Shown here in pieces: positions 1 to 64,000 of a DNA stretch of 64,000 bases. Origin of the DNA: Flagellimonas onchidii (GTDB lineage: Bacteria > Bacteroidota > Bacteroidia > Flavobacteriales > Flavobacteriaceae). Position numbers and translations under genes: made by a program. The DNA is taken from assembly GCF_004804315.1 (NCBI RefSeq), contig NZ_SRXX01000005.1, positions 62,001-126,000 of the forward strand. Direction: 5' to 3'. The notes below the pieces were generated by a model, which was given only the letters and a program-made list of their open reading frames with translations, was not told the DNA's origin and did no database searches. Every line of letters begins with the position of its first letter. Position 1 is the stretch's first letter.

Positions 1-1933
1 TTTCTTTCCCTAAATTTTTAAAGTTTTCACCGACTACCGCAATTTCATGGAAATTCTGGTTTTTATAAAGAACCAAATGAAGCCAATTGGTAAACCCTTG
101 TGCACTTTCGTCAAAATCGACCTGTACATTTTTAACCATTTGTTCGGCCATTTCACCATAACCTTCCTCTGAAAACAACTTGTGGTACTTTAAAAGGTTC
201 TTTGCCATTATGGAGTTGGAAGAAGAAATCTCCTTGTCGTAGGTTTCTATAGACTTTCTAATTAGCGAATTATCTTCATCTGAAGTATAAAAGAACATTC
301 CCGATTCATCGTTAAAAAAATGATCTTTCGTATAATCCAGTAATTTTTTGCCAAGCATTAACCACTTTTCATCAAAAGTAACCTCATAAAGGGCAAGGTA
401 GGCTTCTATAACAGTCGCATAGTCATCTAAAAATGCATTAATGCTGCTTTTACCTTCTTTGTGATTTCTAAAAAGGGAGGAGTCATTTTTGATTACCTCC
501 TTTTCAATAAATGCAGCATTTTTAAGCGCTAGTTCTAGATATTCCTCATTTCCCAAATAGCGATAGGCATCAACAAGTCCCTTTAGCATTAAACCGTTCC
601 AAGAGGTAAGAATTTTGTCATCCAACCTCGGTTTTGCTCGTTTTGCTCTCTCTTTTTTCAAGATGTTAAGAGACTGTTTCATTTTCTGTCTTAGGTCGGA
701 TGGTTCAATGTTATGTTTTTGAGAAATTTCATCATCACTCTTATCTCGAATTAATACATAATTTCCATTTTCCCAGAGGCCATATGAATTGATGTTGAAA
801 TAATCCTTGAAAATATCATAGTCAGCACCTAACAATTGTTTTAATTCTTCTTTTGTCCAGACGTAATAGGCACCTTCTTCCAATTCACCATGTTCATCTA
901 AGCTGTCTGCATCCAAAGATGAGTAAAAACCACCGCTTTTATCCAGAAGCTCTTCCTTAACAAACTCAATGGTCTCTTCAACAACATTTTTATATAGATT
1001 ATTTTTTGTTACTGCATACGCTTTTGAGTAAAGGCTGGTGAGCTGTCCGTTGTCATATAGCATTTTTTCAAAATGGGGCACATGCCACTTGTTGTCGACC
1101 GCGTATCGCGAGAATCCACCGCCCACATGGTCGTACACTCCTCCATAGGCCATTCTGGTCAATGTGGTGCCTACCTGCTCCATTATTTCATCATTGTCAG
1201 TTGCCGTCGCATAATGCAATAAAAAGTCCCAATTATTGGGCATCATAAACTTTGGTGCCCGTTTGTATCCGCCTAAATAATTATCGAAATGTTTGGACCA
1301 ATTTGCCACAGCTTTTTCGAGTTGCTCCAAAGAGTAGGTGTCTGCATCTGCTTGGTTCTGTACTAAGTTGATGGCATTGATGCCGTTGGACAAATCCGTA
1401 GCAACCTGAACTATTCTTGGTTTATCTGTTTTGTAGAGTTCAACAAGTCGATTCAAGGATTTGATCCAGTTATCTTTTGGGACATACGTGGCTCCCCAAA
1501 AGGGCCTTCCATCTGGCAGGGCCACAATGTTCAATGGCCACCCTCCATTTCCAGACATCATCTGAATCGCATCCATATATATTTGATCCACATCAGGTCT
1601 TTCTTCCCTATCAATTTTAATATTGATGAAGTTTTCGTTCATCATTTTGGCCACTTCCTCGTCCTCAAAACACTCTTTTTCCATAACATGGCACCAATGA
1701 CAAGCTGCATAACCAATACTGATCAGAAGTGGTTTGTCCTCTTTTTTTGCCCGTTCAAGTACTTCAGGTTTCCATGCTTCCCAGTTTACGGGATTGTGGG
1801 CATGCTGTAATAAATAAGGACTGGTCTCATGGACCAGGGCATTGGTGTATTTGTGATTCACGTTTTTTGTTTTTTGGGTACATCCTTGAGTTAAGGAAAG
1901 TATAACCCATAAAATGGTAATTCTTTTGATCAT
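1..1933 (-). CDS. DUF255 thioredoxin-domain lipoprotein (YyaL/SPATA20 family), partial at left edge
   Basis: The reading frame is open from the ATG at 1933 down to base 1, so the 3' end lies outside the window. The N-terminus is a short hydrophobic signal ending in a lipobox-like TQGC (Cys18), which suggests a lipoprotein; most family members are cytosolic. Next comes the DUF255 thioredoxin-like domain with the motif LLSIGYAACHWCHVME, containing a CxxC pair, followed by a conserved GGWPLN segment. The rest is an alpha/alpha-toroid similar to N-acylglucosamine 2-epimerase folds (PHFEKMLYDNGQ, SLDADS, LTSWNGLM). The family's reaction is not established. It is downstream of dodecin on the same strand, but a terminator separates the two. 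Family assignment is secure; function and localisation are inference. Confidence 0.85.
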   Translation of the reverse strand, partial: MIKRITILWVILSLTQGCTQKTKNVNHKYTNALVHETSPYLLQHAHNPVNWEAWKPEVLERAKKEDKPLLISIGYAACHWCHVMEKECFEDEEVAKMMNENFINIKIDREERPDVDQIYMDAIQMMSGNGGWPLNIVALPDGRPFWGATYVPKDNWIKSLNRLVELYKTDKPRIVQVATDLSNGINAINLVQNQADADTYSLEQLEKAVANWSKHFDNYLGGYKRAPKFMMPNNWDFLLHYATATDNDEIMEQVGTTLTRMAYGGVYDHVGGGFSRYAVDNKWHVPHFEKMLYDNGQLTSLYSKAYAVTKNNLYKNVVEETIEFVKEELLDKSGGFYSSLDADSLDEHGELEEGAYYVWTKEELKQLLGADYDIFKDYFNINSYGLWENGNYVLIRDKSDDEISQKHNIEPSDLRQKMKQSLNILKKERAKRAKPRLDDKILTSWNGLMLKGLVDAYRYLGNEEYLELALKNAAFIEKEVIKNDSSLFRNHKEGKSSINAFLDDYATVIEAYLALYEVTFDEKWLMLGKKLLDYTKDHFFNDESGMFFYTSDEDNSLIRKSIETYDKEISSSNSIMAKNLLKYHKLFSEEGYGEMAEQMVKNVQVDFDESAQGFTNWLHLVLYKNQNFHEIAVVGENFKNLGKE

Positions 1934-1950
1934 AACAACATTTTAAGCAT

Positions 1951-1977
1951 AAAAAAAGCGCCCTCTCAAGGCGCTTT
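1951..1977 (-). terminator. Rho-independent terminator downstream of dodecin
   Basis: Read on the minus strand, an 8-bp stem AAAGCGCC/GGCGCTTT with a 7-nt loop runs into a T tract. It ends the dodecin transcript before the DUF255 gene. Confidence 0.8.
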
Positions 1978-1992
1978 CATTTGCCCTTTCGA

Positions 1993-2193
1993 TTATTTTA
2001 CCTCGAAGGTAATCTTTACATTCACTCTGTATTCATCAATCTTGCCATCTTTTACCGAGGCGCTTTGTTCATTGATATAGACCGAACGGATGTTTTTAAC
2101 TGATTTGGACGCTTGGTCCAATGCGTTCTTTGCGGCTTGTTCCCAACTCTCGTCTGAGTTGGCCAAAACCTCAATTACTTTTAATACTGCCAT
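1993..2193 (-). CDS. Dodecin family protein
   Basis: A 66-residue protein with the size and pattern of dodecin, a small flavin-storage protein that forms hollow dodecamers. It starts MAVLKVIEV, has SWEQAAKNAL in the helix, and continues with NIRS, DGKIDEYRVN and KITFEV in the strands. The longer frame upstream adds 25 hydrophobic residues with no counterpart in dodecins, so the ATG at 2193 is preferred. In most bacterial dodecins the NLRW motif supplies the Trp that stacks on the flavin ring; here that position reads NIRS (Ser37), so flavin binding may be altered. The gene lies 70 bp downstream of nfu behind a terminator, and has its own terminator. Confidence 0.88.
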   Translation of the reverse strand: MAVLKVIEVLANSDESWEQAAKNALDQASKSVKNIRSVYINEQSASVKDGKIDEYRVNVKITFEVK

Positions 2194-2227
2194 AATAGTT
2201 AATGATTTTAAATTTATCCAATTTAGG

Positions 2228-2251
2228 AAAAAAATGACCATAAAGAGGTCA
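2228..2251 (-). terminator. Rho-independent terminator downstream of nfu
   Basis: On the minus strand TGACC...GGTCA forms a short stem with a 7-nt loop, followed by seven T residues. It lies just after the nfu stop codon. Confidence 0.6.
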
Positions 2252-2264
2252 ATAAGCCCTAAAA

Positions 2265-3161
2265 TCAACCGTTTATGGCAATTACTTCGTTTACCTTATC
2301 GCCCAACATATTTTTGAGCATGGTCTCGATTCCGTTTTTTAGGGTAAAAGTGGAAGAAGGACATCCACTACAGGCACCTTGTAAAATAACATTTACCGTT
2401 TTACTTTCTTTTTCGTAGGATTGGAAAAGTATATTGCCTCCATCACTGGCAACTGCAGGTTTTACATATTCTTCAAGGATGCCCACAATTTGTTGGGATG
2501 TAGCATCGTATTGGGTTTGATTTACCTGTTGCTCGGCAGTTTCCTTAGCTTTTTCTGTTGCTGCCTCTGATACTACTTCTTTGCCGTCAGCAAGGAATTC
2601 CCTAATGAATTCTCGTACTTCCATGGCAATTTCTTCCCAATTTGCCACATCATATTTGGTAACGGAAACATAGTTTTCGTCCAAAAAAACCTCTTTTACA
2701 AAAGGAAAATGAAAAAGTTCACGAGCTAGTTGCGAATCCTTGGCCTCATCAATGTTCTTAAACTCGTATGTGGTAGGTACAATTCTCTTGTTGGAGACAA
2801 ATTTCATTACAGCAGGATTTGGAGTTACTTCAGCATAGACTGTAATGGGTTGTTTCTTTTTGGACACTTCCTCGTGTACAATAGGCTCATCCGCATTCAA
2901 ATATTCCACCAACTGTTGGGCTACTTCGTCCTTTACATCGCCCCATTCAACTATATCGAAGCGTTCAAGAGCAACAAAATTACCCGAGATGTATACAGTT
3001 TTGATAAATGGAAGATAGAACAATTGTTGGGCTAAGGGTGAATTTTTAGCCTCATCTATATTTTTATACTCATAGTTTCCCTTGGCCAAAAAATGATTTG
3101 CCTCGAACTTTAAGATTTTTGGGTTATTGGTGGTGACAACTGTTATGTTATATTCTTTCAT
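2265..3161 (-). CDS. Nfu/NifU-type iron-sulfur cluster scaffold with duplicated N-terminal domain
   Basis: A 298-residue protein. Residues about 1-95 and 108-200 are two diverged copies of the Nfu N-terminal domain, both with the pattern KF...Y.(Y/F)KNIDEAK.S.LA..LF..PF(I/V)K.V. Residues about 225-298 are the NifU C-terminal domain with the cluster-binding CSGC motif. Nfu proteins carry Fe-S clusters and hand them to apo-targets in the cytosol. The ATG at 3161 is chosen because the protein then begins directly in the Nfu_N fold; the longer frame would add an unrelated hydrophobic stretch, and a good promoter-like pair lies between the two starts. Two N-domains on one C-domain is a layout seen in Bacteroidota homologues. 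Confidence 0.93.
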   Translation of the reverse strand: MKEYNITVVTTNNPKILKFEANHFLAKGNYEYKNIDEAKNSPLAQQLFYLPFIKTVYISGNFVALERFDIVEWGDVKDEVAQQLVEYLNADEPIVHEEVSKKKQPITVYAEVTPNPAVMKFVSNKRIVPTTYEFKNIDEAKDSQLARELFHFPFVKEVFLDENYVSVTKYDVANWEEIAMEVREFIREFLADGKEVVSEAATEKAKETAEQQVNQTQYDATSQQIVGILEEYVKPAVASDGGNILFQSYEKESKTVNVILQGACSGCPSSTFTLKNGIETMLKNMLGDKVNEVIAING

Positions 3162-3176
3162 AGCAACTATTTGGTG

Positions 3177-3208
3177 CAAAAATACCAAAGTAAACAAGAG
3201 GGTCAAAA
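3177..3208 (-). promoter_or_regulatory. Bacteroidota-type promoter for nfu
   Basis: On the minus strand TTTTG (3204-3208) and TATTTTTG (3177-3184) are separated by exactly 19 bp, matching the Bacteroidota housekeeping consensus TTTG-N19-TAnnTTTG. It sits 15 bp upstream of the preferred nfu start. Confidence 0.7.
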
Positions 3209-3287
3209 TATATAATAATGTATCGGTTAGACCGTTATTTAAATGTTTGATTACCTTTAAACCCCAACTATAGCCCAAAATCGTTGC

Positions 3288-4283
3288 ATGAGACGCTATT
3301 TAACCCCATTGATCTTAACCCTATTTTTTGGGCTGACTACTAAGGCTCAGGAGGGAATTCCTGTTTATTTTGATTATTTATCGGATAACTACTATTTGGT
3401 GTATCCTTCTATGGCTGGAATTGCAGAAGGAACCAAAATAAGGCTTACAGCGCGCAAACAATGGTTCAGTGTTGATGAGGCGCCAAGCCTTCAAACCTTG
3501 AATTTCAATTCTAGGGTTGGTGAGCGCAGCGGAATAGGCGCTATTTTATTTAATGATTCCAACGGATATCATTCGCAGACTGGGTTTAAAGCTACGTATG
3601 CGCATCATCTGCAATTGGCAGGTGATTTCAGGACTCTGAACCAAATTTCCTTTGGATTGAGTGCTGGGGTTATTTTAAGTAGTTTGGACGAGACGGAATT
3701 CAGGTCGATAGTGCCGGATCCTGTAATCACAGGAGTAAAGAATACCGCTAGCTATTTTAATGCGGATTTAGGGATGTCCTATAATCTTATGGAGTTTTAT
3801 GCCCATGCTGCCGTTTTGAATATACTTGGAAGTGGACGAGATTTGTATACTGCTGCTGAATTTGACAACTTAAGAAGATATTTGCTTTCTGCAGGGTATG
3901 TTTTTGGGAAAAAGACACGGATTGAGCCGTCTATTTTGTTCCAAATGACTGATTTTACCAAGGAAAAGACCATTGATTTCAATGCGAAAGTCTATAGGGA
4001 TGTTAGTTTCGGAACCGTTTGGGGAGGATTATCCTATCGTAGAAGCTTCGATGGGGCGCAATTTCAGACCAATGGAGGTTTTGGAGAGCAGCGCTTACAA
4101 TTGTTCACACCAATAGTGGGTGTAAATGTGAACAATTTCCTGTTTTCATATAATTATTCTTATCAATCAGGAGACATTCGTTTTGATAATGGTGGGTTCC
4201 ATCAGATTACCTTGGGTTATGACTTTGGTCAGAATGATCAAGGCAAGCGATACGATTGCTACTGTCCTGCCGCTAATAATTAA
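3288..4283 (+). CDS. PorP/SprF family outer-membrane protein
   Basis: A 331-residue protein with a cleavable signal peptide (MRRYLTPLILTLFFGLTTKAQ) followed by the PorP/SprF barrel pattern, including YLVYPSMAGI, TARKQW, a GIGAILFND turn and GFKATYAHHL. The family is specific to type IX secretion and gliding machinery in Bacteroidota; SprF-like members help export particular type B C-terminal-domain proteins. No T9SS cargo gene is adjacent, so this copy is an orphan whose partner must be elsewhere. It ends in a short Cys-containing tail (RYDCYCPAANN). It is divergent from nfu, 126 bp from that start. Confidence 0.85.
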   Translation: MRRYLTPLILTLFFGLTTKAQEGIPVYFDYLSDNYYLVYPSMAGIAEGTKIRLTARKQWFSVDEAPSLQTLNFNSRVGERSGIGAILFNDSNGYHSQTGFKATYAHHLQLAGDFRTLNQISFGLSAGVILSSLDETEFRSIVPDPVITGVKNTASYFNADLGMSYNLMEFYAHAAVLNILGSGRDLYTAAEFDNLRRYLLSAGYVFGKKTRIEPSILFQMTDFTKEKTIDFNAKVYRDVSFGTVWGGLSYRRSFDGAQFQTNGGFGEQRLQLFTPIVGVNVNNFLFSYNYSYQSGDIRFDNGGFHQITLGYDFGQNDQGKRYDCYCPAANN

Positions 4284-4317
4284 AAAAGGCCTATCCAAAG
4301 GATAGACCAGTTTTAAT
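4282..4317. terminator. Bidirectional terminator between porP/sprF and the VWA gene
   Basis: GGCCTATCC-AAA-GGATAGACC forms a 9-bp stem with one mismatch, flanked by A-rich and T-rich tracts, so it can serve both convergent genes. The U-tract is stronger for the minus-strand VWA gene. Confidence 0.7.
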
Positions 4318-4331
4318 TTGTAATCAGGAGC

Positions 4332-5501
4332 TTAGTCCCATTTATAATTTTTCTTTGAAGCTTGTGTTTTTATTGCGGATAGCATAGCATTTTCGAGTTC
4401 CCCGGTTTCCTCTTTTTGGTTTTTGGCAATATAGGCTTCGCGCTTTTTGTTCAATTCCTGAATTTGTTTTTGGATTTTTTCACGCTCGTTTTTTTTCTCT
4501 GCTATATATACCTTGATTTCCTTCTCTGACTTTCCTTTTAATTCGGTAGGAAGGTCATTTTCGGGCATTTCCTCTAACAATTCTTCATCATTCTCCAAAG
4601 CATCCACCAAGTCCCAATTGGAGTTTTTATATAACCTGGAGCTTTTGCTGACAGCCCTTTTTACTGCGACCACCTCTTCCAATTCAGCGGCGTTGCTATC
4701 TTGCGTTGCCTGAGCCATTTTCTTTTGCCTTCCCATAGAACCATAAGAAATATAGGTGTTGTTCAATTGACCATTTAACTTGATTATAATATCGTCATAG
4801 GGAGTTTCAATATGGACCACCTGTCGATTGTGGTCTATGGCCATGTACTCCCCACCAGTTATAGTGGCACCGCTTTTCCATTTTGTGGAAATACCTTGAT
4901 TGTAGTTACCACAGAAAATGGTGTTTACAATAACATCTTTTTCTTTGGCATTATATGCGGCATCTTGATAGTTTAATTTACCCTGGGTAAAAGGTTCGTT
5001 CCCAGCAATAAAGATCATTTTCAAGTCATCTGGATTTTTCCCCCAATCCAATTGTTTCAATGAAGTATGAATAACCTCTCCGCAATATTCCTCACCGCCA
5101 TTTGTGGTTAGGGAAAACAGTTTCTCGGAAATTTCATCAAGATCTTTGCTAAAGCCAATAACTTGCCTAATGTAACCCTCTCTAGAGCTTAAGTTATCGT
5201 TTCCATATTCATAAAGTGCTATTTGAAGCAGGGGCCTTGTTTCATTACCACATTTTGCATGGGTAAATTCATTTACAATATCCCAAAGTTGGGCCTTTGC
5301 TTGATTGATAAGTCCATCCATACTGTTGCTTGTGTCCAGTAGTAAAGCAATTTTCACATATTGCTTGGATGGTTTTTCATCAATTGATTTGGTGATTAAA
5401 GTCGTTTTTGAGTAATTTCTTTCCTTCAAGGTGTCTCCATAAATGTTTCCAATGGTTATTGAGGCTAACATAAAACTCAGTACATATTTAACGTTTTTCA
5501 T
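4332..5501 (-). CDS. Exported von Willebrand factor A domain protein
   Basis: A 389-residue protein with an N-terminal signal segment and a VWA domain from about residue 45 to 245. The metal-ion-dependent adhesion site DTSNS is intact (LLLDTSNSMDG), and a second conserved segment reads MIFIAGNEPFTQG. The C-terminal third (about 270-389) is charged and helical, rich in Glu and Lys with a predicted coiled coil (EKEIKVYIAEKKNEREKI). VWA domains bind protein partners through a divalent cation. No partner gene is adjacent, and the function is unknown. The gene stands alone, convergent with porP/sprF and divergent from the sensor kinase. Confidence 0.8.
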   Translation of the reverse strand: MKNVKYVLSFMLASITIGNIYGDTLKERNYSKTTLITKSIDEKPSKQYVKIALLLDTSNSMDGLINQAKAQLWDIVNEFTHAKCGNETRPLLQIALYEYGNDNLSSREGYIRQVIGFSKDLDEISEKLFSLTTNGGEEYCGEVIHTSLKQLDWGKNPDDLKMIFIAGNEPFTQGKLNYQDAAYNAKEKDVIVNTIFCGNYNQGISTKWKSGATITGGEYMAIDHNRQVVHIETPYDDIIIKLNGQLNNTYISYGSMGRQKKMAQATQDSNAAELEEVVAVKRAVSKSSRLYKNSNWDLVDALENDEELLEEMPENDLPTELKGKSEKEIKVYIAEKKNEREKIQKQIQELNKKREAYIAKNQKEETGELENAMLSAIKTQASKKNYKWD

Positions 5502-5713
5502 GATTCAAGATTTTTTAAATGATGGCCTAAAAGTATTTTCAACTTTTTTCAATAAAAATTGAAAACGAGGGAACAGTTCGCGCCAATGAGTGAATGGTCG
5601 AGTTGATTTTGTTAAGCGGCAAAATGGAGCTATTTGGGACTGTTTTTTACAATGTGTCCATTTTTTAATACGTTTTAGATCAACTAAGTTTACCTATAGT
5701 TTTAAAGGCACAG

Positions 5714-7921
5714 ATGGTAAAAAAAGCACCTTTCATATTCCTTTTTCTCCTTTCCATGTTTACAGGCTTGTCCCAAGTAAATAACAATGGTTCTTTAATT
5801 CAGATTAAAGGATCGGTAAAGGGAAAGGAAAATTTTGAACCTATTTCTGGGGTTGAGATTTACACCAATAAAGGAAGATTTACCACTACCAATGCTTTGG
5901 GAGAGTTTAAGATTGAGGCCTCAATTGGTGATATGCTGATTGTGGAAAGCCCAGAGTTTATAACCGTGAGACATCGTATAACCTCCGATGAAGATATTGA
6001 TGTTCAGGTTCAGGGATATTCACCAAGCGATGTTAGACAAAAAAAGAAAAGTGAGGCAAGAAGGAATGCGATGAACCACGAACGATTTCTGGATTCTGCT
6101 AATTTTTACAAAAAAACCGACCTTGAAAAAAGTATAGACTTTATTGCTAAATCAATTTCACAGCTTGGGAAGAGGGGAGATAAAAAAGAACTGTCATCGG
6201 CTTTGACAACTTTGGGAGACATCTATCTGTTTCATCAGCAATATGATTTGGCCATTACCAACTTAAAAGATGCATTGGCAAACCAAGAATCGGTAAAGGC
6301 CAAATTACTACTTGGAAAAGCTTATCTATTCAATGATGAGTTTCAAAAAGCGGAGAGAACACTTTCCCCTTTGTTGGATGCAAAAAATATGATTCCCTAT
6401 CAACGCATCGAGCTGTATGAGGCATTAGGTGATGCAAATAAAGCACTGTCCAATCTCAAAAAAGCTTTGGATTATTATCGGGAAGGTTTGGAAGTAGCGC
6501 AGAAAAATCAGATTTCCCCTAAGGTAATCGATTTAAACTCTAAAATTGCCGACGCCTATGCCGATGAAAATCGAATCATTGAAGCAGAAGGGTTTTATAA
6601 CAACTCATTGAATCTTTCCAAACAAGTGGCCCCCGAAAGATTGATTGAAGAGAACGAAAAAGTGGCGGATTTTTACAACGAGAAAAACAGATACGATGAC
6701 GAGATACGGTTACGTAAAAAGAGCTTGAACGAATTAAGGCAGTTACCGCAACAAGCAGTAACCAAAGCAAATGCGGGGTTGTTGAGTCCCGATTCCATAA
6801 CATCGCAACGTATCAACTATAAAATTGCCAATGCATATATTGCTCAAGATAAATTGGACGAGGCAATTCCTTATTTGGAACGCAGCATTGTTGAGGCCGA
6901 TGGGGAAGATGATCTTGTGGTGCAAAAAGATGCCACTAGAAAATTATCGGAAGTATATCGATACAAGGGAGATTTTTCAAAAGCCTTGGAATCCTATCAA
7001 AATTATGTTGCAGTTGTAGACAGTCTTTATGTAAGAAAAGAACAGGAGATTTCAAGGGCAGCCCGATTCAATCGTGAAATCGCTACAAAGCAGAATCGTA
7101 TTTCAAGCTTGGAACAAGAACGTCAGTTGTCCCAAAGCAAATACAATTTGGCCGTTACCGAGCAGCAATTGTTCCAAGAAACAAGTAAAAAGCAAAAATG
7201 GATAATCTATTCATTGGCTCTAGGAATTGTTCTTATGACATTAACAGCCTTTTTGTACTATCGTAGCAACAGGCAACAAAAATTAGCAAATAACCTATTG
7301 GCTTTAAAATCACTTCGTACGCAAATGAACCCACATTTCATTTTTAACGCACTTAATTCGGTCAACACCTATATTGCCAAAAGTGATGAACGAAGTGCCA
7401 ATCGGTTTTTAAGTGAGTTTTCCATATTGATGAGAAGTGTGTTGGAGAATTCCGAAGAAGATTTTATTCCGCTTACCAAAGAACTGGAACTTTTGGAATT
7501 ATACGTGAAATTAGAGCATTCCCGTTTTTCTGACAAGTTTGATTTTGAAATTGACATTGATGAAAAAATTGATGTTGATGCTTTTGAAATTCCGCCTATG
7601 CTACTTCAACCCTATATTGAAAATGCTATTTGGCATGGTTTGCGATACCGCGAAGAAAAGGGATTCTTAAAAATAAGTGTAAAACAACTTGATTTGGACA
7701 CGCTTGAAATTGTCATTGCTGACAATGGCATAGGTAGAAAAAAATCTGCCGAATTGAAAACCTCAAATCAGAAGAAACAAAAATCCAAGGGAATGGGGAA
7801 CATCAAAAAACGGATCCAAATTCTTAATGATATGTATAAAAACAAGGTGGATGTTTTTATTTCGGACTTGCACGATGACCAAACCGGAACAAAAGTATCA
7901 CTCAAGCTTAAAAAAGATTAA
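5714..7921 (+). CDS. LytS-type sensor histidine kinase with carboxypeptidase-regulatory-like and TPR sensor region
   Basis: A 735-residue protein. It has a signal peptide (1-21), a CarboxypepD_reg-like beta domain (about 27-100), at least five TPR repeats (about 145-430), a coiled coil, and one membrane helix (about 496-515). These are followed by a His_kinase domain with the phospho-acceptor in QMNPHFIFNALN (His near 541) and a HATPase domain with PPMLLQPYIENAIWHGL and DNGIG. The signal peptide plus single helix would place the TPR region in the periplasm, but some TPR kinases of this type are debated. The stop overlaps the start of the response regulator by one base (TAATG), so the two are co-translated. 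The ligand is unknown. Confidence 0.9.
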   Translation: MVKKAPFIFLFLLSMFTGLSQVNNNGSLIQIKGSVKGKENFEPISGVEIYTNKGRFTTTNALGEFKIEASIGDMLIVESPEFITVRHRITSDEDIDVQVQGYSPSDVRQKKKSEARRNAMNHERFLDSANFYKKTDLEKSIDFIAKSISQLGKRGDKKELSSALTTLGDIYLFHQQYDLAITNLKDALANQESVKAKLLLGKAYLFNDEFQKAERTLSPLLDAKNMIPYQRIELYEALGDANKALSNLKKALDYYREGLEVAQKNQISPKVIDLNSKIADAYADENRIIEAEGFYNNSLNLSKQVAPERLIEENEKVADFYNEKNRYDDEIRLRKKSLNELRQLPQQAVTKANAGLLSPDSITSQRINYKIANAYIAQDKLDEAIPYLERSIVEADGEDDLVVQKDATRKLSEVYRYKGDFSKALESYQNYVAVVDSLYVRKEQEISRAARFNREIATKQNRISSLEQERQLSQSKYNLAVTEQQLFQETSKKQKWIIYSLALGIVLMTLTAFLYYRSNRQQKLANNLLALKSLRTQMNPHFIFNALNSVNTYIAKSDERSANRFLSEFSILMRSVLENSEEDFIPLTKELELLELYVKLEHSRFSDKFDFEIDIDEKIDVDAFEIPPMLLQPYIENAIWHGLRYREEKGFLKISVKQLDLDTLEIVIADNGIGRKKSAELKTSNQKKQKSKGMGNIKKRIQILNDMYKNKVDVFISDLHDDQTGTKVSLKLKKD

Positions 7922-8652
7922 TGGAGCTAAAAACGATTATTGTTGAAGATGAGGCAAATAGCAGGGAGATACTTAGAAATTATCTCTCCAAATATTGTAA
8001 AGGAATAAAAATTTTAGGAGAGGCTTCCAATATTGAGGAAGGACACAGGCTGATTGAGCAATATAAACCTGACCTCGTTTTTTTGGATGTGGAAATGCCT
8101 TTCGGAAATGCCTTTGACCTTTTGGATAAAGTTCCTGACCGTAATTTTGAAACCATTTTTGTCACCGCTTATAATCAATATGCCATTGATGCACTAAATA
8201 ACCATGCTGCATATTATCTGATGAAACCAATCAATATTGATGAATTGATCAAGGCTGTTGACTATGTAAAAGAAATCAAGGAAAAAGAAAATGCCTTGGA
8301 AGGCCAAGTTCTCGAAGCCAAAACAACTAAGACCGAAGGTAAAATAACCTTGCCCCAACAAGATGGGTTTCAAGTGCTGGATGTTAATGATATTTACTTC
8401 TGCAAGGCAGATGATAATTATACCGAGATATACTTGGAGCACAAAAAGATTGTGGTGAGCAAAACCCTAAAGTATTTTGAGGACGCACTTTCTTCATATA
8501 CATTTGCTAGAATACACAAATCTTATCTGGTTCATGTTGGTAAAGTGATAAAATATAAAAAAGGAAAAGGTGGAAGCGTAGTGTTGACAAATGGCAAAGA
8601 ACTGTCGGTTTCTGCCTCAAAAAAAGCTACATTACTCTCCTATTTTCAATAA
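7921..8652 (+). CDS. LytTR-family response regulator
   Basis: A 243-residue protein with an N-terminal receiver domain and a C-terminal LytTR DNA-binding domain (about 140-243). The receiver has acidic residues at 9-11, the phospho-acceptor Asp56 in VFLDVEMP, a conserved Thr in FVTAY and Lys in LMKPI. The LytTR domain shows the DNYTEIYL and FARIHKSYLVH motifs. It is the cognate partner of the upstream kinase, with overlapping stop and start. Targets cannot be read from the sequence; LytTR proteins usually bind paired direct repeats. Confidence 0.93.
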   Translation: MELKTIIVEDEANSREILRNYLSKYCKGIKILGEASNIEEGHRLIEQYKPDLVFLDVEMPFGNAFDLLDKVPDRNFETIFVTAYNQYAIDALNNHAAYYLMKPINIDELIKAVDYVKEIKEKENALEGQVLEAKTTKTEGKITLPQQDGFQVLDVNDIYFCKADDNYTEIYLEHKKIVVSKTLKYFEDALSSYTFARIHKSYLVHVGKVIKYKKGKGGSVVLTNGKELSVSASKKATLLSYFQ

Positions 8653-8722
8653 GGAAATGTCCCCTTGAAGGGACTTTAAGGGTGTTCCGTAAAAACCTAT
8701 CAAACAAAAGAAGAAATTAAAA

Positions 8723-9238
8723 ATGATCATTAAACCCGTTAAAGGAAAATTTCCAAACATAGGTGAGGATTGCTTTATTGCTGAAAATGCCACAATAGTT
8801 GGTGAGGTAACTATGGGGAATCAATGCAGTATATGGTTCAATGCGGTGGTTCGTGGAGATGTTCATTATATAAAAATGGGCAATAAAGTTAATGTGCAAG
8901 ATGGAGCGGTTATTCATTGCACTTATAAAAAATCCCCTACCAATATTGGAAACAATGTATCCATAGGGCATAACGCGATTGTGCACGGTTGCACAGTAAA
9001 GGACAATGTACTTATTGGGATGGGAGCCATAATTATGGATGACTGTGTGGTTGAGAGCAATTCCATTATCGCCGCAGGCGCCGTTGTAACCCAAGGAACG
9101 CGTGTTGAATCTGGAAGCATTTATGCGGGCATGCCCGCGAAGAAAATCAAAGAAGTAAGTCCGGAATTGAGTGCTGGGGAAATAGATCGTATTGCGGATG
9201 CGTATGTGATGTATTCCTCTTGGTTCAAAAAAGAATAA
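8723..9238 (+). CDS. Gamma-carbonic-anhydrase-like hexapeptide-repeat protein
   Basis: A 171-residue left-handed beta-helix protein (YrdA/PaaY/gamma-CA family) with many hexapeptide turns. Metal-ligand histidines typical of the family are present: His65 (VIHCTY), His83 and His88 (SIGHNAIVHGC). Conserved Arg44 and Asp46 (VVRGDVHYI) also match. The family includes true carbonic anhydrases and close relatives with no measured activity, so the reaction is not certain. It is cytosolic and presumably trimeric. It lies 70 bp after the response regulator and may be read from the same transcript. Confidence 0.88.
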   Translation: MIIKPVKGKFPNIGEDCFIAENATIVGEVTMGNQCSIWFNAVVRGDVHYIKMGNKVNVQDGAVIHCTYKKSPTNIGNNVSIGHNAIVHGCTVKDNVLIGMGAIIMDDCVVESNSIIAAGAVVTQGTRVESGSIYAGMPAKKIKEVSPELSAGEIDRIADAYVMYSSWFKKE

Positions 9239-9250
9239 GGAATATTTTAA

Positions 9251-9296
9251 CTTCACCCTTCACCCTTCACCCTTCACCCTTCACCCTTCACCCTTC
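9251..9296 (+). repeat. Heptanucleotide tandem repeat (CTTCACC) x6 plus partial
   Basis: Six perfect head-to-tail copies of CTTCACC followed by CTTC fill the gap between the gamma-CA gene and fabD. The last copy lies where the -33 element of the fabD promoter would be. Such short arrays can change length by slippage. Confidence 0.95.
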
Positions 9297-9315
9297 GAAA
9301 TAATCTCTATTTTTG
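9284..9315 (+). promoter_or_regulatory. Candidate fabD promoter
   Basis: TATTTTTG at 9308-9315 matches the Bacteroidota -7 box TAnnTTTG and lies 20 bp upstream of the fabD ATG. The -33 position at the usual spacing falls in the heptamer array (CCCTT) and is a poor match. Confidence 0.45.
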
Positions 9316-9335
9316 CACAACTAAAAACTAAACTG

Positions 9336-10217
9336 ATGAACGCATATATTTTTCCAGGGCAAGGAGCTCAATTTGTAGGTATGGGGTTAGATCTTTACGA
9401 AAACCATCCTTTAGCACAAGAGTTGTTCGAACAAGCCAATGATATTTTAGGCTTTTCTATTACTGATATAATGTTTGAAGGGACAAAAGATGATTTGAAG
9501 CAAACCAAGGTAACACAACCTGCAATATTTTTACACTCTGTTATTCTAAGTAAGGTTTTAGGAGAAGATTTTAAACCAGATATGGTCGCAGGGCATTCTT
9601 TAGGGGAATTTTCTGCCTTGGTGGCAAATGGAACCCTAAATTTTGAAGATGGCTTAAAGCTGGTTTCCCAACGGGCCTTGGCAATGCAAAAAGCATGTGA
9701 ATTACAGTCAAGCACAATGGCCGCGGTTTTGGGGTTGGATGATGAAATAGTTGAAAAGATTTGCAGCGAAACAGAAGGGATTGTTGTGCCTGCCAATTAC
9801 AACTGTCCAGGACAATTAGTAATATCAGGCGAGGTGGAAGCGGTCAATTTGGCCTGTGAAAAACTGAAGGAAGCAGGGGCGCGAAGAGCATTGTTGCTTC
9901 CTGTAGGAGGAGCTTTTCATTCCCCGTTGATGGAACCGGCAAGGGAAGAATTGGCTGCCGCCATAGAAGCAACAACATTTAATGCTCCCGGTTGTCCAAT
10001 CTACCAAAATGTGACTACAACGGCTGTTACGGATTCGGATCAAATAAAGAACAATTTGATTCTGCAACTTACCGCTCCGGTAAAATGGACGCAGAGCGTA
10101 CAACAAATGATTAAGGATGGAGCAAAGTCCTTTGTTGAGGTAGGTCCAGGAAAGGTATTGCAAGGATTGGTACGAAAAATTGATTCAGGAGCGGAAACTT
10201 CATCCGCAACCGTTTAA
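9336..10217 (+). CDS. fabD: Malonyl-CoA:ACP transacylase
   Basis: A 293-residue FabD that loads malonate from CoA onto acyl carrier protein for type II fatty acid synthesis in the cytosol. The opening FPGQGAQFVGMG, the nucleophile elbow GHSLGEFSAL (catalytic Ser near residue 88), the Arg in QRALAMQ, and the catalytic His in GGAFHSPLM near residue 197 are all intact. Length is normal. It does not sit with other fab genes in this window; downstream is the unrelated adhesin cluster after a 155-bp gap. Confidence 0.96.
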   Translation: MNAYIFPGQGAQFVGMGLDLYENHPLAQELFEQANDILGFSITDIMFEGTKDDLKQTKVTQPAIFLHSVILSKVLGEDFKPDMVAGHSLGEFSALVANGTLNFEDGLKLVSQRALAMQKACELQSSTMAAVLGLDDEIVEKICSETEGIVVPANYNCPGQLVISGEVEAVNLACEKLKEAGARRALLLPVGGAFHSPLMEPAREELAAAIEATTFNAPGCPIYQNVTTTAVTDSDQIKNNLILQLTAPVKWTQSVQQMIKDGAKSFVEVGPGKVLQGLVRKIDSGAETSSATV

Positions 10218-10372
10218 AAATAGGATTTTTCTGACATCTGAACCGTTCACCCAAGAAACTTAGATTTAATCTGTTTAGTTGGGGCATTCCTCTAATTTTT
10301 AGTAATATTGGTTCTTCCCAAATCACCAACCAAAGTATGAGTAAAGAACAATACTGAAATATAGTATAGGTG

Positions 10373-13300
10373 ATGTTATCTTTTTTAGAAAAAGCCCCAA
10401 AAACACGGTTCTCCAGCTATGGATATAGAGTATTTCTACTTATAGCATTTACCTTTTTTTCACTGAATTTTGGATTTGGTCAGGTGGCGACGATAGTGGC
10501 GATAGACGGCGCCGCCTCCGAGAGCCCTTTGGACACGGGCACCTTCCGTGTGAGCCTTGACGTTCCCAACAGCAGCGGCGGTACCATAACGGTCGACTAC
10601 AGCATATCGGGCACTGCGGGCGCGGGCGACTATTCCGGCCTCACGGGCAGTGTCGACATATTGGACACCGAGCAGACGGCGGACATCACGCTGACCCCTG
10701 TCAACGATGCGGAGGTGGAGGTGGACGAGACGGTCATCGTGACCCTTGATGCGGGCACGGGCTATACGGTGGGGGCTCCCGGCAGTGACAGTGTCACGAT
10801 AAGCAGCGAGGACGTTGCCCCGGACCCGGTGGCGACGATAGTGGCGATAGACGGCGCCGCCTCCGAGAGCCCTTTGGACACGGGCACCTTCCGTGTGAGC
10901 CTTGACGTTCCCAACAGCAGCGGCGGTACCATAACGGTCGACTACAGCATATCGGGCACTGCGGGCGCGGGCGACTATTCCGGCCTCACGGGCAGTGTCG
11001 ACATATTGGACACCGAGCAGACGGCGGACATCACGCTGACCCCTGTCAACGATGCGGAGGTGGAGGTGGACGAGACGGTCATCGTGACCCTTGATGCGGG
11101 CACGGGCTATACGGTGGGGGCTCCCGGCAGTGACAGTGTCACGATAAGCAGCGAGGACGTTGCTGCTGTAACAATTGACAATGAGAGTGGAAACGAAGAT
11201 GACGGCTCTATAACCATGAGAGCAACACTTGACAATCCGGTGAGTGGTGGTTTTACCGTAAGGGTTTTTACAGATGATGGCTCAGCAACTTTTGCTGATA
11301 ATGACTATGCTGATATTGATAATTTGGTGCTGACATTTGCTGGGACGGCCGGAGAATTTGAAGAATTTGATGTTACTCCTAGTGCTGATAATGTTATAGA
11401 ACCAAATGAAACAATAATTGTCAGAATGGCCAATTTGGCCAATACTTCTTTAGCTGTTGATATCTCTGATACTGCAACGGTTACCATTATCAATGATGAT
11501 TCCTGCGCAGCAGGAAACAATGCGCCAGTGTTGAATGGATTAGTGATTAGAGGTTTCTGCGACGCTTTCACACAAGACCTCGATGCGTATACTGACACAG
11601 CGATACCTTCAGGATCGAATTTAAGATGGAGTACAAACTCAGATACAAGTGCTACTGGTGATTATTTACCAACAAGCACCGTGAATACACCGGGAACTTA
11701 CTTTGGATTTTTCTATGATGCAGTAAATAATTGCGCAAGCCCAACGTTGAGCGTGACAATTACACAGAGTTCTACACCTTCGGCAGGAAATACTAATAAT
11801 GTAGCTACATGTAATGATTCCAGTGAGGGAGATAGTGTTGTGGATTTGGACGATCAATTGACAGGGGCAGATGCAGGTAATTGGACGTTAAGCAATGCCC
11901 CAGGAGGAGCATCGATTACTATCAATGCAAGTAATATTGTCAACTTTAACGGACAGCCGCTGGGAGATTACACCTTTACTTATACTACTTCCGGAGCTGT
12001 GGCGCCCTGCGTTGATCAATCGGTGGATTTGGTGATAACGGTCCAAGATTGTGCCATTCCTTGTAATGCTGGTATCAATGCACCTATGTTGGATCCTGAT
12101 GTATCCACGGAATTTTGTGATACCGTTTTGGCTGATTTGGACAATTATGTCACGAATTCTCCACCAGCAGGAAGCGAACTAACATGGAGCACAAACCCGG
12201 ACCCATTGCAAACAGCTGCCCATAGGAATAGTCTGGTCAACGCCCCTGGAGCTTATTTTGGATTTTTCTATGACTCAACAAATAGTTGCGCAAGTCCGGT
12301 ACTTACGGTTACCTTAGAGCTTTTCAGTACACCAACCATAAATAGTACTTCAGGTGACTCAAGATGTGGAGAAGGTACCTTGACATTAACCGCTGTAGTG
12401 AGTGATGATAGCACTCTAAACTGGTATGATGTAGCCACTGGTGGAACGATTTTGGGATCTGGGCCTTCTTTTGAAACCCCAAACATATCCGCTTCGACTT
12501 CGTTTTATGTAGAAGCCACTGCAAACGGATGTAGCTCGGAAAGGATTGAAGTAGTTGCCGAGATAAACCAAACCCCTTCTGCAGGTACGCCTGAGAACAC
12601 AGAAGCTTGCAATATGGAAGATGAAGGTGGTCCAACAACCATAGACTTGGATAATACACTAACCGGTGCTGATGTGGGAACTTGGGCAATAGTAACAGAC
12701 CCATCAAATGGAGCAGTAGTTATAGATTCCGAGAACAATGTTGATTTTGAGGGTCTGCAAAGTGGAAATTATGTTTTTGAATATACTACAACCGGAGCGG
12801 TAGCCCCATGTACTAACACCTCTGTTCAGGTGACCATTTCGGTAAACGATTGTACGGTGGACACTGATGGAGACGGATTGACTGATAGTGAAGAAAATAC
12901 TTTGGGAACAAACCCTAATGATTCTGACACTGACGGTGATGGACTAACCGACGGTGAAGAAGTATTGAATGTCGATGATCCAAGTACTACAGCTGTCCCT
13001 GAAAATGCAACGGATCCATTGGATGCATGCGATCCTTTCTTGACCCCTGATTGTAATCCTGAGCCAATTGATTTGGCTTTGACTAAGACGGTGAACAATG
13101 ACACTCCTTTATTAAATAGTGAAATTATTTTCACCATTACCTTGGAAAATACTGCTAATGAAAGAGTTTTAAACGTTATAGTAACAGATTTGATGGGAGG
13201 AAACACAGGGTTTGAATATGTTTCCCATACCGCTTCCAAAGGAACATATGATCAAAATTCGGGAGAGTGGACCATTGCCGAGATAACTCCTCCTGAAGAA

Positions 13301-13720
13301 AGAATTACCTTAGATATAACAGTTAGGGTCACTTCGTTAGGACAGCTTCAAAATACAGCCACAATTACTTCGACCTTTCCGATAGACGGGGTATCATCCA
13401 ATAATGTTGCCACCATTGCTGTTAGGGTGGTAGAAAGTCCTTGCAATGACCCAGGAACTATTTGTAACATATTTTCTCCCAATGGAGATGGTATTAATGA
13501 TACTTTAGTATTTGTAGACCCTAATAATGAGTATTCCAACAATAGTATAGAAATATTTGACCGCTATGGAAATAGTGTCTTCCAAATGAACCGATATGAT
13601 AGCTCGTGGGATGGTACCGGAAGCAATGGTAATTTACCGAAAGGAACATATTTTTATATTCTGGATCTTAATGGAGACGGGAGCAATGTGGTCAAAGGTT
13701 GGATTCAAATCATAAGATAA
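10373..13720 (+). CDS. Large secreted Calx-beta repeat protein with type B T9SS C-terminal domain
   Basis: A 1115-residue predicted cell-surface protein. Order: signal peptide (1-37); Calx-beta 1 (38-150) and Calx-beta 2 (153-264), identical to each other; a third, diverged Calx-beta (265-377); two copies of an about 80-residue unit (383-463, 566-645) containing (Y/A)FGFFYD and NxCASP; two SprB-like units (466-562, 734-828) with LDDQLTGAD/LDNTLTGAD; an Ig-like domain (652-733); thrombospondin type 3 Ca-binding repeats DTDGDGLTD (828-897); DUF11 (899-1019); and a gliding-motility-associated C-terminal domain (1028-1115, IFSPNGDGIND to GWIQIIR). That last domain targets it to type IX secretion. 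The ATG at 10373 is preferred over the GTG just before it. It is likely a Ca-dependent adhesin, co-transcribed with the next two genes. Codons of the first two repeats are GC-rich, unlike the rest. Confidence 0.9.
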   Translation: MLSFLEKAPKTRFSSYGYRVFLLIAFTFFSLNFGFGQVATIVAIDGAASESPLDTGTFRVSLDVPNSSGGTITVDYSISGTAGAGDYSGLTGSVDILDTEQTADITLTPVNDAEVEVDETVIVTLDAGTGYTVGAPGSDSVTISSEDVAPDPVATIVAIDGAASESPLDTGTFRVSLDVPNSSGGTITVDYSISGTAGAGDYSGLTGSVDILDTEQTADITLTPVNDAEVEVDETVIVTLDAGTGYTVGAPGSDSVTISSEDVAAVTIDNESGNEDDGSITMRATLDNPVSGGFTVRVFTDDGSATFADNDYADIDNLVLTFAGTAGEFEEFDVTPSADNVIEPNETIIVRMANLANTSLAVDISDTATVTIINDDSCAAGNNAPVLNGLVIRGFCDAFTQDLDAYTDTAIPSGSNLRWSTNSDTSATGDYLPTSTVNTPGTYFGFFYDAVNNCASPTLSVTITQSSTPSAGNTNNVATCNDSSEGDSVVDLDDQLTGADAGNWTLSNAPGGASITINASNIVNFNGQPLGDYTFTYTTSGAVAPCVDQSVDLVITVQDCAIPCNAGINAPMLDPDVSTEFCDTVLADLDNYVTNSPPAGSELTWSTNPDPLQTAAHRNSLVNAPGAYFGFFYDSTNSCASPVLTVTLELFSTPTINSTSGDSRCGEGTLTLTAVVSDDSTLNWYDVATGGTILGSGPSFETPNISASTSFYVEATANGCSSERIEVVAEINQTPSAGTPENTEACNMEDEGGPTTIDLDNTLTGADVGTWAIVTDPSNGAVVIDSENNVDFEGLQSGNYVFEYTTTGAVAPCTNTSVQVTISVNDCTVDTDGDGLTDSEENTLGTNPNDSDTDGDGLTDGEEVLNVDDPSTTAVPENATDPLDACDPFLTPDCNPEPIDLALTKTVNNDTPLLNSEIIFTITLENTANERVLNVIVTDLMGGNTGFEYVSHTASKGTYDQNSGEWTIAEITPPEERITLDITVRVTSLGQLQNTATITSTFPIDGVSSNNVATIAVRVVESPCNDPGTICNIFSPNGDGINDTLVFVDPNNEYSNNSIEIFDRYGNSVFQMNRYDSSWDGTGSNGNLPKGTYFYILDLNGDGSNVVKGWIQIIR
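10484..10818 (+). repeat. GC-rich Calx-beta repeat, copy 1
   Basis: A 335-bp segment inside the adhesin gene that appears base-for-base identical to 10829-11163, with a repeat period of 345 bp (115 codons). By count, two 60-base lines of it are 62-65% G+C, well above the neighbouring DNA. Confidence 0.95.
10829..11163 (+). repeat. GC-rich Calx-beta repeat, copy 2
   Basis: Second copy of the 335-bp unit. Identity stops inside the codon after GTT GC, where the sequence changes abruptly to AT-rich DNA encoding a diverged third Calx-beta domain. Confidence 0.95.
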
Positions 13721-13729
13721 AAAGGGAAT

Positions 13730-14722
13730 ATGCCAAATAAGGGTTTAACATTGTGCAAAAGAATTACGCTCGTATTTTTAATGGGCTATGTGGGCACCTG
13801 CTTTGGACAGAAAGAGCCACAGTATACACAATACATGTATAACATAGGGAGCTTTAATCCAGGGTACGTGGGTACGGTGGAAAGCCCCGAGATTGCAGGC
13901 TTGTATAGGGCGCAATGGGTAGATATTCCAGGTGCTCCAACAACTATCCGTTTTGGAGCGAATGTTCCTTTGGCCAATGAAAAAAGTGGACTGGGGCTAA
14001 ACGTGGTTCAAGATGAGTTGGGACCATCTAAGCAGACCTATGCGAATCTTTCTTATTCCTATCAGATTAATCTTTCTGATAACACCAAGCTTTCATTTGG
14101 TATGGTGGCCGGAGGATCCTTTCTAAATTTGGATTATTCCAAAGGGACTGTTGTAAACCCATCTGATCCGACATTGGTTGGTGAAAACCAAAGTAATTTT
14201 TACCCAACGGTGGGTGCTGGGCTTTTTATGTACGGTGATGAAGATTGGTATCTTGGACTGTCAGTACCAAATTTCCTCACCAATGGACTGTATAACGATG
14301 AAGTGGCCACGGTTGTTGAAGACAATATGCAGTTCAATGCCATTGGTGGATACGTTTTTCAGATTTCTGAAAGAACCAAGTTTAAACCGGCATTTTTGAT
14401 AAATTACTTGTCAGGATCACCTTTAAATTTAAATTTATCCGCTAACTTTCAGTTTATTGATGCATTGACACTAGGCGCTTCCTATAGATTTGATAACGCG
14501 GTTAGTGGCTTGGCCGGTTTCCAGATATCAAACACACTATTTATTGGATATACGTATGACTACAATACCAACGGGCTAGGCGAGTATTCAGGAGGAAGCC
14601 ACGAAGCCATATTAAAGTTTTATATCGGAAGGGAAGGTGCTGGTCGAGGCTCGAGAAACAGGAACAAGGATAAAAAACAAAAAGGTAGCTCCAAACAAAT
14701 AGACTCCCCAAGATTCTTCTAA
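13730..14722 (+). CDS. PorP/SprF family membrane protein, partner of the upstream adhesin
   Basis: A 330-residue protein with a signal peptide ending near CFGQ and the hallmark start of the mature protein, KEPQYTQYMYN...FNPGYVG, then LYRAQWVDIPGAP and repeated beta-hairpins typical of the PorP/SprF barrel. SprF is needed for secretion of the type B CTD adhesin SprB in Flavobacterium, and SprF-like proteins are commonly encoded next to their own type B cargo. The gene starts 9 bp after the adhesin stop and ends one base before the OmpA gene, so a single transcript is likely. The C-terminus is a basic tail. Confidence 0.92.
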   Translation: MPNKGLTLCKRITLVFLMGYVGTCFGQKEPQYTQYMYNIGSFNPGYVGTVESPEIAGLYRAQWVDIPGAPTTIRFGANVPLANEKSGLGLNVVQDELGPSKQTYANLSYSYQINLSDNTKLSFGMVAGGSFLNLDYSKGTVVNPSDPTLVGENQSNFYPTVGAGLFMYGDEDWYLGLSVPNFLTNGLYNDEVATVVEDNMQFNAIGGYVFQISERTKFKPAFLINYLSGSPLNLNLSANFQFIDALTLGASYRFDNAVSGLAGFQISNTLFIGYTYDYNTNGLGEYSGGSHEAILKFYIGREGAGRGSRNRNKDKKQKGSSKQIDSPRFF

Positions 14723-14723
14723 T

Positions 14724-16679
14724 ATGCTAAGAACAAAGAAAATATTCCTTACGTACTCTATTTTTATTTTGGGAATGATGATGGGTTTGTCCCAATCCAA
14801 AAAGTCAAAAGGAGATACGTATTTTTTTCAGTACGATTATAAAAATGCAATTCTTGCATATGAATCTGAACTCGTTAATGGAACGTTGACTGAAGAACAG
14901 TATTTGAACCTTGGGGATTCCTATTTTAATATAGATGGTTTTGAAAAAGCCTCCAAGGTTTATATAGACCTCTTTGAGCAAGATAAACTGGATGATAAGC
15001 ATCATTTGAACAAAATGCTCCGAAGCATATCCAAAAGCTCTGAAAAAGGAAGAAAAGAAGAAATTTTGAAAATTATATCATCAAAATTCCCGAAAGAGTT
15101 TTTGGAAAATATGGAGTTCAATACCCAATTATTGAATGGTGATGCATTGATTGAAAATTTAAATTTCGAGATTTTTAATTTAGAAGAAAACAGCCCCCAA
15201 CTGGATTTCTCTCCAAGCTTTTATAATAATAAAATTTTGTTTACTAGTGGTCGTCGAGTGGAGAGAACGGATAAGAAGAGGAGAAAATCAAACGGTGTGG
15301 GATACCTAAATATTTTTGAAGCTAACATACAGGAAGATGGGCAGATTTCCACGGTCATTCCCTTTTCAGGTCTTCAAAGCTCTAATTTTCATAAAGCTAC
15401 TCCCAGTTACTCAAAGGAATTGGAAAGTATATTCTATGTCATGTCCAATACTGAAGATGGAGAGATGTCCTTTGATGAAAATGGTAAAAATGCCTTGTCT
15501 ATAGTAATGCAGCGAAAAGATGATCCCGTTAGATTATTGTTGAAAGATTTGAGCACTTCGTTTTATTATCCTTTTTATGACCATAAGAGCGGGAAACTGT
15601 ATTTTTCCGCCGATTTTGAAGATGGTTACGGCGGTACAGATATCTATTATGTGCATACCAATAATGGACAGATTATGTCGGCACCGGTAAATCTTGGGCC
15701 TCGAATAAATTCATCGGGAAACGAGATTGCACCGTTTATTTTTGAAAACAGTTTCTATTTTTCATCTGACGTGTTCTATGGCCTTGGAGGTATGGATGTC
15801 TACAAAGCTGAAATTGAAGATGGAAACTTTAGCATTCCAGTAAATCTGGGAAGCGGAATCAATTCTGCTGAAGATGATTTTGGATTGGTCATGCGAAACG
15901 CGGGAGATGGTCTTTTGGGGTATTTCGCGTCAAATAGGCCCGGAGGAAAAGGAGAAGATGATATTTACGGCTTTAAAGTGGACCAAAAACCTGGACTTAG
16001 AACCTTAGCCCTAAAGGGAAAAGTGGTGAAATCCAATAAGAAATCGGATATTTTGGATAGGGTATCAGTTGGGTTGTGGGATGTGGATGGAACTCTTTTG
16101 GCAGAAACCCTTTCCGATGAAAATGGTGATTATCGCATAGAGATTCCCTGGAGAGAAACGGTTGTTGTCCAAGCGGATAAGGAACGGTACTCAACCTTTA
16201 GTAAAAGACTTTCAAAAAACGAAGTTGAAGCGTTGGAGAATAATCCCGAATTCGATATTGAAATAGCATCCTATGATGATTTAGTTGAAGAGAAAGAAGG
16301 TCAAAAAGTTGTAAAGACCAAGAAGCTTTTCTTCGGAAGAAGTTCTACGCGGTTAACACCCGAGATTGAAGCCGAACTGGATAAAGTAGTGGCGTTCGTC
16401 AAAGATTTTCCTATGGTTCAATTAAGAATAGAAACGTATACCGATAGTAGGGGCGGTAGCAGTACAAACTTTCGTCTGACCCAAGGTAGGTCAGATGCGA
16501 TTAAAGCATATTTGATTGGAAAAGGGGTTTCTTCGAGCAATATTTTGTATTCAATTGGTTATGGCGAGGATAAAATTTTGAACAACTGCACAAATGGTGT
16601 CTATTGTTTGGAGGTTTTACACCAACAAAACCAACGTTCATTGATTGTTGTATTGAATGACAATGTACTTTTTAACTAA
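14724..16679 (+). CDS. PorE-like OmpA-family protein with TPR, beta-propeller and carboxypeptidase-like domains
   Basis: A 651-residue protein with a signal peptide; TPR-like helices (about 30-140); PD40/WD40-like propeller repeats (about 165-425, with YFSADFEDGYGGTDIY, YFSSD..YGLGGMDVY, FASNRPGG.GEDDIY); a carboxypeptidase-regulatory-like domain (about 430-510); and an OmpA C-terminal peptidoglycan-binding domain (about 535-651, with TDSRGG and NFRLTQGRSDAI). This is the architecture described for the T9SS component PorE. As the last gene of the adhesin/SprF cluster it probably anchors that secretion or attachment complex to peptidoglycan. The 3' end overlaps the convergent Nramp-like gene by 8 bp. 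Confidence 0.88.
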   Translation: MLRTKKIFLTYSIFILGMMMGLSQSKKSKGDTYFFQYDYKNAILAYESELVNGTLTEEQYLNLGDSYFNIDGFEKASKVYIDLFEQDKLDDKHHLNKMLRSISKSSEKGRKEEILKIISSKFPKEFLENMEFNTQLLNGDALIENLNFEIFNLEENSPQLDFSPSFYNNKILFTSGRRVERTDKKRRKSNGVGYLNIFEANIQEDGQISTVIPFSGLQSSNFHKATPSYSKELESIFYVMSNTEDGEMSFDENGKNALSIVMQRKDDPVRLLLKDLSTSFYYPFYDHKSGKLYFSADFEDGYGGTDIYYVHTNNGQIMSAPVNLGPRINSSGNEIAPFIFENSFYFSSDVFYGLGGMDVYKAEIEDGNFSIPVNLGSGINSAEDDFGLVMRNAGDGLLGYFASNRPGGKGEDDIYGFKVDQKPGLRTLALKGKVVKSNKKSDILDRVSVGLWDVDGTLLAETLSDENGDYRIEIPWRETVVVQADKERYSTFSKRLSKNEVEALENNPEFDIEIASYDDLVEEKEGQKVVKTKKLFFGRSSTRLTPEIEAELDKVVAFVKDFPMVQLRIETYTDSRGGSSTNFRLTQGRSDAIKAYLIGKGVSSSNILYSIGYGEDKILNNCTNGVYCLEVLHQQNQRSLIVVLNDNVLFN

Positions 16680-17925
16680 GTAAAATCCAGCAGTAGTATA
16701 CCGAAAAGAAAGAAAGGAACACCATCCCTAGGTAGGTTAGCCATTGCAACCCTTTTTTAGGTCTATGTTCAACAGGCATATCGTTTCCCATTACGGTTTT
16801 CAGGTTCATCCATCCTATCAAGGGGGCCATAACAAAAGAAACAAACGTTGCAAGTGCTACCAAATCACCCATATTCGCACCGAAAACAACAATAACTATC
16901 CAATTTACAACAGCCATAAAGACCACAGCTGCGGGAAATGAATGTCTACTTATCAAGGACTTCATATTTGGAAAGAGCTTTTGGAGTACATCCAGACTTA
17001 CCCTTGATACCGCATCATGGGCGGTCATGCAGGTGCTGAACATGGTTGCAAAAGCGGCCACAGCGATTAAAATATAGGCCCAATTACCAATATGGGAAGT
17101 AAAAAGGTTCACAACCTGATCTGCAAATACCACAGCACTTCCGCTAAGCTCTGTTCCCGTACCATAAAGGGTCATCCATCCAATGATCAAAAAGAAAATG
17201 GCGAGAAGTGCCGTTAAAAAATAACCTAGACCAAACTCTTGAAGTGCTTCTTTTAATGAGGGCCTTTCCTTCATCGTTTTCATATTTTCCATACTCCATA
17301 GACTAACCCAGCCCGATGCTTCCACTGCTGTGGGCATCCAGCCCATAAGACTAATTAAAAAAAGGACACCTATTTCATTGAATATTTCTGGTCTTTGGTA
17401 TGATTCTGCACCGGATACGCCACCTTTGTTGATGACCATTGCCGTTGTGATGAGCAATGCCACAAACAGGATAGAGATGATGGCTTTCAACGAATTTTCA
17501 AGAAATCGATATTTGCCTATGATTAGTAAAGTTCCGATAAATACAAACAAGCAAAGGGCAACAGTACCTATACCAACACCGGAAATATGGAACAAGTTCA
17601 TGAAGAGACCTGCAGTTACCACATAGAGCGCTGCCAGTATGGTGAATGTGGAAATTACCGTTACAAAGGCATAGATCCACAGATATTTTTTTCCCAGTTC
17701 AAGATAGCCCTGTATCAAGCTTTTCCCGGTTACGGTGGTATATCGTATCCCGAATTCAAAAAAAGGATATTTTAGAATATTGGCCAATAAAATGGGAATC
17801 ACCATGATCCAACCGTATTGGGCACCTGCCTTTGTTGAAAGCACCAAATGGGAAGTTCCTATGGCCATGCTGGCAAACAATAAGCCTGGGCCAAGGTTTT
17901 TTAGAAGAATCTTAAGTTTTGACAT
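16672..17925 (-). CDS. Divergent Nramp-family transporter
   Basis: A 417-residue integral membrane protein with about 11 hydrophobic helices and the Nramp opening LGPGLLFASMAIG...STKAGAQYGW. Canonical Nramp metal transporters carry DPGN in helix 1 and MPH in helix 6. Here helix 1 reads AIGTSH in that place, and helix 6 reads GWMPTAVEASGWVS, keeping Met-Pro but losing the His. It belongs to a divergent clade whose substrate is uncertain, and Mn/Fe transport should not be assumed. The ATG at 17925 starts just before the conserved domain; the longer frame adds 37 unrelated residues. Its 3' end overlaps the OmpA gene by 8 bp, and it is divergent from the hydrolase gene. Confidence 0.83.
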   Translation of the reverse strand: MSKLKILLKNLGPGLLFASMAIGTSHLVLSTKAGAQYGWIMVIPILLANILKYPFFEFGIRYTTVTGKSLIQGYLELGKKYLWIYAFVTVISTFTILAALYVVTAGLFMNLFHISGVGIGTVALCLFVFIGTLLIIGKYRFLENSLKAIISILFVALLITTAMVINKGGVSGAESYQRPEIFNEIGVLFLISLMGWMPTAVEASGWVSLWSMENMKTMKERPSLKEALQEFGLGYFLTALLAIFFLIIGWMTLYGTGTELSGSAVVFADQVVNLFTSHIGNWAYILIAVAAFATMFSTCMTAHDAVSRVSLDVLQKLFPNMKSLISRHSFPAAVVFMAVVNWIVIVVFGANMGDLVALATFVSFVMAPLIGWMNLKTVMGNDMPVEHRPKKGLQWLTYLGMVFLSFFSVYYCWILLS

Positions 17926-18010
17926 GAAAGCTAAAGTACATCTGACTAAAATAGTATATTTATGTAACTCCGTAAAAATCATATTGACCACCGTCAAATA
18001 ATAACATTTC

Positions 18011-19018
18011 ATGAAACTACTTCTCAAGATTCTCAAAGGTTTTTTATTGCTTGTTGCCCTGCTAGTGGTTGTCTATTTGCTAGGTCCGAAGGTGAATAAA
18101 CCAAATATGGACAAAACGCTTCCAGAAGTACCTTCAAATTTGGTGGAACTAGAAAAATGGATAGATGAAAAAGAAGATGGAATAACCAATATAAAACCTG
18201 AAAATGAGGCAAGAATAGTTTGGTTTGACAGCATTCCATCCAAAACAGATTACAGCATTGTATATATTCACGGATGGTCGGCCAGCGGCAAAGAAGGAGA
18301 CCCAATCCATTTGGAGACCGCAAAACGATATGGTTGCAACCTCTATTTGCCTCGTTTGGCCGGACATGGATTGAATGAAAAGGAAGGGATGCTGCAACTG
18401 ACCGCTGACGATGTAATAGATTCTGCAAAAGAGGCTATTGCGGTCGCAAAGCGGATTGGCAAGAAAGTCATTATTATGGCTACATCCACTGGGGGGACAT
18501 TGGCTTTGCATTTAGCTGGTGGAGATGCCGACATAGCCGGAATATTACTCTATTCGCCAAACATTGAAATTTATGACCAAAGTGCAAAACTGTTATCGAG
18601 GCCATGGGGTATACAGTTGGCAAAAGCAGTAAAGAAGAGTGATTATTACGAGTTTGAAGCCACGGAGGAAAAGAAAAAATACTGGACAACAAAATATCGA
18701 ATGGAAGCATTGACACAACTTCAAGCATTAGTGGATAATACCATGAATACTGAAACTTTTGAAAAAGTGACCCAACCAACGTTCATGGGTTATTTTTATA
18801 AAAACGATTCCATACAGGATAAAGTAGTTTCAGTACCAGCGATGTTGAAAATGTATGACCAATTGGGAACACCACCTGCAATGAAACGCAAAGTGGCGTT
18901 TGCAGAAGTTGGAGACCATGTAATTGCCTCATACATTACCTCAAAAAAATTGGACGCTGTTAAAAGGGAAACCAACAAATTTTTGGAACAAGTATTGGGG
19001 TTGTCTCCAATAAAATAG
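18011..19018 (+). CDS. Membrane-anchored alpha/beta hydrolase
   Basis: A 335-residue protein with an uncleaved N-terminal membrane helix (about 1-24), then an alpha/beta-hydrolase fold. The oxyanion strand YIHGWSASGKE, a PRLAGHG segment and the nucleophile motif ATSTGG resemble carboxylesterases and lysophospholipases. The catalytic His is likely in VGDHVIASY near the C-terminus. The substrate is unknown. The catalytic domain probably faces the periplasm, judging from the short N-terminal anchor. It is transcribed alone, divergently from the Nramp-like gene. Confidence 0.8.
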   Translation: MKLLLKILKGFLLLVALLVVVYLLGPKVNKPNMDKTLPEVPSNLVELEKWIDEKEDGITNIKPENEARIVWFDSIPSKTDYSIVYIHGWSASGKEGDPIHLETAKRYGCNLYLPRLAGHGLNEKEGMLQLTADDVIDSAKEAIAVAKRIGKKVIIMATSTGGTLALHLAGGDADIAGILLYSPNIEIYDQSAKLLSRPWGIQLAKAVKKSDYYEFEATEEKKKYWTTKYRMEALTQLQALVDNTMNTETFEKVTQPTFMGYFYKNDSIQDKVVSVPAMLKMYDQLGTPPAMKRKVAFAEVGDHVIASYITSKKLDAVKRETNKFLEQVLGLSPIK

Positions 19019-19042
19019 GAGGGTCTAAAAAAGGTAAAAACT

Positions 19043-19124
19043 CGTCATTCTGAATTAATTTCAGAATCTCAACAATTTGACAACCAATGTTTATGGGAAA
19101 CTTAAACAAGTTCAGTTTGACGAA
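19043..19124. repeat. REP-like imperfect inverted repeat
   Basis: CGTCATTCTGAATTAATTT at 19043-19061 and the reverse complement of AACAAGTTCAGTTTGACG at 19106-19123 form an imperfect inverted pair between convergent genes. The form resembles REP-type intergenic repeats seen in Flavobacteriaceae; whether it recurs elsewhere in this genome cannot be seen. Confidence 0.5.
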
Positions 19125-19233
19125 CCATATTTCTAGATACCCTCCTCCCTATCTGTTACTTTTTAATAGTGTTAATTATGGGCCTATGATGAAGCCACCG
19201 TCTTCAGCCAAATTACAGATGCTTGTTCCTATT

Positions 19234-19968
19234 TTAATTATCTAAGTCTTGCTCAATCTGTTCCAGCACGTAAACGTCTGCCGTACCTGAAATGGAAAGG
19301 TCGTTCCCAGAGTCGTTGTTGTTACCATCTACGTTAAGACTGTAAGAAAAGGTAAGATGGTTGGTTTCTGCATCAAAAGTGATATCCGTGATTTCGAAGC
19401 CGGAGACCCCTTCGCTATCTGTGTAAAAGGTGTCATCCATTATAAAATACTTGTTGTCGTCCCCTATTACAGCATATTGTCTAATAGATAGCTGTACATC
19501 AACTACTTCTTCGTTATTCTCACCTAGATTGTCAATGCTGAAATTGCTAAAATCAAGCCTGCTATATTGATAGCTATCGTCAGGGGAGCTAAAAAAACGT
19601 CTAATCTGAAATTCGTAATTGGTAATGTCAACGTTTTCCGTAACCTTTAGTATGTTGGAGACATTTAATTCGTTGCCTTCCACTGGAGTAAACTTAAATG
19701 CGGTAGAATTCCTAAACTCCACGCCATCGGGTCGTGTACCTTCCAGTACCATGGTAAGGTGGCCGTATTTAGTAAGCTCGTCAAAGCCCACTCCGTTTGT
19801 ACCATCGGCACCGTCAGCGCCTTGGCCTCCCTGTTCTCCCTGTGGGCCTCGTTGACCTGTAGGGCCTTGGGGGCCAATTTCACCATTTATGCCATCTTTT
19901 CCTGAGCAAGAAGTCAATGCTAGGGCAATGGCCAAACTAAAAACATAAAGTAAGTTAAACTGTTTCAT
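19234..19968 (-). CDS. Collagen-like repeat lipoprotein
   Basis: A 244-residue lipoprotein with a signal ending in LTSC (Cys21). It is followed by 13 consecutive Gly-X-Y triplets (about 23-61: GKD GIN GEI GPQ GPT ...), a collagen-like triple-helix segment. The remaining 180 residues are a predominantly beta domain with no family I recognise (YGHLTMVLEGTRPDG, ITDITFDAETNHLTFSYSL). Such proteins are usually surface-exposed trimers. It is a monocistronic gene in a region without obvious partners. Confidence 0.83.
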   Translation of the reverse strand: MKQFNLLYVFSLAIALALTSCSGKDGINGEIGPQGPTGQRGPQGEQGGQGADGADGTNGVGFDELTKYGHLTMVLEGTRPDGVEFRNSTAFKFTPVEGNELNVSNILKVTENVDITNYEFQIRRFFSSPDDSYQYSRLDFSNFSIDNLGENNEEVVDVQLSIRQYAVIGDDNKYFIMDDTFYTDSEGVSGFEITDITFDAETNHLTFSYSLNVDGNNNDSGNDLSISGTADVYVLEQIEQDLDN

Positions 19969-20198
19969 AATATTTTCTAGGTTTAATTCATATGAATAAG
20001 CGAAGCTATAGAAAGGTTATGTGGGATTGGGCTATGATTTGATGGATGCCCCTTTTGAACCAATGGATACTCTTTTTAAATTGACGGAGCGATAAGATGA
20101 GGTTGGTTATAGGGTAAAGAAAGGAATTCAGAAAAGAGGTGCGTAGCTTTTACTCAATGAAGGGCTCTTTTATATTTTCTTGATAAAATGTTTGTAAA

Positions 20199-20210
20199 GC
20201 TCACGTGAGC
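20199..20210. promoter_or_regulatory. Perfect palindrome GCTCACGTGAGC
   Basis: A 12-bp perfect palindrome upstream of the broken PSCyt gene. It could be a dimeric regulator site or the stem of a terminator, since it is followed by ATTTTAAA. Confidence 0.4.
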
Positions 20211-20221
20211 ATTTTAAATAA

Positions 20222-20237
20222 CGGGGAAAACTCCCCG
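20222..20237. other. GC-rich hairpin CGGGG-N6-CCCCG
   Basis: A 5-bp G:C-only inverted repeat with a 6-nt loop in AT-rich DNA, 20 bp before the first possible start codon of the broken gene. It may be a leader hairpin or a remnant of upstream DNA. Confidence 0.35.
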
Positions 20238-20256
20238 ATCAAAAGAATTTTATAAC

Positions 20257-21232
20257 TTGACTGATGTGTTCACGTTTAAGGAAAGCATAGGAATATACCG
20301 AAGGGGAGGTGCATTGTTTGCTATTTGTGCCATGCTATTTTCTTGTGGAAATTCTGAATCAGCGTACGAACCACTTCCAAAAACAGTTGACTTTAATTTT
20401 CATATACGGCCCATACTTGTCCAGAACTGTTATTTGTGCCATGGTCCCGACCCCAGCAGTAGAAAAGCGGATTTACGTTTGGATACTTTTGAAGGAGCTA
20501 CGGCTGCGTTAAAAGATGGTGGCTATGCGGTTGTTCCGGGTAAACCGGACAAAAGTCATCTGATGCACCGCATAAACCATGAGCACGATGATAAGATTAT
20601 GCCCCACTAGAAACCAATAGTAAGCTTACCCAAAGGGAAAAAGATCTCTTGGCAAAATGGATAAAACAAGGAGCACAGTGGAAACCGCATTGGTCATTCA
20701 TCAAACCCGTCCAGTCAGAAGAAAACAAGGGGGCTGATATCGACTTTTTTGTTGATGCGCAACTAGAACAAAAAGGACTTGAAAGAGCACCGGAAGCTGA
20801 CAAGAACACTCTTGTCAGAAGAGTAGCATATCTGTTGACAGGGCTTCCGCCTTCTTCAGAAGAGGTGGACGGTTATATTTCGGATACCTCCAAAAATACT
20901 TACGAAAAAATGGTGGACAGATACCTAAACTCCAAGGCCTTTGGCGAAAGATGGGCAAGGCATTGGATGGATTTGGTTAGATATGCCGAAACCAAAGGAC
21001 ATGAGTTCGATTATCCCATTACAGAAGCTTGGAAGTATCGCGATTACCTTATAAGGACATTCAATAATGATATTCCCTATGATCAATTGTTAAAAGAGCA
21101 TTTAGCTGGAGATCTTTTGCCGGAAAAACGATATGATTTGAAAAGTGGAATTTTTGAATCACAAATCGCAACCTCATTTTATGCCATGGGCGAAGGTACC
21201 CATAGTCCCGTGGATGTAAAACAAGATGAGGC
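20257..21232 (+). pseudogene. Broken PSCyt1/PSCyt2 (DUF1549) cytochrome-like gene: frameshifted and 3'-truncated
   Basis: Intact relatives are exported proteins of about 700-1000 residues with a c-type haem motif (PSCyt1), DUF1549 and DUF1553. Here the first part has a lipobox-like LFSC, then NFHIRPILVQNCYLCHGPD (CxxCH haem site) and ends KIMPH-stop at 20610. In the +2 frame the protein resumes as PLETNSKLTQREKDLLAKW. One missing C in the run at 20602-20605 restores MPPLETNS, the usual family sequence. DUF1549 then continues (RHWMDLVRYAETKGHEFDYP, GEGTHSPVD) to DEA near 21232, where homology stops. The rest of DUF1549 and all of DUF1553 are missing. The start codon is unclear: TTG at 20257 is the only in-frame candidate giving a full signal peptide. 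Confidence 0.85.
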
Positions 21233-21581
21233 CAATCATAAGTGGAACGTTCAAATCGGAGATTATGTTTACAGTTTCACTTGCTTTTTGTAAAGGTTTG
21301 TCAATGGGTTTTTCGCAGAAAATTGCTTTGCCAGCTTTAACTGCAAAATCAGAATGGGTATCACTTGAAGAACTTATGAGGACAGCATCAATTTCAGGAT
21401 TGTCAATGATAATGTCAATGTTTCCCGAAACATTTTTGACTCCATGATCTAAAGCGAATTTTTGACCCTCAGTACTGGGGTTTACTGCAGCTATAAGTTC
21501 TACCCCTTCAATTTTTGTGGAAAGATTTTCAAGGTGGATTTTTCCCATTCTTCCCACCCCGATTATTCCAATTTTAATCAT
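21233..21581 (-). pseudogene. Truncated Gfo/Idh/MocA oxidoreductase (inositol 2-dehydrogenase-like), N-terminal fragment
   Basis: On the minus strand the ATG at 21581 begins MIKIGIIGVGRMGKIHLENL, a Rossmann nucleotide-binding start of the Gfo/Idh/MocA family. It continues with the conserved SSSSDTHSDF, AIFCEKPIDKP and NVPLMIG. In intact enzymes this last motif is followed by FNRRFDPNF and another 220 residues. Here it runs directly into the antisense of the DUF1549 gene (LILFYIHG...). Only about 116 of some 335 residues remain, without the substrate domain, so it cannot be a working dehydrogenase. Confidence 0.85.
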
Positions 21582-22005
21582 TTGGTATGGTTTATATAAA
21601 TATAAGTTTCGTAGGTTATTATTGCAACTGTTTTTTGTTGTAGAAGTGACATCTGTATACCAAAAAACTATCCAGTTTAGATCAATCATTTGATTTAATG
21701 ATCAGTATATCGGTCTTGCACAATTTTTAGGTGAAAAAACAACAAGTTGAACAGTCAATTATTGAAGGTTGAGGTATGCTAAATTCTTAGCAAAAAAAAT
21801 ACTTAAATAGGTGAATTTTTGTTTAAATAATTCTATAGGAAAATACATACAATTATGTTAATTTTCATAAATTAGAGCTTAATCGAATAGTTTTTGCAAA
21901 AAAAATACAACATTGTGCTAAAAAATTGTAAAGTTTGTATTGGTAATTTTTTATTACTTGGGAGCATGGATTTTTTGTTTTGCAAAAATTCCGTAGATCA
22001 ACCTT
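21582..22005. other. AT-rich intergenic region upstream of the sigma factor gene
   Basis: A 424-bp stretch, very A/T-rich, without a convincing ORF, RNA gene or terminator. It must contain the promoters of the divergent oxidoreductase remnant and the ECF sigma gene, but no clear TTG-N19-TAnnTTTG pair was found. An imperfect inverted repeat (TTTTTGTTTTGCAAAAA) lies near 21972. Confidence 0.6.
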
Positions 22006-22596
22006 ATGGCTAAACTTATTAAAACCTCTATCCTTCACACCGATGAAGCACTATTAGGTCGTTTGCAAATGAACGATGAGAGTGCTCTTGCGGAACTCTA
22101 TGACCGATATTGGGATTCCGCTTATTTGGCTGCGTATAATGTGCTTAGAGATAAAAAGCTATGTGAGGATGTAGTGCAGGAGGTTTTTATGGATATTTGG
22201 AATCGACGGAAAAAAATTAAAGTAAAGTCTACATTCAAAACCTACTTTTTTTCGTGTGTGCGTTATCAGGTTTTTGCGCAAATACGAAAAAAGGAAAAAA
22301 CCGTTAGAACCGAACTTTTTGAAGGCCTGGATCATAGAATACATCACAACTGCCCTGAATCCGAATACTTGTACCAAGAACTTGTAGAGAAAATAAATAG
22401 GACAGTTGCACACTTACCAAAAAAATGTCGAGAAGTTTACATTCTAAGTAGAAATGAGCACTTAAGCCATGCCGAGATTTCCGTACGACTACATATTTCT
22501 ACTAAAACGGTTGAAAACCACATGACGAAGGCGTTAAAAATTCTACGAAACTCTGTTGGTAGCCTACTTTTGGCCATAATTTTGATGGTATCTTAA
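22006..22596 (+). CDS. FecI-type ECF RNA polymerase sigma-70 factor
   Basis: A 196-residue ECF sigma factor. Region 2 (about 25-90) shows ALAELYDRYWDSAYLAAY and the core-binding CEDVVQEVFMDIW. Region 4 (about 130-185) shows LPKKCREVYILSRNEHLSHAEIS and the recognition helix STKTVENHMTKAL. In Bacteroidota, such factors are held inactive by the FecR-family anti-sigma encoded next and released when a TonB-dependent transducer with an STN domain binds its ligand. All those partners follow here. A hydrophobic C-terminal tail (SLLLAIILMVS) is common in this family. Confidence 0.95.
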   Translation: MAKLIKTSILHTDEALLGRLQMNDESALAELYDRYWDSAYLAAYNVLRDKKLCEDVVQEVFMDIWNRRKKIKVKSTFKTYFFSCVRYQVFAQIRKKEKTVRTELFEGLDHRIHHNCPESEYLYQELVEKINRTVAHLPKKCREVYILSRNEHLSHAEISVRLHISTKTVENHMTKALKILRNSVGSLLLAIILMVS

Positions 22597-22736
22597 ATTA
22601 TTGACTGTCAAATAATTAACCTAATTTTATTGTAATTCCTTAAAAAAGGAGTTAAAAAAATCGACCCTTGACTAGGGGGTGCCCTTAATTATTGACACTA
22701 TAATACAAAGGCCATGTTTTGGCTATTAAAATCAAT

Positions 22737-23885
22737 ATGGATAAAAATAACTTTTTGCGCCTGTTGGAAAAACATCATAAAGGAATCACCAATAAGGAAG
22801 AAGAAGGATTTCTCGTAAACTATTTTAACAGTTTTCAAGAAGACGGATTTGAGGATTGGCCTAAGGAATTGGGCAACCCTCAAGAGTTGAAAGAAAAGAT
22901 GTTGGGTAGATTAACGGATGACATCGATAAAAAATCCCGTCGCGATAATAAGGTAAGACGTATTGTGCCTCTGTTTATTAGGTATGCGGCAAGCATTGCA
23001 ATTATTGCTGGGGTTCTTTTTGTTTTCTTAAATGATAAAGATGCGATTCCAATGTTGGAAACAAATCAAGATGTTTCGAATTCGATTGTTTTGATACAAG
23101 AAGATGGAAATGTTGATGTGATTTCCGAAAATGACGAAAAGAAGATTACGGATTCCAAAGGTAACGTGATAGGTTTTCAAAAGGGCGGCACAATTGCATA
23201 TGAACAAAACCCGACTCAGTCGAAAGAGTTGGTTTATAATGAATTGACAGTTCCTTTAGGTAAAAAGTTTGATTTGGTATTATCAGATGGCACACAAGTA
23301 AAGGTTAATGCAGGAAGTACCATTAAATATCCAATTCAGTTTATTGAAGGCCTTTCCAGAGAGGTCGAAGTGTGGGGTGAAGCCTATTTTGATGTTACCA
23401 GAGATGAAAATCACCCTTTTCTTGTAAACGCGAATAATATTCAGGTAAAAGTTCTCGGAACCAAGTTCAATGTGTCTTCCTACCCTGAAGATGACGATAT
23501 CAATACGGTGTTGGTGGAAGGGTCAGTGCAATTATTTGATTCAAAAAATGGTAACACACAAGAGTCGTCATATATCATAACACCAAATCAGAAAGCTTCA
23601 TGGAACAGGGAATTAGGTAGAATGACTATAGAAGAGGTGGACACCAATATTTATACCTCGTGGATAAATGGTAGGATGGTTTTTAAGAACACTCCGTTTA
23701 AAAATATTAGGAAAAAACTGGAAAGACGCTATAACGTAACCATTGTGAACAATAATGCATCATTGGATGAAAGATTTTATAATGCTTCTTTTGATATAGA
23801 GACGATCGAGCAAGTAATGGAAGCATTTAAAGAGAACTACGCAATAGATTATACCATAACCAACAGTCAAATAATTATTAACTAA
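22737..23885 (+). CDS. FecR-family anti-sigma factor
   Basis: A 382-residue inner-membrane protein with a cytoplasmic sigma-binding region (1-75), one membrane helix near 78-97 (RYAASIAIIAGVLFVFL), a periplasmic FecR domain (about 165-260, with LPLGKKFDLVLSDGT and SREVEVWGEAYFDV) and a DUF4974 C-terminal domain that contacts the transducer's STN domain. The ATG at 22737 is preferred; the TTG at 22719 would add six residues. The 140-bp gap after the sigma gene contains a GACCCTTGACTAGGGGGTG segment that may be a sigma-dependent promoter. Confidence 0.94.
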   Translation: MDKNNFLRLLEKHHKGITNKEEEGFLVNYFNSFQEDGFEDWPKELGNPQELKEKMLGRLTDDIDKKSRRDNKVRRIVPLFIRYAASIAIIAGVLFVFLNDKDAIPMLETNQDVSNSIVLIQEDGNVDVISENDEKKITDSKGNVIGFQKGGTIAYEQNPTQSKELVYNELTVPLGKKFDLVLSDGTQVKVNAGSTIKYPIQFIEGLSREVEVWGEAYFDVTRDENHPFLVNANNIQVKVLGTKFNVSSYPEDDDINTVLVEGSVQLFDSKNGNTQESSYIITPNQKASWNRELGRMTIEEVDTNIYTSWINGRMVFKNTPFKNIRKKLERRYNVTIVNNNASLDERFYNASFDIETIEQVMEAFKENYAIDYTITNSQIIIN

Positions 23886-23934
23886 ACGCTAACTTAAATA
23901 TGACCAACAACTAACGACCCAATAAATCACAAAA

Positions 23935-23962
23935 ATCGGAGGATGGGCCAACATCCCCCGAT
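23935..23962 (+). other. Intercistronic hairpin between fecR and susC
   Basis: ATCGGAGGATG and CATCCCCCGAT form an 11-bp stem with one mismatch and a 6-nt loop. No T tract follows, so it is more likely an RNA-processing or stability element, or a partial attenuator, than a full terminator. Confidence 0.55.
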
Positions 23963-23983
23963 AGCTAATCGTGATTCTAACTA

Positions 23984-26900
23984 ATGTACAACCACAATAA
24001 CGCTTTTAAAAGTATGAAAAAAACAACTAATTCAGGTGTGCTATTATGGGGCATCCCGAAATTTGATCTAAAAATGAAACTAACTACAATTTTAATGATT
24101 GTTTCGTTGTTCAGAATTCAGGCCAGCACATACTCTCAAACAACGAAAATCACGCTCGACCTAAATCAGGTTAGTGTGGAACAAGTGCTCGACGAGATAG
24201 AGCGCAATACCGATTTTAAATTCTTGGCTGATACTCAAGAAGTTAACTTAGGGAGAATTGTTACTATCAAGGTAAGAAACCAAAAGATTAAGTCCATTCT
24301 TAATAGAATATTCGACAATGGCGACGTTGTGTATTCCATATTGGGCAAACAGATAGTACTTAAAAAGAACCAGTCGCCGCGGTCAGATACTAATACGGCC
24401 GTTGCGCAGCGAACCATTTCTGGAACAGCCGTTGATGCTACTGGACAACCTTTGCCAGGAGTAAACGTGGTGCAAAAAGGAACAGGAAACGGTACGTCAA
24501 CTGATTTTGATGGTAATTATACCATCAATGTATCCAATGATTCTGCCATCTTGGTATTTTCCTATATAGGTTTTGTGACAGTGGAAGTTCCTGTGGAGAA
24601 TCAGACTACAATCAACGTGACTATGAATGAAGATGCAAGTCAGTTGGATGAGGTGGTAGTAACTGCTTTGGGAATCAAAAAGGAGGCAAAAGCATTGGGT
24701 TACGCAGTGTCCAAGGTGGATTCCGAGAGAGTCCTTGCCAGTGGGTCTCCTGTCAATGCTTTGCAATCGCTTTATGGAACCGCATCAGGGGTGCAGGTAG
24801 CTGGTACGGCTAGTGGACCTACAGGTGGTTTTAAAATCAACATCCGTAATGCGGTATCTTTTGACCAGAACTCCACCACTAGACCTTTGATTGTTGTGGA
24901 CGGTATCCCGATTTATGATCAAGATACTGGGATTACTCGAAATGCAAGAACAGGAAGGGACAATGGAACGGGTATCAATGATATCAATGCTGAGGACATT
25001 GAGTCCATGGAAATCCTTAAAGGAGCAAAAGCCTCTGTACTTTACGGTAGTGAAGGGGCCAATGGGGTATTATTGATTACTACCAAATCTGGATCCAGAA
25101 GTCGCGGACTTGGTATTAGCGCTTCCATGACCACAACTATTGAACAAAGCGCGTTTACACCTGTCCTTCAAGATCAGTATGGAACGGGTCGTAGCGCAAG
25201 TAGTGATGCAAATGACGACCAAGGGTTTTATATCAATGAAGCGGGCGAAAGGGCACTGGATGTAGCCGGACCTGGTTTTGGCCCCAGATATGACCCTAAT
25301 GTACAACTTCGCTGGTGGGATGGCTCCGTGCGTCCTTGGCAAGCCACAAGAAGGGATGTTTTTGACCAACTTTTCAGAACAGGTAGTCAAAGGCTTCTCA
25401 ATGTAGCTGTAAGTTCAGGTGGAGAAAAGGGTTCCATACGTTTTGCATACACCAATATGAACTACAAGCCCATTACCAGGGGCGGAGATTACGATAGAAA
25501 TACCTTTAGTATAAATGCTTCATACAAGCTAAATGATGCTATTTCGCTTAAATATGTAGGTAATTATTTTGTGACCGATAATTTAAACCCCTCTTTTGAA
25601 GGGTCTGCGGACGCACAAGGTTCCACATCGAATTTGGGGGGGTATACCCGAGATGTTGATGTTGATCTCTTACGTAGCTTTTTGGTAACTGAAAATGGCT
25701 TTAACTATTTTAACGCCGAAGAGCGGCAAAGGGATTTTATCTCCACTGGAAGAAGTACTGTGGTAAACTCTCTTTGGGATTGGACTCAGGACGAAAGTGA
25801 GTTTAGACGTATTCACGGTATACAGTCCTTAACCTTGGATCTAACCTTAAGCAAAGTGTTCAGTGCGCAAGTTCTTGCGGGAATAGATAATACTGATGAA
25901 AGAAGAATTTACAGAGGTAAATTACGTGATCCCGGTTTAATAGGGCCAAATAGCGGCTCAATATTCACTGATCAAAATCGTCAGATTAGAAGGTCATATA
26001 TTCAAGGGACACTTAACTTTAATACTCGCTTCAACGACTGGGGTATTTCAGGTCTTGTAGGTGCCATACATAGGGATAATCGCTTTCAAACTAAAGGAGC
26101 TGAGCGTATCGGTGGATTTGTAATCCCTAACTTCTTCTCTTTTACCAACTTGCCTTCCGGTCAGCAGCCAAACTACATTAACGACAATGGGCGTGATGTA
26201 CTTTATGGGGTTTTAGGATCTGTACAAGTAGATTGGAAAGATCAGATTTTTGTCGAGGCACAAGCTCGTCAGGACTGGTCCTCTATCTTGCCTCCTAACA
26301 ACAATAGCTATTTTTACCCAGGTGTAAGTACTACTTGGATTGCTTCCAATTCCTTGAACCTTCCTTCTTTTGTTAAGTTTTTGAAACTTAGGACTTCTTG
26401 GGCAGATGTGGGAAGACCAGGACCATTGTATTTTGGTAATGTAAACCTTGGGGTTTCGCAATCAGGGAATGGATTCATTCTAAGTCCTCCGAGTTCCCTA
26501 CCTCCAATCGATGCCGAGTTTGTACAAAACCTGAAACCAGAAAGGAAACGTGAGTTTGAAGCAGGTCTAGAGGCTTTCTTTTTTGAAAACCAAAGAATAG
26601 GTATTGACTTCTCGATATATAGAGCAAATACCTATGACCAAATTATGGCGATTACCGCTCCCCCTGGACTTGGTGTAAATACGATTAGGATAAATGCAGC
26701 GGATGTACAGAACACCGGATGGGAATTGGGGCTTAGGACCAAGCCAATCTTCAACAAGAACTTCCAATGGGGATTGGATATGACCTTTGCTTCGGCCCAG
26801 ACCAAGGTGAATGGTCTAACAGATGATCTTACTTCCCAATTGTTGTTTTCTAGAAACGGCCTTAACTATGTTGCTGAAATTGGGGGAGAGTACGGGACCA

Positions 26901-27652
26901 TCATCCAACAACAAGGATTCCAGAACTACATAAACCCATCTGACGACAATGACCCCAATAATGGTGCGCGCATTGTTGAAAATGGTGGAGCTCGTTATGC
27001 ATATAGTAGGAGCAGTAACAGAAAGGTAGGAAAATTGCTCCCAGATGTAACAGGGGGTGCATTCAACAGATTTAGCTATAAGAACTTCACATTAGTGGCC
27101 AATATAGATTATTCCTTTGGTGCTACTTTCGTAAGTGAAGCTGAAACGTATATGTTGGCCGCAGGAGTTTTGCGAGAAAGTTTGCCCTTTAGGGATGCTG
27201 CTTCTGGAGGTCAAGCCTATTATATAAATGATGAAGGTGCCAGAGTTGCGGGAACAAACCCCGGAACCGGAGCAACTTTTAATGACGGAGTTATATTGGA
27301 TGGTGTGCGTAACGATGGTACACAAAATGCCCAAATTGTATCCGCTCAGGATTATTATGGATCATCTTACTTTTCCAACGGTTTCTTCCCAGAAGACCGT
27401 ATTTTTAAAAGTGATTATATAGCGTTACGTAATGTGTCATTGGATTATAGGCTTCCCGTTATTGCTGAGAAAATGGGATTGTCAGAAGCGGTAATCTCCG
27501 TTTTTGCCAATAATGTTGCTTATCTTTATAAAGCTGCGCCTAACTCTATTCCAGAAGCTAGCAATGGAACTGGTTGGTCGGCTGGTGCTTTTTCCACTAC
27601 AGCATTACCGCTACAAAGATCTTTAGGATTATCTTTAAGAGTTAAACTATAA
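23984..27652 (+). CDS. SusC/RagA-type TonB-dependent outer-membrane transducer with STN domain
   Basis: A 1222-residue SusC-like protein. Order: N-terminal signal region (the PKFDLKMKL motif is typical of STN-bearing SusCs), STN domain (about 50-115, TKITLDLNQVSVEQVLDEIE) that signals to FecR, CarboxypepD_reg-like domain (about 140-215), the LDEVVVTALGI TonB box, plug (about 240-350, with RPLIVVDGIPI) and the beta-barrel ending in SLRVKL. The ATG at 24014 is an equally plausible start. With sigma, FecR and the SusD gene 11 bp downstream, it forms a cell-surface signalling and import system. The substrate cannot be inferred: no glycosidase, lyase or protease is in the operon. Confidence 0.96.
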   Translation: MYNHNNAFKSMKKTTNSGVLLWGIPKFDLKMKLTTILMIVSLFRIQASTYSQTTKITLDLNQVSVEQVLDEIERNTDFKFLADTQEVNLGRIVTIKVRNQKIKSILNRIFDNGDVVYSILGKQIVLKKNQSPRSDTNTAVAQRTISGTAVDATGQPLPGVNVVQKGTGNGTSTDFDGNYTINVSNDSAILVFSYIGFVTVEVPVENQTTINVTMNEDASQLDEVVVTALGIKKEAKALGYAVSKVDSERVLASGSPVNALQSLYGTASGVQVAGTASGPTGGFKINIRNAVSFDQNSTTRPLIVVDGIPIYDQDTGITRNARTGRDNGTGINDINAEDIESMEILKGAKASVLYGSEGANGVLLITTKSGSRSRGLGISASMTTTIEQSAFTPVLQDQYGTGRSASSDANDDQGFYINEAGERALDVAGPGFGPRYDPNVQLRWWDGSVRPWQATRRDVFDQLFRTGSQRLLNVAVSSGGEKGSIRFAYTNMNYKPITRGGDYDRNTFSINASYKLNDAISLKYVGNYFVTDNLNPSFEGSADAQGSTSNLGGYTRDVDVDLLRSFLVTENGFNYFNAEERQRDFISTGRSTVVNSLWDWTQDESEFRRIHGIQSLTLDLTLSKVFSAQVLAGIDNTDERRIYRGKLRDPGLIGPNSGSIFTDQNRQIRRSYIQGTLNFNTRFNDWGISGLVGAIHRDNRFQTKGAERIGGFVIPNFFSFTNLPSGQQPNYINDNGRDVLYGVLGSVQVDWKDQIFVEAQARQDWSSILPPNNNSYFYPGVSTTWIASNSLNLPSFVKFLKLRTSWADVGRPGPLYFGNVNLGVSQSGNGFILSPPSSLPPIDAEFVQNLKPERKREFEAGLEAFFFENQRIGIDFSIYRANTYDQIMAITAPPGLGVNTIRINAADVQNTGWELGLRTKPIFNKNFQWGLDMTFASAQTKVNGLTDDLTSQLLFSRNGLNYVAEIGGEYGTIIQQQGFQNYINPSDDNDPNNGARIVENGGARYAYSRSSNRKVGKLLPDVTGGAFNRFSYKNFTLVANIDYSFGATFVSEAETYMLAAGVLRESLPFRDAASGGQAYYINDEGARVAGTNPGTGATFNDGVILDGVRNDGTQNAQIVSAQDYYGSSYFSNGFFPEDRIFKSDYIALRNVSLDYRLPVIAEKMGLSEAVISVFANNVAYLYKAAPNSIPEASNGTGWSAGAFSTTALPLQRSLGLSLRVKL

Positions 27653-27663
27653 AATTGCGTATT

Positions 27664-29661
27664 ATGAAAAATGTATTAACTAAATTAACTTTATGTGCTC
27701 TGGTTTTGGCCACATCCTATAGTTGTCAAGATCAGCTAGAGGAACTTTACCAAGATCCAGACGGTTTTTCCAAAACCCAAGCAGATGCAGCCGGCGTTAG
27801 TATTATTGCTGGATACTTTACCTCCCAGTTGACCCAGGGATTTTATTTAAGGGGTGATTATGGCGCCCAATACCATCAGCTGCGAAGCGGATCTCGTGTA
27901 ATGGGAACCGGGGTGCAATTGTATTATATGGCGCCTGAGGCATTTGGGGTTTCATACACCTTGCGTGATGTTGAAAACGATTGGGGATCCAATGGGTTTA
28001 ACCGATCAGTTTTTAATCAATTGAACAGTAATTGGGTAAAGGGTATTCTTTGGGCCCAAAAAGAGTTCAATAATATTGCTGAAGCAGATCGCACCAAATT
28101 GGATGTGCTTTTTATGCGATTGCTGCATGCTTTGAAGGGATATGCTTACCAACGTGGAATTGATGGTTATGAGAACGTCCCATATTTTCAGACCGGATCT
28201 GCCGGAGCCTTGGATGGAGATAGAGCTGAATGGCTGGGCCAAGAGGAAGTATACCCTATCATTATTGCTGAACTAGGCGAGATTGAAGAGTATTTGTCCA
28301 CCTTGGAATTGGATTCTAGCGAACTTAGTGTTTTCCAAAATCAGGATGTTATTTTTAATGGTAGCATTATGCAATGGAGGAAGTATATTAACTCCTTGCG
28401 ACTAAGATGGGCCATGACTGTTAGCGAAAGACTTCCAGATTTAACCACGGCGACTATCAACGAGTTGGCAGGAAAACCACTTTTTGACGAGGCCAATGAT
28501 GTAGCTGGATTGGCGGATATTGCCATTGTGGATTCTTCCCGCTTGCAGCGTGAATTGGGAATAACACGGGCTTTTCGCGAAAGAGCAGATGAATGTCGTG
28601 CTCCAAAACGTTATTTGGAAGATAGCATGTTTTGCATCCCTACTGAAGAAAGTGTGGTAGTGGAAGGAGAAACCTTGTACTATTTTAGTGGTGATAATGC
28701 CGCTGAAGGACTTGAGAATGGTACGGTGGACCCTAGAATCAAATACGTTTTCTCTGCTGATATCTTAGGACGATACATCGGTGCCGAAACCAGCTGGGAT
28801 AATGGTAGCGACCCCAATAGTTATTTGAATAAAATAATTCGTACCTATTATATTAACGAGCCCATTATGACGGATGTAAGTGTTACTGAAGTTTCTTTTG
28901 GTTCAGAAGATGGAGATGAGCAGACTATTTCGCTGAGTGCGGAATTGGAGGGTACCTTGGTAGGTCGAGAGGCTTTCTTACTAGATGCTTTCCGTGGGTA
29001 CCTTACAAGTTCTAGTGATACTAATTTTCGAATTGGTACTGACAACAACATGATTGCAGAATTCAACGTGCGTCCTTTGTACAATTTTGACATTAGATAC
29101 CCCACGTTACATGCTGTGGAAACGGAGCTTTCACTTGCTGAGGCTGCAGTGCGTGGTTTTGGTAACGCAGGGTCAGCTCGTCAACATTATGCAAATGCGA
29201 TTAAATTGTCCTGTGATTACTGGTATGGAGTTAATACCGAAAATACCTATAGTCAGCAAACAGTACCTGCATTCCCAAGCAATATGGATCCATCCAGAAT
29301 TGAAAGGGATAGACCTACAAAGCAATATAATGCCGCTGCCTTTGCTGAATATGCTGCTCAGCAGTTCGATACTATGACAGATCAGGAGAAGGTTCAAGCC
29401 ATTTTCAATCAATTGCAGCTGCACTATGGACTATTCAATTTTGAGGTGCCATGGACATCTGCCAGACGTTTGATAAAATACTTGGGAGACAATCCAGGGT
29501 CACCTTATGAAACATTTCGATGGAAGGAGCGCTTTTTGTACAATCCTAATATTCAGGCAACTGATCCAGCGGCTTGGGCAATCATTAGCCAAACCGACGA
29601 TCCGAATATCCCAGTTTGGTTTACTGGACGGGATACTAAATGGAGAAACACACTTGAATAA
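27664..29661 (+). CDS. SusD/RagB-family outer-membrane lipoprotein
   Basis: A 665-residue lipoprotein (signal ending ATSYSC, Cys21) that forms the lid of the SusC transporter. It has the helical TPR-like scaffold of SusD with typical segments LHALKGYAYQRG, WRKYINSLRLRWAMTVSE and LSLAEAAVRGFG. It is longer than the usual 450-560 residues because of an insert around 300-430 (ECRAPKRYLEDSMFCIP, with a Cys pair). The ATG at 27664 is preferred over the TTG at 27655. It is tightly coupled to susC. Confidence 0.93.
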   Translation: MKNVLTKLTLCALVLATSYSCQDQLEELYQDPDGFSKTQADAAGVSIIAGYFTSQLTQGFYLRGDYGAQYHQLRSGSRVMGTGVQLYYMAPEAFGVSYTLRDVENDWGSNGFNRSVFNQLNSNWVKGILWAQKEFNNIAEADRTKLDVLFMRLLHALKGYAYQRGIDGYENVPYFQTGSAGALDGDRAEWLGQEEVYPIIIAELGEIEEYLSTLELDSSELSVFQNQDVIFNGSIMQWRKYINSLRLRWAMTVSERLPDLTTATINELAGKPLFDEANDVAGLADIAIVDSSRLQRELGITRAFRERADECRAPKRYLEDSMFCIPTEESVVVEGETLYYFSGDNAAEGLENGTVDPRIKYVFSADILGRYIGAETSWDNGSDPNSYLNKIIRTYYINEPIMTDVSVTEVSFGSEDGDEQTISLSAELEGTLVGREAFLLDAFRGYLTSSSDTNFRIGTDNNMIAEFNVRPLYNFDIRYPTLHAVETELSLAEAAVRGFGNAGSARQHYANAIKLSCDYWYGVNTENTYSQQTVPAFPSNMDPSRIERDRPTKQYNAAAFAEYAAQQFDTMTDQEKVQAIFNQLQLHYGLFNFEVPWTSARRLIKYLGDNPGSPYETFRWKERFLYNPNIQATDPAAWAIISQTDDPNIPVWFTGRDTKWRNTLE

Positions 29662-29688
29662 AATCTAAACATGATCAAATAGATGTCA

Positions 29689-29740
29689 CGAAGCCAAAAA
29701 ATGATTAAAGCAATTCGTTGGAAGTAAAATTTTGGCTTCG
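29689..29740 (+). other. Inverted repeat after susD
   Basis: CGAAGCCAAAA (29689-29699) and TTTTGGCTTCG (29730-29740) are perfect inverted copies around a 30-nt loop, in the 108-bp gap between susD and the small lipoprotein gene. It probably forms an mRNA hairpin that dampens read-through or protects the susCD message. Confidence 0.6.
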
Positions 29741-29769
29741 TACAACGATCAAAAAAATATAATAAACAA

Positions 29770-30108
29770 ATGAAAAGACTTTTTTATGTTATCCTGACAT
29801 TGGTTTTGGTGGTTTCTTGTACCAAAGATGATGAAGGATCTATATTCGGAAACGCAAGTGGAGATGACGGCAACATACTATCGGGCATTACTGTAAAGTT
29901 GTATTCCGAGAATACAGCATTGCTCACACAAACGACCACAGATGCAGAAGGTAACTTTACCTTTACGGGCCTGGATGCCGCCAATTATTATGTTGGTGCT
30001 ACCATTACTGTTGGTGACGTGGTTTGGGATACAGGTAATACCCCTCAAATTGTATATGTAGGAGGAGAGGCAGCTAGAGAAGTTGTACTTACCTTGAACC
30101 AGAAATAA
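29770..30108 (+). CDS. Small lipoprotein with a carboxypeptidase-regulatory/SpaA-like beta domain
   Basis: A 112-residue lipoprotein (signal ending VVSC, Cys17) with an acidic linker and one Ig-like beta-sandwich (about 33-110): GNILSGITVKLYSEN...TTTDAEGNFTFTGLDAANYYV. Such domains occur as prealbumin-like folds in Bacteroidota surface proteins. It is the last gene of the sigma/FecR/SusCD cluster and may be a surface accessory or glycan-binding protein, but no function is known. Confidence 0.8.
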   Translation: MKRLFYVILTLVLVVSCTKDDEGSIFGNASGDDGNILSGITVKLYSENTALLTQTTTDAEGNFTFTGLDAANYYVGATITVGDVVWDTGNTPQIVYVGGEAAREVVLTLNQK

Positions 30109-30153
30109 CCATTTGACTTTATTCGAACATTGTTTGAGTTAGTTCGTTGGATT

Positions 30154-30184
30154 GCCGGCCATTTTATGGTCGGCTTTCTTTTTT
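30154..30184 (+). terminator. Rho-independent terminator closing the susCD operon
   Basis: GCCGGCCAT-TTT-ATGGTCGGC stem (9 bp with one mismatch) followed by TTTCTTTTTT. Confidence 0.85.
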
Positions 30185-30454
30185 GATATAACGTCAAAGC
30201 AGTACCTACCCATTAATAAAAAGGAACTGAACAAGGCATAAATCAGTTGTTTTGTTCCATTGCATGCAAGCTTTTCGATATTTTACCACCTTGGTACCCA
30301 TACTATAGCTTCAACATGGATGATTAGCTGATAAGTGCAAAATATCCACTTCGAATTTTAATAATTTTTTCCTAACAATTATTTAATTGGAAACCTATCA
30401 ATCCTCAACTAAAAAAGTGAGTAATTTGAAACATAATTTTATTATTTGTAAACA
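30185..30454. other. Leader region of the first phosphonate operon
   Basis: 270 bp without a gene. It contains AAAAAGTGAGTA at 30412-30423, identical to 34272-34283 upstream of the second operon, and TTATTTGTAA at 30442-30451, close to the candidate operator near the second operon. Confidence 0.55.
30442..30451 (+). promoter_or_regulatory. Candidate XRE-cupin operator, operon 1
   Basis: TTATTTGTAA matches 9 of 10 bases of GTATTTGTAA found repeatedly near the regulator gene. It lies directly before the likely TTG start of the transporter gene. Confidence 0.4.
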
Positions 30455-31753
30455 TTGGCGTTATTCAGACGAACATCTGGGACAAACTCTAGGACTCCAT
30501 TTGTATTGCACGCTTCCCTCGCGGCATTTGGAACCTATTTTTGCATGTACGCCTATAGAAAACCGTTCTCTGTAGCAACATTTGAAGGATTAAGTTTTGC
30601 TGGGGTCGACTATAAGATATTGTTGATTATTGCCCAAGTATTGGGGTATGCCCTATCAAAGTTCATAGGCATAAAGTTAATCTCCGAATTAAGATCAAAC
30701 AAACGGTTACTTTACCTACTTATCTTCATTGCCTTTGCAGAAGCATCGCTATTCTTTTTTGCATGGGTTCCTGCTCCTTACAACATACTGTTCATGTTTT
30801 TGAATGGTATCCCTTTAGGGATGATTTGGGGAATTGTGTTTTCTTATTTGGAGGGAAGAAGGGTAACGGATATTTTGGGAATCGCACTTTGTGCAAGCTT
30901 CATTGTATCAAGTGGAGTGGTGAAATCAGTAGGACTTTACGTAATGACCTCTTGGGGTATTACAGAATTTTGGATGCCTTCCGTGACCGGAGCTCTGTTC
31001 TTGGTTCCGTTGGTAATATTTTCTTTATTGTTGCAGCAGGTCCCCCCACCGACGTCCAGAGATATGGAGCAACGTGCGGAACGAATTCCTATGACTAAAG
31101 AAGATCGTATCAAACTTGTAAAAAATTTCTTTTTCCCATTATCTATAATTGTCATTTTCTACACTTTTCTAACCGCTTTTAGGGATTTCAGGGATAATTT
31201 TGCCAGGGAACTTTGGGACAGCATAGGATACAAAGGAGATGCCTCCGTTTTTTCTACATCGGAGATTATAATTGCGATTATTGTTCTACTCATGATTGGT
31301 TCCGTTTTCTATATCAAAGACAATCTCAAGGCTCTTTTTACTTATCATTCGTTGCTTTTGTTGGGTACTCTGGTTCTTGGGCTGGCAACATTATTTTTTC
31401 AAATAGGGTTTTTAGACCCGTTCCTATGGATGGTACTTACAGGTTTTGGGCTTTACATTTGTTATGTACCCTTTAATTGCCTATTCTTTGACCGATTTAT
31501 TGCCACCTTTAAAATAAAGGGCAATTCCGGTTTCCTTATCTATATAGCGGACGCTTTTGGATATGTTGGAAGTGTTCTGGTCCTACTTTACAAAAACTTC
31601 GGACAAGCCAATCTTTCATGGCTTAATTTTTTTGTCTATGGCGCATACGCGGTCGCCCTGATTGGAACCGCAATTACCCTTACCTCGTTCTTTCATTTAA
31701 GGTCGAGGTCCAAATTAGATAACTTTAACGAACATTTATATAATGAACAATAA
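30455..31753 (+). CDS. DUF5690/MFS-like inner-membrane transporter of the phosphonate locus
   Basis: A 432-residue protein with about 11-12 membrane helices in a major-facilitator-like arrangement, including the family's AAFGTYFCMYAYRKPF start and the NGIPLGMIWGIVFSYLEGRR loop. The frame has no ATG before the first conserved helix (the first is at 30544, inside it), so TTG at 30455 is the likely start. Its stop overlaps the FAD-enzyme start by 11 bp, so it is translationally coupled to phosphonate catabolism. Uptake of an aminophosphonate or related compound across the inner membrane is inferred from context only; the family has no assigned substrate that I know of. Confidence 0.82.
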   Translation: MALFRRTSGTNSRTPFVLHASLAAFGTYFCMYAYRKPFSVATFEGLSFAGVDYKILLIIAQVLGYALSKFIGIKLISELRSNKRLLYLLIFIAFAEASLFFFAWVPAPYNILFMFLNGIPLGMIWGIVFSYLEGRRVTDILGIALCASFIVSSGVVKSVGLYVMTSWGITEFWMPSVTGALFLVPLVIFSLLLQQVPPPTSRDMEQRAERIPMTKEDRIKLVKNFFFPLSIIVIFYTFLTAFRDFRDNFARELWDSIGYKGDASVFSTSEIIIAIIVLLMIGSVFYIKDNLKALFTYHSLLLLGTLVLGLATLFFQIGFLDPFLWMVLTGFGLYICYVPFNCLFFDRFIATFKIKGNSGFLIYIADAFGYVGSVLVLLYKNFGQANLSWLNFFVYGAYAVALIGTAITLTSFFHLRSRSKLDNFNEHLYNEQ

Positions 31754-32900
31754 ATACGATGTCATCATTGTTGGAGGTGGTGTTTTAGGAACTTTCCATG
31801 CCTACCACGCACTAAAATTAGGTTTAAAGGTCTGTCTAGTGGAAAAAGATGCCTTCCCCAAAGGGGCAACAACGCAAAATTTCGGACAAGTGGTTCCCTC
31901 GGGTATGAATGTGAAATGGCAGAAATTTGGAAGGGAAAGTTTACAGATATACAAAGAAATACAGTCCTTATTCGATATTACAGTTCGCCAGCACGGAACC
32001 GTATATTTAGCCTCCAATGAAGAAGAAGAACAGTTGTTGGTGGAACTTAGAGCTATCAACAGTAATAATGACTACTGCTCGAAGATGCTCACACCCACTG
32101 AATGTTTTAATCAGTATCCAGGATTACAGGCAAATTATGCGAAGGCAGGGCTTTACTTTCCAGAAGAAGTAACCGTAGAGCCCAGAACAATGATTCATAG
32201 GTTGCAACAATATTTAGTAGATTACATGAATCTTGAACTTATTACAAATTTTTCTGTAACCTATTGTGAGAGCATTAATGGCGGAGTAGAAGTACACAAT
32301 TCGAAACACCACAAATTGGTTGCCGAAAAGGTTATTGTTTGTAATGGAAATGACTTTAAAACGCTCTATCCCGAAATTTTTGAAACCAGCGATTTAGAGG
32401 TGTCTAAACTGCAAATGATGCAGACAAAACCCCAAGAAAATTATTTATTAAAAGGGTCTGTATTGACAGGTTGGTCAATAAGGAGGTATGAAGCCTTCGC
32501 AGAGTGTCCTTCCTATCATGCCATAAAGGCCAATGAGCCCGAAGATAGCTTGCAAAAAAAATGGGGAGTACATATATTGTTCAAGCAAGCTTTTGATGGT
32601 TCGGTGATTTTGGGAGATTCACACCAATATGCCGATGCCAACCGTATAGATGATTTGGGATTTGATTTGGATATGGATATCGACAACTTTATGTTGCAAG
32701 AAGCCAAAAAAATCTTCCAATTGCCAAACTATGATATTCAGCATAGGTGGTACGGAATGTATTCCCAATGCAAAACAAAGGACATTTTTAATACAACTAT
32801 AGATAAGAATATCCATATCGTGACCAGTATTGGTGGCAAAGGAATGACAGGCAGTGCAGGATACTCCAAAAAGAACATCTCCAAAATTTTTAATGCATAA
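31743..32900 (+). CDS. FAD-dependent oxidoreductase, TIGR03364/PbfD-like (phosphonate catabolism)
   Basis: A 385-residue glycine-oxidase-like flavoprotein. The N-terminal FAD motif is VIIVGGGVLGTFHAYHA. The features that separate this phosphonate-associated group from other DAO enzymes are present: ATTQNFGQVVPSG, VTVEPR, VIVCNGNDFKTLYPEIF, KLQMMQTKPQ, WGVHILFKQ, GDSHQY and RWYGMYSQ. Characterised PbfD oxidises N-methylated 2-aminoethylphosphonate to phosphonoacetaldehyde. The enzyme lies between the transporter and the phosphonatase-like gene, which is the usual context. It is presumably cytosolic. The exact substrate here is inferred. Confidence 0.88.
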   Translation: MNNKYDVIIVGGGVLGTFHAYHALKLGLKVCLVEKDAFPKGATTQNFGQVVPSGMNVKWQKFGRESLQIYKEIQSLFDITVRQHGTVYLASNEEEEQLLVELRAINSNNDYCSKMLTPTECFNQYPGLQANYAKAGLYFPEEVTVEPRTMIHRLQQYLVDYMNLELITNFSVTYCESINGGVEVHNSKHHKLVAEKVIVCNGNDFKTLYPEIFETSDLEVSKLQMMQTKPQENYLLKGSVLTGWSIRRYEAFAECPSYHAIKANEPEDSLQKKWGVHILFKQAFDGSVILGDSHQYADANRIDDLGFDLDMDIDNFMLQEAKKIFQLPNYDIQHRWYGMYSQCKTKDIFNTTIDKNIHIVTSIGGKGMTGSAGYSKKNISKIFNA

Positions 32901-32909
32901 CCATAACTT

Positions 32910-33596
32910 ATGAAAGAAATAAAATTGACAGTCTTTGATATGGCTGGAACTACGGTAAACGAAAACAATGTAGTCTACAAAACCGTACAAAAAGCATTAG
33001 GCCATGCAGGTGTTGAGGTAGATTTGGATACCGTTTTAGAGTTTGGTGCGGGCAAGGAAAAATATAAAGCTATATTTGATATACTGGATAACAATACCGG
33101 TATAGGCGATTTAGAGGCTAAGGCCCATGAAGTTTTTGGTGTTTTCAAGGATATGCTCAAGCAAGCCTATCAAGAATTGGAAGTCACGCCATACGATGGG
33201 GTTGAGGAACTCTTCCGTTGCTTAAGGTCGAACAACATCAAAGTGGTTCTGAATACAGGATACGATTCGAAAACTGCCAATACTTTATTGAGCAAACTTG
33301 GATGGAAGGTGGGCAATCAAATTGATGGGTTGATTACCGCAACTGACGTCATAAAGGGAAGGCCTTCTTCTGAAATGATCGATAAAGCAATGGAGCAATT
33401 CAACATTACAGATCCATCTCGAGTGTTAAAAGCAGGGGACTCAATAATAGATATAGAAGAAGGTAAAAATACTAACTGCGGAATGACAGTGGGAGTATTG
33501 ACTGGAGCCCATACTAGGAAACAACTCGAAACAGCTGGGCCAACATTGATTTTAGACTCGCTCCAAGAGCTCAAAGAGGTATTATTGCTTAAATAA
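32910..33596 (+). CDS. PhnX-like HAD hydrolase (phosphonoacetaldehyde hydrolase-like)
   Basis: A 228-residue HAD-superfamily enzyme. Motif I is FDMAGTTV (nucleophile Asp10, with Ala12 instead of the second Asp), the signature of phosphonatases. The cap region has FGAGKEKYKAI, whose Lys49 may correspond to the Schiff-base lysine of PhnX. Motif II is LNTGYDSKTA, motif III GRPSSEMI, and motif IV AGDSIIDIEEGKN, followed by VGVLTGAHTRKQL typical of the TIGR03351 group. It should cleave the C-P bond of phosphonoacetaldehyde to acetaldehyde and phosphate. It is the last gene of operon 1; its end overlaps the convergent regulator gene by 8 bp. Confidence 0.85.
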   Translation: MKEIKLTVFDMAGTTVNENNVVYKTVQKALGHAGVEVDLDTVLEFGAGKEKYKAIFDILDNNTGIGDLEAKAHEVFGVFKDMLKQAYQELEVTPYDGVEELFRCLRSNNIKVVLNTGYDSKTANTLLSKLGWKVGNQIDGLITATDVIKGRPSSEMIDKAMEQFNITDPSRVLKAGDSIIDIEEGKNTNCGMTVGVLTGAHTRKQLETAGPTLILDSLQELKEVLLLK

Positions 33597-34155
33597 AGAA
33601 ATAAACCACTAACATTTTCGAGCTTATCTTTCCTTTGTTGATTGGAACATGTGGTATGCGTCCATCAAAAAAAATGGAGTCACCTTCTTTTAAAAGTACT
33701 TCTTGGTCACCAATGACGTAACAACATTCACCTGTCAGAATGTATTTGAACTCAAAAGCATCGGTAACTACCTTGTCTCGTTTGGAATTGGGCTGTACTT
33801 CTAAAAAGACACTCTCAAAACCTACGGAATTAAGCTGTTTCCCAAATATGTAATTGTATGTAAATCCAACAGCCTCATCCTCTTTTTCAATCAAGGTTTG
33901 ATCGTCCTTTCTCGAAACTAAAAAGTTGACTCCGTTTACTTTTGGCATCCCATCAAAGAAAATGGTCATTTCGGATTCCAGAGCATCTACAATTTTCAAA
34001 AAAACAGGTAATGAAGGTATGGTGCGACCATTTTCAATACGGGAAATCAACCCAGCAGTGACCCCCGCCTTAATGGCAATATCACTGATTGTTTTTTTGT
34101 TGTTTTTCCTGATTTCCTTTATTCTTTTTCCGATATTGATAAGATAATCCTCCAT
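33589..34155 (-). CDS. XRE-cupin transcriptional regulator
   Basis: A 188-residue protein with an N-terminal helix-turn-helix of the XRE/Cro type (about 8-62: IGKRIKEIRKNNKKTISDIA, GLISRIENGRTIPSLP) and a C-terminal cupin_2 sensor domain (about 105-185, with EFKYILTGECCYVIGDQE and LKEGDSIFFDGRIPH). Family members often respond to small molecules such as amino acids or amines and usually repress. It lies between the two phosphonate operons, antisense to the first and divergent from the second, and is the obvious candidate regulator of both. Confidence 0.9.
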   Translation of the reverse strand: MEDYLINIGKRIKEIRKNNKKTISDIAIKAGVTAGLISRIENGRTIPSLPVFLKIVDALESEMTIFFDGMPKVNGVNFLVSRKDDQTLIEKEDEAVGFTYNYIFGKQLNSVGFESVFLEVQPNSKRDKVVTDAFEFKYILTGECCYVIGDQEVLLKEGDSIFFDGRIPHVPINKGKISSKMLVVYFFI

Positions 34156-34180
34156 ATATTGTGCAATTTCTACTTTTTTA

Positions 34181-34190
34181 GTATTTATAA
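34181..34190 (+). promoter_or_regulatory. Candidate XRE-cupin operator, site 1
   Basis: GTATTTATAA, one base from the repeated GTATTTGTAA motif, 26 bp upstream of the regulator's own start; suitable for autoregulation. Confidence 0.4.
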
Positions 34191-34278
34191 CTTTATTGAA
34201 GTGTAATTCTTTTTGTTAACTTATTGCTATACAATAAAATACCAAATACTTCGCAGTGTGCAAGATAACATAAAAAGT

Positions 34279-34291
34279 GAGTATTTGTAAA
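34279..34291 (+). promoter_or_regulatory. Candidate XRE-cupin operator, site 2
   Basis: GAGTATTTGTAAA, a perfect inverted copy of the 13-mer at 34410-34422. It follows AAAAAGTGAGTA, which is shared with the leader of operon 1. Confidence 0.5.
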
Positions 34292-34409
34292 TAATATTAA
34301 ACTAACCTTAGGCTACTTCTTTTAACTTTTCGGTATCTATTTTTTAATCTAGATACTCCCGTCTCTTAACAATGGTGTTGGATATTTGTTGATAAATAAT
34401 TAACCAAAT

Positions 34410-34422
34410 TTTACAAATACTC
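34410..34422 (-). promoter_or_regulatory. Candidate XRE-cupin operator, site 3
   Basis: TTTACAAATACTC, the reverse complement of site 2, located 5 bp before the susC ATG. Binding here could block transcription or translation initiation. Confidence 0.5.
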
Positions 34423-34427
34423 AACAA

Positions 34428-37400
34428 ATGAAAAAAACACTAGTTACATTTTTATTCGTCTTATTGGCGAGCATCATGGGCTATTCCCAGGTTGTATTCA
34501 CAGGAACGGTCTTAGATGAAAACAATGTGCCGCTGCCTGGGGCATCGGTAGTCATCAAGGGCAGTAGTACGGGCGTAGCAGCCGATTTCGATGGAAAATT
34601 CGAAATTCAACTCTCTCAAGATGGAGATGTTTTAGTGGTTTCTTATATAGGTTACTTGTCACAGGAATTTGACACAACTGGAGAATCCACTGCAACAATT
34701 ATTTTACAACCCGATTCGCAAAAATTGGATGAGGTAGTTGTTACCGCACTTGGTATTGAGCGTGAAGCGAAAAAACTGGCATACGCTGTACAAAAAGTTT
34801 CTGGAGAAGAGATTTCTGAAGCGAAAGAAACCAATGTTGTAAACTCGTTATCCGGCAAGATGGCCGGAGTTCAGGTGACTGGTGGCAACTCTGGTGTAGG
34901 ATCATCTTCACAGATTATTATTCGCGGTGAAAGCTCGTTGAATCCAAATCCTAATGCAAATTCCCCGTTGTTCGTTGTTGATGGAATTCCAATCAACAAT
35001 AATGTAAGCAGTTTTAGTTCAGAAGGGAATATGGAAGTGGACCTTGGAAACGGGGCTATGGATATTAACCCTGATGATGTGGAAACAATGACAGTTTTAA
35101 AAGGCCCCAGTGCAACGGCATTGTATGGCTCTAGAGGAGGTAATGGTGTGATCTTGATCACCACAAAGTCAGGAAAAGGTAGGGGAGGTATAGGCGTATC
35201 CTTTACGAATAACACTACCTATGAAACTATCTTAACGCTTCCTGAATATCAGAATAGATATGGGCAGGGTTCTAATGGGCAATTCGCTTTTGGTGATGGA
35301 GGACAAAACAGATCTGTGACAGGCGGTATCAATGATCATGTTGATGAGAGTTGGGGTCCAGCATTGAATGGTCAATTGATTGCTCAGCATGATAGCCCAA
35401 CCTCAAGTGGTCTGCGTGCTGGTGATGTTAATGTTCGTCCAAGAAACCCAGATGGCACTTTTGCCGATGAGATTATTGCAACCCCTTTCAGCCCTCATCC
35501 AAATAATATTCGTGATTTCTTTAGAACTGGTTTTACCCTAAGTAATAATATTGCGCTGACTGGTGCTAACGAAGATGGCAACTTTAGAGTGTCATTTACA
35601 GATTTGCAGTCGGAAAGCGTAATTCCCAATTCCAATTTTAAGAGAAGGACCTATGCGGTCAATGGCTCGTACAATCTTACGGATTGGTTGAAGGTCACGG
35701 GATCCATGAATTACATCAATAGTAATTCACGTAATCGTCCCAATAATTCGTACGGTACAGAAAATATTATGTATTTGTGGATTTGGTTTGGACGCCATAT
35801 AGATATGAACCCTTTAAGGGATTACTGGCAGCCTGGCCTTGAAGGCGTGCAGCAATTCAATTACAATTATAACTACCACGATAACCCTTATTTTACAGTT
35901 TTTGAAAACACCAATGCGTTCAATAAGGATCGTTTGATTACCAACATGCGTGCTGATGTAAAACTGGCCAAAGGCTTGGATTTCATGTTCCGTACAGGTT
36001 TCGACTATTCCAATGAATTGAGTATGCGAAAAAGGGCTTATTCTACCCAACGTTTTCCAAACGGACAATATCGCGAGGATTATAACTATGCATACGAGCA
36101 GAATACCGATTTTTTGTTGACGTACAATACTGAGGTCAATAAAGATATAGACTTTGGAGCTTCGTTGGGAGGCAACCATCGTGCGGCAAAGAGCAGCTAT
36201 CAGCGAATTAGCGCAAACTCGTTGTCAGTTCCTGGTATTTACAACTTTGGAAATGCAGCTGAGCCATTAACTTCAAGTGATTTTGATAGTAAAAAAGAGG
36301 TGAACAGTTTGTATGCTTTTGCAAACGTGTCTTACAAGGATTATTTGTTTTTGGATATAACGGGACGTAACGACTGGTCATCCACGCTGCCAAGTGACAA
36401 CTGGAGTTACTTTTACCCGTCTGTGGGGGCAAGTGCCATAATATCAGACATGTTTACCATGCCAGAGTATATCAGCTTTATCAAGTTAAGGGCTGGTTGG
36501 GCGAGTGTCGGTAATGATACGGATCCGTATAATTTGGCTGCTACTTACGGTTTTGGAACGGCATTTAATGGTTTTTCAAGAGTGGACTCGCCGTCCGAGT
36601 TGAAAAACTCTGAACTTAAGCCAGAACGGACTAATTCTTTCGAGATTGGGGCTGATTTAAGGTTCTTCCAAAATCGTTTAGGCTTTGACATTGCGGCATA
36701 CAAATCCATTACCAATGATCAGATTCTTTCCTTGCCTGTTTCAAGTACATCAGGTTTCACCACTAGAGTTATCAATGCCGGTGAGGTAGAGAACAAAGGT
36801 ATAGAGGTCACTTTGTCGGCTACACCATTGAGAACAGATAATTTTAGCTGGAATACCAATGTGAACTTTACCATGAATAGGGGTAAAATCAAAGAACTTA
36901 CTGATAATCTAGATTTTTACCGAATTAAGAGCAATTACTTGATTGTAGGAGCTGAAGTTGGTGAAAGAATGGGTGATTTGTATGGTACGGGCTTTGAAAT
37001 GGTTACAGATAGAAACAGTCCATTTTTTGGTCAGTGGATTATAGATGAAGGTTCTGGATTGCCAATTAGAAGTAGTGAATTACGGAATTTAGGAAACTAT
37101 AACCCTGACTTCATGGTAGGCTTTCAAAACAGCTTTAGATATAAGAATTTAAGCTTAGGTGTATTGTTCGATTGGAGACAAGGAGGAGTTTATCACTCAA
37201 GAACTGTGGCTATTGGTGGTACAACAGGTATGTTGGATTTCACCGTGCCAGGCCGCGAAACCGGCATAGTTGCTGAAGGGGTTATTGATAATGGGGATGG
37301 AACATACACTCCAAATACACAAAGTGTAACAGCATCGAATTACTATTCGCATGTATATAGCCGTAGCAATGAGCAAAGTTCTATGTTCGATGCCACATAT

Positions 37401-37637
37401 GTAAAACTTCGAGAAGTAAAATTGAGCTACTCGTTGCCACAGAGCTTACTTAAAAAATTGCCTGTAAGATCGGCCAGTATTGCTCTTGTTGGAAGAAATC
37501 TTGCTCTTTGGACAGAGAATGATCATGTAGATCCAGAATCCATCTCTTTTTCAGGTGGAACCATTGTTCCTGGAGTGGAAGATATGGCCCTGCCCAGCAC
37601 CAGAAGTTTTGGACTTAACCTTAATGTAGAATTCTAA
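34428..37637 (+). CDS. SusC/RagA-type TonB-linked outer-membrane transporter of the phosphonate locus
   Basis: A 1069-residue protein: signal peptide (1-21), CarboxypepD_reg-like domain (about 24-100), LDEVVVTALGI TonB-box region, plug (about 120-245, with SPLFVVDGIPI and TALYGSRGGNGVILITTKSG), then a 22-strand-type barrel ending GLNLNVEF. Unlike the SusC at 24 kb it lacks an STN domain, so it is not coupled to a sigma/FecR system; regulation likely comes from the XRE-cupin protein. It is followed 31 bp later by susD. The imported molecule is probably a phosphonate-containing compound, inferred from the enzymes encoded downstream. Confidence 0.95.
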   Translation: MKKTLVTFLFVLLASIMGYSQVVFTGTVLDENNVPLPGASVVIKGSSTGVAADFDGKFEIQLSQDGDVLVVSYIGYLSQEFDTTGESTATIILQPDSQKLDEVVVTALGIEREAKKLAYAVQKVSGEEISEAKETNVVNSLSGKMAGVQVTGGNSGVGSSSQIIIRGESSLNPNPNANSPLFVVDGIPINNNVSSFSSEGNMEVDLGNGAMDINPDDVETMTVLKGPSATALYGSRGGNGVILITTKSGKGRGGIGVSFTNNTTYETILTLPEYQNRYGQGSNGQFAFGDGGQNRSVTGGINDHVDESWGPALNGQLIAQHDSPTSSGLRAGDVNVRPRNPDGTFADEIIATPFSPHPNNIRDFFRTGFTLSNNIALTGANEDGNFRVSFTDLQSESVIPNSNFKRRTYAVNGSYNLTDWLKVTGSMNYINSNSRNRPNNSYGTENIMYLWIWFGRHIDMNPLRDYWQPGLEGVQQFNYNYNYHDNPYFTVFENTNAFNKDRLITNMRADVKLAKGLDFMFRTGFDYSNELSMRKRAYSTQRFPNGQYREDYNYAYEQNTDFLLTYNTEVNKDIDFGASLGGNHRAAKSSYQRISANSLSVPGIYNFGNAAEPLTSSDFDSKKEVNSLYAFANVSYKDYLFLDITGRNDWSSTLPSDNWSYFYPSVGASAIISDMFTMPEYISFIKLRAGWASVGNDTDPYNLAATYGFGTAFNGFSRVDSPSELKNSELKPERTNSFEIGADLRFFQNRLGFDIAAYKSITNDQILSLPVSSTSGFTTRVINAGEVENKGIEVTLSATPLRTDNFSWNTNVNFTMNRGKIKELTDNLDFYRIKSNYLIVGAEVGERMGDLYGTGFEMVTDRNSPFFGQWIIDEGSGLPIRSSELRNLGNYNPDFMVGFQNSFRYKNLSLGVLFDWRQGGVYHSRTVAIGGTTGMLDFTVPGRETGIVAEGVIDNGDGTYTPNTQSVTASNYYSHVYSRSNEQSSMFDATYVKLREVKLSYSLPQSLLKKLPVRSASIALVGRNLALWTENDHVDPESISFSGGTIVPGVEDMALPSTRSFGLNLNVEF

Positions 37638-37668
37638 TAGAATAGATATCAAATCAAGATATAGTAAA

Positions 37669-39114
37669 ATGAAAACATATAAAAAAATAGCAGCTTTTAT
37701 TTTGACGGTGGGCATTACTTTTGCATGCACAGATCGATTTGAAGATATAAATACCAATCCAAACGCACCAGAAATGGTGAGCGCAGACTTGTTGGTTTCA
37801 ACAGTAACCTCCAATATCACCCGTACGCTGACGCAAGAGGGGTACAGCGATGGTAACACTATTACCCAATTAATGGCCAAAAATAACTTTCCAGGGTTTG
37901 GTCAGTTCGATTGGGGGGATCAGGGAATGTGGAGATTTTTCTATAATATTTTACCGGAAGTGAATGATATCATTGAAATCTCAAGGGCTGAAGGATCCCA
38001 GAATAGTACCTTTGAAGGTATTGCCTTGACACTAAGAGCTTTGTGCTTTGCCAATTTAACTGACCTGTATGTCAATGTACCTTATTCACAAGCTTTGGCC
38101 GGAGCAAGCGAAGGAATTTTTACGCCAGCTTATGATAGCCAAGAACAAGTGTATGACGGTGTGCTTCAGGATTTAGTCGATGCTGACGCGGCTTTGGCCC
38201 AAGGAGAAGTTATTGCTGGTAATTCTGGCGACGTGATCTATGGCGGCGATGCTTCTAAATGGAGGAAATTGGCCAATTCACTTCGATTACGCTATTTGTT
38301 GCGTATTTCAAAACAAAGAGACGTATCTTCAGAAATGCAAGCTATAGTTGCTTCCGGAAACTTTATAGCAACCAATGATGATAATGCTATATTAACTTAT
38401 AGCGGCACCTCAAATACTGATTCATGGCCGCAAAGTACAGGCCGTATTGGAGGGTTCGATGAGAAAAGTTTATGTACAACCGGTTTGGAGTATTTAACTC
38501 GTTTCAATGACCCTAGATTGGATATTTGGTTTGATCGCAATAGTGCCGGTGAATGGGTAGGTATACCAATTGGTTTGAATCAAGACAACGCAAGGGTTTA
38601 TGATGATGCCAACAGTCCAAGCCGTTTAGATGTGAATTTGTTCTATTTTTCAAGAACAGATGCCGAAGCGTTTATAATGAAAGCCTCCGAAGTACATTTT
38701 ATTTTAGCCGAGGCTGCTGAAAGAAACTTCATTTCAGGTGATGCTGAAACATATTATAATGAAGGTATCCGCGCCAGTCTTGCGTATTGGGGTGTTGGTG
38801 AGGCTGATATTGATGCCTACCTAACTCAAGATGAGGTAGCATATACCGATGGAGATTTTGAGTTGTTAATGACCCAAAAAACCTTGGCTTTGTGGAACGT
38901 TGATTATCAAGGATGGTTTAATTATAGAAGAACAGGTATGCCAGAGCTTGTTGCAGGCCCTGATAACTTGAACCAAGATCAGTACCCTGTTAGGTTTTTA
39001 TACCCTTCATCAGAGCAGGCCGAAAATGAAACTAATTATAATGCTGCGGTAAACGCTATTGGTGGAGATAATATTAACTCAAAAGGTTGGTGGGAGACCG
39101 GTACAAGATACTAG
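37669..39114 (+). CDS. SusD/RagB-like lipoprotein (SusD-like_2 type)
   Basis: A 481-residue lipoprotein (signal ending ITFAC, Cys20) with the DRFEDINTNPN start common in SusD_2 proteins, the helical core (ALTLRALCFANLTDLYVNVPYS, WRKLANSLRLRYLLRI) and a C-terminal HFILAEAAER segment. It acts as the substrate-capturing lid on the partner SusC at the outer membrane. Residues contacting ligand cannot be inferred. Confidence 0.94.
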   Translation: MKTYKKIAAFILTVGITFACTDRFEDINTNPNAPEMVSADLLVSTVTSNITRTLTQEGYSDGNTITQLMAKNNFPGFGQFDWGDQGMWRFFYNILPEVNDIIEISRAEGSQNSTFEGIALTLRALCFANLTDLYVNVPYSQALAGASEGIFTPAYDSQEQVYDGVLQDLVDADAALAQGEVIAGNSGDVIYGGDASKWRKLANSLRLRYLLRISKQRDVSSEMQAIVASGNFIATNDDNAILTYSGTSNTDSWPQSTGRIGGFDEKSLCTTGLEYLTRFNDPRLDIWFDRNSAGEWVGIPIGLNQDNARVYDDANSPSRLDVNLFYFSRTDAEAFIMKASEVHFILAEAAERNFISGDAETYYNEGIRASLAYWGVGEADIDAYLTQDEVAYTDGDFELLMTQKTLALWNVDYQGWFNYRRTGMPELVAGPDNLNQDQYPVRFLYPSSEQAENETNYNAAVNAIGGDNINSKGWWETGTRY

Positions 39115-39141
39115 GGCCCAATAAATATAAATAACTTTAAA

Positions 39142-39175
39142 GGGTTGCCTTGGTTACTATTATCTGGGGCAGCCC
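39142..39175 (+). other. Hairpin between susD and the phosphodiesterase gene
   Basis: GGGTTGCC and GGCAGCCC form an 8-bp stem (one G-U wobble) with an 18-nt loop, followed by ATTATTA rather than a clean T tract. It is likely a weak terminator or attenuator that lowers enzyme-gene expression relative to susCD. Confidence 0.55.
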
Positions 39176-39210
39176 ATTATTACCATAAAGTGTTAACAAA
39201 AATCAACGCC

Positions 39211-40869
39211 ATGCGAATAGCAAAGTTTTTCATAATCGCGCTAACTATACCTTTACTTTCTTGTGAGGTTAAGAAGAAATCCTCAACCGCACAGATTGAG
39301 CATGTAGTAGTCATTGGAATCGATGGAATGAGCCCCGATGGAATTCAAAATGCCCGCACCCCAATGTTGGACAGTATGATACAAAAGGGAGCTTCAACCA
39401 TGCATGGCAGGGCTGTCCTGCCCTCCAGTTCAAGTCCTAACTGGGCCAGCATGATTATGGGTGCGGATACTGAGCAACACGGCATTACCTCCAACGGTTG
39501 GGAAAAATTTGACCACCAACTCCCTCCTGTAGTAGTTACTCCAAATGGCACTTTCCCTACTATTTTTACCCTGTTTAAAGACCAAAAACCAGAAGCCCAT
39601 ATAGGTGCCATTTATGATTGGGATGGTTTTGGAAGATTATTCGAAAAAAGTGATGTTGATTTTGATATTGATGGAGATCATGAAGAAGGCACAACCCTAG
39701 ATGCCATCAATTATATTAAAGAACATACTCCGGATTTCACCTTTATTCATCTGGATCATGTTGATCATGCCGGCCATAGTATGGGACATGGAAGTCCAGA
39801 ATATTATAAATCTGTTCAAAAGGCAGATTCCTTAATTTCTCAGATTGTGGAAGCAACAAAAGCAGCTGGAATGCTCAAAAAAACGATGTTTATTGTTACC
39901 GCTGATCATGGCGGACTTGGTTTTGGCCATGGAGGAGAAAGTCTGGCAGAGATGAACATCCCGTTTATTTTATTTGGTGCGGGAATCAAAGAAGGATATG
40001 ATATTGAAGAGACTGTCTATCAAATTGACAATGCTCCCACCGTAGCCTATGCAATGGGATTGGAAATACCCCAAGCTTGGATAGGAAGACCAGTCATGGG
40101 AGCTTTTCTTGGAAACGAAAAACCAAGGCTAACCTATAGAAGACAAGAACAAATAACCCCTCCCAAAATTCTTCCTGATGCAGGATATTTTGAGCCTGCT
40201 GGTGGTGTTTTTAAAGCAGATTCGGTTCCCGTAGTCATTCAAAATCCAAATAATAAAGGGATTATCAGATTCACTTTGGGTGGTAGTTTACCAACACTGG
40301 AAAACAGCCAACAATACACCGATACCTTTTATTTGAAGAAAACAACAGTGCTAAAAGCGGGGATTTTCCAAGATGGAGCCATTAAGAGCACGGTAACAGA
40401 AGGAAGTTTCAGGATAGTTCCAAAAACAAAGGAAGATCCCGTAAGGTATCAGCTGTTTCATGGTGAAAAACTGGAAAAGCTTCCTGATTTTTCCACCTTA
40501 AAACCGGTTCAAGAAGGTTTTGTCATTGAGCTTTCCCACAAACAGTTAATCAATAATACAACCAAGGAAGACCAAATTGCCTTGGCTCTAGAAAGCTTTA
40601 TAGAAATTGATGAGGAGGGAAAGTACACTTTTTTCACGAACAGCGACGATGGCAGTAAACTTTATGTAAAGGGCAAACTGCTGGTTGATAATGACGGCAA
40701 CCACGGTGTAAGGGAACGAAACGGTAGTATAAATCTCAATAAAGGAAGGCATTTGATTCGGGTTGAATATTATAACGGTGGCGGAGGCTATCATTTGGCT
40801 GCCAAATATCAGGGCCCCAACATTGTCAAACAGATTATTCCTTCCAATCACCTGTACCCAACAAAATAA
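39211..40869 (+). CDS. Secreted type I phosphodiesterase/alkaline phosphatase-superfamily lipoprotein with PA14-like domain
   Basis: A 552-residue lipoprotein (signal ending IPLLSC, Cys18; the ATG at 39211 is chosen because it gives a proper signal peptide). The catalytic domain (about 30-330) has the two-metal site of nucleotide pyrophosphatase/phosphodiesterases: VVIGIDGMSPD, the nucleophile region SSSSPNWASMIMGAD, HLDHVDHAGH and VTADHGG.GFGHGG. A chitobiase-C/Fn3-associated domain (about 345-415) and a PA14-like domain (about 430-550, TNSDDGSKLYVKGKLLVDN) follow; the latter often bind sugars. Related enzymes include phosphonoacetate hydrolase PhnA, but the signal peptide points to an extracytoplasmic role, perhaps releasing phosphonates from conjugates. 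Confidence 0.88.
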   Translation: MRIAKFFIIALTIPLLSCEVKKKSSTAQIEHVVVIGIDGMSPDGIQNARTPMLDSMIQKGASTMHGRAVLPSSSSPNWASMIMGADTEQHGITSNGWEKFDHQLPPVVVTPNGTFPTIFTLFKDQKPEAHIGAIYDWDGFGRLFEKSDVDFDIDGDHEEGTTLDAINYIKEHTPDFTFIHLDHVDHAGHSMGHGSPEYYKSVQKADSLISQIVEATKAAGMLKKTMFIVTADHGGLGFGHGGESLAEMNIPFILFGAGIKEGYDIEETVYQIDNAPTVAYAMGLEIPQAWIGRPVMGAFLGNEKPRLTYRRQEQITPPKILPDAGYFEPAGGVFKADSVPVVIQNPNNKGIIRFTLGGSLPTLENSQQYTDTFYLKKTTVLKAGIFQDGAIKSTVTEGSFRIVPKTKEDPVRYQLFHGEKLEKLPDFSTLKPVQEGFVIELSHKQLINNTTKEDQIALALESFIEIDEEGKYTFFTNSDDGSKLYVKGKLLVDNDGNHGVRERNGSINLNKGRHLIRVEYYNGGGGYHLAAKYQGPNIVKQIIPSNHLYPTK

Positions 40870-40877
40870 AATACTTC

Positions 40878-42245
40878 ATGCAACAGAATACTTCAGGAAT
40901 CAGCCTAGAACATTTGGTTGAGGGAGACATTAATTTGACTCCGGCAAGGGGGCAATGGAATGGCTTTGTAGATAACCAAGAGGTAAAAGACTTACTGGAA
41001 AAAGATGCCAAATATTTTTTGCATCAGTCCATGTCTACACCCTGTTTAGATGTTTTAAAACATTGCGAAGGATCTTACATTCAAAGTGTTTCAGGTAAAA
41101 AGTACTTGGATTTCCATGGCAATAATGTGCATCAAATAGGATTCTCTCATCCAAAATTAATCAATCGCCTTAAGGAACAATTGCAGAACCTTACTTTTTC
41201 TACTAGAAGGTATACAAACGAAGTTGCCGTGGCTTTTGCGGAAAAATTGGTTTCGGTAACTCCGCAAGGGCTTGATAGAGTATTGTTCACTCCAAATGGA
41301 AGCTCTGCGGTTGGGATAGCATTAAAATTGGCCAGGGCTGTAACCGGAAAGTATAAGGTAGTTTCTTTTTGGGATTCGTTTCATGGCGCTTCTTTAGATG
41401 TGGTTGGAGCAAGTGGAGAGTCGATTTTTAGGGAACATATGGGGCCTTTGATGCCTGGGGTCATTCGTATTCCACCTCCGATTACTTACAGAGGTATTTA
41501 TGAAGGTAGAGAGGAAAAGGCCTTGGAATACTTGGAATATGTCCTTTCAAAAGACAATCAGATAGGAGCTTTTTTGGCCGAAACTATAAGGAATACCGAT
41601 GTTCAAATTCCATCAAAACACTTTTGGCAAGAAGCTAGAAGGTTATGTGATAGGTACAATGTACTGTTGATTTTGGATGAGATTCCCATTGCCTTGGGCA
41701 GAACAGGAAAAATGTTTGCTTTTGAACACTTTGGTATTGAGCCAGATATCTTATGTTTGGGTAAAGGTTTGGGTGGAGGTCTAATTCCTCAAGCAGCTAT
41801 AGTCACTCGAGATGAATACAATATCTTTCAGCATATTTCATTAGGGCATTATACCCATGAAAAAAGTCCGATGGGAGCAATGGCGGGGCTAACAGTACTT
41901 CAAATTATTGAAGAAGAAGATTTGTTGGGGAAAACCTGTCAATTTGAAAAGTACATGAAATCAACCTTACATAGAATGCACCGAAAGTATTCACTGATTG
42001 GTGATGTAAGAGGTATGGGATTGTTGTGGGGAATAGAATTGGTAACTGATAGGACAGGTAAAAAACCTGCTTTGATTGAAGCAGAGGAAATAATGTACGA
42101 ATGTCTCCGAAATGGTTTAAACTTTAAGGTATCCAAAGGCAACGTCATCCAGCTATCCCCTGCACTGACTATCTCTGAAGAAGAACTTCAAGATGCCTTA
42201 AGAATATTAAATGAAGCATTTCTAAAAATAAACACCATCACATAA
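40878..42245 (+). CDS. pbfA: PbfA-like PLP enzyme: (R)-1-hydroxy-2-aminoethylphosphonate ammonia-lyase
   Basis: A 455-residue fold-type I PLP enzyme of the class III aminotransferase family. The PLP lysine is Lys296 in CLGKGLGGG, with LILDEIPIALGRTG upstream. Features typical of the phosphonate-specific PbfA group are present: EGDINLTPARGQW near the start, DAKYFLHQSMSTPCLDVL, YLDFHGNNVHQIGFSHP and VSFWDSFHGASLDVVGASGE. Characterised PbfA converts (R)-1-hydroxy-2-aminoethylphosphonate to phosphonoacetaldehyde plus ammonia, the substrate of the HAD enzyme encoded at 32.9 kb. It is cytosolic. It starts 8 bp after the phosphodiesterase gene and overlaps the next gene by one base. Confidence 0.87.
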   Translation: MQQNTSGISLEHLVEGDINLTPARGQWNGFVDNQEVKDLLEKDAKYFLHQSMSTPCLDVLKHCEGSYIQSVSGKKYLDFHGNNVHQIGFSHPKLINRLKEQLQNLTFSTRRYTNEVAVAFAEKLVSVTPQGLDRVLFTPNGSSAVGIALKLARAVTGKYKVVSFWDSFHGASLDVVGASGESIFREHMGPLMPGVIRIPPPITYRGIYEGREEKALEYLEYVLSKDNQIGAFLAETIRNTDVQIPSKHFWQEARRLCDRYNVLLILDEIPIALGRTGKMFAFEHFGIEPDILCLGKGLGGGLIPQAAIVTRDEYNIFQHISLGHYTHEKSPMGAMAGLTVLQIIEEEDLLGKTCQFEKYMKSTLHRMHRKYSLIGDVRGMGLLWGIELVTDRTGKKPALIEAEEIMYECLRNGLNFKVSKGNVIQLSPALTISEEELQDALRILNEAFLKINTIT

Positions 42246-43834
42246 TGAGAAAAATTAGCCTTATCCTTAGTTGTTTTTTAATAGGTGCCGGAGTTATGGT
42301 AGCACAAGAAAAGCCACAAATTTTGGTTCAACCCTACTTGCAAAACGCAGAACCCAATTCCATTACCATAAAATGGGAGACCAGTTCCGGTGAAGAAAGT
42401 ATTGTGGAATGGGGAACAACACCGAAATTGGGCAAAAAAAGTAAAGGCTTTGCTTATGATATCAATTTTTCGGATTCAAGGGTACATGAAGTTGAATTGA
42501 CCAACCTTGAAAGGTTTACAGAATATTATTATCGCGTTAGGACAGACAAAACCTATTCGGATATTTTCCAATTCAAAACTCCTCCATTTGCCAGTGACAA
42601 TGAATCCTTCAACATGGTAGCTATGAGTGATATGCAAATTGACCACAATGAACCTGACAAGTTTCGAGAGATCATTAATGATGGGTTAATTCAGTATCTA
42701 AAGAAAACGTATGGAGGAGATGTCCCAAGCAATCTCGCGATGGTCTTAGTTCCAGGAGATTTGGTAGAAAACGGTGCGAAATACCATCAGTGGAAAGACC
42801 ATTTCTTTAATCCTGCGGAAAAACTCTTTGCCGAAGTACCGGTGTATCCTGTTTTAGGTAACCATGAAAGAAATTCGGTTTTCTATTTCAAATATTTTAG
42901 TCTTCCAGAGAATGGTACCCCCGCTTATGCTGAACATTGGTGGTACAAAGATTATGGCAATGTTAGAGTTATTGGCCTTAATTCAAATGAAGGCTATCGC
43001 GATGTGGGCTACCAATATGAATGGCTTCAAAAAGTTTTGGATGACACGGCCAAAAATGATGACATCGACTTTGTATTTGCGCAGTTGCACCATCCCCATA
43101 AGTCAGAACTATGGATTCCTGGGGAAGAAAAATCATCTGGAAAAGTAGTTAAGATGTTGGAGGGGTTTTCCACCAAAACTGGCAAACCCAGCATTCATTT
43201 TTTTGGCCACACCCACGGTTACTCTCGAGGGCAATCAAAAGATCATAAGCATCTTTGGATCAATGTGGCTTCCGCAGGAGGAGCCATTGACAATTGGGGT
43301 GAGTTTGAAGGGCGCGATTACGACGAATTCAGTGTGACCCAAGATGAATACGGATTTGTAATGGTCGAGGTGGATGGAAATCCATCTGATCCAAAATTTA
43401 CCATTAAAAGGATAAGCCGAGGCAACCAAGAACATTTCAGGAACAATGAACTTCGTGATAGCATTACCATCTTTAGAAAAGCTCGAAAGCCCATAACACC
43501 AAAACTTATCAGTCCCGAAAACAATGAAACCGTTGATTTTAAAGGAGTGTTTTTAAAGGCTAATGCATTTGAAAGTCCTTTTAATCGGGCTTTTCATGCG
43601 GCAAGCCATTGGCAAGTTTCAGAAAATACAGATTTTGAAAAATTGAGCTTTGAGCGTTGGAAACAACATGAAAACTGGTACTATAAGGTCAACAGGCAAG
43701 AAAACGACAACCTTACCGATGAAAAAACCGAGCGTTTAAAGCCCAATACTACCTATTATTGGAGGGTGCGCTATCGAGATCAAAATTTGAACTGGAGCGA
43801 TTGGTCCCAAACATCATCCTTTAAAACCAATTAA
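42245..43834 (+). CDS. Secreted metallophosphoesterase with purple-acid-phosphatase-like N-terminal domain
   Basis: A 529-residue exported protein with a signal peptide (1-21), a fibronectin-like purple-acid-phosphatase N-terminal domain (about 23-115, with ITIKWETSSGEES and YYYRVRT), a calcineurin-type metallophosphoesterase domain (about 120-385) and a C-terminal Fn3-like domain (YYWRVRYRDQNLNWSDW). The dinuclear-metal motifs are complete: MSDMQID, VPGDLVENG, LGNHE, LHHPH and FGHTHGYSR. The start codon overlaps the pbfA stop (TAATG), tying it to the phosphonate operon. Likely role: extracytoplasmic phosphomonoester or diester hydrolysis during substrate processing. Confidence 0.9.
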   Translation: MRKISLILSCFLIGAGVMVAQEKPQILVQPYLQNAEPNSITIKWETSSGEESIVEWGTTPKLGKKSKGFAYDINFSDSRVHEVELTNLERFTEYYYRVRTDKTYSDIFQFKTPPFASDNESFNMVAMSDMQIDHNEPDKFREIINDGLIQYLKKTYGGDVPSNLAMVLVPGDLVENGAKYHQWKDHFFNPAEKLFAEVPVYPVLGNHERNSVFYFKYFSLPENGTPAYAEHWWYKDYGNVRVIGLNSNEGYRDVGYQYEWLQKVLDDTAKNDDIDFVFAQLHHPHKSELWIPGEEKSSGKVVKMLEGFSTKTGKPSIHFFGHTHGYSRGQSKDHKHLWINVASAGGAIDNWGEFEGRDYDEFSVTQDEYGFVMVEVDGNPSDPKFTIKRISRGNQEHFRNNELRDSITIFRKARKPITPKLISPENNETVDFKGVFLKANAFESPFNRAFHAASHWQVSENTDFEKLSFERWKQHENWYYKVNRQENDNLTDEKTERLKPNTTYYWRVRYRDQNLNWSDWSQTSSFKTN

Positions 43835-43875
43835 GAGGAAAAAAATATCTTAATTGTTTTTGGGTTGTTAAACAA

Positions 43876-43903
43876 AAAAGCTGAGATATCAATCTCAGCT
43901 TTT
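43876..43903. terminator. Bidirectional terminator between the phosphonate operon and tRNA-Leu
   Basis: AAAAGCTGAGAT-ATCA-ATCTCAGCTTTT is a perfect 12-bp stem flanked by A and T tracts, usable by both convergent transcripts. Confidence 0.88.
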
Positions 43904-43907
43904 TAAG

Positions 43908-43992
43908 TACTCGAGGCGGGACTTGAACCCGCACGGGCAAAATGCCCACAGGATTTTAAGTCCGGCGTGTCTACCAATTCCACCACTCGAGC
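43908..43992 (-). tRNA. tRNA-Leu (anticodon TAA)
   Basis: An 85-nt class II tRNA. The acceptor stem GCTCGAG pairs with CTCGAGT (terminal G-U), the D-arm reads TGGTGGAATTGGTAGACA, the anticodon loop holds TAA (GGACTTAAAATCC), a long variable arm (TGGGCATTTTGCCC) follows, and the T-arm is GCGGGTTCAAGTCCCGC. The discriminator is A; CCA is not encoded. Confidence 0.96.
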
Positions 43993-44003
43993 AGGACTTA
44001 AAC

Positions 44004-44029
44004 AAAAAAACGCTGCAAGCAGCGTTTTT
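44004..44029 (-). terminator. Terminator between tRNA-Gly and tRNA-Leu
   Basis: AAAAACGCTGC-AA-GCAGCGTTTTT, an 11-bp stem with a minimal loop, with T/A tracts on both sides. It lies in the 38-bp tRNA spacer and may act as a partial terminator or processing signal. Confidence 0.7.
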
Positions 44030-44030
44030 G

Positions 44031-44103
44031 AGCGAAAAACGGGATTCGAACCCGCGACCTCCACCTTGGCAAGGTGATGCTCTACCAACTGAGCTATTTT
44101 CGC
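44031..44103 (-). tRNA. tRNA-Gly (anticodon GCC)
   Basis: A 73-nt tRNA. The acceptor GCGAAAA pairs with TTTTCGC, the D-arm is AGCTCAGTTGGTAGAGC, the anticodon loop TTGCCAA gives GCC, and the T-arm is GCGGGTTCGAATCCCGT. CCA is not encoded. Confidence 0.97.
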
Positions 44104-44146
44104 ATTTTAAAGAACATCTACAACACCGTTACTGCCGATGCGGATG

Positions 44147-44154
44147 CAAATTTA
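44147..44154 (-). promoter_or_regulatory. Candidate -7 box of the tRNA-Gly/tRNA-Leu unit
   Basis: TAAATTTG on the minus strand matches TAnnTTTG exactly and lies 43 bp upstream of mature tRNA-Gly. The -33 region is weak. Confidence 0.4.
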
Positions 44155-44185
44155 AAACATTTCTACAAAAATGAAAGAAATTTTT

Positions 44186-46807
44186 TTATGAGGAAGCCTT
44201 TTTCTTTTTGCCCAGCAATCTTTTGATCTCATTAAGTTTCATCAATGCCTCAACAGGGGTAAGGGTGTCGATGTCCAAGTGTAAAATCTCTTCCTTGATT
44301 TCTTCCAACAGAGGATCATCCAAGTTAAAAAAGCTCAGTTGCATCTCATTTTGAGCGACTTGCAACTTATCAGATATTTCCTCGCTCGAGTGTGATTTCT
44401 CGAGCTTTTTTAGAATTTTATTGGCTTTTTGAACCACTTGTTGGGGCATTCCAGCCATTTTGGCTACATGGATTCCGAAGCTATGTTCACTTCCACCAGG
44501 AACCAATTTTCGAAGGAAAAGTACATTGTCCTTCAATTCTTTGACCGAAACATTAAAGTTTTTGATGCGCTCAAAGGTATTGGTCATCTCATTGAGCTCA
44601 TGATAATGTGTGGCAAACAACGTCTTTGCCCTAGAAGGATGTTCGTGTAAATATTCCGAAATGGCCCAAGCAATGGAAATACCATCATAGGTACTTGTAC
44701 CCCTGCCAATCTCATCCAACAACACCAAACTGCGTTCAGAAAGGTTGTTCAAGATGGAAGCGGTCTCGTTCATTTCCACCATAAAAGTTGATTCACCCAT
44801 TGAGATATTGTCGCTCGCACCTACGCGCGTAAATATCTTGTCCACAACCCCAATATGGGCTTCTGAAGCAGGGACAAAGCTACCCATTTGGGCTAAAAGT
44901 ACGACCAGTGCGGTTTGTCTAAGAATGGCCGATTTACCACTCATGTTGGGACCAGTAATCATGATAATTTGCTGTTTATCACGATTCAGGATGACATCAT
45001 TGGTGATATAGCTTTCCCCCAAGGGCAGCTGTTTTTCAATCACTGGATGTCGTCCATCTTTAATTTGGAGCACCGTTGATTCGTTCACATGCGGGACAAC
45101 ATAGTTATTTTCCTTGGCCAATTGTGCAAAACCAGAAAGACAATCCAATTGAGCAATCAATTGGGCATTCTTTTGAACGGGAACAATATATTCTTGCAGC
45201 CAGACCAAAAGTTGTTCAAAAAGCTGCTGTTCCAAATGGAGAATGCGCTCTTCAGCACCCAATATTTTGGCTTCGTACTCCTTAAGTTCTTCCGTAATAT
45301 ATCGCTCGGCATTGACCAAGGTCTGTTTTCGAATCCAAGTTTCGGGCACTTTATCCTTGTGGGTATTGCGGACTTCGATATAGTAGCCAAATACGTTGTT
45401 TGAAGCTATTTTTAGTGAAGTGATTCCCGTTAGTTCGGTTTCCCTTTCCAGCATCTTATCGAGATAATCCTTACTTGAAAATGCCAGATTTCGAAGCTCA
45501 TCCAGTTCTTCAGAATATCCTTCGGCTATGGTATCTCCTTTTTGGATATTAATGGGAGCGGCTTCGTTGAGTGTTTCTTTAACCTTATTGCGAAGTGTTT
45601 CACAATCATTGAGCTGTTGGCCAATTTGTTGAAGGGAAGCATTTGTGCTTTGCGTAGCTAGTTGCTTGATAGGGCCAACAGCTTCGAGCGAATTTTTAAG
45701 CTGTATGACCTCTTTTGGATTGATTTTTCCCGTGGCCAGCTTGGAAATCAAACGTTCCAAGTCGCCCATTTGCTTAATCCAATGTTGGTTTTTTTCAAGC
45801 TGTGTCTCCTCATCTTTAAAATAAGAAACCACCTGATGCCGCTCTTTTATTTTTTCAACATTTTTAAGCGGAAGGGCCAACCATCTTTTTAATAGTCGAC
45901 CACCCATGGGTGAAATGGTCTTGTCGATAATATCCAATAACGTAACCGCGTTGAGGTTGTGCGAATGATAAAGCTCAAGATTACGAATAGTGAAACGGTC
46001 CATCCAAACATATTCTTCCTCTGCAATACGTTGTATTTTATTGATGTGCTGCAACTGGCGGTGCTGGGTCTCGGATAGATAATGGAGCACCGCACCGGAG
46101 GAAATGATACCGTTCCCCAGATGGTCAATTCCAAAACCTTTAAGGTTTTTTGTTTTAAAATGGTTATTCAGACTTTCATGGGCAAAATCCTCTTGAAAAA
46201 TCCAATCCTCCAAGAAAAAGGTGTGGAATTGTGTCCCAAATTGATCTGTGAAATCATTCTTATGTGATTTGGACACCAAAACTTCGTTTGGAGCAAAGTT
46301 CTGTAGCAATTTATCAATCTGTTCCGCAGATCCTTCGGAAGTTAAGAACTCACCAGTGGAAATATCCAAAAAGGAAACCCCCAATTTGTTACGCCCAAAA
46401 TGAACCGCACATAAAAAATTATTGCTTTTGGAAGATAAAATGTCGTCGTTCAAAGCCACTCCTGGCGTTACCAATTCGGTGACCCCTCTTTTTACAATAC
46501 TCTTGGTCAGTTTTGGGTCTTCCAACTGATCACAGATGGCCACACGTTGACCTGCTTTCACCAATTTGGGTAAATAAGTGTTTAAGGAGTGGTGGGGAAA
46601 TCCTGCCAGTTCTGTTTTATCACCTCCATTGTTTCGGTAGGTTTGGATAATGCCTAATATTTTTGCGGCTTTTACGGCATCTTCGCCAAAAGTCTCATAA
46701 AAATCCCCCACACGAAAGAGTAGGAGGGCATCAGGATGTTTCGCCTTGATAGCATTGTACTGTTGCATCAAGGGAGTTACTTTCTTTGTTTTTGAAGAAG
46801 CTGCCAA
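44186..46807 (-). CDS. mutS: DNA mismatch repair protein MutS
   Basis: An 873-residue MutS1 that recognises mispaired bases and recruits MutL. The N-terminal mismatch-binding motif FYETF (in [16 protein letters not shown]) is intact, identifying a true repair MutS rather than MutS2. The connector, lever and clamp domains follow, then the ATPase with Walker A GPNMSGKS, Walker [14 protein letters not shown] and the FATHYHEL switch. A C-terminal extension carries the tetramerisation region. Length is normal for the family. It is monocistronic, divergent from the methyltransferase gene, with the two tRNAs downstream on the same strand. Confidence 0.98.
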
Positions 46808-46910
46808 AGCGATAGATTTCCGTTATTTTTGAATCGGGTAAAAACGAAAATACCGTTTTCATCATAGTTCAAGAATTTTTGTTGATATTTTCACTTTTGA
46901 TGTTGAAAAA

Positions 46911-47447
46911 ATGAAGCGTAAACTGGAAAATAGCGAGCTGGACAGGCTGGATGTTGAAGGATTTAAAAATGCTGAGAAGTCTCCGATTATTTTGATTTTG
47001 GATAATATTCGCAGCCTAAATAACATTGGGTCGGTCTTTCGAACGGCGGACGCTTTTCTTATTGAAAGGATTTATTTGTGTGGAATTACGGCCACCCCAC
47101 CGCATAAAGACATTAGAAAAACAGCTTTGGGGGCTACGGAAAGTGTGAATTGGGAGTATCGTAAAAGTACTTTGGAGCTCGTCAAGGAACTTAAAAAGGA
47201 AGGTGTGAGTACTATTGCTGTAGAGCAGGCTGAGAATGCCACAATGCTAAACAACTTTCAGGTAAATACTGGAGAAACCATGGCTTTTGTTTTGGGTAAT
47301 GAAGTAAAAGGCGTTGATCAAGAGGTGGTCTCAGCTTGTGATGAGGTTCTGGAAATCCCTCAATTTGGCACCAAACATTCCTTGAATATTTCGGTAACCG
47401 CTGGGGTTGTGGTTTGGGATGTTTGGGCTAAAATGAATACCCTATAA
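46911..47447 (+). CDS. SpoU/TrmH-family RNA methyltransferase
   Basis: A 178-residue SPOUT-fold 2'-O-ribose methyltransferase. Motif 1 is LDNIRSLNNIGSVFRTADAF with the catalytic Asn-Arg pair, motif 2 is FVLGNEVKGVDQEV and motif 3 HSLNISVTAGVVVWD, which together form the trefoil knot binding S-adenosylmethionine. It is short, with no N-terminal substrate-binding domain. It probably modifies tRNA or rRNA; the target nucleotide cannot be assigned from sequence. Confidence 0.92.
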   Translation: MKRKLENSELDRLDVEGFKNAEKSPIILILDNIRSLNNIGSVFRTADAFLIERIYLCGITATPPHKDIRKTALGATESVNWEYRKSTLELVKELKKEGVSTIAVEQAENATMLNNFQVNTGETMAFVLGNEVKGVDQEVVSACDEVLEIPQFGTKHSLNISVTAGVVVWDVWAKMNTL

Positions 47448-47450
47448 AAC

Positions 47451-47475
47451 AAAAAAAGCCCTGAAAATCAGGGCT
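47451..47475 (-). terminator. Terminator downstream of folK-dNK
   Basis: AGCCCTGA-(3 nt)-TCAGGGCT, an 8-bp perfect stem; on the minus strand it runs into seven T residues. Confidence 0.8.
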
Positions 47476-47568
47476 AAACATATAGTTTGAGTTAGTTAGT
47501 TTCTCTAAAAAGAGATGGCTAATAAAATAAAACCATTCGTTATATCCAAACATTTTCTAAAAATTCTC

Positions 47569-48714
47569 TTAAAAGCAGGACAAAATAATTTGATCTCCTA
47601 GAGCCTTGAGTATAGTCCCGTAGTCGCCGGTATTGTTTACAAAATCTAGGTCTCCCAGATTTAGAATCATGCTATTTTGGTTGGGGTGGGCCTTTATAAA
47701 ATCGAGGTACCCTCTGTTAATTTTATCTAAATATGAAGGACTAATATCCTGTTCGTAATCTCTTCCTCTTTTTTTTATGTTTTCTAGAAGACGTTCAGTG
47801 TCTTGATGGAGGTACAAATAGATGTCCGGTTTTTTAACCTCTTTGTACATAAAATTAAACACCTTGCGATATAAATTGAATTCCTCCTTCTGTAAAGTGA
47901 TTTGGGCAAAAATCAAAGATTTGAAAATATCATAGTCACTGACCATGAAATTTTTAAAAAGATCAAATTGTAAGGTGTCATCCGTAAATTGTTGATAGCG
48001 GTCCGCCAAAAAGGACATTTCCAAAGGAAAGGCATATCTCGCCTGATCTTTATAGAATTTGGGAAGAAAGGGATTGTCTGCAAAACGTTCCAACACCAAT
48101 TTTGCATTGAAGTCCGATGCAATCATTTTGGTTAAGGTGGTTTTCCCTGCTCCTATGTTGCCCTCTATCGCAATGAACTGCAACTGGGAAAAAAGCTCCA
48201 TTCTAGACTTAAAGAGTCTATGTTGGGTTTTTTGTAGTTTGCTTCGGTCTTTGCACTGTTGCAACAAATTACGAATGTCTTTATTTATTATGGGATGATA
48301 AAATTGAGGAACGATATCTGATAAAGGCTTGAGTACAAAGTTTCGAAGCGCCATGCTTGGGTGGGGGATGGTCAACTCCTCAGAGGAGACAATCTCGTTT
48401 CCATAAAAAATGATATCGATATCCAAAGTTCTGGAGTGGTATCCTTCAGAGGTGTTTCGCTCACGTCCAAAATCTCTTTCAATCTGTAAAAGTGAAGCAA
48501 GTAATTTGGTGGGCGGGAGTTCGGTCTGCAAGGCAATACATGCATTTAAAAAGTCACCTCCCTCAAAACCCACTGCAGGATTTTCGTAAACTCCGGAAAC
48601 CGAAACGATTTCGCCAATATTGTTTTGAATACTGAACAAGGCATTTTGCAAGCTAAGAATGCGATTGCCCATGTTGCTTCCCAACGAAAGATATACCTGT
48701 TGTTTTTGACTCAT
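47569..48714 (-). CDS. folK: Bifunctional HPPK (FolK) - deoxynucleoside kinase fusion
   Basis: A 381-residue fusion. The N-terminal half (about 1-155) is 2-amino-4-hydroxy-6-hydroxymethyldihydropteridine pyrophosphokinase of folate synthesis: YLSLGSNMGNR, YENPAVG, GRER, RTLDIDIIFYG and IPHPSM. The C-terminal half (about 175-381) is a deoxynucleoside kinase: P-loop IEGNIGAGKTTL, ERFADNPFLPKFY, the DRYQQF region and the LID segment KKRGRDYEQ. This fusion is known in Flavobacteriaceae. The ATG at 48714 (MSQKQQ) is preferred, as the upstream extension is a nine-residue hydrophobic run. Divergent from sppA. Confidence 0.94.
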   Translation of the reverse strand: MSQKQQVYLSLGSNMGNRILSLQNALFSIQNNIGEIVSVSGVYENPAVGFEGGDFLNACIALQTELPPTKLLASLLQIERDFGRERNTSEGYHSRTLDIDIIFYGNEIVSSEELTIPHPSMALRNFVLKPLSDIVPQFYHPIINKDIRNLLQQCKDRSKLQKTQHRLFKSRMELFSQLQFIAIEGNIGAGKTTLTKMIASDFNAKLVLERFADNPFLPKFYKDQARYAFPLEMSFLADRYQQFTDDTLQFDLFKNFMVSDYDIFKSLIFAQITLQKEEFNLYRKVFNFMYKEVKKPDIYLYLHQDTERLLENIKKRGRDYEQDISPSYLDKINRGYLDFIKAHPNQNSMILNLGDLDFVNNTGDYGTILKALGDQIILSCF

Positions 48715-48752
48715 AATCAGAAAAACAAAGAAACAAAACAATATAACAATGG

Positions 48753-48760
48753 TTATATTT
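48753..48760 (+). promoter_or_regulatory. Candidate -7 box of sppA
   Basis: TATATTTG matches TAnnTTTG exactly, 23 bp upstream of the sppA ATG in the 69-bp divergent spacer. No good -33 element is seen. Confidence 0.4.
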
Positions 48761-48783
48761 GACGAGGAATAAAATTTTTATAA

Positions 48784-50544
48784 ATGGCGTTTTTGAGGAA
48801 CCTGTTGGCCGCAATTTTGGGGAGTTTGGTGGCATTTGGAATAGTGATGGGTATATTTTTCGTGTTTGCCACCTTGGTGAGTACTGCTGATGACGGTGTG
48901 GTAGTTAAGAAAAATTCGGTATTGGAAATTAGTTTCACGGAACCTATCAGGGATTATCTGGGCAAAGATGAGACGAATCCTTTCTCAGCATTTTCTGATG
49001 ATGAAGCTGGACTGGATGAGATAATCCATGCAATTAAACTGGCTGAGCAAGACGAGAACATCCAAGGTATCAGTCTCACTACTAGTTTTTTAAGAGCAGG
49101 ATTGGCCCAAGTTCAAGAAATAAGAAAGGCGTTCAACGAGTTCAAAGAGTCTGGAAAATTTGTTTATGCCCACTCTGACTTTTTCACTCAAAAAGATTAC
49201 TATTTGGCTAGTGTCGCTGACGAAGTATACCTAAATCCGGTAGGGGGGATGGATTTTAAGGGGTTGTCCACCGAAGTGCTCTACTTTAAGGATTTACAGG
49301 AAAAATCCGGAATAAAAATGGAGGTCATTCGACATGGAAAGTACAAAAGTGCGGTAGAGCCCTATCTTTCGGATACCATGAGCCCTGAAAATAGGGAACA
49401 GATCAAGGAATTAATTACCTCATTATGGAATGAAATGGTTGGTGAAATAGGAACCTCCCGTGGAATGACGGGTCAACGATTGAACATGATTGCCGATACC
49501 TTAGGTGGTCGTACTCCAGAATTTGCTGTAGCATCTGGCCTCATTGACGGGAATCTTCATTTTGATGAATACGAGGTATTGCTGAAAGACAAACTTGGTT
49601 TAAATCAGGAGGAGGCTATTGAATATGTCGGTTTTTCCGATTATGTAAGCCTCGCCAATAGAAAAAAGCTGCATGTTGGCAAGAACAAAGTTGCGGTAAT
49701 CTATGCTCAGGGAGAAATATATTATGGAGAGGGTTCTAAAGAAACTATAGGGCAGGGTATTATATCCACTGCATTACAAAAGGCCGTAGAAAATGAGAAT
49801 GTTAAGGCGATTGTACTACGCGTCGATTCCCCTGGTGGAAGCGCCTTGGTTTCGGATATCATTTGGAGAGCGGTCGAGTTGGCCAAAGAGACCAAACCTG
49901 TTGTGGTTTCCTTTGGAAACGTAGCTGCATCGGGTGGATATTATATTGGAGTGGGTGGCGATAAGATTTTTGCTGAACCCACTACCATCACAGGGTCCAT
50001 AGGTGTTTTTGGGACCATTCCCAATGTCAGTGAACTGGCAGGGAAAATTGGAATCAACGCTGAACAGGTAGGTACCAATAAAAATTCAGTGGACTATTCG
50101 TTGTTTGAACCCATGAACCCCAAGTTTAGAGATGTGATTCAAGAAGGAATCGAAGATACGTACAATACCTTTTTGGAACGGGTTGCATCTGGAAGAGATA
50201 TGAGTGTTGAACAAGTGGATGCTATAGCTCAAGGCAGGGTGTGGAGTGGGGTTGATGCAAAAGCAAATGGATTGATTGATGAGCTGGGAAGTTTAGATGA
50301 TGCCATAGCCGCTGCGGCAGAAATGGCCGAGCTTGATACTTACGGGGTTCGAAAATATCCCAAGTATAAATCCGATTTTGAACGGTTTATGGAAAGTTTT
50401 GGTGGGGCCAAAGTCAAAATTGGGGAAACTCTGATTCGTGAAGAAATTGGAAATGAAGCCTTTCAAATCCTAAAAGAACTCAAACAATTGACGAAACAAA
50501 AGGGAATACAAGCCAAGATGCCTTTTAGTCTAAATATTAAATAA
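48784..50544 (+). CDS. sppA: Signal peptide peptidase SppA (protease IV, 67K type)
   Basis: A 586-residue inner-membrane serine protease that degrades cleaved signal peptides. It has an N-terminal membrane helix (about 9-33) and two tandem S49 domains. The catalytic Lys is in the N-terminal domain (RHGKYKSAVEPYL) and the Ser in the C-terminal domain (NVAASGGYYIGVGGDKI, near residue 385), the dyad split typical of long SppA. It is followed 4 bp later by the queuosine-precursor transporter gene, probably co-transcribed. Confidence 0.95.
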   Translation: MAFLRNLLAAILGSLVAFGIVMGIFFVFATLVSTADDGVVVKKNSVLEISFTEPIRDYLGKDETNPFSAFSDDEAGLDEIIHAIKLAEQDENIQGISLTTSFLRAGLAQVQEIRKAFNEFKESGKFVYAHSDFFTQKDYYLASVADEVYLNPVGGMDFKGLSTEVLYFKDLQEKSGIKMEVIRHGKYKSAVEPYLSDTMSPENREQIKELITSLWNEMVGEIGTSRGMTGQRLNMIADTLGGRTPEFAVASGLIDGNLHFDEYEVLLKDKLGLNQEEAIEYVGFSDYVSLANRKKLHVGKNKVAVIYAQGEIYYGEGSKETIGQGIISTALQKAVENENVKAIVLRVDSPGGSALVSDIIWRAVELAKETKPVVVSFGNVAASGGYYIGVGGDKIFAEPTTITGSIGVFGTIPNVSELAGKIGINAEQVGTNKNSVDYSLFEPMNPKFRDVIQEGIEDTYNTFLERVASGRDMSVEQVDAIAQGRVWSGVDAKANGLIDELGSLDDAIAAAAEMAELDTYGVRKYPKYKSDFERFMESFGGAKVKIGETLIREEIGNEAFQILKELKQLTKQKGIQAKMPFSLNIK

Positions 50545-50548
50545 TCGG

Positions 50549-51256
50549 ATGACGCCGAGAGATAAAAAAGTCGCGTTTTCCATCTACCTGTATTTAGGGG
50601 CGCTGTTTATTACTTCATTGGTGGTGTCCAACCTTATTTTTCAGAAGTTTTTTTATTGGAATCCTTTCGGAGATATCACCATTTTTGGTGCTCCGCTATT
50701 TGAGGTGTCTGTAGGCATTTTACCTTATCCCATTACCTTTTTGATTACCGACCTTATTTCTGAGATTTTCGGAAAAAAGAAGGCCAATCAAGTAGTTGTG
50801 GCCGGTATTTTTGCTTCATTCTTTTCTTTATTGATCGTTTATACAGCATCGGCGGCATCAGCAACAGACTGGTCTCCCGTTTCCAATGAACTGTTCCATT
50901 CGGTTTTCGGCAATACCATTGTGGCAGTTTTTGCTTCAATGATGGCCTATCTATTGGCTCAATTTGTGGATATTCAGTTATACCATTTCTGGAAAAGGCT
51001 CACCAAAGGGAAATATTTATGGCTTCGAAATAACTTTTCTACCTTTTCCTCACAGTTTATAGACACCTTTACTGTGGTGTTGTTACTATGCAGTTTTGGC
51101 GAGATTCCATGGAAACTTTTCTACGGTCTTGTCATCAGTGGATTCTTTTTTAAGGTTTTTATTGCCCTGCTCGACACCCCTTTGCTCTATTTTTTCGTAT
51201 ATCTCATACGAAAAAGATTTAACCTAAAATTAGGGGAAGAAATAGACCTTAATTAA
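50549..51256 (+). CDS. Queuosine precursor transporter (YhhQ/VUT family)
   Basis: A 235-residue membrane protein with about six helices and the conserved patterns FGAPLFEVSVGILPYPITFLITDLISE, IFGKKKA, AQFVDIQLYHFWKR and FSTFSSQFIDTF of the YhhQ/VUT family. These import queuine or preQ bases for the queuosine modification of tRNA. Family and topology are secure; the exact base transported is not known here. It is likely in one transcript with sppA. Confidence 0.92.
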   Translation: MTPRDKKVAFSIYLYLGALFITSLVVSNLIFQKFFYWNPFGDITIFGAPLFEVSVGILPYPITFLITDLISEIFGKKKANQVVVAGIFASFFSLLIVYTASAASATDWSPVSNELFHSVFGNTIVAVFASMMAYLLAQFVDIQLYHFWKRLTKGKYLWLRNNFSTFSSQFIDTFTVVLLLCSFGEIPWKLFYGLVISGFFFKVFIALLDTPLLYFFVYLIRKRFNLKLGEEIDLN

Positions 51257-51294
51257 GCACTTCTTGCTTATTTTGTTATTATAAAGCCCAAATT

Positions 51295-53997
51295 ATGAGA
51301 ACTAAAGCCTTTAAAATCATTGGCATAACCCTACTTGTCCTTGTTACGCTGATTATTTCCCTACCCTTGTTGCTAGAAGGGAAGATTGCGGAAATTATAA
51401 AGAATAAGGTCAACAATAATATCAACGCGACGCTCGATTTTGATGATGCGAGCTTGAGCCTGATCAAAAGTTTCCCAAGTGCAAATGTAGAATTACAACA
51501 GATTTCGTTGGTAAATAATGCTCCATTTGAAGGAGATACCCTGTTTGCATCGAATCAAATTGAGCTCAAAATGTCGATTAATGAGCTGTTTAAATCGGCA
51601 GAAGAACCCATAACCATTAAAAGATTGTTGATTGACGGTGCTAAACTCCACATAAAAGTAGATGCCCAGGAAAATGCCAATTACGATATTGGAAAGCAAG
51701 AGGATGAAAACACAGTAGCAGAAGAAAGCGGAGAATCCTCCAATTTCACCTTAGCAATGGATTCATATGAAATTACCAATTCCAACATTATATATGAAGA
51801 CTTGGCTGCTGGTATGCGTTTGGAAATTTCAGAGATGAACCATTCTGGTACTGGTGACCTTTCTATAGAAACATCTGAGCTAAAGACCATGACCGATGCC
51901 CTTGTTTCCTTTGAAATGGACAGCACCAAATATTTGAACAAGAACAAGTTGTTTTTGGATGCTCTGATTGGTATAGACCTTAAAGAAAACAAATATTCAT
52001 TTTTAGAGAACAAGGCTATGGTAAACCAATTACCGTTGGTTTTTGACGGTTTTGTTAAGGTGAACGAAGAGAATCAGGAAGTTGATATTAGTTTTAAGAC
52101 ACCTTCTTCTGATTTTAAAAATTTCCTGGCGGTAATCCCTGAAACGTATTCTAAGAATATTGAAAATGTTCAAACTACGGGTAATTTTGAGTTGGCCGGA
52201 CAATTTAAAGGCATTGTTGATGAAACTCATATACCTGCTTTCAACATCAAAGTGAATTCAGAGAACGCTTCTTTTAAGTATCCGGATTTACCAAAATCAG
52301 TACGCAATGTATTTATCGATACTGAAATCAACAATACCACAGGAATAACAGAAGACACCTACGTGGATATCCAAAAGTTATCGTTTACCATTGATCAAGA
52401 CAAGTTTAGTTTGACCTCAAAGATTCGGGACTTGATGGGGAATACCAAGATAAGCGCCCATTTGGACGGAAAAATGAATTTGGAGAATATTTCCCAGGCT
52501 TATCCGATTCCTTCTGATTACGATTTGAAAGGTAAGCTGGAAGCTGATGTGACCACTTCCTTTGATATGGCTTCTTTAGAAAATAATCAATATCAGAACA
52601 CTAGGACCAATGGTAATTTGGAACTTACCGATTTTGAATATGCCTCAGACGAATTGAAGAATCCCGTAGCAATCAATTCGGCAGCGGTGACTTTTACTCC
52701 AGAAACCGTTTCGTTGAATTCTTTTCAAGGAAAAACAGGTCAAACGGATTTTGATGCAAGCGGTACACTGACCAATCTGCTCGGATTTTTATTCAACAAG
52801 GAAAACATCAAAGGAGATTTTAGGCTCTCCTCGAACACTTTTGCCCTAAGTGACTTTATGGTTGAAGAAGAAAGCTCTATGGAAGAAATAGAGGGTAATA
52901 CCAATTCTGAAGGAGAAATTGAAGAGCGTATCAAGATTCCGTCTTTTTTGGATTGCAAGATTGATGCTTCCGCTGGAACAGTGCTTTATGACAACCTTAA
53001 ATTGAAAAATGTGAAAGGAACATTGGTCATTAAGGATGAAACCGCAACGGTTCAAAATCTAACTTCCGATTTATTTGGAGGTACTTTAGGAGTATCTGGT
53101 GCTGTCTCCACCAAGAATGAAACATCCACTTTCAATATGAATTTGGGAATGAACAATTTTAATATTGGAGAGTCCTTTTCCTCATTGGAACTTTTCAAAG
53201 TATTGGCTCCTTTGGCGAATGCGCTTCAAGGAAAACTTAATTCAGATATTAAAATATCCGGAGACTTGAAAGAAGATTTTACGCCTCATTTGGCTTCGGT
53301 CTCAGGAGATGTACTGGCAGAACTGCTTTCCACAAAGGTAAGTGCCGAGAACGCTCCATTGTTTTCCGCTTTGGATAATCAATTGAATTTTTTGAATACC
53401 GACGAATTGGATTTGAGTGACTTGAAAACCGCCTTAAGTTTTGATAATGGCTCGGTCAAGGTGAAACCATTTGAGATAAAATATAAGGATATAGCCGTAA
53501 ACGTGGACGGGAGTCATACGTTTGACAAACAATTGCAATATAAGGCTACCTTGGATGTTCCGGCTAAATATCTGGGAAGCGAGGTAAACGATCTTATTGC
53601 TAAAATGGATGACGAAAGTTTAAAGGATGTAACCATTCCGGTGGTTGCCAATATTGGAGGTAGCTATACAAGTCCATCGGTAAGTACGGACCTTAGTTCA
53701 GGTATTACCAAATTGACCAAGCAATTGGTGGATATCCAAAAGCAGAAACTTTTGAATCAAGGGAAAGATACTGCAAAAGACATGTTGTCCGATGTGTTTG
53801 CAAAGGATGATCAAGATTCCACGCAAGTGGAGTCTTCCGGAGTTAAGGAGGCTTTGGGTGATCTTTTAGGGGGCAAAAAAGAAGATAGCACCCAAGCCAA
53901 GGACTCAACAAACTCTGAAGACCCTGTTAAAAACACCGCAAAGTCTATTTTGGGTGGACTTTTGGGCAAAAAGAAAAAAGACACGGTAAACAACTAG
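51295..53997 (+). CDS. AsmA-family protein
   Basis: A 900-residue protein with an N-terminal membrane helix (about 5-27) and a long extracytoplasmic region of repeated beta-groove character: an AsmA N-terminal domain (FDDASLSLIKSFPSANVELQQISLVN) and a C-terminal AsmA_2 domain (about 570-800, GKLNSDIKISGDL). The tail beyond 830 is low-complexity and rich in Lys, Asp and Ser. AsmA/TamB-like proteins are bridge-like carriers implicated in phospholipid movement to the outer membrane. Its end overlaps the convergent endonuclease/exonuclease/phosphatase gene by 4 bp. Confidence 0.88.
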   Translation: MRTKAFKIIGITLLVLVTLIISLPLLLEGKIAEIIKNKVNNNINATLDFDDASLSLIKSFPSANVELQQISLVNNAPFEGDTLFASNQIELKMSINELFKSAEEPITIKRLLIDGAKLHIKVDAQENANYDIGKQEDENTVAEESGESSNFTLAMDSYEITNSNIIYEDLAAGMRLEISEMNHSGTGDLSIETSELKTMTDALVSFEMDSTKYLNKNKLFLDALIGIDLKENKYSFLENKAMVNQLPLVFDGFVKVNEENQEVDISFKTPSSDFKNFLAVIPETYSKNIENVQTTGNFELAGQFKGIVDETHIPAFNIKVNSENASFKYPDLPKSVRNVFIDTEINNTTGITEDTYVDIQKLSFTIDQDKFSLTSKIRDLMGNTKISAHLDGKMNLENISQAYPIPSDYDLKGKLEADVTTSFDMASLENNQYQNTRTNGNLELTDFEYASDELKNPVAINSAAVTFTPETVSLNSFQGKTGQTDFDASGTLTNLLGFLFNKENIKGDFRLSSNTFALSDFMVEEESSMEEIEGNTNSEGEIEERIKIPSFLDCKIDASAGTVLYDNLKLKNVKGTLVIKDETATVQNLTSDLFGGTLGVSGAVSTKNETSTFNMNLGMNNFNIGESFSSLELFKVLAPLANALQGKLNSDIKISGDLKEDFTPHLASVSGDVLAELLSTKVSAENAPLFSALDNQLNFLNTDELDLSDLKTALSFDNGSVKVKPFEIKYKDIAVNVDGSHTFDKQLQYKATLDVPAKYLGSEVNDLIAKMDDESLKDVTIPVVANIGGSYTSPSVSTDLSSGITKLTKQLVDIQKQKLLNQGKDTAKDMLSDVFAKDDQDSTQVESSGVKEALGDLLGGKKEDSTQAKDSTNSEDPVKNTAKSILGGLLGKKKKDTVNN

Positions 53998-54818
53998 TAC
54001 AATAGAGAAAAAATAGGTAAATGGTCAGAGGGGTAAAGGTTATTTTCTCTTCGGTCATCAATAGCATCATAACTGATTACAGGAATGTTTTTGGTTAAAA
54101 TGTAGTCAATTCTTGCTGTGGGTTTTTTATCGGGGTTAAAACCATTGAAAGTTCCTATAGGTCCATGGGCTGGGATTTTACTTATTTCGAAGGCATCATC
54201 TAATTCAGCTTTTAAAATTTGAATGGGTTCATCGTCGGGGTGACTGTTCAAATCTCCGATCACTGCAATAGGTTCGTCTTGAATCTCCATGTCATTGATC
54301 AAACCTAGAACGAGCTTAGATGAATTTTTTCTGGCTTCTTTTCCAATATGGTCATAGTGACAATTGAATACGTGAATCGTCTTTTTGGTGTTTTTGTCCT
54401 TGAACATGGCATATGTGACAATTCGCTCCATGGAGGCATCCCATCCCACAGAAACCATGTGGGGCGTATCAGAAAGCCAGTAGGTTTTTGTATCCAATAT
54501 TTCCAGACTATCTGGGTTAAAAAAAATGGCGGCATATTCCCCTTTTTGCTTGCCATCATCTCGCCCAACACCAACATAGGAGTAGTTTGTTAAGGTATCA
54601 TCCAAATACGTCACTTGGTCGTGAAGACCCTCTTGAATGCCCAAAATATCTGGTTTGTAATGAGAAATCAACTTGGCGACATCCTCTTTTCGGTTTTCCC
54701 ACCAGTTTTCTTTGTCATTCGGATTGTTGTATCGAATGTTGTAGGTCATTATTGAATGTTGGGCGTTTAGGCTAAAGATCATCATCAACAATGGGAGCAG
54801 TACGTACTTTTTTTTCAT
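53994..54818 (-). CDS. Exported endonuclease/exonuclease/phosphatase family protein
   Basis: A 274-residue secreted enzyme with a signal peptide ending near SLNAQ. The EEP fold (DNase I/exonuclease III type) has all catalytic motifs: MTYNIRYNN, ILGIQEG, FNCHYDHIG, VIGDLNSHPDD, IDYIL and SDHLPIFS. Substrates of the family range from nucleic acids to phospholipids and inositol phosphates; the one here is unknown. It is the last of four consecutive minus-strand genes with 36-54 bp gaps (DUF2797, metallophosphoesterase, B1 lactamase, EEP), which may form one operon. Confidence 0.9.
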   Translation of the reverse strand: MKKKYVLLPLLMMIFSLNAQHSIMTYNIRYNNPNDKENWWENRKEDVAKLISHYKPDILGIQEGLHDQVTYLDDTLTNYSYVGVGRDDGKQKGEYAAIFFNPDSLEILDTKTYWLSDTPHMVSVGWDASMERIVTYAMFKDKNTKKTIHVFNCHYDHIGKEARKNSSKLVLGLINDMEIQDEPIAVIGDLNSHPDDEPIQILKAELDDAFEISKIPAHGPIGTFNGFNPDKKPTARIDYILTKNIPVISYDAIDDRRENNLYPSDHLPIFSLLY

Positions 54819-54854
54819 GATTTTTTAAATAGATGAAACTATGTGCTTAAAATG

Positions 54855-55601
54855 TTATTTAAATAATTGAATGGTATAATCCAAAAGCTCTATTCCTCCA
54901 CTTTTTCCATGCCCTGGCACTACAATTTGCAAGTCAGGGTATTGTTGCTTTATTTTTTCAACCGTATTGGCCCATTCAGATTCATTGGCATCTTCCAGAT
55001 TTCCCTTGCCGGCTTTTAGGGATTTAACCAGACAGCCACCAAACAATGCTTTTTTATATGGAATGTATCCAACAACATTGTCTACTGTATGTCCTTCGCC
55101 AAAATACTTTATAAAAACAGGCTCTGTACCGACCGCGATTTCCGTATCATTGACAAAACCTTGCTCTGGTATAAGCTCAAGTCCTTTTTGTGCAAGTAAA
55201 TCGATTGTTTTTTGACTGGCAAATGACTTTATCCCTGCATCATGAAACTGCCGCAGCCCACCCCAGCAATCTTTATGAAAATGGGTGACGACAACTGCAG
55301 CGATTTTTTTCTTATGCACTTTTTCGACCCAATCAATAAGTTCTTTAGTTGCATAGTTATCGGTCGGACTATCAAAAATTATGGCTTCATCTTCATTAAA
55401 ATAAACCATACCATTGCAGGGCACTCTACCAAAATCATTTGTGTTTAAATACGAAACATGAACAAAAACATTAGTGTTTAGAGGTTCAACGGTCAACGTT
55501 TCTGAACTATAGAATTTTGGTGGCTTATTATTCTCAGCACAACAGTAAAGTAAAATTAAGATGCTTAGAAAAACGAATGTCTTATTATTTATGAATTTCA
55601 T
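54855..55601 (-). CDS. Subclass B1 metallo-beta-lactamase-like enzyme
   Basis: A 248-residue exported protein with a signal or lipoprotein segment ending LLYCC. The metallo-beta-lactamase fold has a full B1 zinc set: zinc-1 site His107, His109 (THFHKDC) and His171 (GEGHTVDN); zinc-2 site Asp111, Cys190 (LFGGCLVKS) and His231 (VPGHG). GGC.VKS is typical of true B1 enzymes such as those of Bacteroidota rather than of generic MBL-fold hydrolases. The HxHxDC variant, with Cys next to Asp, also occurs in active B1 lactamases. Length is about normal. A role in beta-lactam hydrolysis is likely but untested; the chromosomal setting suggests an intrinsic gene. Confidence 0.87.
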   Translation of the reverse strand: MKFINNKTFVFLSILILLYCCAENNKPPKFYSSETLTVEPLNTNVFVHVSYLNTNDFGRVPCNGMVYFNEDEAIIFDSPTDNYATKELIDWVEKVHKKKIAAVVVTHFHKDCWGGLRQFHDAGIKSFASQKTIDLLAQKGLELIPEQGFVNDTEIAVGTEPVFIKYFGEGHTVDNVVGYIPYKKALFGGCLVKSLKAGKGNLEDANESEWANTVEKIKQQYPDLQIVVPGHGKSGGIELLDYTIQLFK

Positions 55602-55655
55602 TTTAAAATTATGCGCTGTAGCTTTTCTAGCTTTGGATAACTGTATTTCTAATTT

Positions 55656-56642
55656 TTAAATTTCAATTTTTCTGTCTGAAATATAGGGAACGATAGGATA
55701 TCCATATTTACTCATATCGACACCAAGGTCTTTAGGAGAAGGTCCCACGAACTCTGTCTTTTTTCCGAATAAGCGGAAGGTATTGTCCGTAGAAATTTCA
55801 GCATATGCCCATATTGGATCTTTGTATGGAACGGTATATTTTATCCAGGGATGGCTTTTATCCACCGCTTCGCTATAACGAATGTGTTTGAAATCGTCTC
55901 CCAACCATTGATACGACATGCTGTTTATCTGAATATAGTGTATGCCATTGATATTGTTGTGATAGTTTTGATGATGATGACCTGAAAAAACAAACTGTAC
56001 TTTTTGAAAACCAGCTTGTTCGTTGGCCTGTTCCAAAACCAGTCTACTCTCGGTGCCGTTATAAATACCCCCTAAATCGTTATCCAACCCTTGGTGACAG
56101 AAAACAATTGTTGGTAATTGGGTTTCTGCCAAATCTTTTTCAAGCCATTCGAGCTGCTCTTTTCCAATATATCGGGCATATCCTTTAGGACGATTGGGTG
56201 ACGGATCTTTGTCATTTCCATCCAAAACAATAAAATGATATCCGTTGCAATCAAATGAATAATATTTCCCCTCGGAGTTCCAATATTCAACAACTTGTTC
56301 TCGGGTAAAACCGCCATCCATATCATGGTTTCCGATGACATGGTATTTTTTTCCAGGGTAACTGTTCCAAATAGACATGAAATCTAGATTGTGATCGTAT
56401 GGGCGGCAAAAATCTCCTAGTTGAATTATAAAATCTAGATTTTTTTCCTTGGCTTCATCGACAAAGGCCTTTAATCTGGAGTCCGCATCGTGCATAATAT
56501 CTTTATGGATATCTGCGCAGATACCGAAATTTAATGATTTCCTTTTGTTCTTTGTCAAATTTTGAGCGCTAAGACTTGTTGGAAGCGCTGCCGCTAGGCC
56601 ACCTATTGAAAGAATTTTGACAAAGTCTCTTCTGTTTTTCAT
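55656..56642 (-). CDS. Tat-exported calcineurin-like metallophosphoesterase
   Basis: A 328-residue phosphoesterase with a twin-arginine-like signal (MKNRRDFVKILSIGGLAAALP). Dinuclear metal motifs: GICADIHKD, QLGDFCRPYD, IGNHDMD, VFCHQGLDND and FSGHHHQNYH. The Tat signal suggests export after folding. The substrate is unknown. It lies within a run of four minus-strand genes; the next encodes the B1 lactamase-like enzyme. Confidence 0.88.
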   Translation of the reverse strand: MKNRRDFVKILSIGGLAAALPTSLSAQNLTKNKRKSLNFGICADIHKDIMHDADSRLKAFVDEAKEKNLDFIIQLGDFCRPYDHNLDFMSIWNSYPGKKYHVIGNHDMDGGFTREQVVEYWNSEGKYYSFDCNGYHFIVLDGNDKDPSPNRPKGYARYIGKEQLEWLEKDLAETQLPTIVFCHQGLDNDLGGIYNGTESRLVLEQANEQAGFQKVQFVFSGHHHQNYHNNINGIHYIQINSMSYQWLGDDFKHIRYSEAVDKSHPWIKYTVPYKDPIWAYAEISTDNTFRLFGKKTEFVGPSPKDLGVDMSKYGYPIVPYISDRKIEI

Positions 56643-56685
56643 TTGGTTGATTTTTGGTTATAGGGGTTTTGGAAGTTATTTTCAA

Positions 56686-57480
56686 TTATTTGATGTCAAT
56701 TCCAACGTAGTATCCTTCGCTTCCCCGTATGTTGAAAACGGTACTATCTTCAAAGAGTAAATATTGACCTTTTACCCCTTTTAAGATACCCGAATAACTA
56801 GGAGTTTTTTCTAGGTTAAGGCTTTTGACTTTTTCTGGGTACTGTAAAACAGGAAAGTCTAAATGGGTTTCTGAATTCGAATCGATAAAATAATCTAGCA
56901 CTTCGTCCGGAACGTTTGGCTTTAATTTACTACGCCATTCCACTAGATTAACATCTTCAATAGTATTGGTGAGCATTTTACGCCAACTTGTTTTGTCACT
57001 TACATGAGCTTTAAGCGCTACTTCTGTAATTCCTGCCAAATACCTATTGGGGACTTCAACAATTTCAATCGCCTCGTGGGCACCTTGATCAATCCATCGT
57101 GTTGGGACTTGTGATTTTCTGGTGACCCCAACTTTGACATTACTGCTATTGGCCAAATACACGATATGTGGTTGCAATTGCGCTTTCTTTTCATATTCCA
57201 GATTACGATCTTCTTTACCTAAATGAGCGGTACTGAGCTCTGGTTTCATAATCCAATCGCCGGCTGCTGGGGATTCATAAAAACAAGACTTGCAAAAACC
57301 TTGACGATAAATGGGTCTTTCCCTCCCACAGTTCAAACACTGATACTTGATGAAGTCAATTTGGATTTCCTTGTTCAACAATTGATTCATGTTCAAAAAA
57401 TCGTTCTCGAAAACCAAGTAATATTGAATGGGAGAACCCAGTTCGGTCTGCATTTTTTGTAATACACCTTCGTAAAGCAT
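56686..57480 (-). CDS. DUF2797 family protein with zinc ribbon
   Basis: A 264-residue cytosolic protein. A four-cysteine zinc-ribbon-like motif CLNCGRERPIYRQGFCKSC lies near residues 49-67. The following segment VYLANSSNVKVGVTRKSQ...RWIDQGAHEAI resembles the core of GIY-YIG/T5orf172-type folds. The function of DUF2797 is not known. Divergent from the GH3 gene with a 100-bp spacer. Confidence 0.85.
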   Translation of the reverse strand: MLYEGVLQKMQTELGSPIQYYLVFENDFLNMNQLLNKEIQIDFIKYQCLNCGRERPIYRQGFCKSCFYESPAAGDWIMKPELSTAHLGKEDRNLEYEKKAQLQPHIVYLANSSNVKVGVTRKSQVPTRWIDQGAHEAIEIVEVPNRYLAGITEVALKAHVSDKTSWRKMLTNTIEDVNLVEWRSKLKPNVPDEVLDYFIDSNSETHLDFPVLQYPEKVKSLNLEKTPSYSGILKGVKGQYLLFEDSTVFNIRGSEGYYVGIDIK

Positions 57481-57580
57481 AGTAGAATGAATGTGTTTTT
57501 AAGCTGATTTGAAAATGAAGGTTAGATGACCTATTTTAGCTAAAGCACCCAACCTTGTAATAGGTTAAAGATACCTAAAA

Positions 57581-59098
57581 ATGCCAATACCCTTATTCAA
57601 TTCAATAGCTTCTTGGTTGTTAAAAAAACGATACCACCAAATAGAGCTTTTTCTAAAATATCCTTTGGATGTGCAAGGGGAGGTGCTTCAGCATTTAGTG
57701 GATTTTTCAAAGGACACCATGCTGGGAAAGCAATACGGGTTTAAGGATATTGCAACGTACGAGGAATTCGCGAATCGTGTGCCCATTGTAAATTATGAAG
57801 GTATAGCCGATTTGATAGAACGTAGTCGGCAGGGCGAACAAAACCTTTTTTGGCCTACTACTATAAAGTGGTTTGCCAAAAGTAGTGGTACAACAAATGC
57901 AAAGAGTAAGTTTATTCCAGTAAGTGTTGAAGCCTTGGAAGATTGTCATTATAAATCCAGTAAGGATTTGCTTTGTCTTTACCTTAATAATAATGAGAAT
58001 TCTCAATTGTTTCGAGGCAAGAGTCTTCGTTTGGGTGGAAGCAAAAAGTTATATGAGGATAACGGTACTTTTTTTGGTGACCTATCGGCGATTTTGATAG
58101 ATAATATGCCACTATGGGCAGAATATAGCAGTACTCCAAGCAACAAAGTGTCATTGATGAGCGATTGGGAGCCTAAGCTCAAGGCTATTATTGATGAAAG
58201 CATTCTAGAAAACGTAACAAGTCTGGCAGGAGTACCGTCATGGATGCTTGTATTGCTTAATGATGTATTGGAGAAAACAGGAAAAAAGAATCTTTTTGAG
58301 GTGTGGGAGAACCTAGAAGTCTATTTCCATGGAGGTGTTAGCTTTGCACCATATCGAGAACAATACAAACGATTACTGCCCAGAAAAAACTTCAACTATT
58401 ATGAGACCTACAATGCCTCGGAAGGGTTTTTCGGGATTCAGGACAGGAACAATTCCCAAGACCTTCTTTTAATGTTGGATTATGGTATTTTTTATGAGTT
58501 TATCCCAATGGATTCTTATGGAAAAGAAGAAAAAGCCATTCCCTTATGGAAGGTTGAGATAGGGGTCAACTACGCTATTGTGATTACAACAAATGCCGGT
58601 TTGTGGCGATATAAGATTGGAGATACGGTTCGTTTTACTTCTAAAAATCCATATAGGATACGGATTACTGGCCGTACCAAGCACTTTATCAATGCTTTTG
58701 GGGAAGAATTGATTATTGAAAATGCAGAGGAGGCCTTGAACCAAATTTGCCAAAAGACGGATGCCCAGATAAAGGATTATACTGCTGCTCCTATCTTTAT
58801 GAACGGTAGTGAAAAAGGTGCTCATGAATGGATAATCGAGTTTAGGAAACCGCCCAAGGATGTGGCTTACTTTACAGAATTTTTGGATAATGCACTGAAA
58901 TCACTTAATTCAGATTATGAAGCTAAACGTTATAATAATATTACATTGCGTATGCCAAAGGTTCATGTTGCCCGTCCAAACCTGTTTCACGACTGGCTCA
59001 AATCCAAAAATAAGTTAGGAGGGCAACACAAGATTCCCAGATTATCCAATGAAAGAGCTTATATTGACGAATTACTCCAATTAAACCTTAAGAACTGA
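57581..59098 (+). CDS. GH3 auxin-responsive-promoter family protein (acyl-adenylate enzyme)
   Basis: A 505-residue member of the GH3 group of the firefly-luciferase (ANL) superfamily. In plants these adenylate carboxylates such as auxin and jasmonate and conjugate them to amino acids. Motifs visible: FAKSSGTTNAKSKFIPVS (phosphate loop), YNASEGFFGIQ, LWRYKIGDTVRFT and RITGRTKHFINAFGEEL. Bacteroidota homologues are common but their acyl and amine substrates are unknown. It appears monocistronic. Confidence 0.93.
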   Translation: MPIPLFNSIASWLLKKRYHQIELFLKYPLDVQGEVLQHLVDFSKDTMLGKQYGFKDIATYEEFANRVPIVNYEGIADLIERSRQGEQNLFWPTTIKWFAKSSGTTNAKSKFIPVSVEALEDCHYKSSKDLLCLYLNNNENSQLFRGKSLRLGGSKKLYEDNGTFFGDLSAILIDNMPLWAEYSSTPSNKVSLMSDWEPKLKAIIDESILENVTSLAGVPSWMLVLLNDVLEKTGKKNLFEVWENLEVYFHGGVSFAPYREQYKRLLPRKNFNYYETYNASEGFFGIQDRNNSQDLLLMLDYGIFYEFIPMDSYGKEEKAIPLWKVEIGVNYAIVITTNAGLWRYKIGDTVRFTSKNPYRIRITGRTKHFINAFGEELIIENAEEALNQICQKTDAQIKDYTAAPIFMNGSEKGAHEWIIEFRKPPKDVAYFTEFLDNALKSLNSDYEAKRYNNITLRMPKVHVARPNLFHDWLKSKNKLGGQHKIPRLSNERAYIDELLQLNLKN

Positions 59099-59121
59099 TT
59101 CTCATTCTTAGGCCAAGGCTG

Positions 59122-59135
59122 CGAAAACGTTTTCG
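59122..59135. promoter_or_regulatory. Palindrome CGAAAACGTTTTCG (LacI-like operator)
   Basis: A perfect 14-bp palindrome with the central CG and A/T arms seen in LacI/GalR-family operators, in the 164-bp gap between the GH3 and hydrolase genes. No LacI-type gene lies in the window. Confidence 0.45.
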
Positions 59136-59262
59136 TTAACACCTCATTTTATCGAACAAACCTCCGTTTTTGTCAAATAAATATGGATTTTCCTCGTTTA
59201 TGGGTGAAGTTTGATTCTGAAATTTTAAGTTCCCTCATCTTGTTAAACTAAAAAAATTGGTT

Positions 59263-59802
59263 ATGGCTGAAAAACTTGTTATTATCTCCGATATGTGGGG
59301 AGTTAAAAAGGGTCTTTGGATTACATCTTATTTTGGATATCTTCAACAGTATTATGACATTGTCTTTTACGATTGTCAACAATTGGGATGCATTGATACA
59401 CCTGTTTCTTCCGAAGAAAATATTCACAAGGCTTTTGTAGAGGGCGGTATTGATACGGCAGTAGCCCATTTACTTAAAAAAGAAACCGAGGCGAGTCATT
59501 ATTTGGCATTTAGTACTGGGGGTACCGTGGCGTGGAAAGCTGCATTGAAAGGTTTGCCAGTAAAATCACTTACAGCTGTTTCACCTACCAGGATAAGGTT
59601 GGAAAATGAGAAACCTGATATACCAATGAACCTTATATATGGAGGGAAAGATGAATTTCGACCGAGTAAGGACTGGGCTAACAAACTAGAAACTGAAATC
59701 AATGTGATTCCGAACTTTGGGCATCAATTGTACTCAGATGAGAAAATTATATCAGAAGTTTGTTTAAGCCTGCTCACAAAGGTCACCAAAAAAGCAGTTT
59801 AG
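59263..59802 (+). CDS. Small alpha/beta-hydrolase-like protein
   Basis: A 179-residue protein with a compact alpha/beta hydrolase pattern: VIISDMWGVKKG at the first strand, a nucleophile-elbow-like LAFSTGGTVAWKAA, an acid strand NLIYGGKDEF and the likely catalytic His in IPNFGHQLYSD. It is shorter than most hydrolases because it lacks a cap. No signal peptide. The ATG at 59263 is preferred over the TTG six bases earlier. Function unknown; convergent with clpX, one base apart. Confidence 0.72.
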   Translation: MAEKLVIISDMWGVKKGLWITSYFGYLQQYYDIVFYDCQQLGCIDTPVSSEENIHKAFVEGGIDTAVAHLLKKETEASHYLAFSTGGTVAWKAALKGLPVKSLTAVSPTRIRLENEKPDIPMNLIYGGKDEFRPSKDWANKLETEINVIPNFGHQLYSDEKIISEVCLSLLTKVTKKAV

Positions 59803-59803
59803 T

Positions 59804-61039
59804 CTACGAAACTGCTTTTAATTTCTTTATGGTTTCATACGAAAGTTTTTCCTCGGCATAGGCCTTGGTCACCTTAAATTCCTTTTCGTCGCTACTCGGC
59901 AGTGTGAACATTGCATCCGTGAATACAGCCTCGCACAGAGAGCGCAATCCTCTGGCTCCTAATTTGTACTCAACGGCTTTTTCCACAATATAGGTCAATG
60001 CCTGTTCCGTAATGCTAAATGAAATGTCATCCATAGCAAACAGTTTTTCGTACTGTTTGATAATGGCGTTTTTGGGTTCGGTAAGAATGGCCCTTAATGT
60101 TTTGGCATCCAAAGGATTCATATGAGTGAGTACAGGAAGTCGTCCAATGATTTCAGGGATAAGTCCAAATTCCTTTAAATCTTTTGGAATAATGTATTGA
60201 AGAATATTCTCGTTATCCAGACGATCTTCTGCCTTTGAAGCACTATAGCCAACTGCTTGCATATTCAATCTTTTGGTGATGATGCGCTCGATACCGTCAA
60301 AAGCACCTCCGGCCACAAAAAGAATATTCTCTGTATTTACCTCAATAAATTTTTGATCTGGATGTTTTCGCCCACCTTTAGGTGGAACATTGACAACGGT
60401 TCCTTCCAATAATTTCAAAAGACCTTGTTGAACACCCTCACCTGAAACATCTCGGGTAATTGATGGGTTGTCACTCTTTCGGGCAATTTTATCTATTTCG
60501 TCAATGAAAACAATACCTCTTTCTGCCTTTTCAAGGTTATAATCAGCAGCTTGCAACAACCTTGTCAAGATACTTTCAACGTCTTCTCCAACATAACCGG
60601 CTTCCGTTAAAACCGTGGCATCGACAATGGCTAAAGGAACATTCAACATTCGGGCTATGGTCTTGGCAATAAGGGTTTTTCCAGTACCCGTTTGTCCGAC
60701 CATAACAATATTACTCTTTTGGATTTCAACATCATCATCCTTGCCCTTTGGCTGTAAAAGCCTTTTGTAATGGTTATAGACAGCAACCGACATTACCTTT
60801 TTGGTGCGCTCTTGCCCAATAACAAAAGTGTCCAAAAAGTCTCTAATTTCAAGAGGTTTTTTCAAAACCAATTCCGAAGAAAGGTCTTGATTTTTAGATT
60901 GTTTGGATTCCTCAGCTACAATACTATGGGCTTGTTCTATACATCTGTCACAAATGTGTGCGTCTAGACCAGCTATAAGAAGGTTGGTCTCAGGTTTTTT
61001 TCTACCACAAAAAGAACATTCCAAGTTTTCCTTTGCCAT
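59804..61039 (-). CDS. clpX: ATP-dependent Clp protease ATPase subunit ClpX
   Basis: A 411-residue AAA+ unfoldase that feeds substrates to ClpP. It has the N-terminal C4 zinc-binding domain ([12 protein letters not shown]...[10 protein letters not shown]), Walker A GQTGTGKT, Walker [14 protein letters not shown], the pore loop in [13 protein letters not shown], and a C-terminal sensor-2 region [10 protein letters not shown]. It lies 89 bp downstream of clpP on the same strand, in the usual tig-clpP-clpX order. Confidence 0.98.
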
Positions 61040-61059
61040 ATAAACATTTAAAGTTCAAT

Positions 61060-61101
61060 CACTAATAACGTAAAAAATCTGTGTTTTGTTTGTTATTAGT
61101 G
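61060..61101 (-). other. Hairpin in the clpP-clpX spacer
   Basis: CACTAATAAC (61060-61069) and GTTATTAGTG (61092-61101) are perfect 10-bp inverted copies around a 22-nt loop. On the minus strand the loop contains a T tract. It may attenuate read-through from clpP to clpX. Confidence 0.5.
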
Positions 61102-61128
61102 GTTGTTTTTTATCTTATTTGTTCGTTT

Positions 61129-61809
61129 TTAGGACTTATCCCTTACCAAAATTTCGTCGATCATGCCATATTTTTTGGCCTCATCTGCCCTCATCCAATA
61201 ATCTCGATCACTATCCTCATAGACTTTATCAAACGACTGTCCAGAATGTTTGGCAATAATCTGATACAATTCATCCTTGATTTTAAGAACTTCTTTAGCA
61301 GCAATTTCTATATCACTGGCTTGGCCCTGTGCTCCAGACAAGGGTTGGTGTATCATTACACGTGAATGAGATAGCCCACTACGTTTGCCTTCTTCGCCCG
61401 CGCAGAGCAATACAGCAGCCATGGATGCAGCAATACCGGTACAAATAGTAGCTACGTCCGGTTTTATAAACTGCATCGTGTCATAAATGCCCAATCCGGC
61501 ATAAACACTTCCGCCAGGTGAATTTATATAGATTTGAATATCTTTTGAGGCATCTGCGCTTTCCAAAAAGAGCAGCTGCGCTTGGATAATATTGGCAACC
61601 TGATCATTGATGCCTGTACCCATAAATATGATCCTGTCCATCATTAATCTTGAAAAGACATCCATGGCTATGGCATTCAGCTGTCTTTCCTCTATAATGT
61701 TTGGAGTCATTCCAACTGGGTACATACTACTCACGATTTGGTCGTAATACATGCTGTTGACCCCATGATGTTTGGTGGCATATTTTTTGAACTCTGTTCC
61801 GTAATCCAT
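61129..61809 (-). CDS. clpP: ATP-dependent Clp protease proteolytic subunit ClpP
   Basis: A 226-residue ClpP serine peptidase. The catalytic triad is visible: Ser in TGIAASMAAVLL, His in SRVMIHQPL and Asp in the C-terminal DRDYWM region. The processing region and the hydrophobic pocket for ClpX IGF loops are conserved. It forms a double-heptamer barrel in the cytosol. It has an N-terminal extension of about 20 residues (YGTEFKKYATKHHGV), common in Bacteroidota. A terminator separates it from tig. Confidence 0.98.
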   Translation of the reverse strand: MDYGTEFKKYATKHHGVNSMYYDQIVSSMYPVGMTPNIIEERQLNAIAMDVFSRLMMDRIIFMGTGINDQVANIIQAQLLFLESADASKDIQIYINSPGGSVYAGLGIYDTMQFIKPDVATICTGIAASMAAVLLCAGEEGKRSGLSHSRVMIHQPLSGAQGQASDIEIAAKEVLKIKDELYQIIAKHSGQSFDKVYEDSDRDYWMRADEAKKYGMIDEILVRDKS

Positions 61810-61831
61810 AGGAATTTCTTCGATTTAGCTT

Positions 61832-61866
61832 AAAAAAAAGGTGCCGAAAACTAAGCTTTCGGCACC
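61832..61866 (-). terminator. Rho-independent terminator downstream of tig
   Basis: GGTGCCGAAA...TTTCGGCACC, a 10-bp perfect stem with a 7-nt loop, runs into eight T residues on the minus strand. Confidence 0.92.
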
Positions 61867-61897
61867 GTAAAGATACTTATTTTTCTTTTAGCCCAAT

Positions 61898-63220
61898 CTA
61901 GCTGTAGGCTTCCTTAACAAAGTCATCATAGGTAACCTCTTTTACCTTGAGGTTTGCGTGTTCTTTGTAGAAAGTCAATAGTTTTTGGCTCATCAGCTGC
62001 TCTGAGAGTCTTTTTACTTCGTCTTGATTGCTCATTACACGAGTCGCGATGTTTTCCAATTCTTCTTCTTGGGGGTCCAAATGTCCATATTGCGCCATTT
62101 GTGACTTGATAAAGCCTTTGGCAAACTCTTTCAACTCGTCTAATTGAACTTGAAGGTCATTTTCTTTGATAATTTTACCTTCTATAAGTTGATAACGAAG
62201 TCCTTTTTCAGACTTTTCAAATTCTTCTTTGGCTTCATCATCTGTTAGAGGGTTTTCGCCACTGACTTGAATCCATTTTCTTAAGAATTCTGATGGAAGA
62301 TCAAATTTGGTGTCTTCAATCAATCTTTCCGTGATATCGTTCAATAATTTTTGGTCGGATTGTTGCTCAAATTGCTTTTCAGTGTCCTCTTTGATTTTCT
62401 CCTGAAGCTCTTTTTCCGATTTTACAGTGTCCTTTCCAAATAATTTATCAAATAACTCTTGGTCGAGAACAGCGGGTTGGCGTTCGTTGATTTCTTCAAT
62501 GACAAATGAGACTTCGACATTAAGTTTCTCAGCTTTTTCCCTACTAACTCCCAAGGCACTGGATAACAGGTAATCTTCTTTAAAAAGCCCCTTGGTTTTT
62601 AGTTGAACTGAATCACCCACTTTTTTGCCCACAAGGGCATCTAAAGCTTTTTTGCCCTTGATTTTATCAAGTTCAATAGTAGTCTTGTTTTCTATTTCCT
62701 CAGCTTCATTTTTGAAAGAACCGGTCAGTTCATCAGACTTGCCAGCTTCAGTTTTTGAAACCAATTTACCGTACTGTTTCTTGATGCGGTCTACTTGCTC
62801 ATTGACCATTTTTTTATCAGCAACGATTTTATATTGGGTAACTGCTTTTTTGGTCTTTACCTTGACTTCAAAATTTGGCGCTAATCCCAATTCAAATTCA
62901 AAATCGAGACTGTCACCGTCCCAGTCAAAATCTTCCTGTTGTTTTGGAAGTGGATTTCCTAGAACATCCAATTTTTCCTCGGTAAGATATTTGTTAAGGT
63001 TGTCTTGAAGTAATTTGTTTACTTCATCTACTAAAACCGCTTTTCCATACTGTTTTTTGATAAGGCCCATAGGTACATGTCCTTTTCTAAATCCAGGTAT
63101 GTTAGCCTGTCTTCTGTAATCATTCAGAATTTTTTCTACCTTATCTTTATAGTCATCCTTGCTTATGGCAACTTTTACCACTGCATTTAGCTCGTCAATC
63201 TGCTCTTTTGTGATATTCAT
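61898..63220 (-). CDS. tig: Trigger factor
   Basis: A 440-residue ribosome-bound chaperone with the N-terminal ribosome-binding domain (signature NIPGFRKGHVPMGLIKKQYG near residues 39-57), a central FKBP-like prolyl isomerase region that is divergent, as in other Bacteroidota, and a long helical C-terminal chaperone domain. A GGAG directly before the ATG at 63220 may help initiation. It is the first gene of the tig-clpP-clpX order but has its own terminator. Confidence 0.95.
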   Translation of the reverse strand: MNITKEQIDELNAVVKVAISKDDYKDKVEKILNDYRRQANIPGFRKGHVPMGLIKKQYGKAVLVDEVNKLLQDNLNKYLTEEKLDVLGNPLPKQQEDFDWDGDSLDFEFELGLAPNFEVKVKTKKAVTQYKIVADKKMVNEQVDRIKKQYGKLVSKTEAGKSDELTGSFKNEAEEIENKTTIELDKIKGKKALDALVGKKVGDSVQLKTKGLFKEDYLLSSALGVSREKAEKLNVEVSFVIEEINERQPAVLDQELFDKLFGKDTVKSEKELQEKIKEDTEKQFEQQSDQKLLNDITERLIEDTKFDLPSEFLRKWIQVSGENPLTDDEAKEEFEKSEKGLRYQLIEGKIIKENDLQVQLDELKEFAKGFIKSQMAQYGHLDPQEEELENIATRVMSNQDEVKRLSEQLMSQKLLTFYKEHANLKVKEVTYDDFVKEAYS

Positions 63221-63254
63221 CTCCTACCTTTTTTTGCTATTCAAAAATGGGTGG

Positions 63255-63286
63255 CAAAAGTAATGCATTTTCTGATTGGTGCCAAC
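63255..63286 (-). promoter_or_regulatory. Promoter of tig
   Basis: On the minus strand GTTGG (63282-63286) and TACTTTTG (63255-63262) are 19 bp apart, fitting TTTG-N19-TAnnTTTG. It lies 34 bp upstream of the tig ATG. Confidence 0.65.
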
Positions 63287-63314
63287 TTTTTAAAGTATTG
63301 GTTTCCAAATACAA

Positions 63315-63665
63315 TCAATTCTTTTTATCCTCTTTGAAAATTGAATGTAAAATAGATTGTAAAAAAGATAGTAGTAGGCTGAAAATTATAGCCCACCAAA
63401 TACTGGAAACTTCAAATCCATCAATAAAATTTGCAGCAATCAGTATTATGAGTGCATTGACCACCAAAAGAAATAAACCTAACGTAATGATGGTAATGGG
63501 CAACGTCAGAATAATTAAAAATGGCTTCACCAAAAAGTTAAGCAATGCCAGAACCAAAGCCACTATAATTGCAGTGGTTATACTGTCAACATCAACTCCT
63601 GGCAATACATAGGAAAGAATGATTACAGCTAAAGCATTTAATAATAATCTGATAATTAGTTTCAT
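63315..63665 (-). CDS. Small four-helix membrane protein (phage holin family 4 / PF04020-like)
   Basis: A 116-residue protein of four hydrophobic helices: LIIRLLLNALAVIILSYVLP, an ALVLALLNFLVKPFL segment, ITLGLFLLVVNALIILIAANFI and WWAIIFSLLLSFLQSIL. The NALAVII..YVLPG and NFLVKPFLIILTLP patterns are typical of this family. Despite the family name it is a housekeeping-type chromosomal gene in many bacteria with no prophage nearby. Function unknown. The ATG at 63665 is used; ten upstream residues are not family-like. Confidence 0.85.
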   Translation of the reverse strand: MKLIIRLLLNALAVIILSYVLPGVDVDSITTAIIVALVLALLNFLVKPFLIILTLPITIITLGLFLLVVNALIILIAANFIDGFEVSSIWWAIIFSLLLSFLQSILHSIFKEDKKN

Positions 63666-63684
63666 CTTCAAAATTGGTTTAAAC

Positions 63685-63710
63685 AAAAAAGGCACCGCTG
63701 AAACGGTGCC
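63685..63710 (-). terminator. Rho-independent terminator downstream of the SGNH hydrolase gene
   Basis: GGCACCG-N6-CGGTGCC, a 7-bp perfect stem followed on the minus strand by TTTTTT. Confidence 0.88.
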
Positions 63711-63735
63711 TATAAATATAGTGAATTTGAGTTAG

Positions 63736-64000
63736 TTACTCGATGTAAAGCCCTGTGTAGTCAAGTGGATTCACTCCGGGTAGATTGGACCCAAATTTTT
63801 CATTTATGGCCTCGAGAAAAGCATTGGCAAGAATAGCATACCCACGAGGTGCCGGGTGCACGCCATCCAAAGAGAATCCTCCTCCTGTGGCAAAAGTAGA
63901 AGTGACTGTACTGCCATCTGGCAAAGGAAAACCAGAGGTCTTCAATTCACTCAACAATGCATTGGCGTCGACAAAAGCCAAATCAAATTGAGTTGCGAGA
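63736..64000 (-). CDS. SGNH/GDSL-family hydrolase, C-terminal part, partial at right edge
   Basis: The frame is open to the end of the window, so the start lies beyond it. The visible 87 residues are the C-terminal block of an SGNH esterase/lipase: DANALLSEL, then GGGFSLDGVHPAPRGYAILANAFLEAIN with the catalytic Asp-x-x-His pair (DGVHP). The protein ends DYTGLYIE. The nucleophile Ser block is outside the window. It is probably an exported outer-membrane or secreted esterase, by analogy with Bacteroidota homologues. Confidence 0.8.
   Translation of the reverse strand, partial: LATQFDLAFVDANALLSELKTSGFPLPDGSTVTSTFATGGGFSLDGVHPAPRGYAILANAFLEAINEKFGSNLPGVNPLDYTGLYIE

Follow-up and report, generated by a model that had tools for sequence, protein, structure and literature searches.

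We found that a nine-gene locus of Flagellimonas onchidii, in which a SusC/SusD pair lies among predicted phosphonate-degrading enzymes, probably serves to scavenge phosphorus from aminophosphonates that are attached to other molecules. In the sea, aminophosphonates make up a sizeable phosphorus source, and some of it is bound to lipids and glycans. The literature cited here gives no answer as to how bound phosphonates pass the outer membrane, and TonB transport is not known to have been demonstrated for any phosphonate. The locus offers a full candidate route from the surface to phosphate, and it suggests roles for DUF5690 and the PhnX-like family.

Organization of the locus

The ORF listing of the window (the whole 64-kb stretch of DNA that was analyzed) confirmed nine ORFs at 30455-43834. 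They form two + strand gene runs plus one divergent regulator, in the order DUF5690, PbfD, PhnX-like (+), regulator (-), SusC, SusD, phosphodiesterase, PbfA and metallophosphoesterase (+). Families were assigned using NCBIfam profiles at curated cut-offs, plus Pfam domains. All nine genes named in the original prediction were present where it had placed them, and the family scores agreed. The genes and the candidate operators are as follows.

30407-30454, +: candidate operators preceding the first operon, with a diverged copy spanning 30407-30438 and TATTTGTAAA, an exact copy, at 30443-30452
30455-31753, +: DUF5690 membrane protein, likely an inner-membrane aminophosphonate permease (PF18943, 554 bits)
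31743-32900, +: PbfD-type FAD amine oxidase, predicted to convert N-methyl-AEP and AEP to phosphonoacetaldehyde (TIGR03364, 414.3 bits, cut-off 285.1)
32910-33596, +: PhnX-like HAD hydrolase, predicted phosphonoacetaldehyde hydrolase (TIGR03351, 223.6 bits, cut-off 218.9)
33589-34155, -: XRE-cupin regulator, divergent from SusC (Pfam HTH_3 and Cupin_2)
34282-34293, +: candidate operator 1, dyad TATTTGTAAATA, near -146 relative to SusC in the majority of loci having the motif
34410-34419, -: candidate operator 2, TATTTGTAAA, near -18 relative to SusC in the majority of loci having the motif
34428-37637, +: SusC TonB-dependent outer-membrane transporter (TIGR04056, 676.9 bits, cut-off 368.25)
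37669-39114, +: SusD surface lipoprotein (PF12771, SusD-like_2, 325 bits; N-terminal lipobox-like TFAC)
39145-40869, +: secreted type I phosphodiesterase, probably a lipoprotein (PF01663, PF07691 (PA14) and PF13290 (CHB_HEX_C))
40878-42245, +: PbfA (NF049939, 706.9 bits, cut-off 525)
42245-43834, +: secreted purple-acid-phosphatase-like metallophosphoesterase (PF16656 and PF00149)

The SusC and SusD genes are contiguous with secreted phosphoesterase genes, as in PUS/PusCD loci. The likely start of the phosphodiesterase is at 39211, with LLSC in the N-terminus; a hydrophobic N-terminal stretch was found in 43/44 of its relatives and the strict lipobox pattern in 14/44. The metallophosphoesterase gene was found in 39/45 Flavobacteriaceae loci, and the XRE-cupin regulator has 36 relatives in such loci (59-91% identity). 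The Pfam search detected no carbohydrate-active enzymes among the nine genes, neither glycoside hydrolases nor lyases of that kind.

The DUF5690 ORF may in truth start elsewhere than at the TTG at 30455. In relatives, an AP-superfamily gene follows the metallophosphoesterase (36/45 loci); it had no match in the F. onchidii genome, in a search run without a positive control. An MBL-fold gene was present in 27/45 relatives, and the F. onchidii genome has only a 45% relative of it, on another contig.

A candidate route from aminophosphonates to phosphate

PbfA and the TIGR03364 protein cleared their cut-offs comfortably, and the PhnX-like protein only narrowly. The latter also scored below the cut-off of the phosphonatase equivalog TIGR01422 (98.1 bits against 220). 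Asp, Lys and Arg columns were retained in 47/47 rows of the PhnX-like alignment, while Ala replaced the neighboring canonical His in 47/47 rows. In phosphonatases, the retained columns serve as the Asp nucleophile, the Schiff-base Lys and an Arg.

The genome assembly (57 contigs, 99.94% complete) was searched for other routes. The best TIGR02326 match for PhnW reached 37.7 bits against a cut-off of 400.8, which no control genome passed, three other genomes reaching 348-352 bits. Canonical PhnX was not found, and PhnJ of the C-P lyase had no match in the genome, while the E. coli positive control was detected. The absence of PhnW and C-P lyase, originally noted for the window, thus extended in these searches to the whole genome for PhnW and PhnJ, and no PhnW was found elsewhere that could supply a missing step. 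With no PhnW, canonical PhnX or PhnJ found, the only candidate phosphate route seen in this genome leads through PbfD and PbfA to the PhnX-like enzyme.

The relevant parts of PMC10590968 place PbfD1 in TIGR03364 and report that PbfD enzymes oxidize plain AEP too, so the PbfD substrate need not be methylated. They describe AEP oxidation as useful to organisms without PhnW, naming M. fucicola.

DUF5690 as a candidate inner-membrane permease

The DUF5690 proteins had 12 averaged hydrophobic peaks, and R35 and R243, directly after peaks 1 and 7, were invariant in 31 rows. OPA-family transporters span the membrane 12 times and have Arg at the first and seventh spans. However, profile comparison of DUF5690 with OPA proteins gave a probability of only 5.8, a PDB search up to E 10 matched no solved transporter, GlpT/SLC37A4 included, and Pfam gave no MFS match at E 0.001. 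Neither the PDB search nor the profile comparison established DUF5690 as an OPA member. Among 114 loci, DUF5690 was present in 49 and an OPA/AepP-type transporter in 8, and the two never occurred together. As described in part of PMC8316502, the 2-AEP permease AepP, of the OPA family, occupies the inner-membrane slot in related clusters, as we propose for DUF5690; DUF5690 forms a separate Pfam family, and the resemblance is only suggestive.

Linkage of SusCD to phosphonate genes

In a search across Flavobacteriaceae genomes, as called for with the original prediction, the gene set recurred in multiple genera. SusC, SusD and PbfA were found in one unbroken gene run in 40/45 Flavobacteriaceae loci located via PbfA. 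In a sample of 149 genomes, one per genus and including F. onchidii, PbfA was found in 9 genera, TIGR03364 in 9, PhnX-like in 10 and DUF5690 in 11, and PhnW over the cut-off in none. SusD proteins of at least 50% identity occurred in 7 of the 149, F. onchidii among them, every one beside phosphonate genes. Leeuwenhoekiella and Flavobacterium sp. RSP15 had the same gene set in a different order. In L084, from a different lineage, canonical PhnX, a GlpT-type transporter, PhnW, PbfA, SusC and SusD were joined.

SusCD is an optional part of the locus, since it was missing beside PbfA in 3/5 Arenibacter loci and lay outside the PbfA gene run in 13/15 Dyadobacter loci, most other genes being kept. 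The SusCD-phosphonate link is rare outside Flavobacteriaceae. In the phylum sample, 13 PbfA loci from outside the family were read, none of them showing a SusD, and a recheck of large unlabeled ORFs at loci outside the family (9 proteins) gave no SusD either; L140 and L141 had a TonB receptor nearby. None of the searched phosphonate genes lay within 10 kb of 11/35 PbfA loci outside Flavobacteriaceae, and five PbfA loci of the phylum sample likewise had none nearby. A plasmid search for PbfA (E 1e-100) gave 16 records, all from proteobacterial genera.

A second SusC/SusD pair lies directly upstream in the window (23984-29661, with ECF sigma and FecR). It was rejected as a member of the system because it was absent there in relatives read 2-5 kb upstream of DUF5690.

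A dyad motif upstream of both operons

The dyad motif common to the upstream regions of both operons suggests that they are co-regulated. In L009-L052, the motif was found in 34/35 regulator upstreams and 31/41 SusC upstreams, compared with 2/353 other ORFs; the 10/41 SusC genes without it include those of Arenibacter and Leeuwenhoekiella. The background was higher in the G loci (6/181). Before DUF5690, the exact 10-mer TATTTGTAAA was present in 3/10 of loci L009-L052, 2/15 of L053-L088 and 5/10 of the G loci. The window contained three exact copies, all inside the locus, a modest excess over the 0.73 expected that was reached in 4/100 shuffles. With two mismatches allowed, 6 copies were found in the window against 7.38 expected, no better than chance, and the motif therefore carries weight only as the exact 10-mer in its fixed placement. 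A generic promoter scan was uninformative.

Proposed mechanism and alternative explanations

We infer the substrates, transport, catalysis and regulation of the locus from gene content, conservation, linkage, residues and the motif. SusC and SusD would capture a phosphonate-bearing molecule, such as the head group of a phosphono-lipid or a glycan fragment carrying phosphonate, and bring it across the outer membrane. Such natural substrates occur on glycans and lipids, according to parts of PMC6994554 and PMC8154272; a large phosphonoglycan is unlikely here because none of the nine genes encodes an enzyme that cuts glycans. The phosphodiesterase, aided by the metallophosphoesterase, would cleave the phosphonate ester at the surface or in the periplasm, and DUF5690 would take the free aminophosphonate into the cytoplasm. 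There, PbfD could oxidize N-methyl-AEP or AEP, and PbfA could remove ammonia from (R)-1-hydroxy-AEP, both giving phosphonoacetaldehyde. The PhnX-like enzyme, which keeps the Schiff-base lysine, would convert this to acetaldehyde and phosphate. The XRE-cupin protein may govern both gene runs via the common dyad operator.

An unlikely alternative is general organophosphate scavenging, in which SusCD imports many phosphodiesters (phospholipid head groups, for example) and only the phosphonate share of them is handled by the phosphonate enzymes. The window has two secreted phosphoesterases and relatives have up to four, which would fit this, as would the low-phosphate PusCD pairs with phosphodiesterases described in part of PMC8115612. 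In addition, a related SusCD (39% SusD) in L135 lies beside an AP-superfamily gene and none of the searched phosphonate genes. However, close SusD proteins occur only beside phosphonate genes, and the regulator and motif tie SusCD to PbfD and the PhnX-like gene in the window and some relatives. That SusCD is an ordinary glycan importer adjoining a phosphonate cluster by chance is strongly disfavored and has a negligible probability. SusCD pairs are plentiful, as the unrelated pair directly upstream illustrates, but the shared runs (40/45) and the neighbors of close SusD (7/7) rule out chance adjacency. The arrangement is also conserved across many genera and two gene orders, different SusCD types fill the same slot, and the nine genes hold no glycoside hydrolase.

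The family names could also mislead, with the PLP, FAD and HAD enzymes acting on non-phosphonates, for instance phosphates of amino alcohols or some unknown amine. We consider this improbable, since three phosphonate families fall within one cluster, L084, L140 and L146-L148 put the PbfA family with PhnW, PhnX, PhnA or PhnY, and the Pbf oxidases tested in the relevant part of PMC10590968 showed no reaction with the non-phosphonate analogues offered to them. In its favor are the sub-equivalog score and Ala-for-His change of the PhnX-like protein and the PbfA relatives without searched phosphonate neighbors, mostly in Chitinophagaceae and kin.

The original prediction of SusCD import of a phosphonate-bearing molecule is partly supported, through genomic recurrence, linkage and the shared motif. 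It is limited in that SusCD is optional in Arenibacter and Dyadobacter, that the PbfD substrate may be unmethylated, and that the general SusCD-phosphonate idea is not new, being stated already in part of PMC8115612.

SusCD as a proposed exchangeable cassette

New in this work, the SusCD pair appears from sequence comparison to behave as a cassette in an otherwise largely constant gene set. Several distinct SusCD types fill one and the same slot, and in Arenibacter the pair is cleanly there or cleanly gone. SusD relatedness hardly tracked that of the neighboring genes in a matrix comparison, and, mapped on the PbfA tree, a tree with long branches, SusD type changed 10 times or more. These changes, together with the matrices and sister pairs, are the basis of the incongruence. 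A one-clade test on SusD is a weak argument, because its 19 rows, chosen by locus number, form no clade on the PbfA tree either.

One tentative reading, to which we give a little less than even weight, is that SusCD is an interchangeable receptor cassette, gained, lost or exchanged among species through recombination in flanking genes, with each type matching a different phosphonate conjugate while the pathway stays largely constant. Within it, the SusCD exchange itself is supported by these comparisons. If true, the locus would supply a natural collection of SusCD variants specific for phosphonates, and phosphonates would join the ligand classes of TonB-dependent SusCD import. SusC/RagA proteins are exposed at the cell surface, and ragAB allele variation is known. 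It is also possible, if somewhat doubtful, that SusCD types are exchanged to evade phages, bacteriocins or predators using the surface protein rather than for substrate change. The sequence comparisons support swapping under this explanation too, but optional import agrees at least equally well with the total absence of the pair from some Arenibacter loci and from most Dyadobacter loci. The natural swaps on a similar background offer material for a direct comparison of SusCD substrate specificity.

Comparison with known systems

The locus shares with polysaccharide utilization loci a SusCD core, secreted hydrolases and a dedicated regulator, but has no glycoside hydrolase or lyase among its nine genes. 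With the phnWX-pbfA and phnWYA-pbfA clusters, as described in parts of PMC8154272 and PMC12366243, it shares PbfA, a phosphonoacetaldehyde-using step and an ancillary PbfD. It differs from them in that PhnW and canonical PhnX were not found in the F. onchidii genome, DUF5690 replaces ABC or OPA transporters, and SusCD is added. Membership of TIGR03364 is common to the PbfD oxidases treated in part of PMC10590968, the present member being from Bacteroidota and assigned by sequence.

The closest parallel is in PMC8115612, parts of which report phosphate-starvation SusCD pairs beside phosphonate-degrading enzymes and phosphodiesterases. In the PUS/PusCD loci of Flavobacterium described there, as here, phosphodiesterases and phosphatases replace CAZymes beside a SusCD-like pair. 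The text on those loci, in the parts considered, names no PbfA, PbfD or PhnX-like gene and assigns no phosphonate function, whereas the present locus has these genes. PUSI has the ECF sigma factor Fjoh_4171, and the present locus an XRE-cupin regulator beside SusC. With the locus, the phosphate-SusCD idea is carried over to a defined set of genes found in many marine genera.

Gene content of the locus

We recovered all nine genes that the original prediction had assigned to a phosphonate-utilisation locus, as open reading frames at the coordinates listed here.

Genes of the locus (window coordinates, strand, product and family score)
30455-31753, plus: DUF5690 protein (Pfam, 554 bits)
31743-32900, plus: PbfD, TIGR03364 FAD oxidase (NCBIfam, 414.3 bits; cut-off 285.1)
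32910-33596, plus: PhnX-like HAD protein (NCBIfam, 223.6 bits; cut-off 218.9)
33589-34155, minus: XRE-cupin regulator
34428-37637, plus: SusC (NCBIfam, 676.9 bits; cut-off 368.25)
37669-39114, plus: SusD (Pfam SusD-like_2, 325 bits)
39145-40869, likely start 39211, plus: secreted phosphodiesterase (PDE; Pfam PA14 and CHB_HEX_C domains)
40878-42245, plus: PbfA, PLP lyase (NCBIfam, 706.9 bits; cut-off 525)
42245-43834, plus: metallophosphoesterase (MPE)

Judged from sequence, the locus is real, conserved and probably functional in aminophosphonate scavenging, with the SusC/SusD (SusCD) pair as its outer-membrane gate.

The locus is directly followed by tRNA-Leu(TAA) and tRNA-Gly(GCC) genes (43907-44103), ahead of MutS. 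Near relatives carry different genes downstream, so the locus may have inserted beside the tRNA genes. Directly upstream (22006-30108) lies a distinct SusC/SusD pair together with genes of the ECF sigma factor and FecR anti-sigma types, a group that ends with a small protein with a lipoprotein-like N-terminus; the relatives read in that region showed no such group upstream of DUF5690. At 10370-16679, genes in a row encode a 1116-aa protein that carries a type IX secretion signal, a PorP/SprF protein and an OmpA-domain protein; the first lies where the GC content of the window is highest (0.48 at 10001-12000). A secreted MBL-fold protein is encoded between PDE and PbfA in L009 (8725-9996; L-numbers denote gene neighbourhoods read around PbfA or related phosphonate genes, G-numbers surveyed genomes) and in many relatives. 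It is absent from the window's locus and has a 45% relative on another contig of the same genome.

Linkage of SusCD and PbfA in Flavobacteriaceae

A PbfA scan of a named genome collection (84,980 species) gave at least 587 relatives, and the best 80, a set biased toward near relatives, were kept with flanks of up to 10 kb. Forty-five of these were Flavobacteriaceae-like (L009-L052 and L062). The original prediction had called for a search for the same gene set across this family, and SusC, SusD and PbfA indeed formed one unbroken same-strand run (gaps ≤350 bp) at 40 of the 45 loci. Among the other five, the sequence of L027 begins at PbfA, SusCD is present in L033 (Kriegella aquimaris) but not within one run with PbfA, and three Arenibacter loci (L030, L035, L052) have no SusCD. 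PDE was found at 44 of the 45 loci, MPE at 39, the regulator at 36, an AP-superfamily secreted gene at 36 and the MBL-fold secreted gene at 27. PbfD and PhnX-like (35 each) and DUF5690 (19) are undercounted, since the 10-kb flank often ends there. Leeuwenhoekiella (L039, L042, L044, L045) and Flavobacterium sp. RSP15 (L041) carry the same gene set in a different order.

The reverse linkage was examined with one whole genome per genus of the family (149 genomes); this set probably overlaps the 80 named loci, and the counts are not additive. PbfA and TIGR03364 passed their cut-offs in 9 genomes each, PhnX-like in 10, DUF5690 in 11 and PhnW in none, and TIGR03364, PhnX-like and DUF5690 occurred together within ~7 kb in nine. 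A SusD at least 50% identical to the window's was found in seven genomes (100% in its own, then 79, 76, 74, 52, 52 and 50%), an incomplete count because only ten candidates were scored in genomes with many. The original prediction had tied SusCD to the phosphonate genes, and in all seven genomes this SusD lay within ~10 kb of PbfA or DUF5690/PhnX-like rather than usually apart from them. Weaker SusD relatives (≤42%) adjoin PbfA in G011 and G108; others are found elsewhere, in L134 and L136 for instance close to ABC-importer-like genes.

SusCD as an exchangeable module

The exchangeability of SusCD as a module is the strongest of the new findings. Among the 36 loci with SusC, SusD, PDE, PbfA and regulator all present, pairwise identities of PDE and the regulator correlated with those of PbfA (0.77 and 0.80), as did SusC with SusD (rho 0.76). 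SusD identity hardly tracked that of its neighbours: rho was 0.16 against PbfA (reached in 25 of 999 permutations), 0.13 against the regulator (77 of 999) and 0.21 against PDE (7 of 999); SusC against PbfA was partial (0.52). SusD identity fell below 45% in 70 of 148 pairs with PbfA identity ≥80% and reached ≥72% in 77 of 402 pairs with PbfA identity <73%. On the PbfA tree, L018 and L020 form a sister pair (100/99); their PbfA proteins are 94% identical, their SusD proteins 35%. The SusD nearest to the window's is that of Zobellia (78%), with a PDE merely 47-50% identical to the window's. The PbfA tree requires at least 10 changes of SusD type (five groups at 60% identity).

Breakpoints could be located in close pairs. 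The alignment of Arenibacter L031 with L030 runs until 3 bases past the DUF5690 stop and resumes ~105 bases before the PDE ORF, with a slot of 5.07 kb holding SusCD in one vs 228 bases in the other; L034 and L035, also Arenibacter, show nearly the same presence/absence pattern. Between L009 and L012, homology is continuous until ~450 bases into SusC and again from ~125 bases into the PDE ORF; short homologous islands lie in the intervening stretch. Because of the SusD identities, the type changes and these breakpoints, the SusCD pair behaves as a module occupying a fixed slot. Its exchange could reflect either a change of substrate or evasion of an attacker.

L020 is titled Algicola sp., a gammaproteobacterium, and groups within Muricauda/Allomuricauda on the PbfA tree; it is probably a misnamed MAG.

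A candidate operator shared by both gene runs

A dyad, TATTTGTAAATA, recurs across loci in the gap between regulator and SusC, at near-fixed places ~146 and ~18 bases before SusC. In L009-L052 the exact 10-mer TATTTGTAAA, on either strand, precedes the regulator gene in 34 of 35 cases and SusC in 31 of 41, two counts that are not independent because one gap is mostly common to both, vs 2 of 353 other ORFs. It was absent before SusC in Leeuwenhoekiella, Arenibacter, Kriegella and L041. The 10-mer preceded DUF5690 in 3 of 10 loci of L009-L052 and 5 of 10 G loci (background in the latter, 6 of 181 other ORFs), and was rare in L053-L088 (regulator 1/12, DUF5690 2/15, SusC 1/6, other ORFs 0/492). 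The 64-kb window holds three copies, at 30443, 34282 and 34410, all inside the locus, vs 0.73 expected; three were reached in 4 of 100 shuffles. The upstream regions of both gene runs also have a 32-base imperfect repeat in common. The placement of the 10-mer and this repeat support control of both runs by the XRE-cupin protein via the candidate operator.

DUF5690 as the likely inner-membrane permease

Across all 114 annotated loci, overlapping genomes included, 49 had DUF5690 and 8 an OPA/AepP-like transporter (L033 and L125 probably represent a single genome); no locus had both. AepP is a GlpT-related permease for 2-aminoethylphosphonate (AEP) (PMC8316502). Each DUF5690 locus has PDE, PbfA, PhnX or PbfD, most loci having been fetched for one of these. 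The averaged hydrophobicity profile of DUF5690 has 12 peaks, and R35 and R243, directly following peaks 1 and 7, are invariant; four OPA rows have invariant arginines, R31 and R248, at comparable chain positions. The comparisons made did not establish direct sequence similarity to OPA/GlpT-type transporters. We infer that DUF5690 fills the permease slot. In L126 (G129, contig C22), DUF5690 has a diverged PDE and a cupin-type regulator as neighbours, and no further phosphonate gene was recognised within the 20 kb read, a gene content that suggests that the DUF5690-PDE pair is able to work alone.

Predicted route to phosphate

The original prediction noted no PhnW or C-P lyase in the window, and this extends to the whole genome (4.2 Mb, 57 contigs, 99.94% complete). 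The best matches were 37.7 bits for PhnW (cut-off 400.8) and 91.4 bits for canonical PhnX (cut-off 220), the latter being the locus's own PhnX-like gene, in searches whose cut-offs none of the control genomes passed; PhnJ (C-P lyase) gave zero matches, with a positive E. coli control. The same PhnW search found PhnW-like genes at 348-352 bits adjoining OPA transporters in G006, G018 and G129. Because PhnW, canonical PhnX and PhnJ were not found, phosphonate use by a known route, if any, would run from PbfD and PbfA through phosphonoacetaldehyde to the PhnX-like protein, with the two former enzymes yielding the aldehyde and the latter processing it.

The window's PhnX-like protein scored 98.1 bits against the canonical phosphonatase model (NCBIfam), below the cut-off of 220. 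When 47 PhnX-like rows were aligned with 8 canonical ones, every row kept the phosphonatase residues, namely the nucleophile Asp, the Schiff-base Lys and the GRP-motif Arg; the canonical His three residues past the Lys is replaced by Ala in all 47 PhnX-like rows.

PMC10590968 gives PbfD1 as annotated TIGR03364, and PbfD1 and PbfD2 as preferring N-methyl-AEP while also accepting AEP (for PbfD2, 13500 and 3400 per M per s, respectively); it also suggests that organisms without PhnW might benefit from oxidising AEP. L119 (14030-15277) and L125 (14869-16110) encode FAD-type oxidoreductases of a different kind next to phosphonate genes; these matched no NCBIfam model at a strict E of 1e-50 and are possible further aminophosphonate oxidases.

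Distribution across the phylum

PbfA exceeded its cut-off in 15 of 395 phylum genomes, and 14 further loci were read from the 13 genomes other than G000 and G001. L139, from Flavobacteriaceae, has SusCD, PDE, DUF5690, PbfD and PhnX-like. None of the 13 loci outside the family has SusD; nine large unlabelled ORFs there held no SusD, with TonB receptors in L140 and L141. Five of these loci (L141-L145; L141 and L142 probably come from the L082 genome) lack a clear phosphonate neighbour, with weak PhnY resemblance (23 and 29%) in two, and the others pair PbfA with PhnW, PhnA, PhnY, PhnX, PDE, OPA or DUF5690. SusCD lies within the PbfA run in 2 of 15 Dyadobacter loci, and in one MAG locus, L084, PbfA, SusC and SusD stand together with canonical PhnX, a GlpT-type transporter and PhnW. 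SusCD is near-constant in PbfA-bearing Flavobacteriaceae and rare elsewhere, and is therefore an add-on to PbfA loci.

Among the named loci from outside Flavobacteriaceae, 11 of 35 had no searched-for phosphonate gene; these (L053, L055, L058-L060, L068, L070-L072, L078 and L082) belong mostly to Chitinophagaceae and kin. Such neighbourless PbfA-family genes, those of L141-L145 included, may serve either use of (R)-1-hydroxy-AEP (R-HAEP) without a cluster or another function.

The pbfA-phnY-phnA combination is said in PMC12366243 to occur only in Proteobacteria. However, PbfA, PhnA and PhnY are consecutive in L033 and its probable duplicate L125 (PbfA 727.4 bits in L033; in L125, PhnA 474.1, cut-off 407.55, and PhnY 642.3, cut-off 635.65), and BLAST places all three in L140, L146 and L147, so that by sequence matches the combination appears to extend beyond Proteobacteria. 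L033 additionally carries PhnW, an OPA transporter, PDE and SusCD; PMC8316502 already lists the K. aquimaris AepP among those adjoining PhnWAY, PhnWX or other catabolic genes.

Likely substrate and relation to known systems

Glycans and glycolipids of marine snails, among others, carry N-methyl-AEP and AEP (PMC6994554). R-HAEP was originally obtained from polysaccharides of Acanthamoeba, and a Bdellovibrio sphingophosphonolipid has HAEP as a head group (PMC8154272). Such conjugates would first need a phosphonate-ester hydrolase, a role that the secreted phosphodiesterase would fit, and their size would make a TonB gate plausible. The absence of glycan-cutting enzymes from the locus makes small phosphonate conjugates the likelier substrate.

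A term search of the main text of PMC6298971, on 400 PULs of North Sea Flavobacteriia, did not return 'phosphonate'. We found no published account of the PbfA-PbfD-PhnX-like-DUF5690 gene set, its breadth, the motif or the cassette behaviour in a literature largely without subscription journals and without preprints. SusCD pairs beside phosphonate-degrading enzymes are, as a concept, already in print in PMC8115612. The present locus has this concept in common with the phosphate-utilisation SusCD loci described there and differs in its PbfA/PbfD/PhnX-like/DUF5690 set; it is a new, well-defined variant of those known loci.
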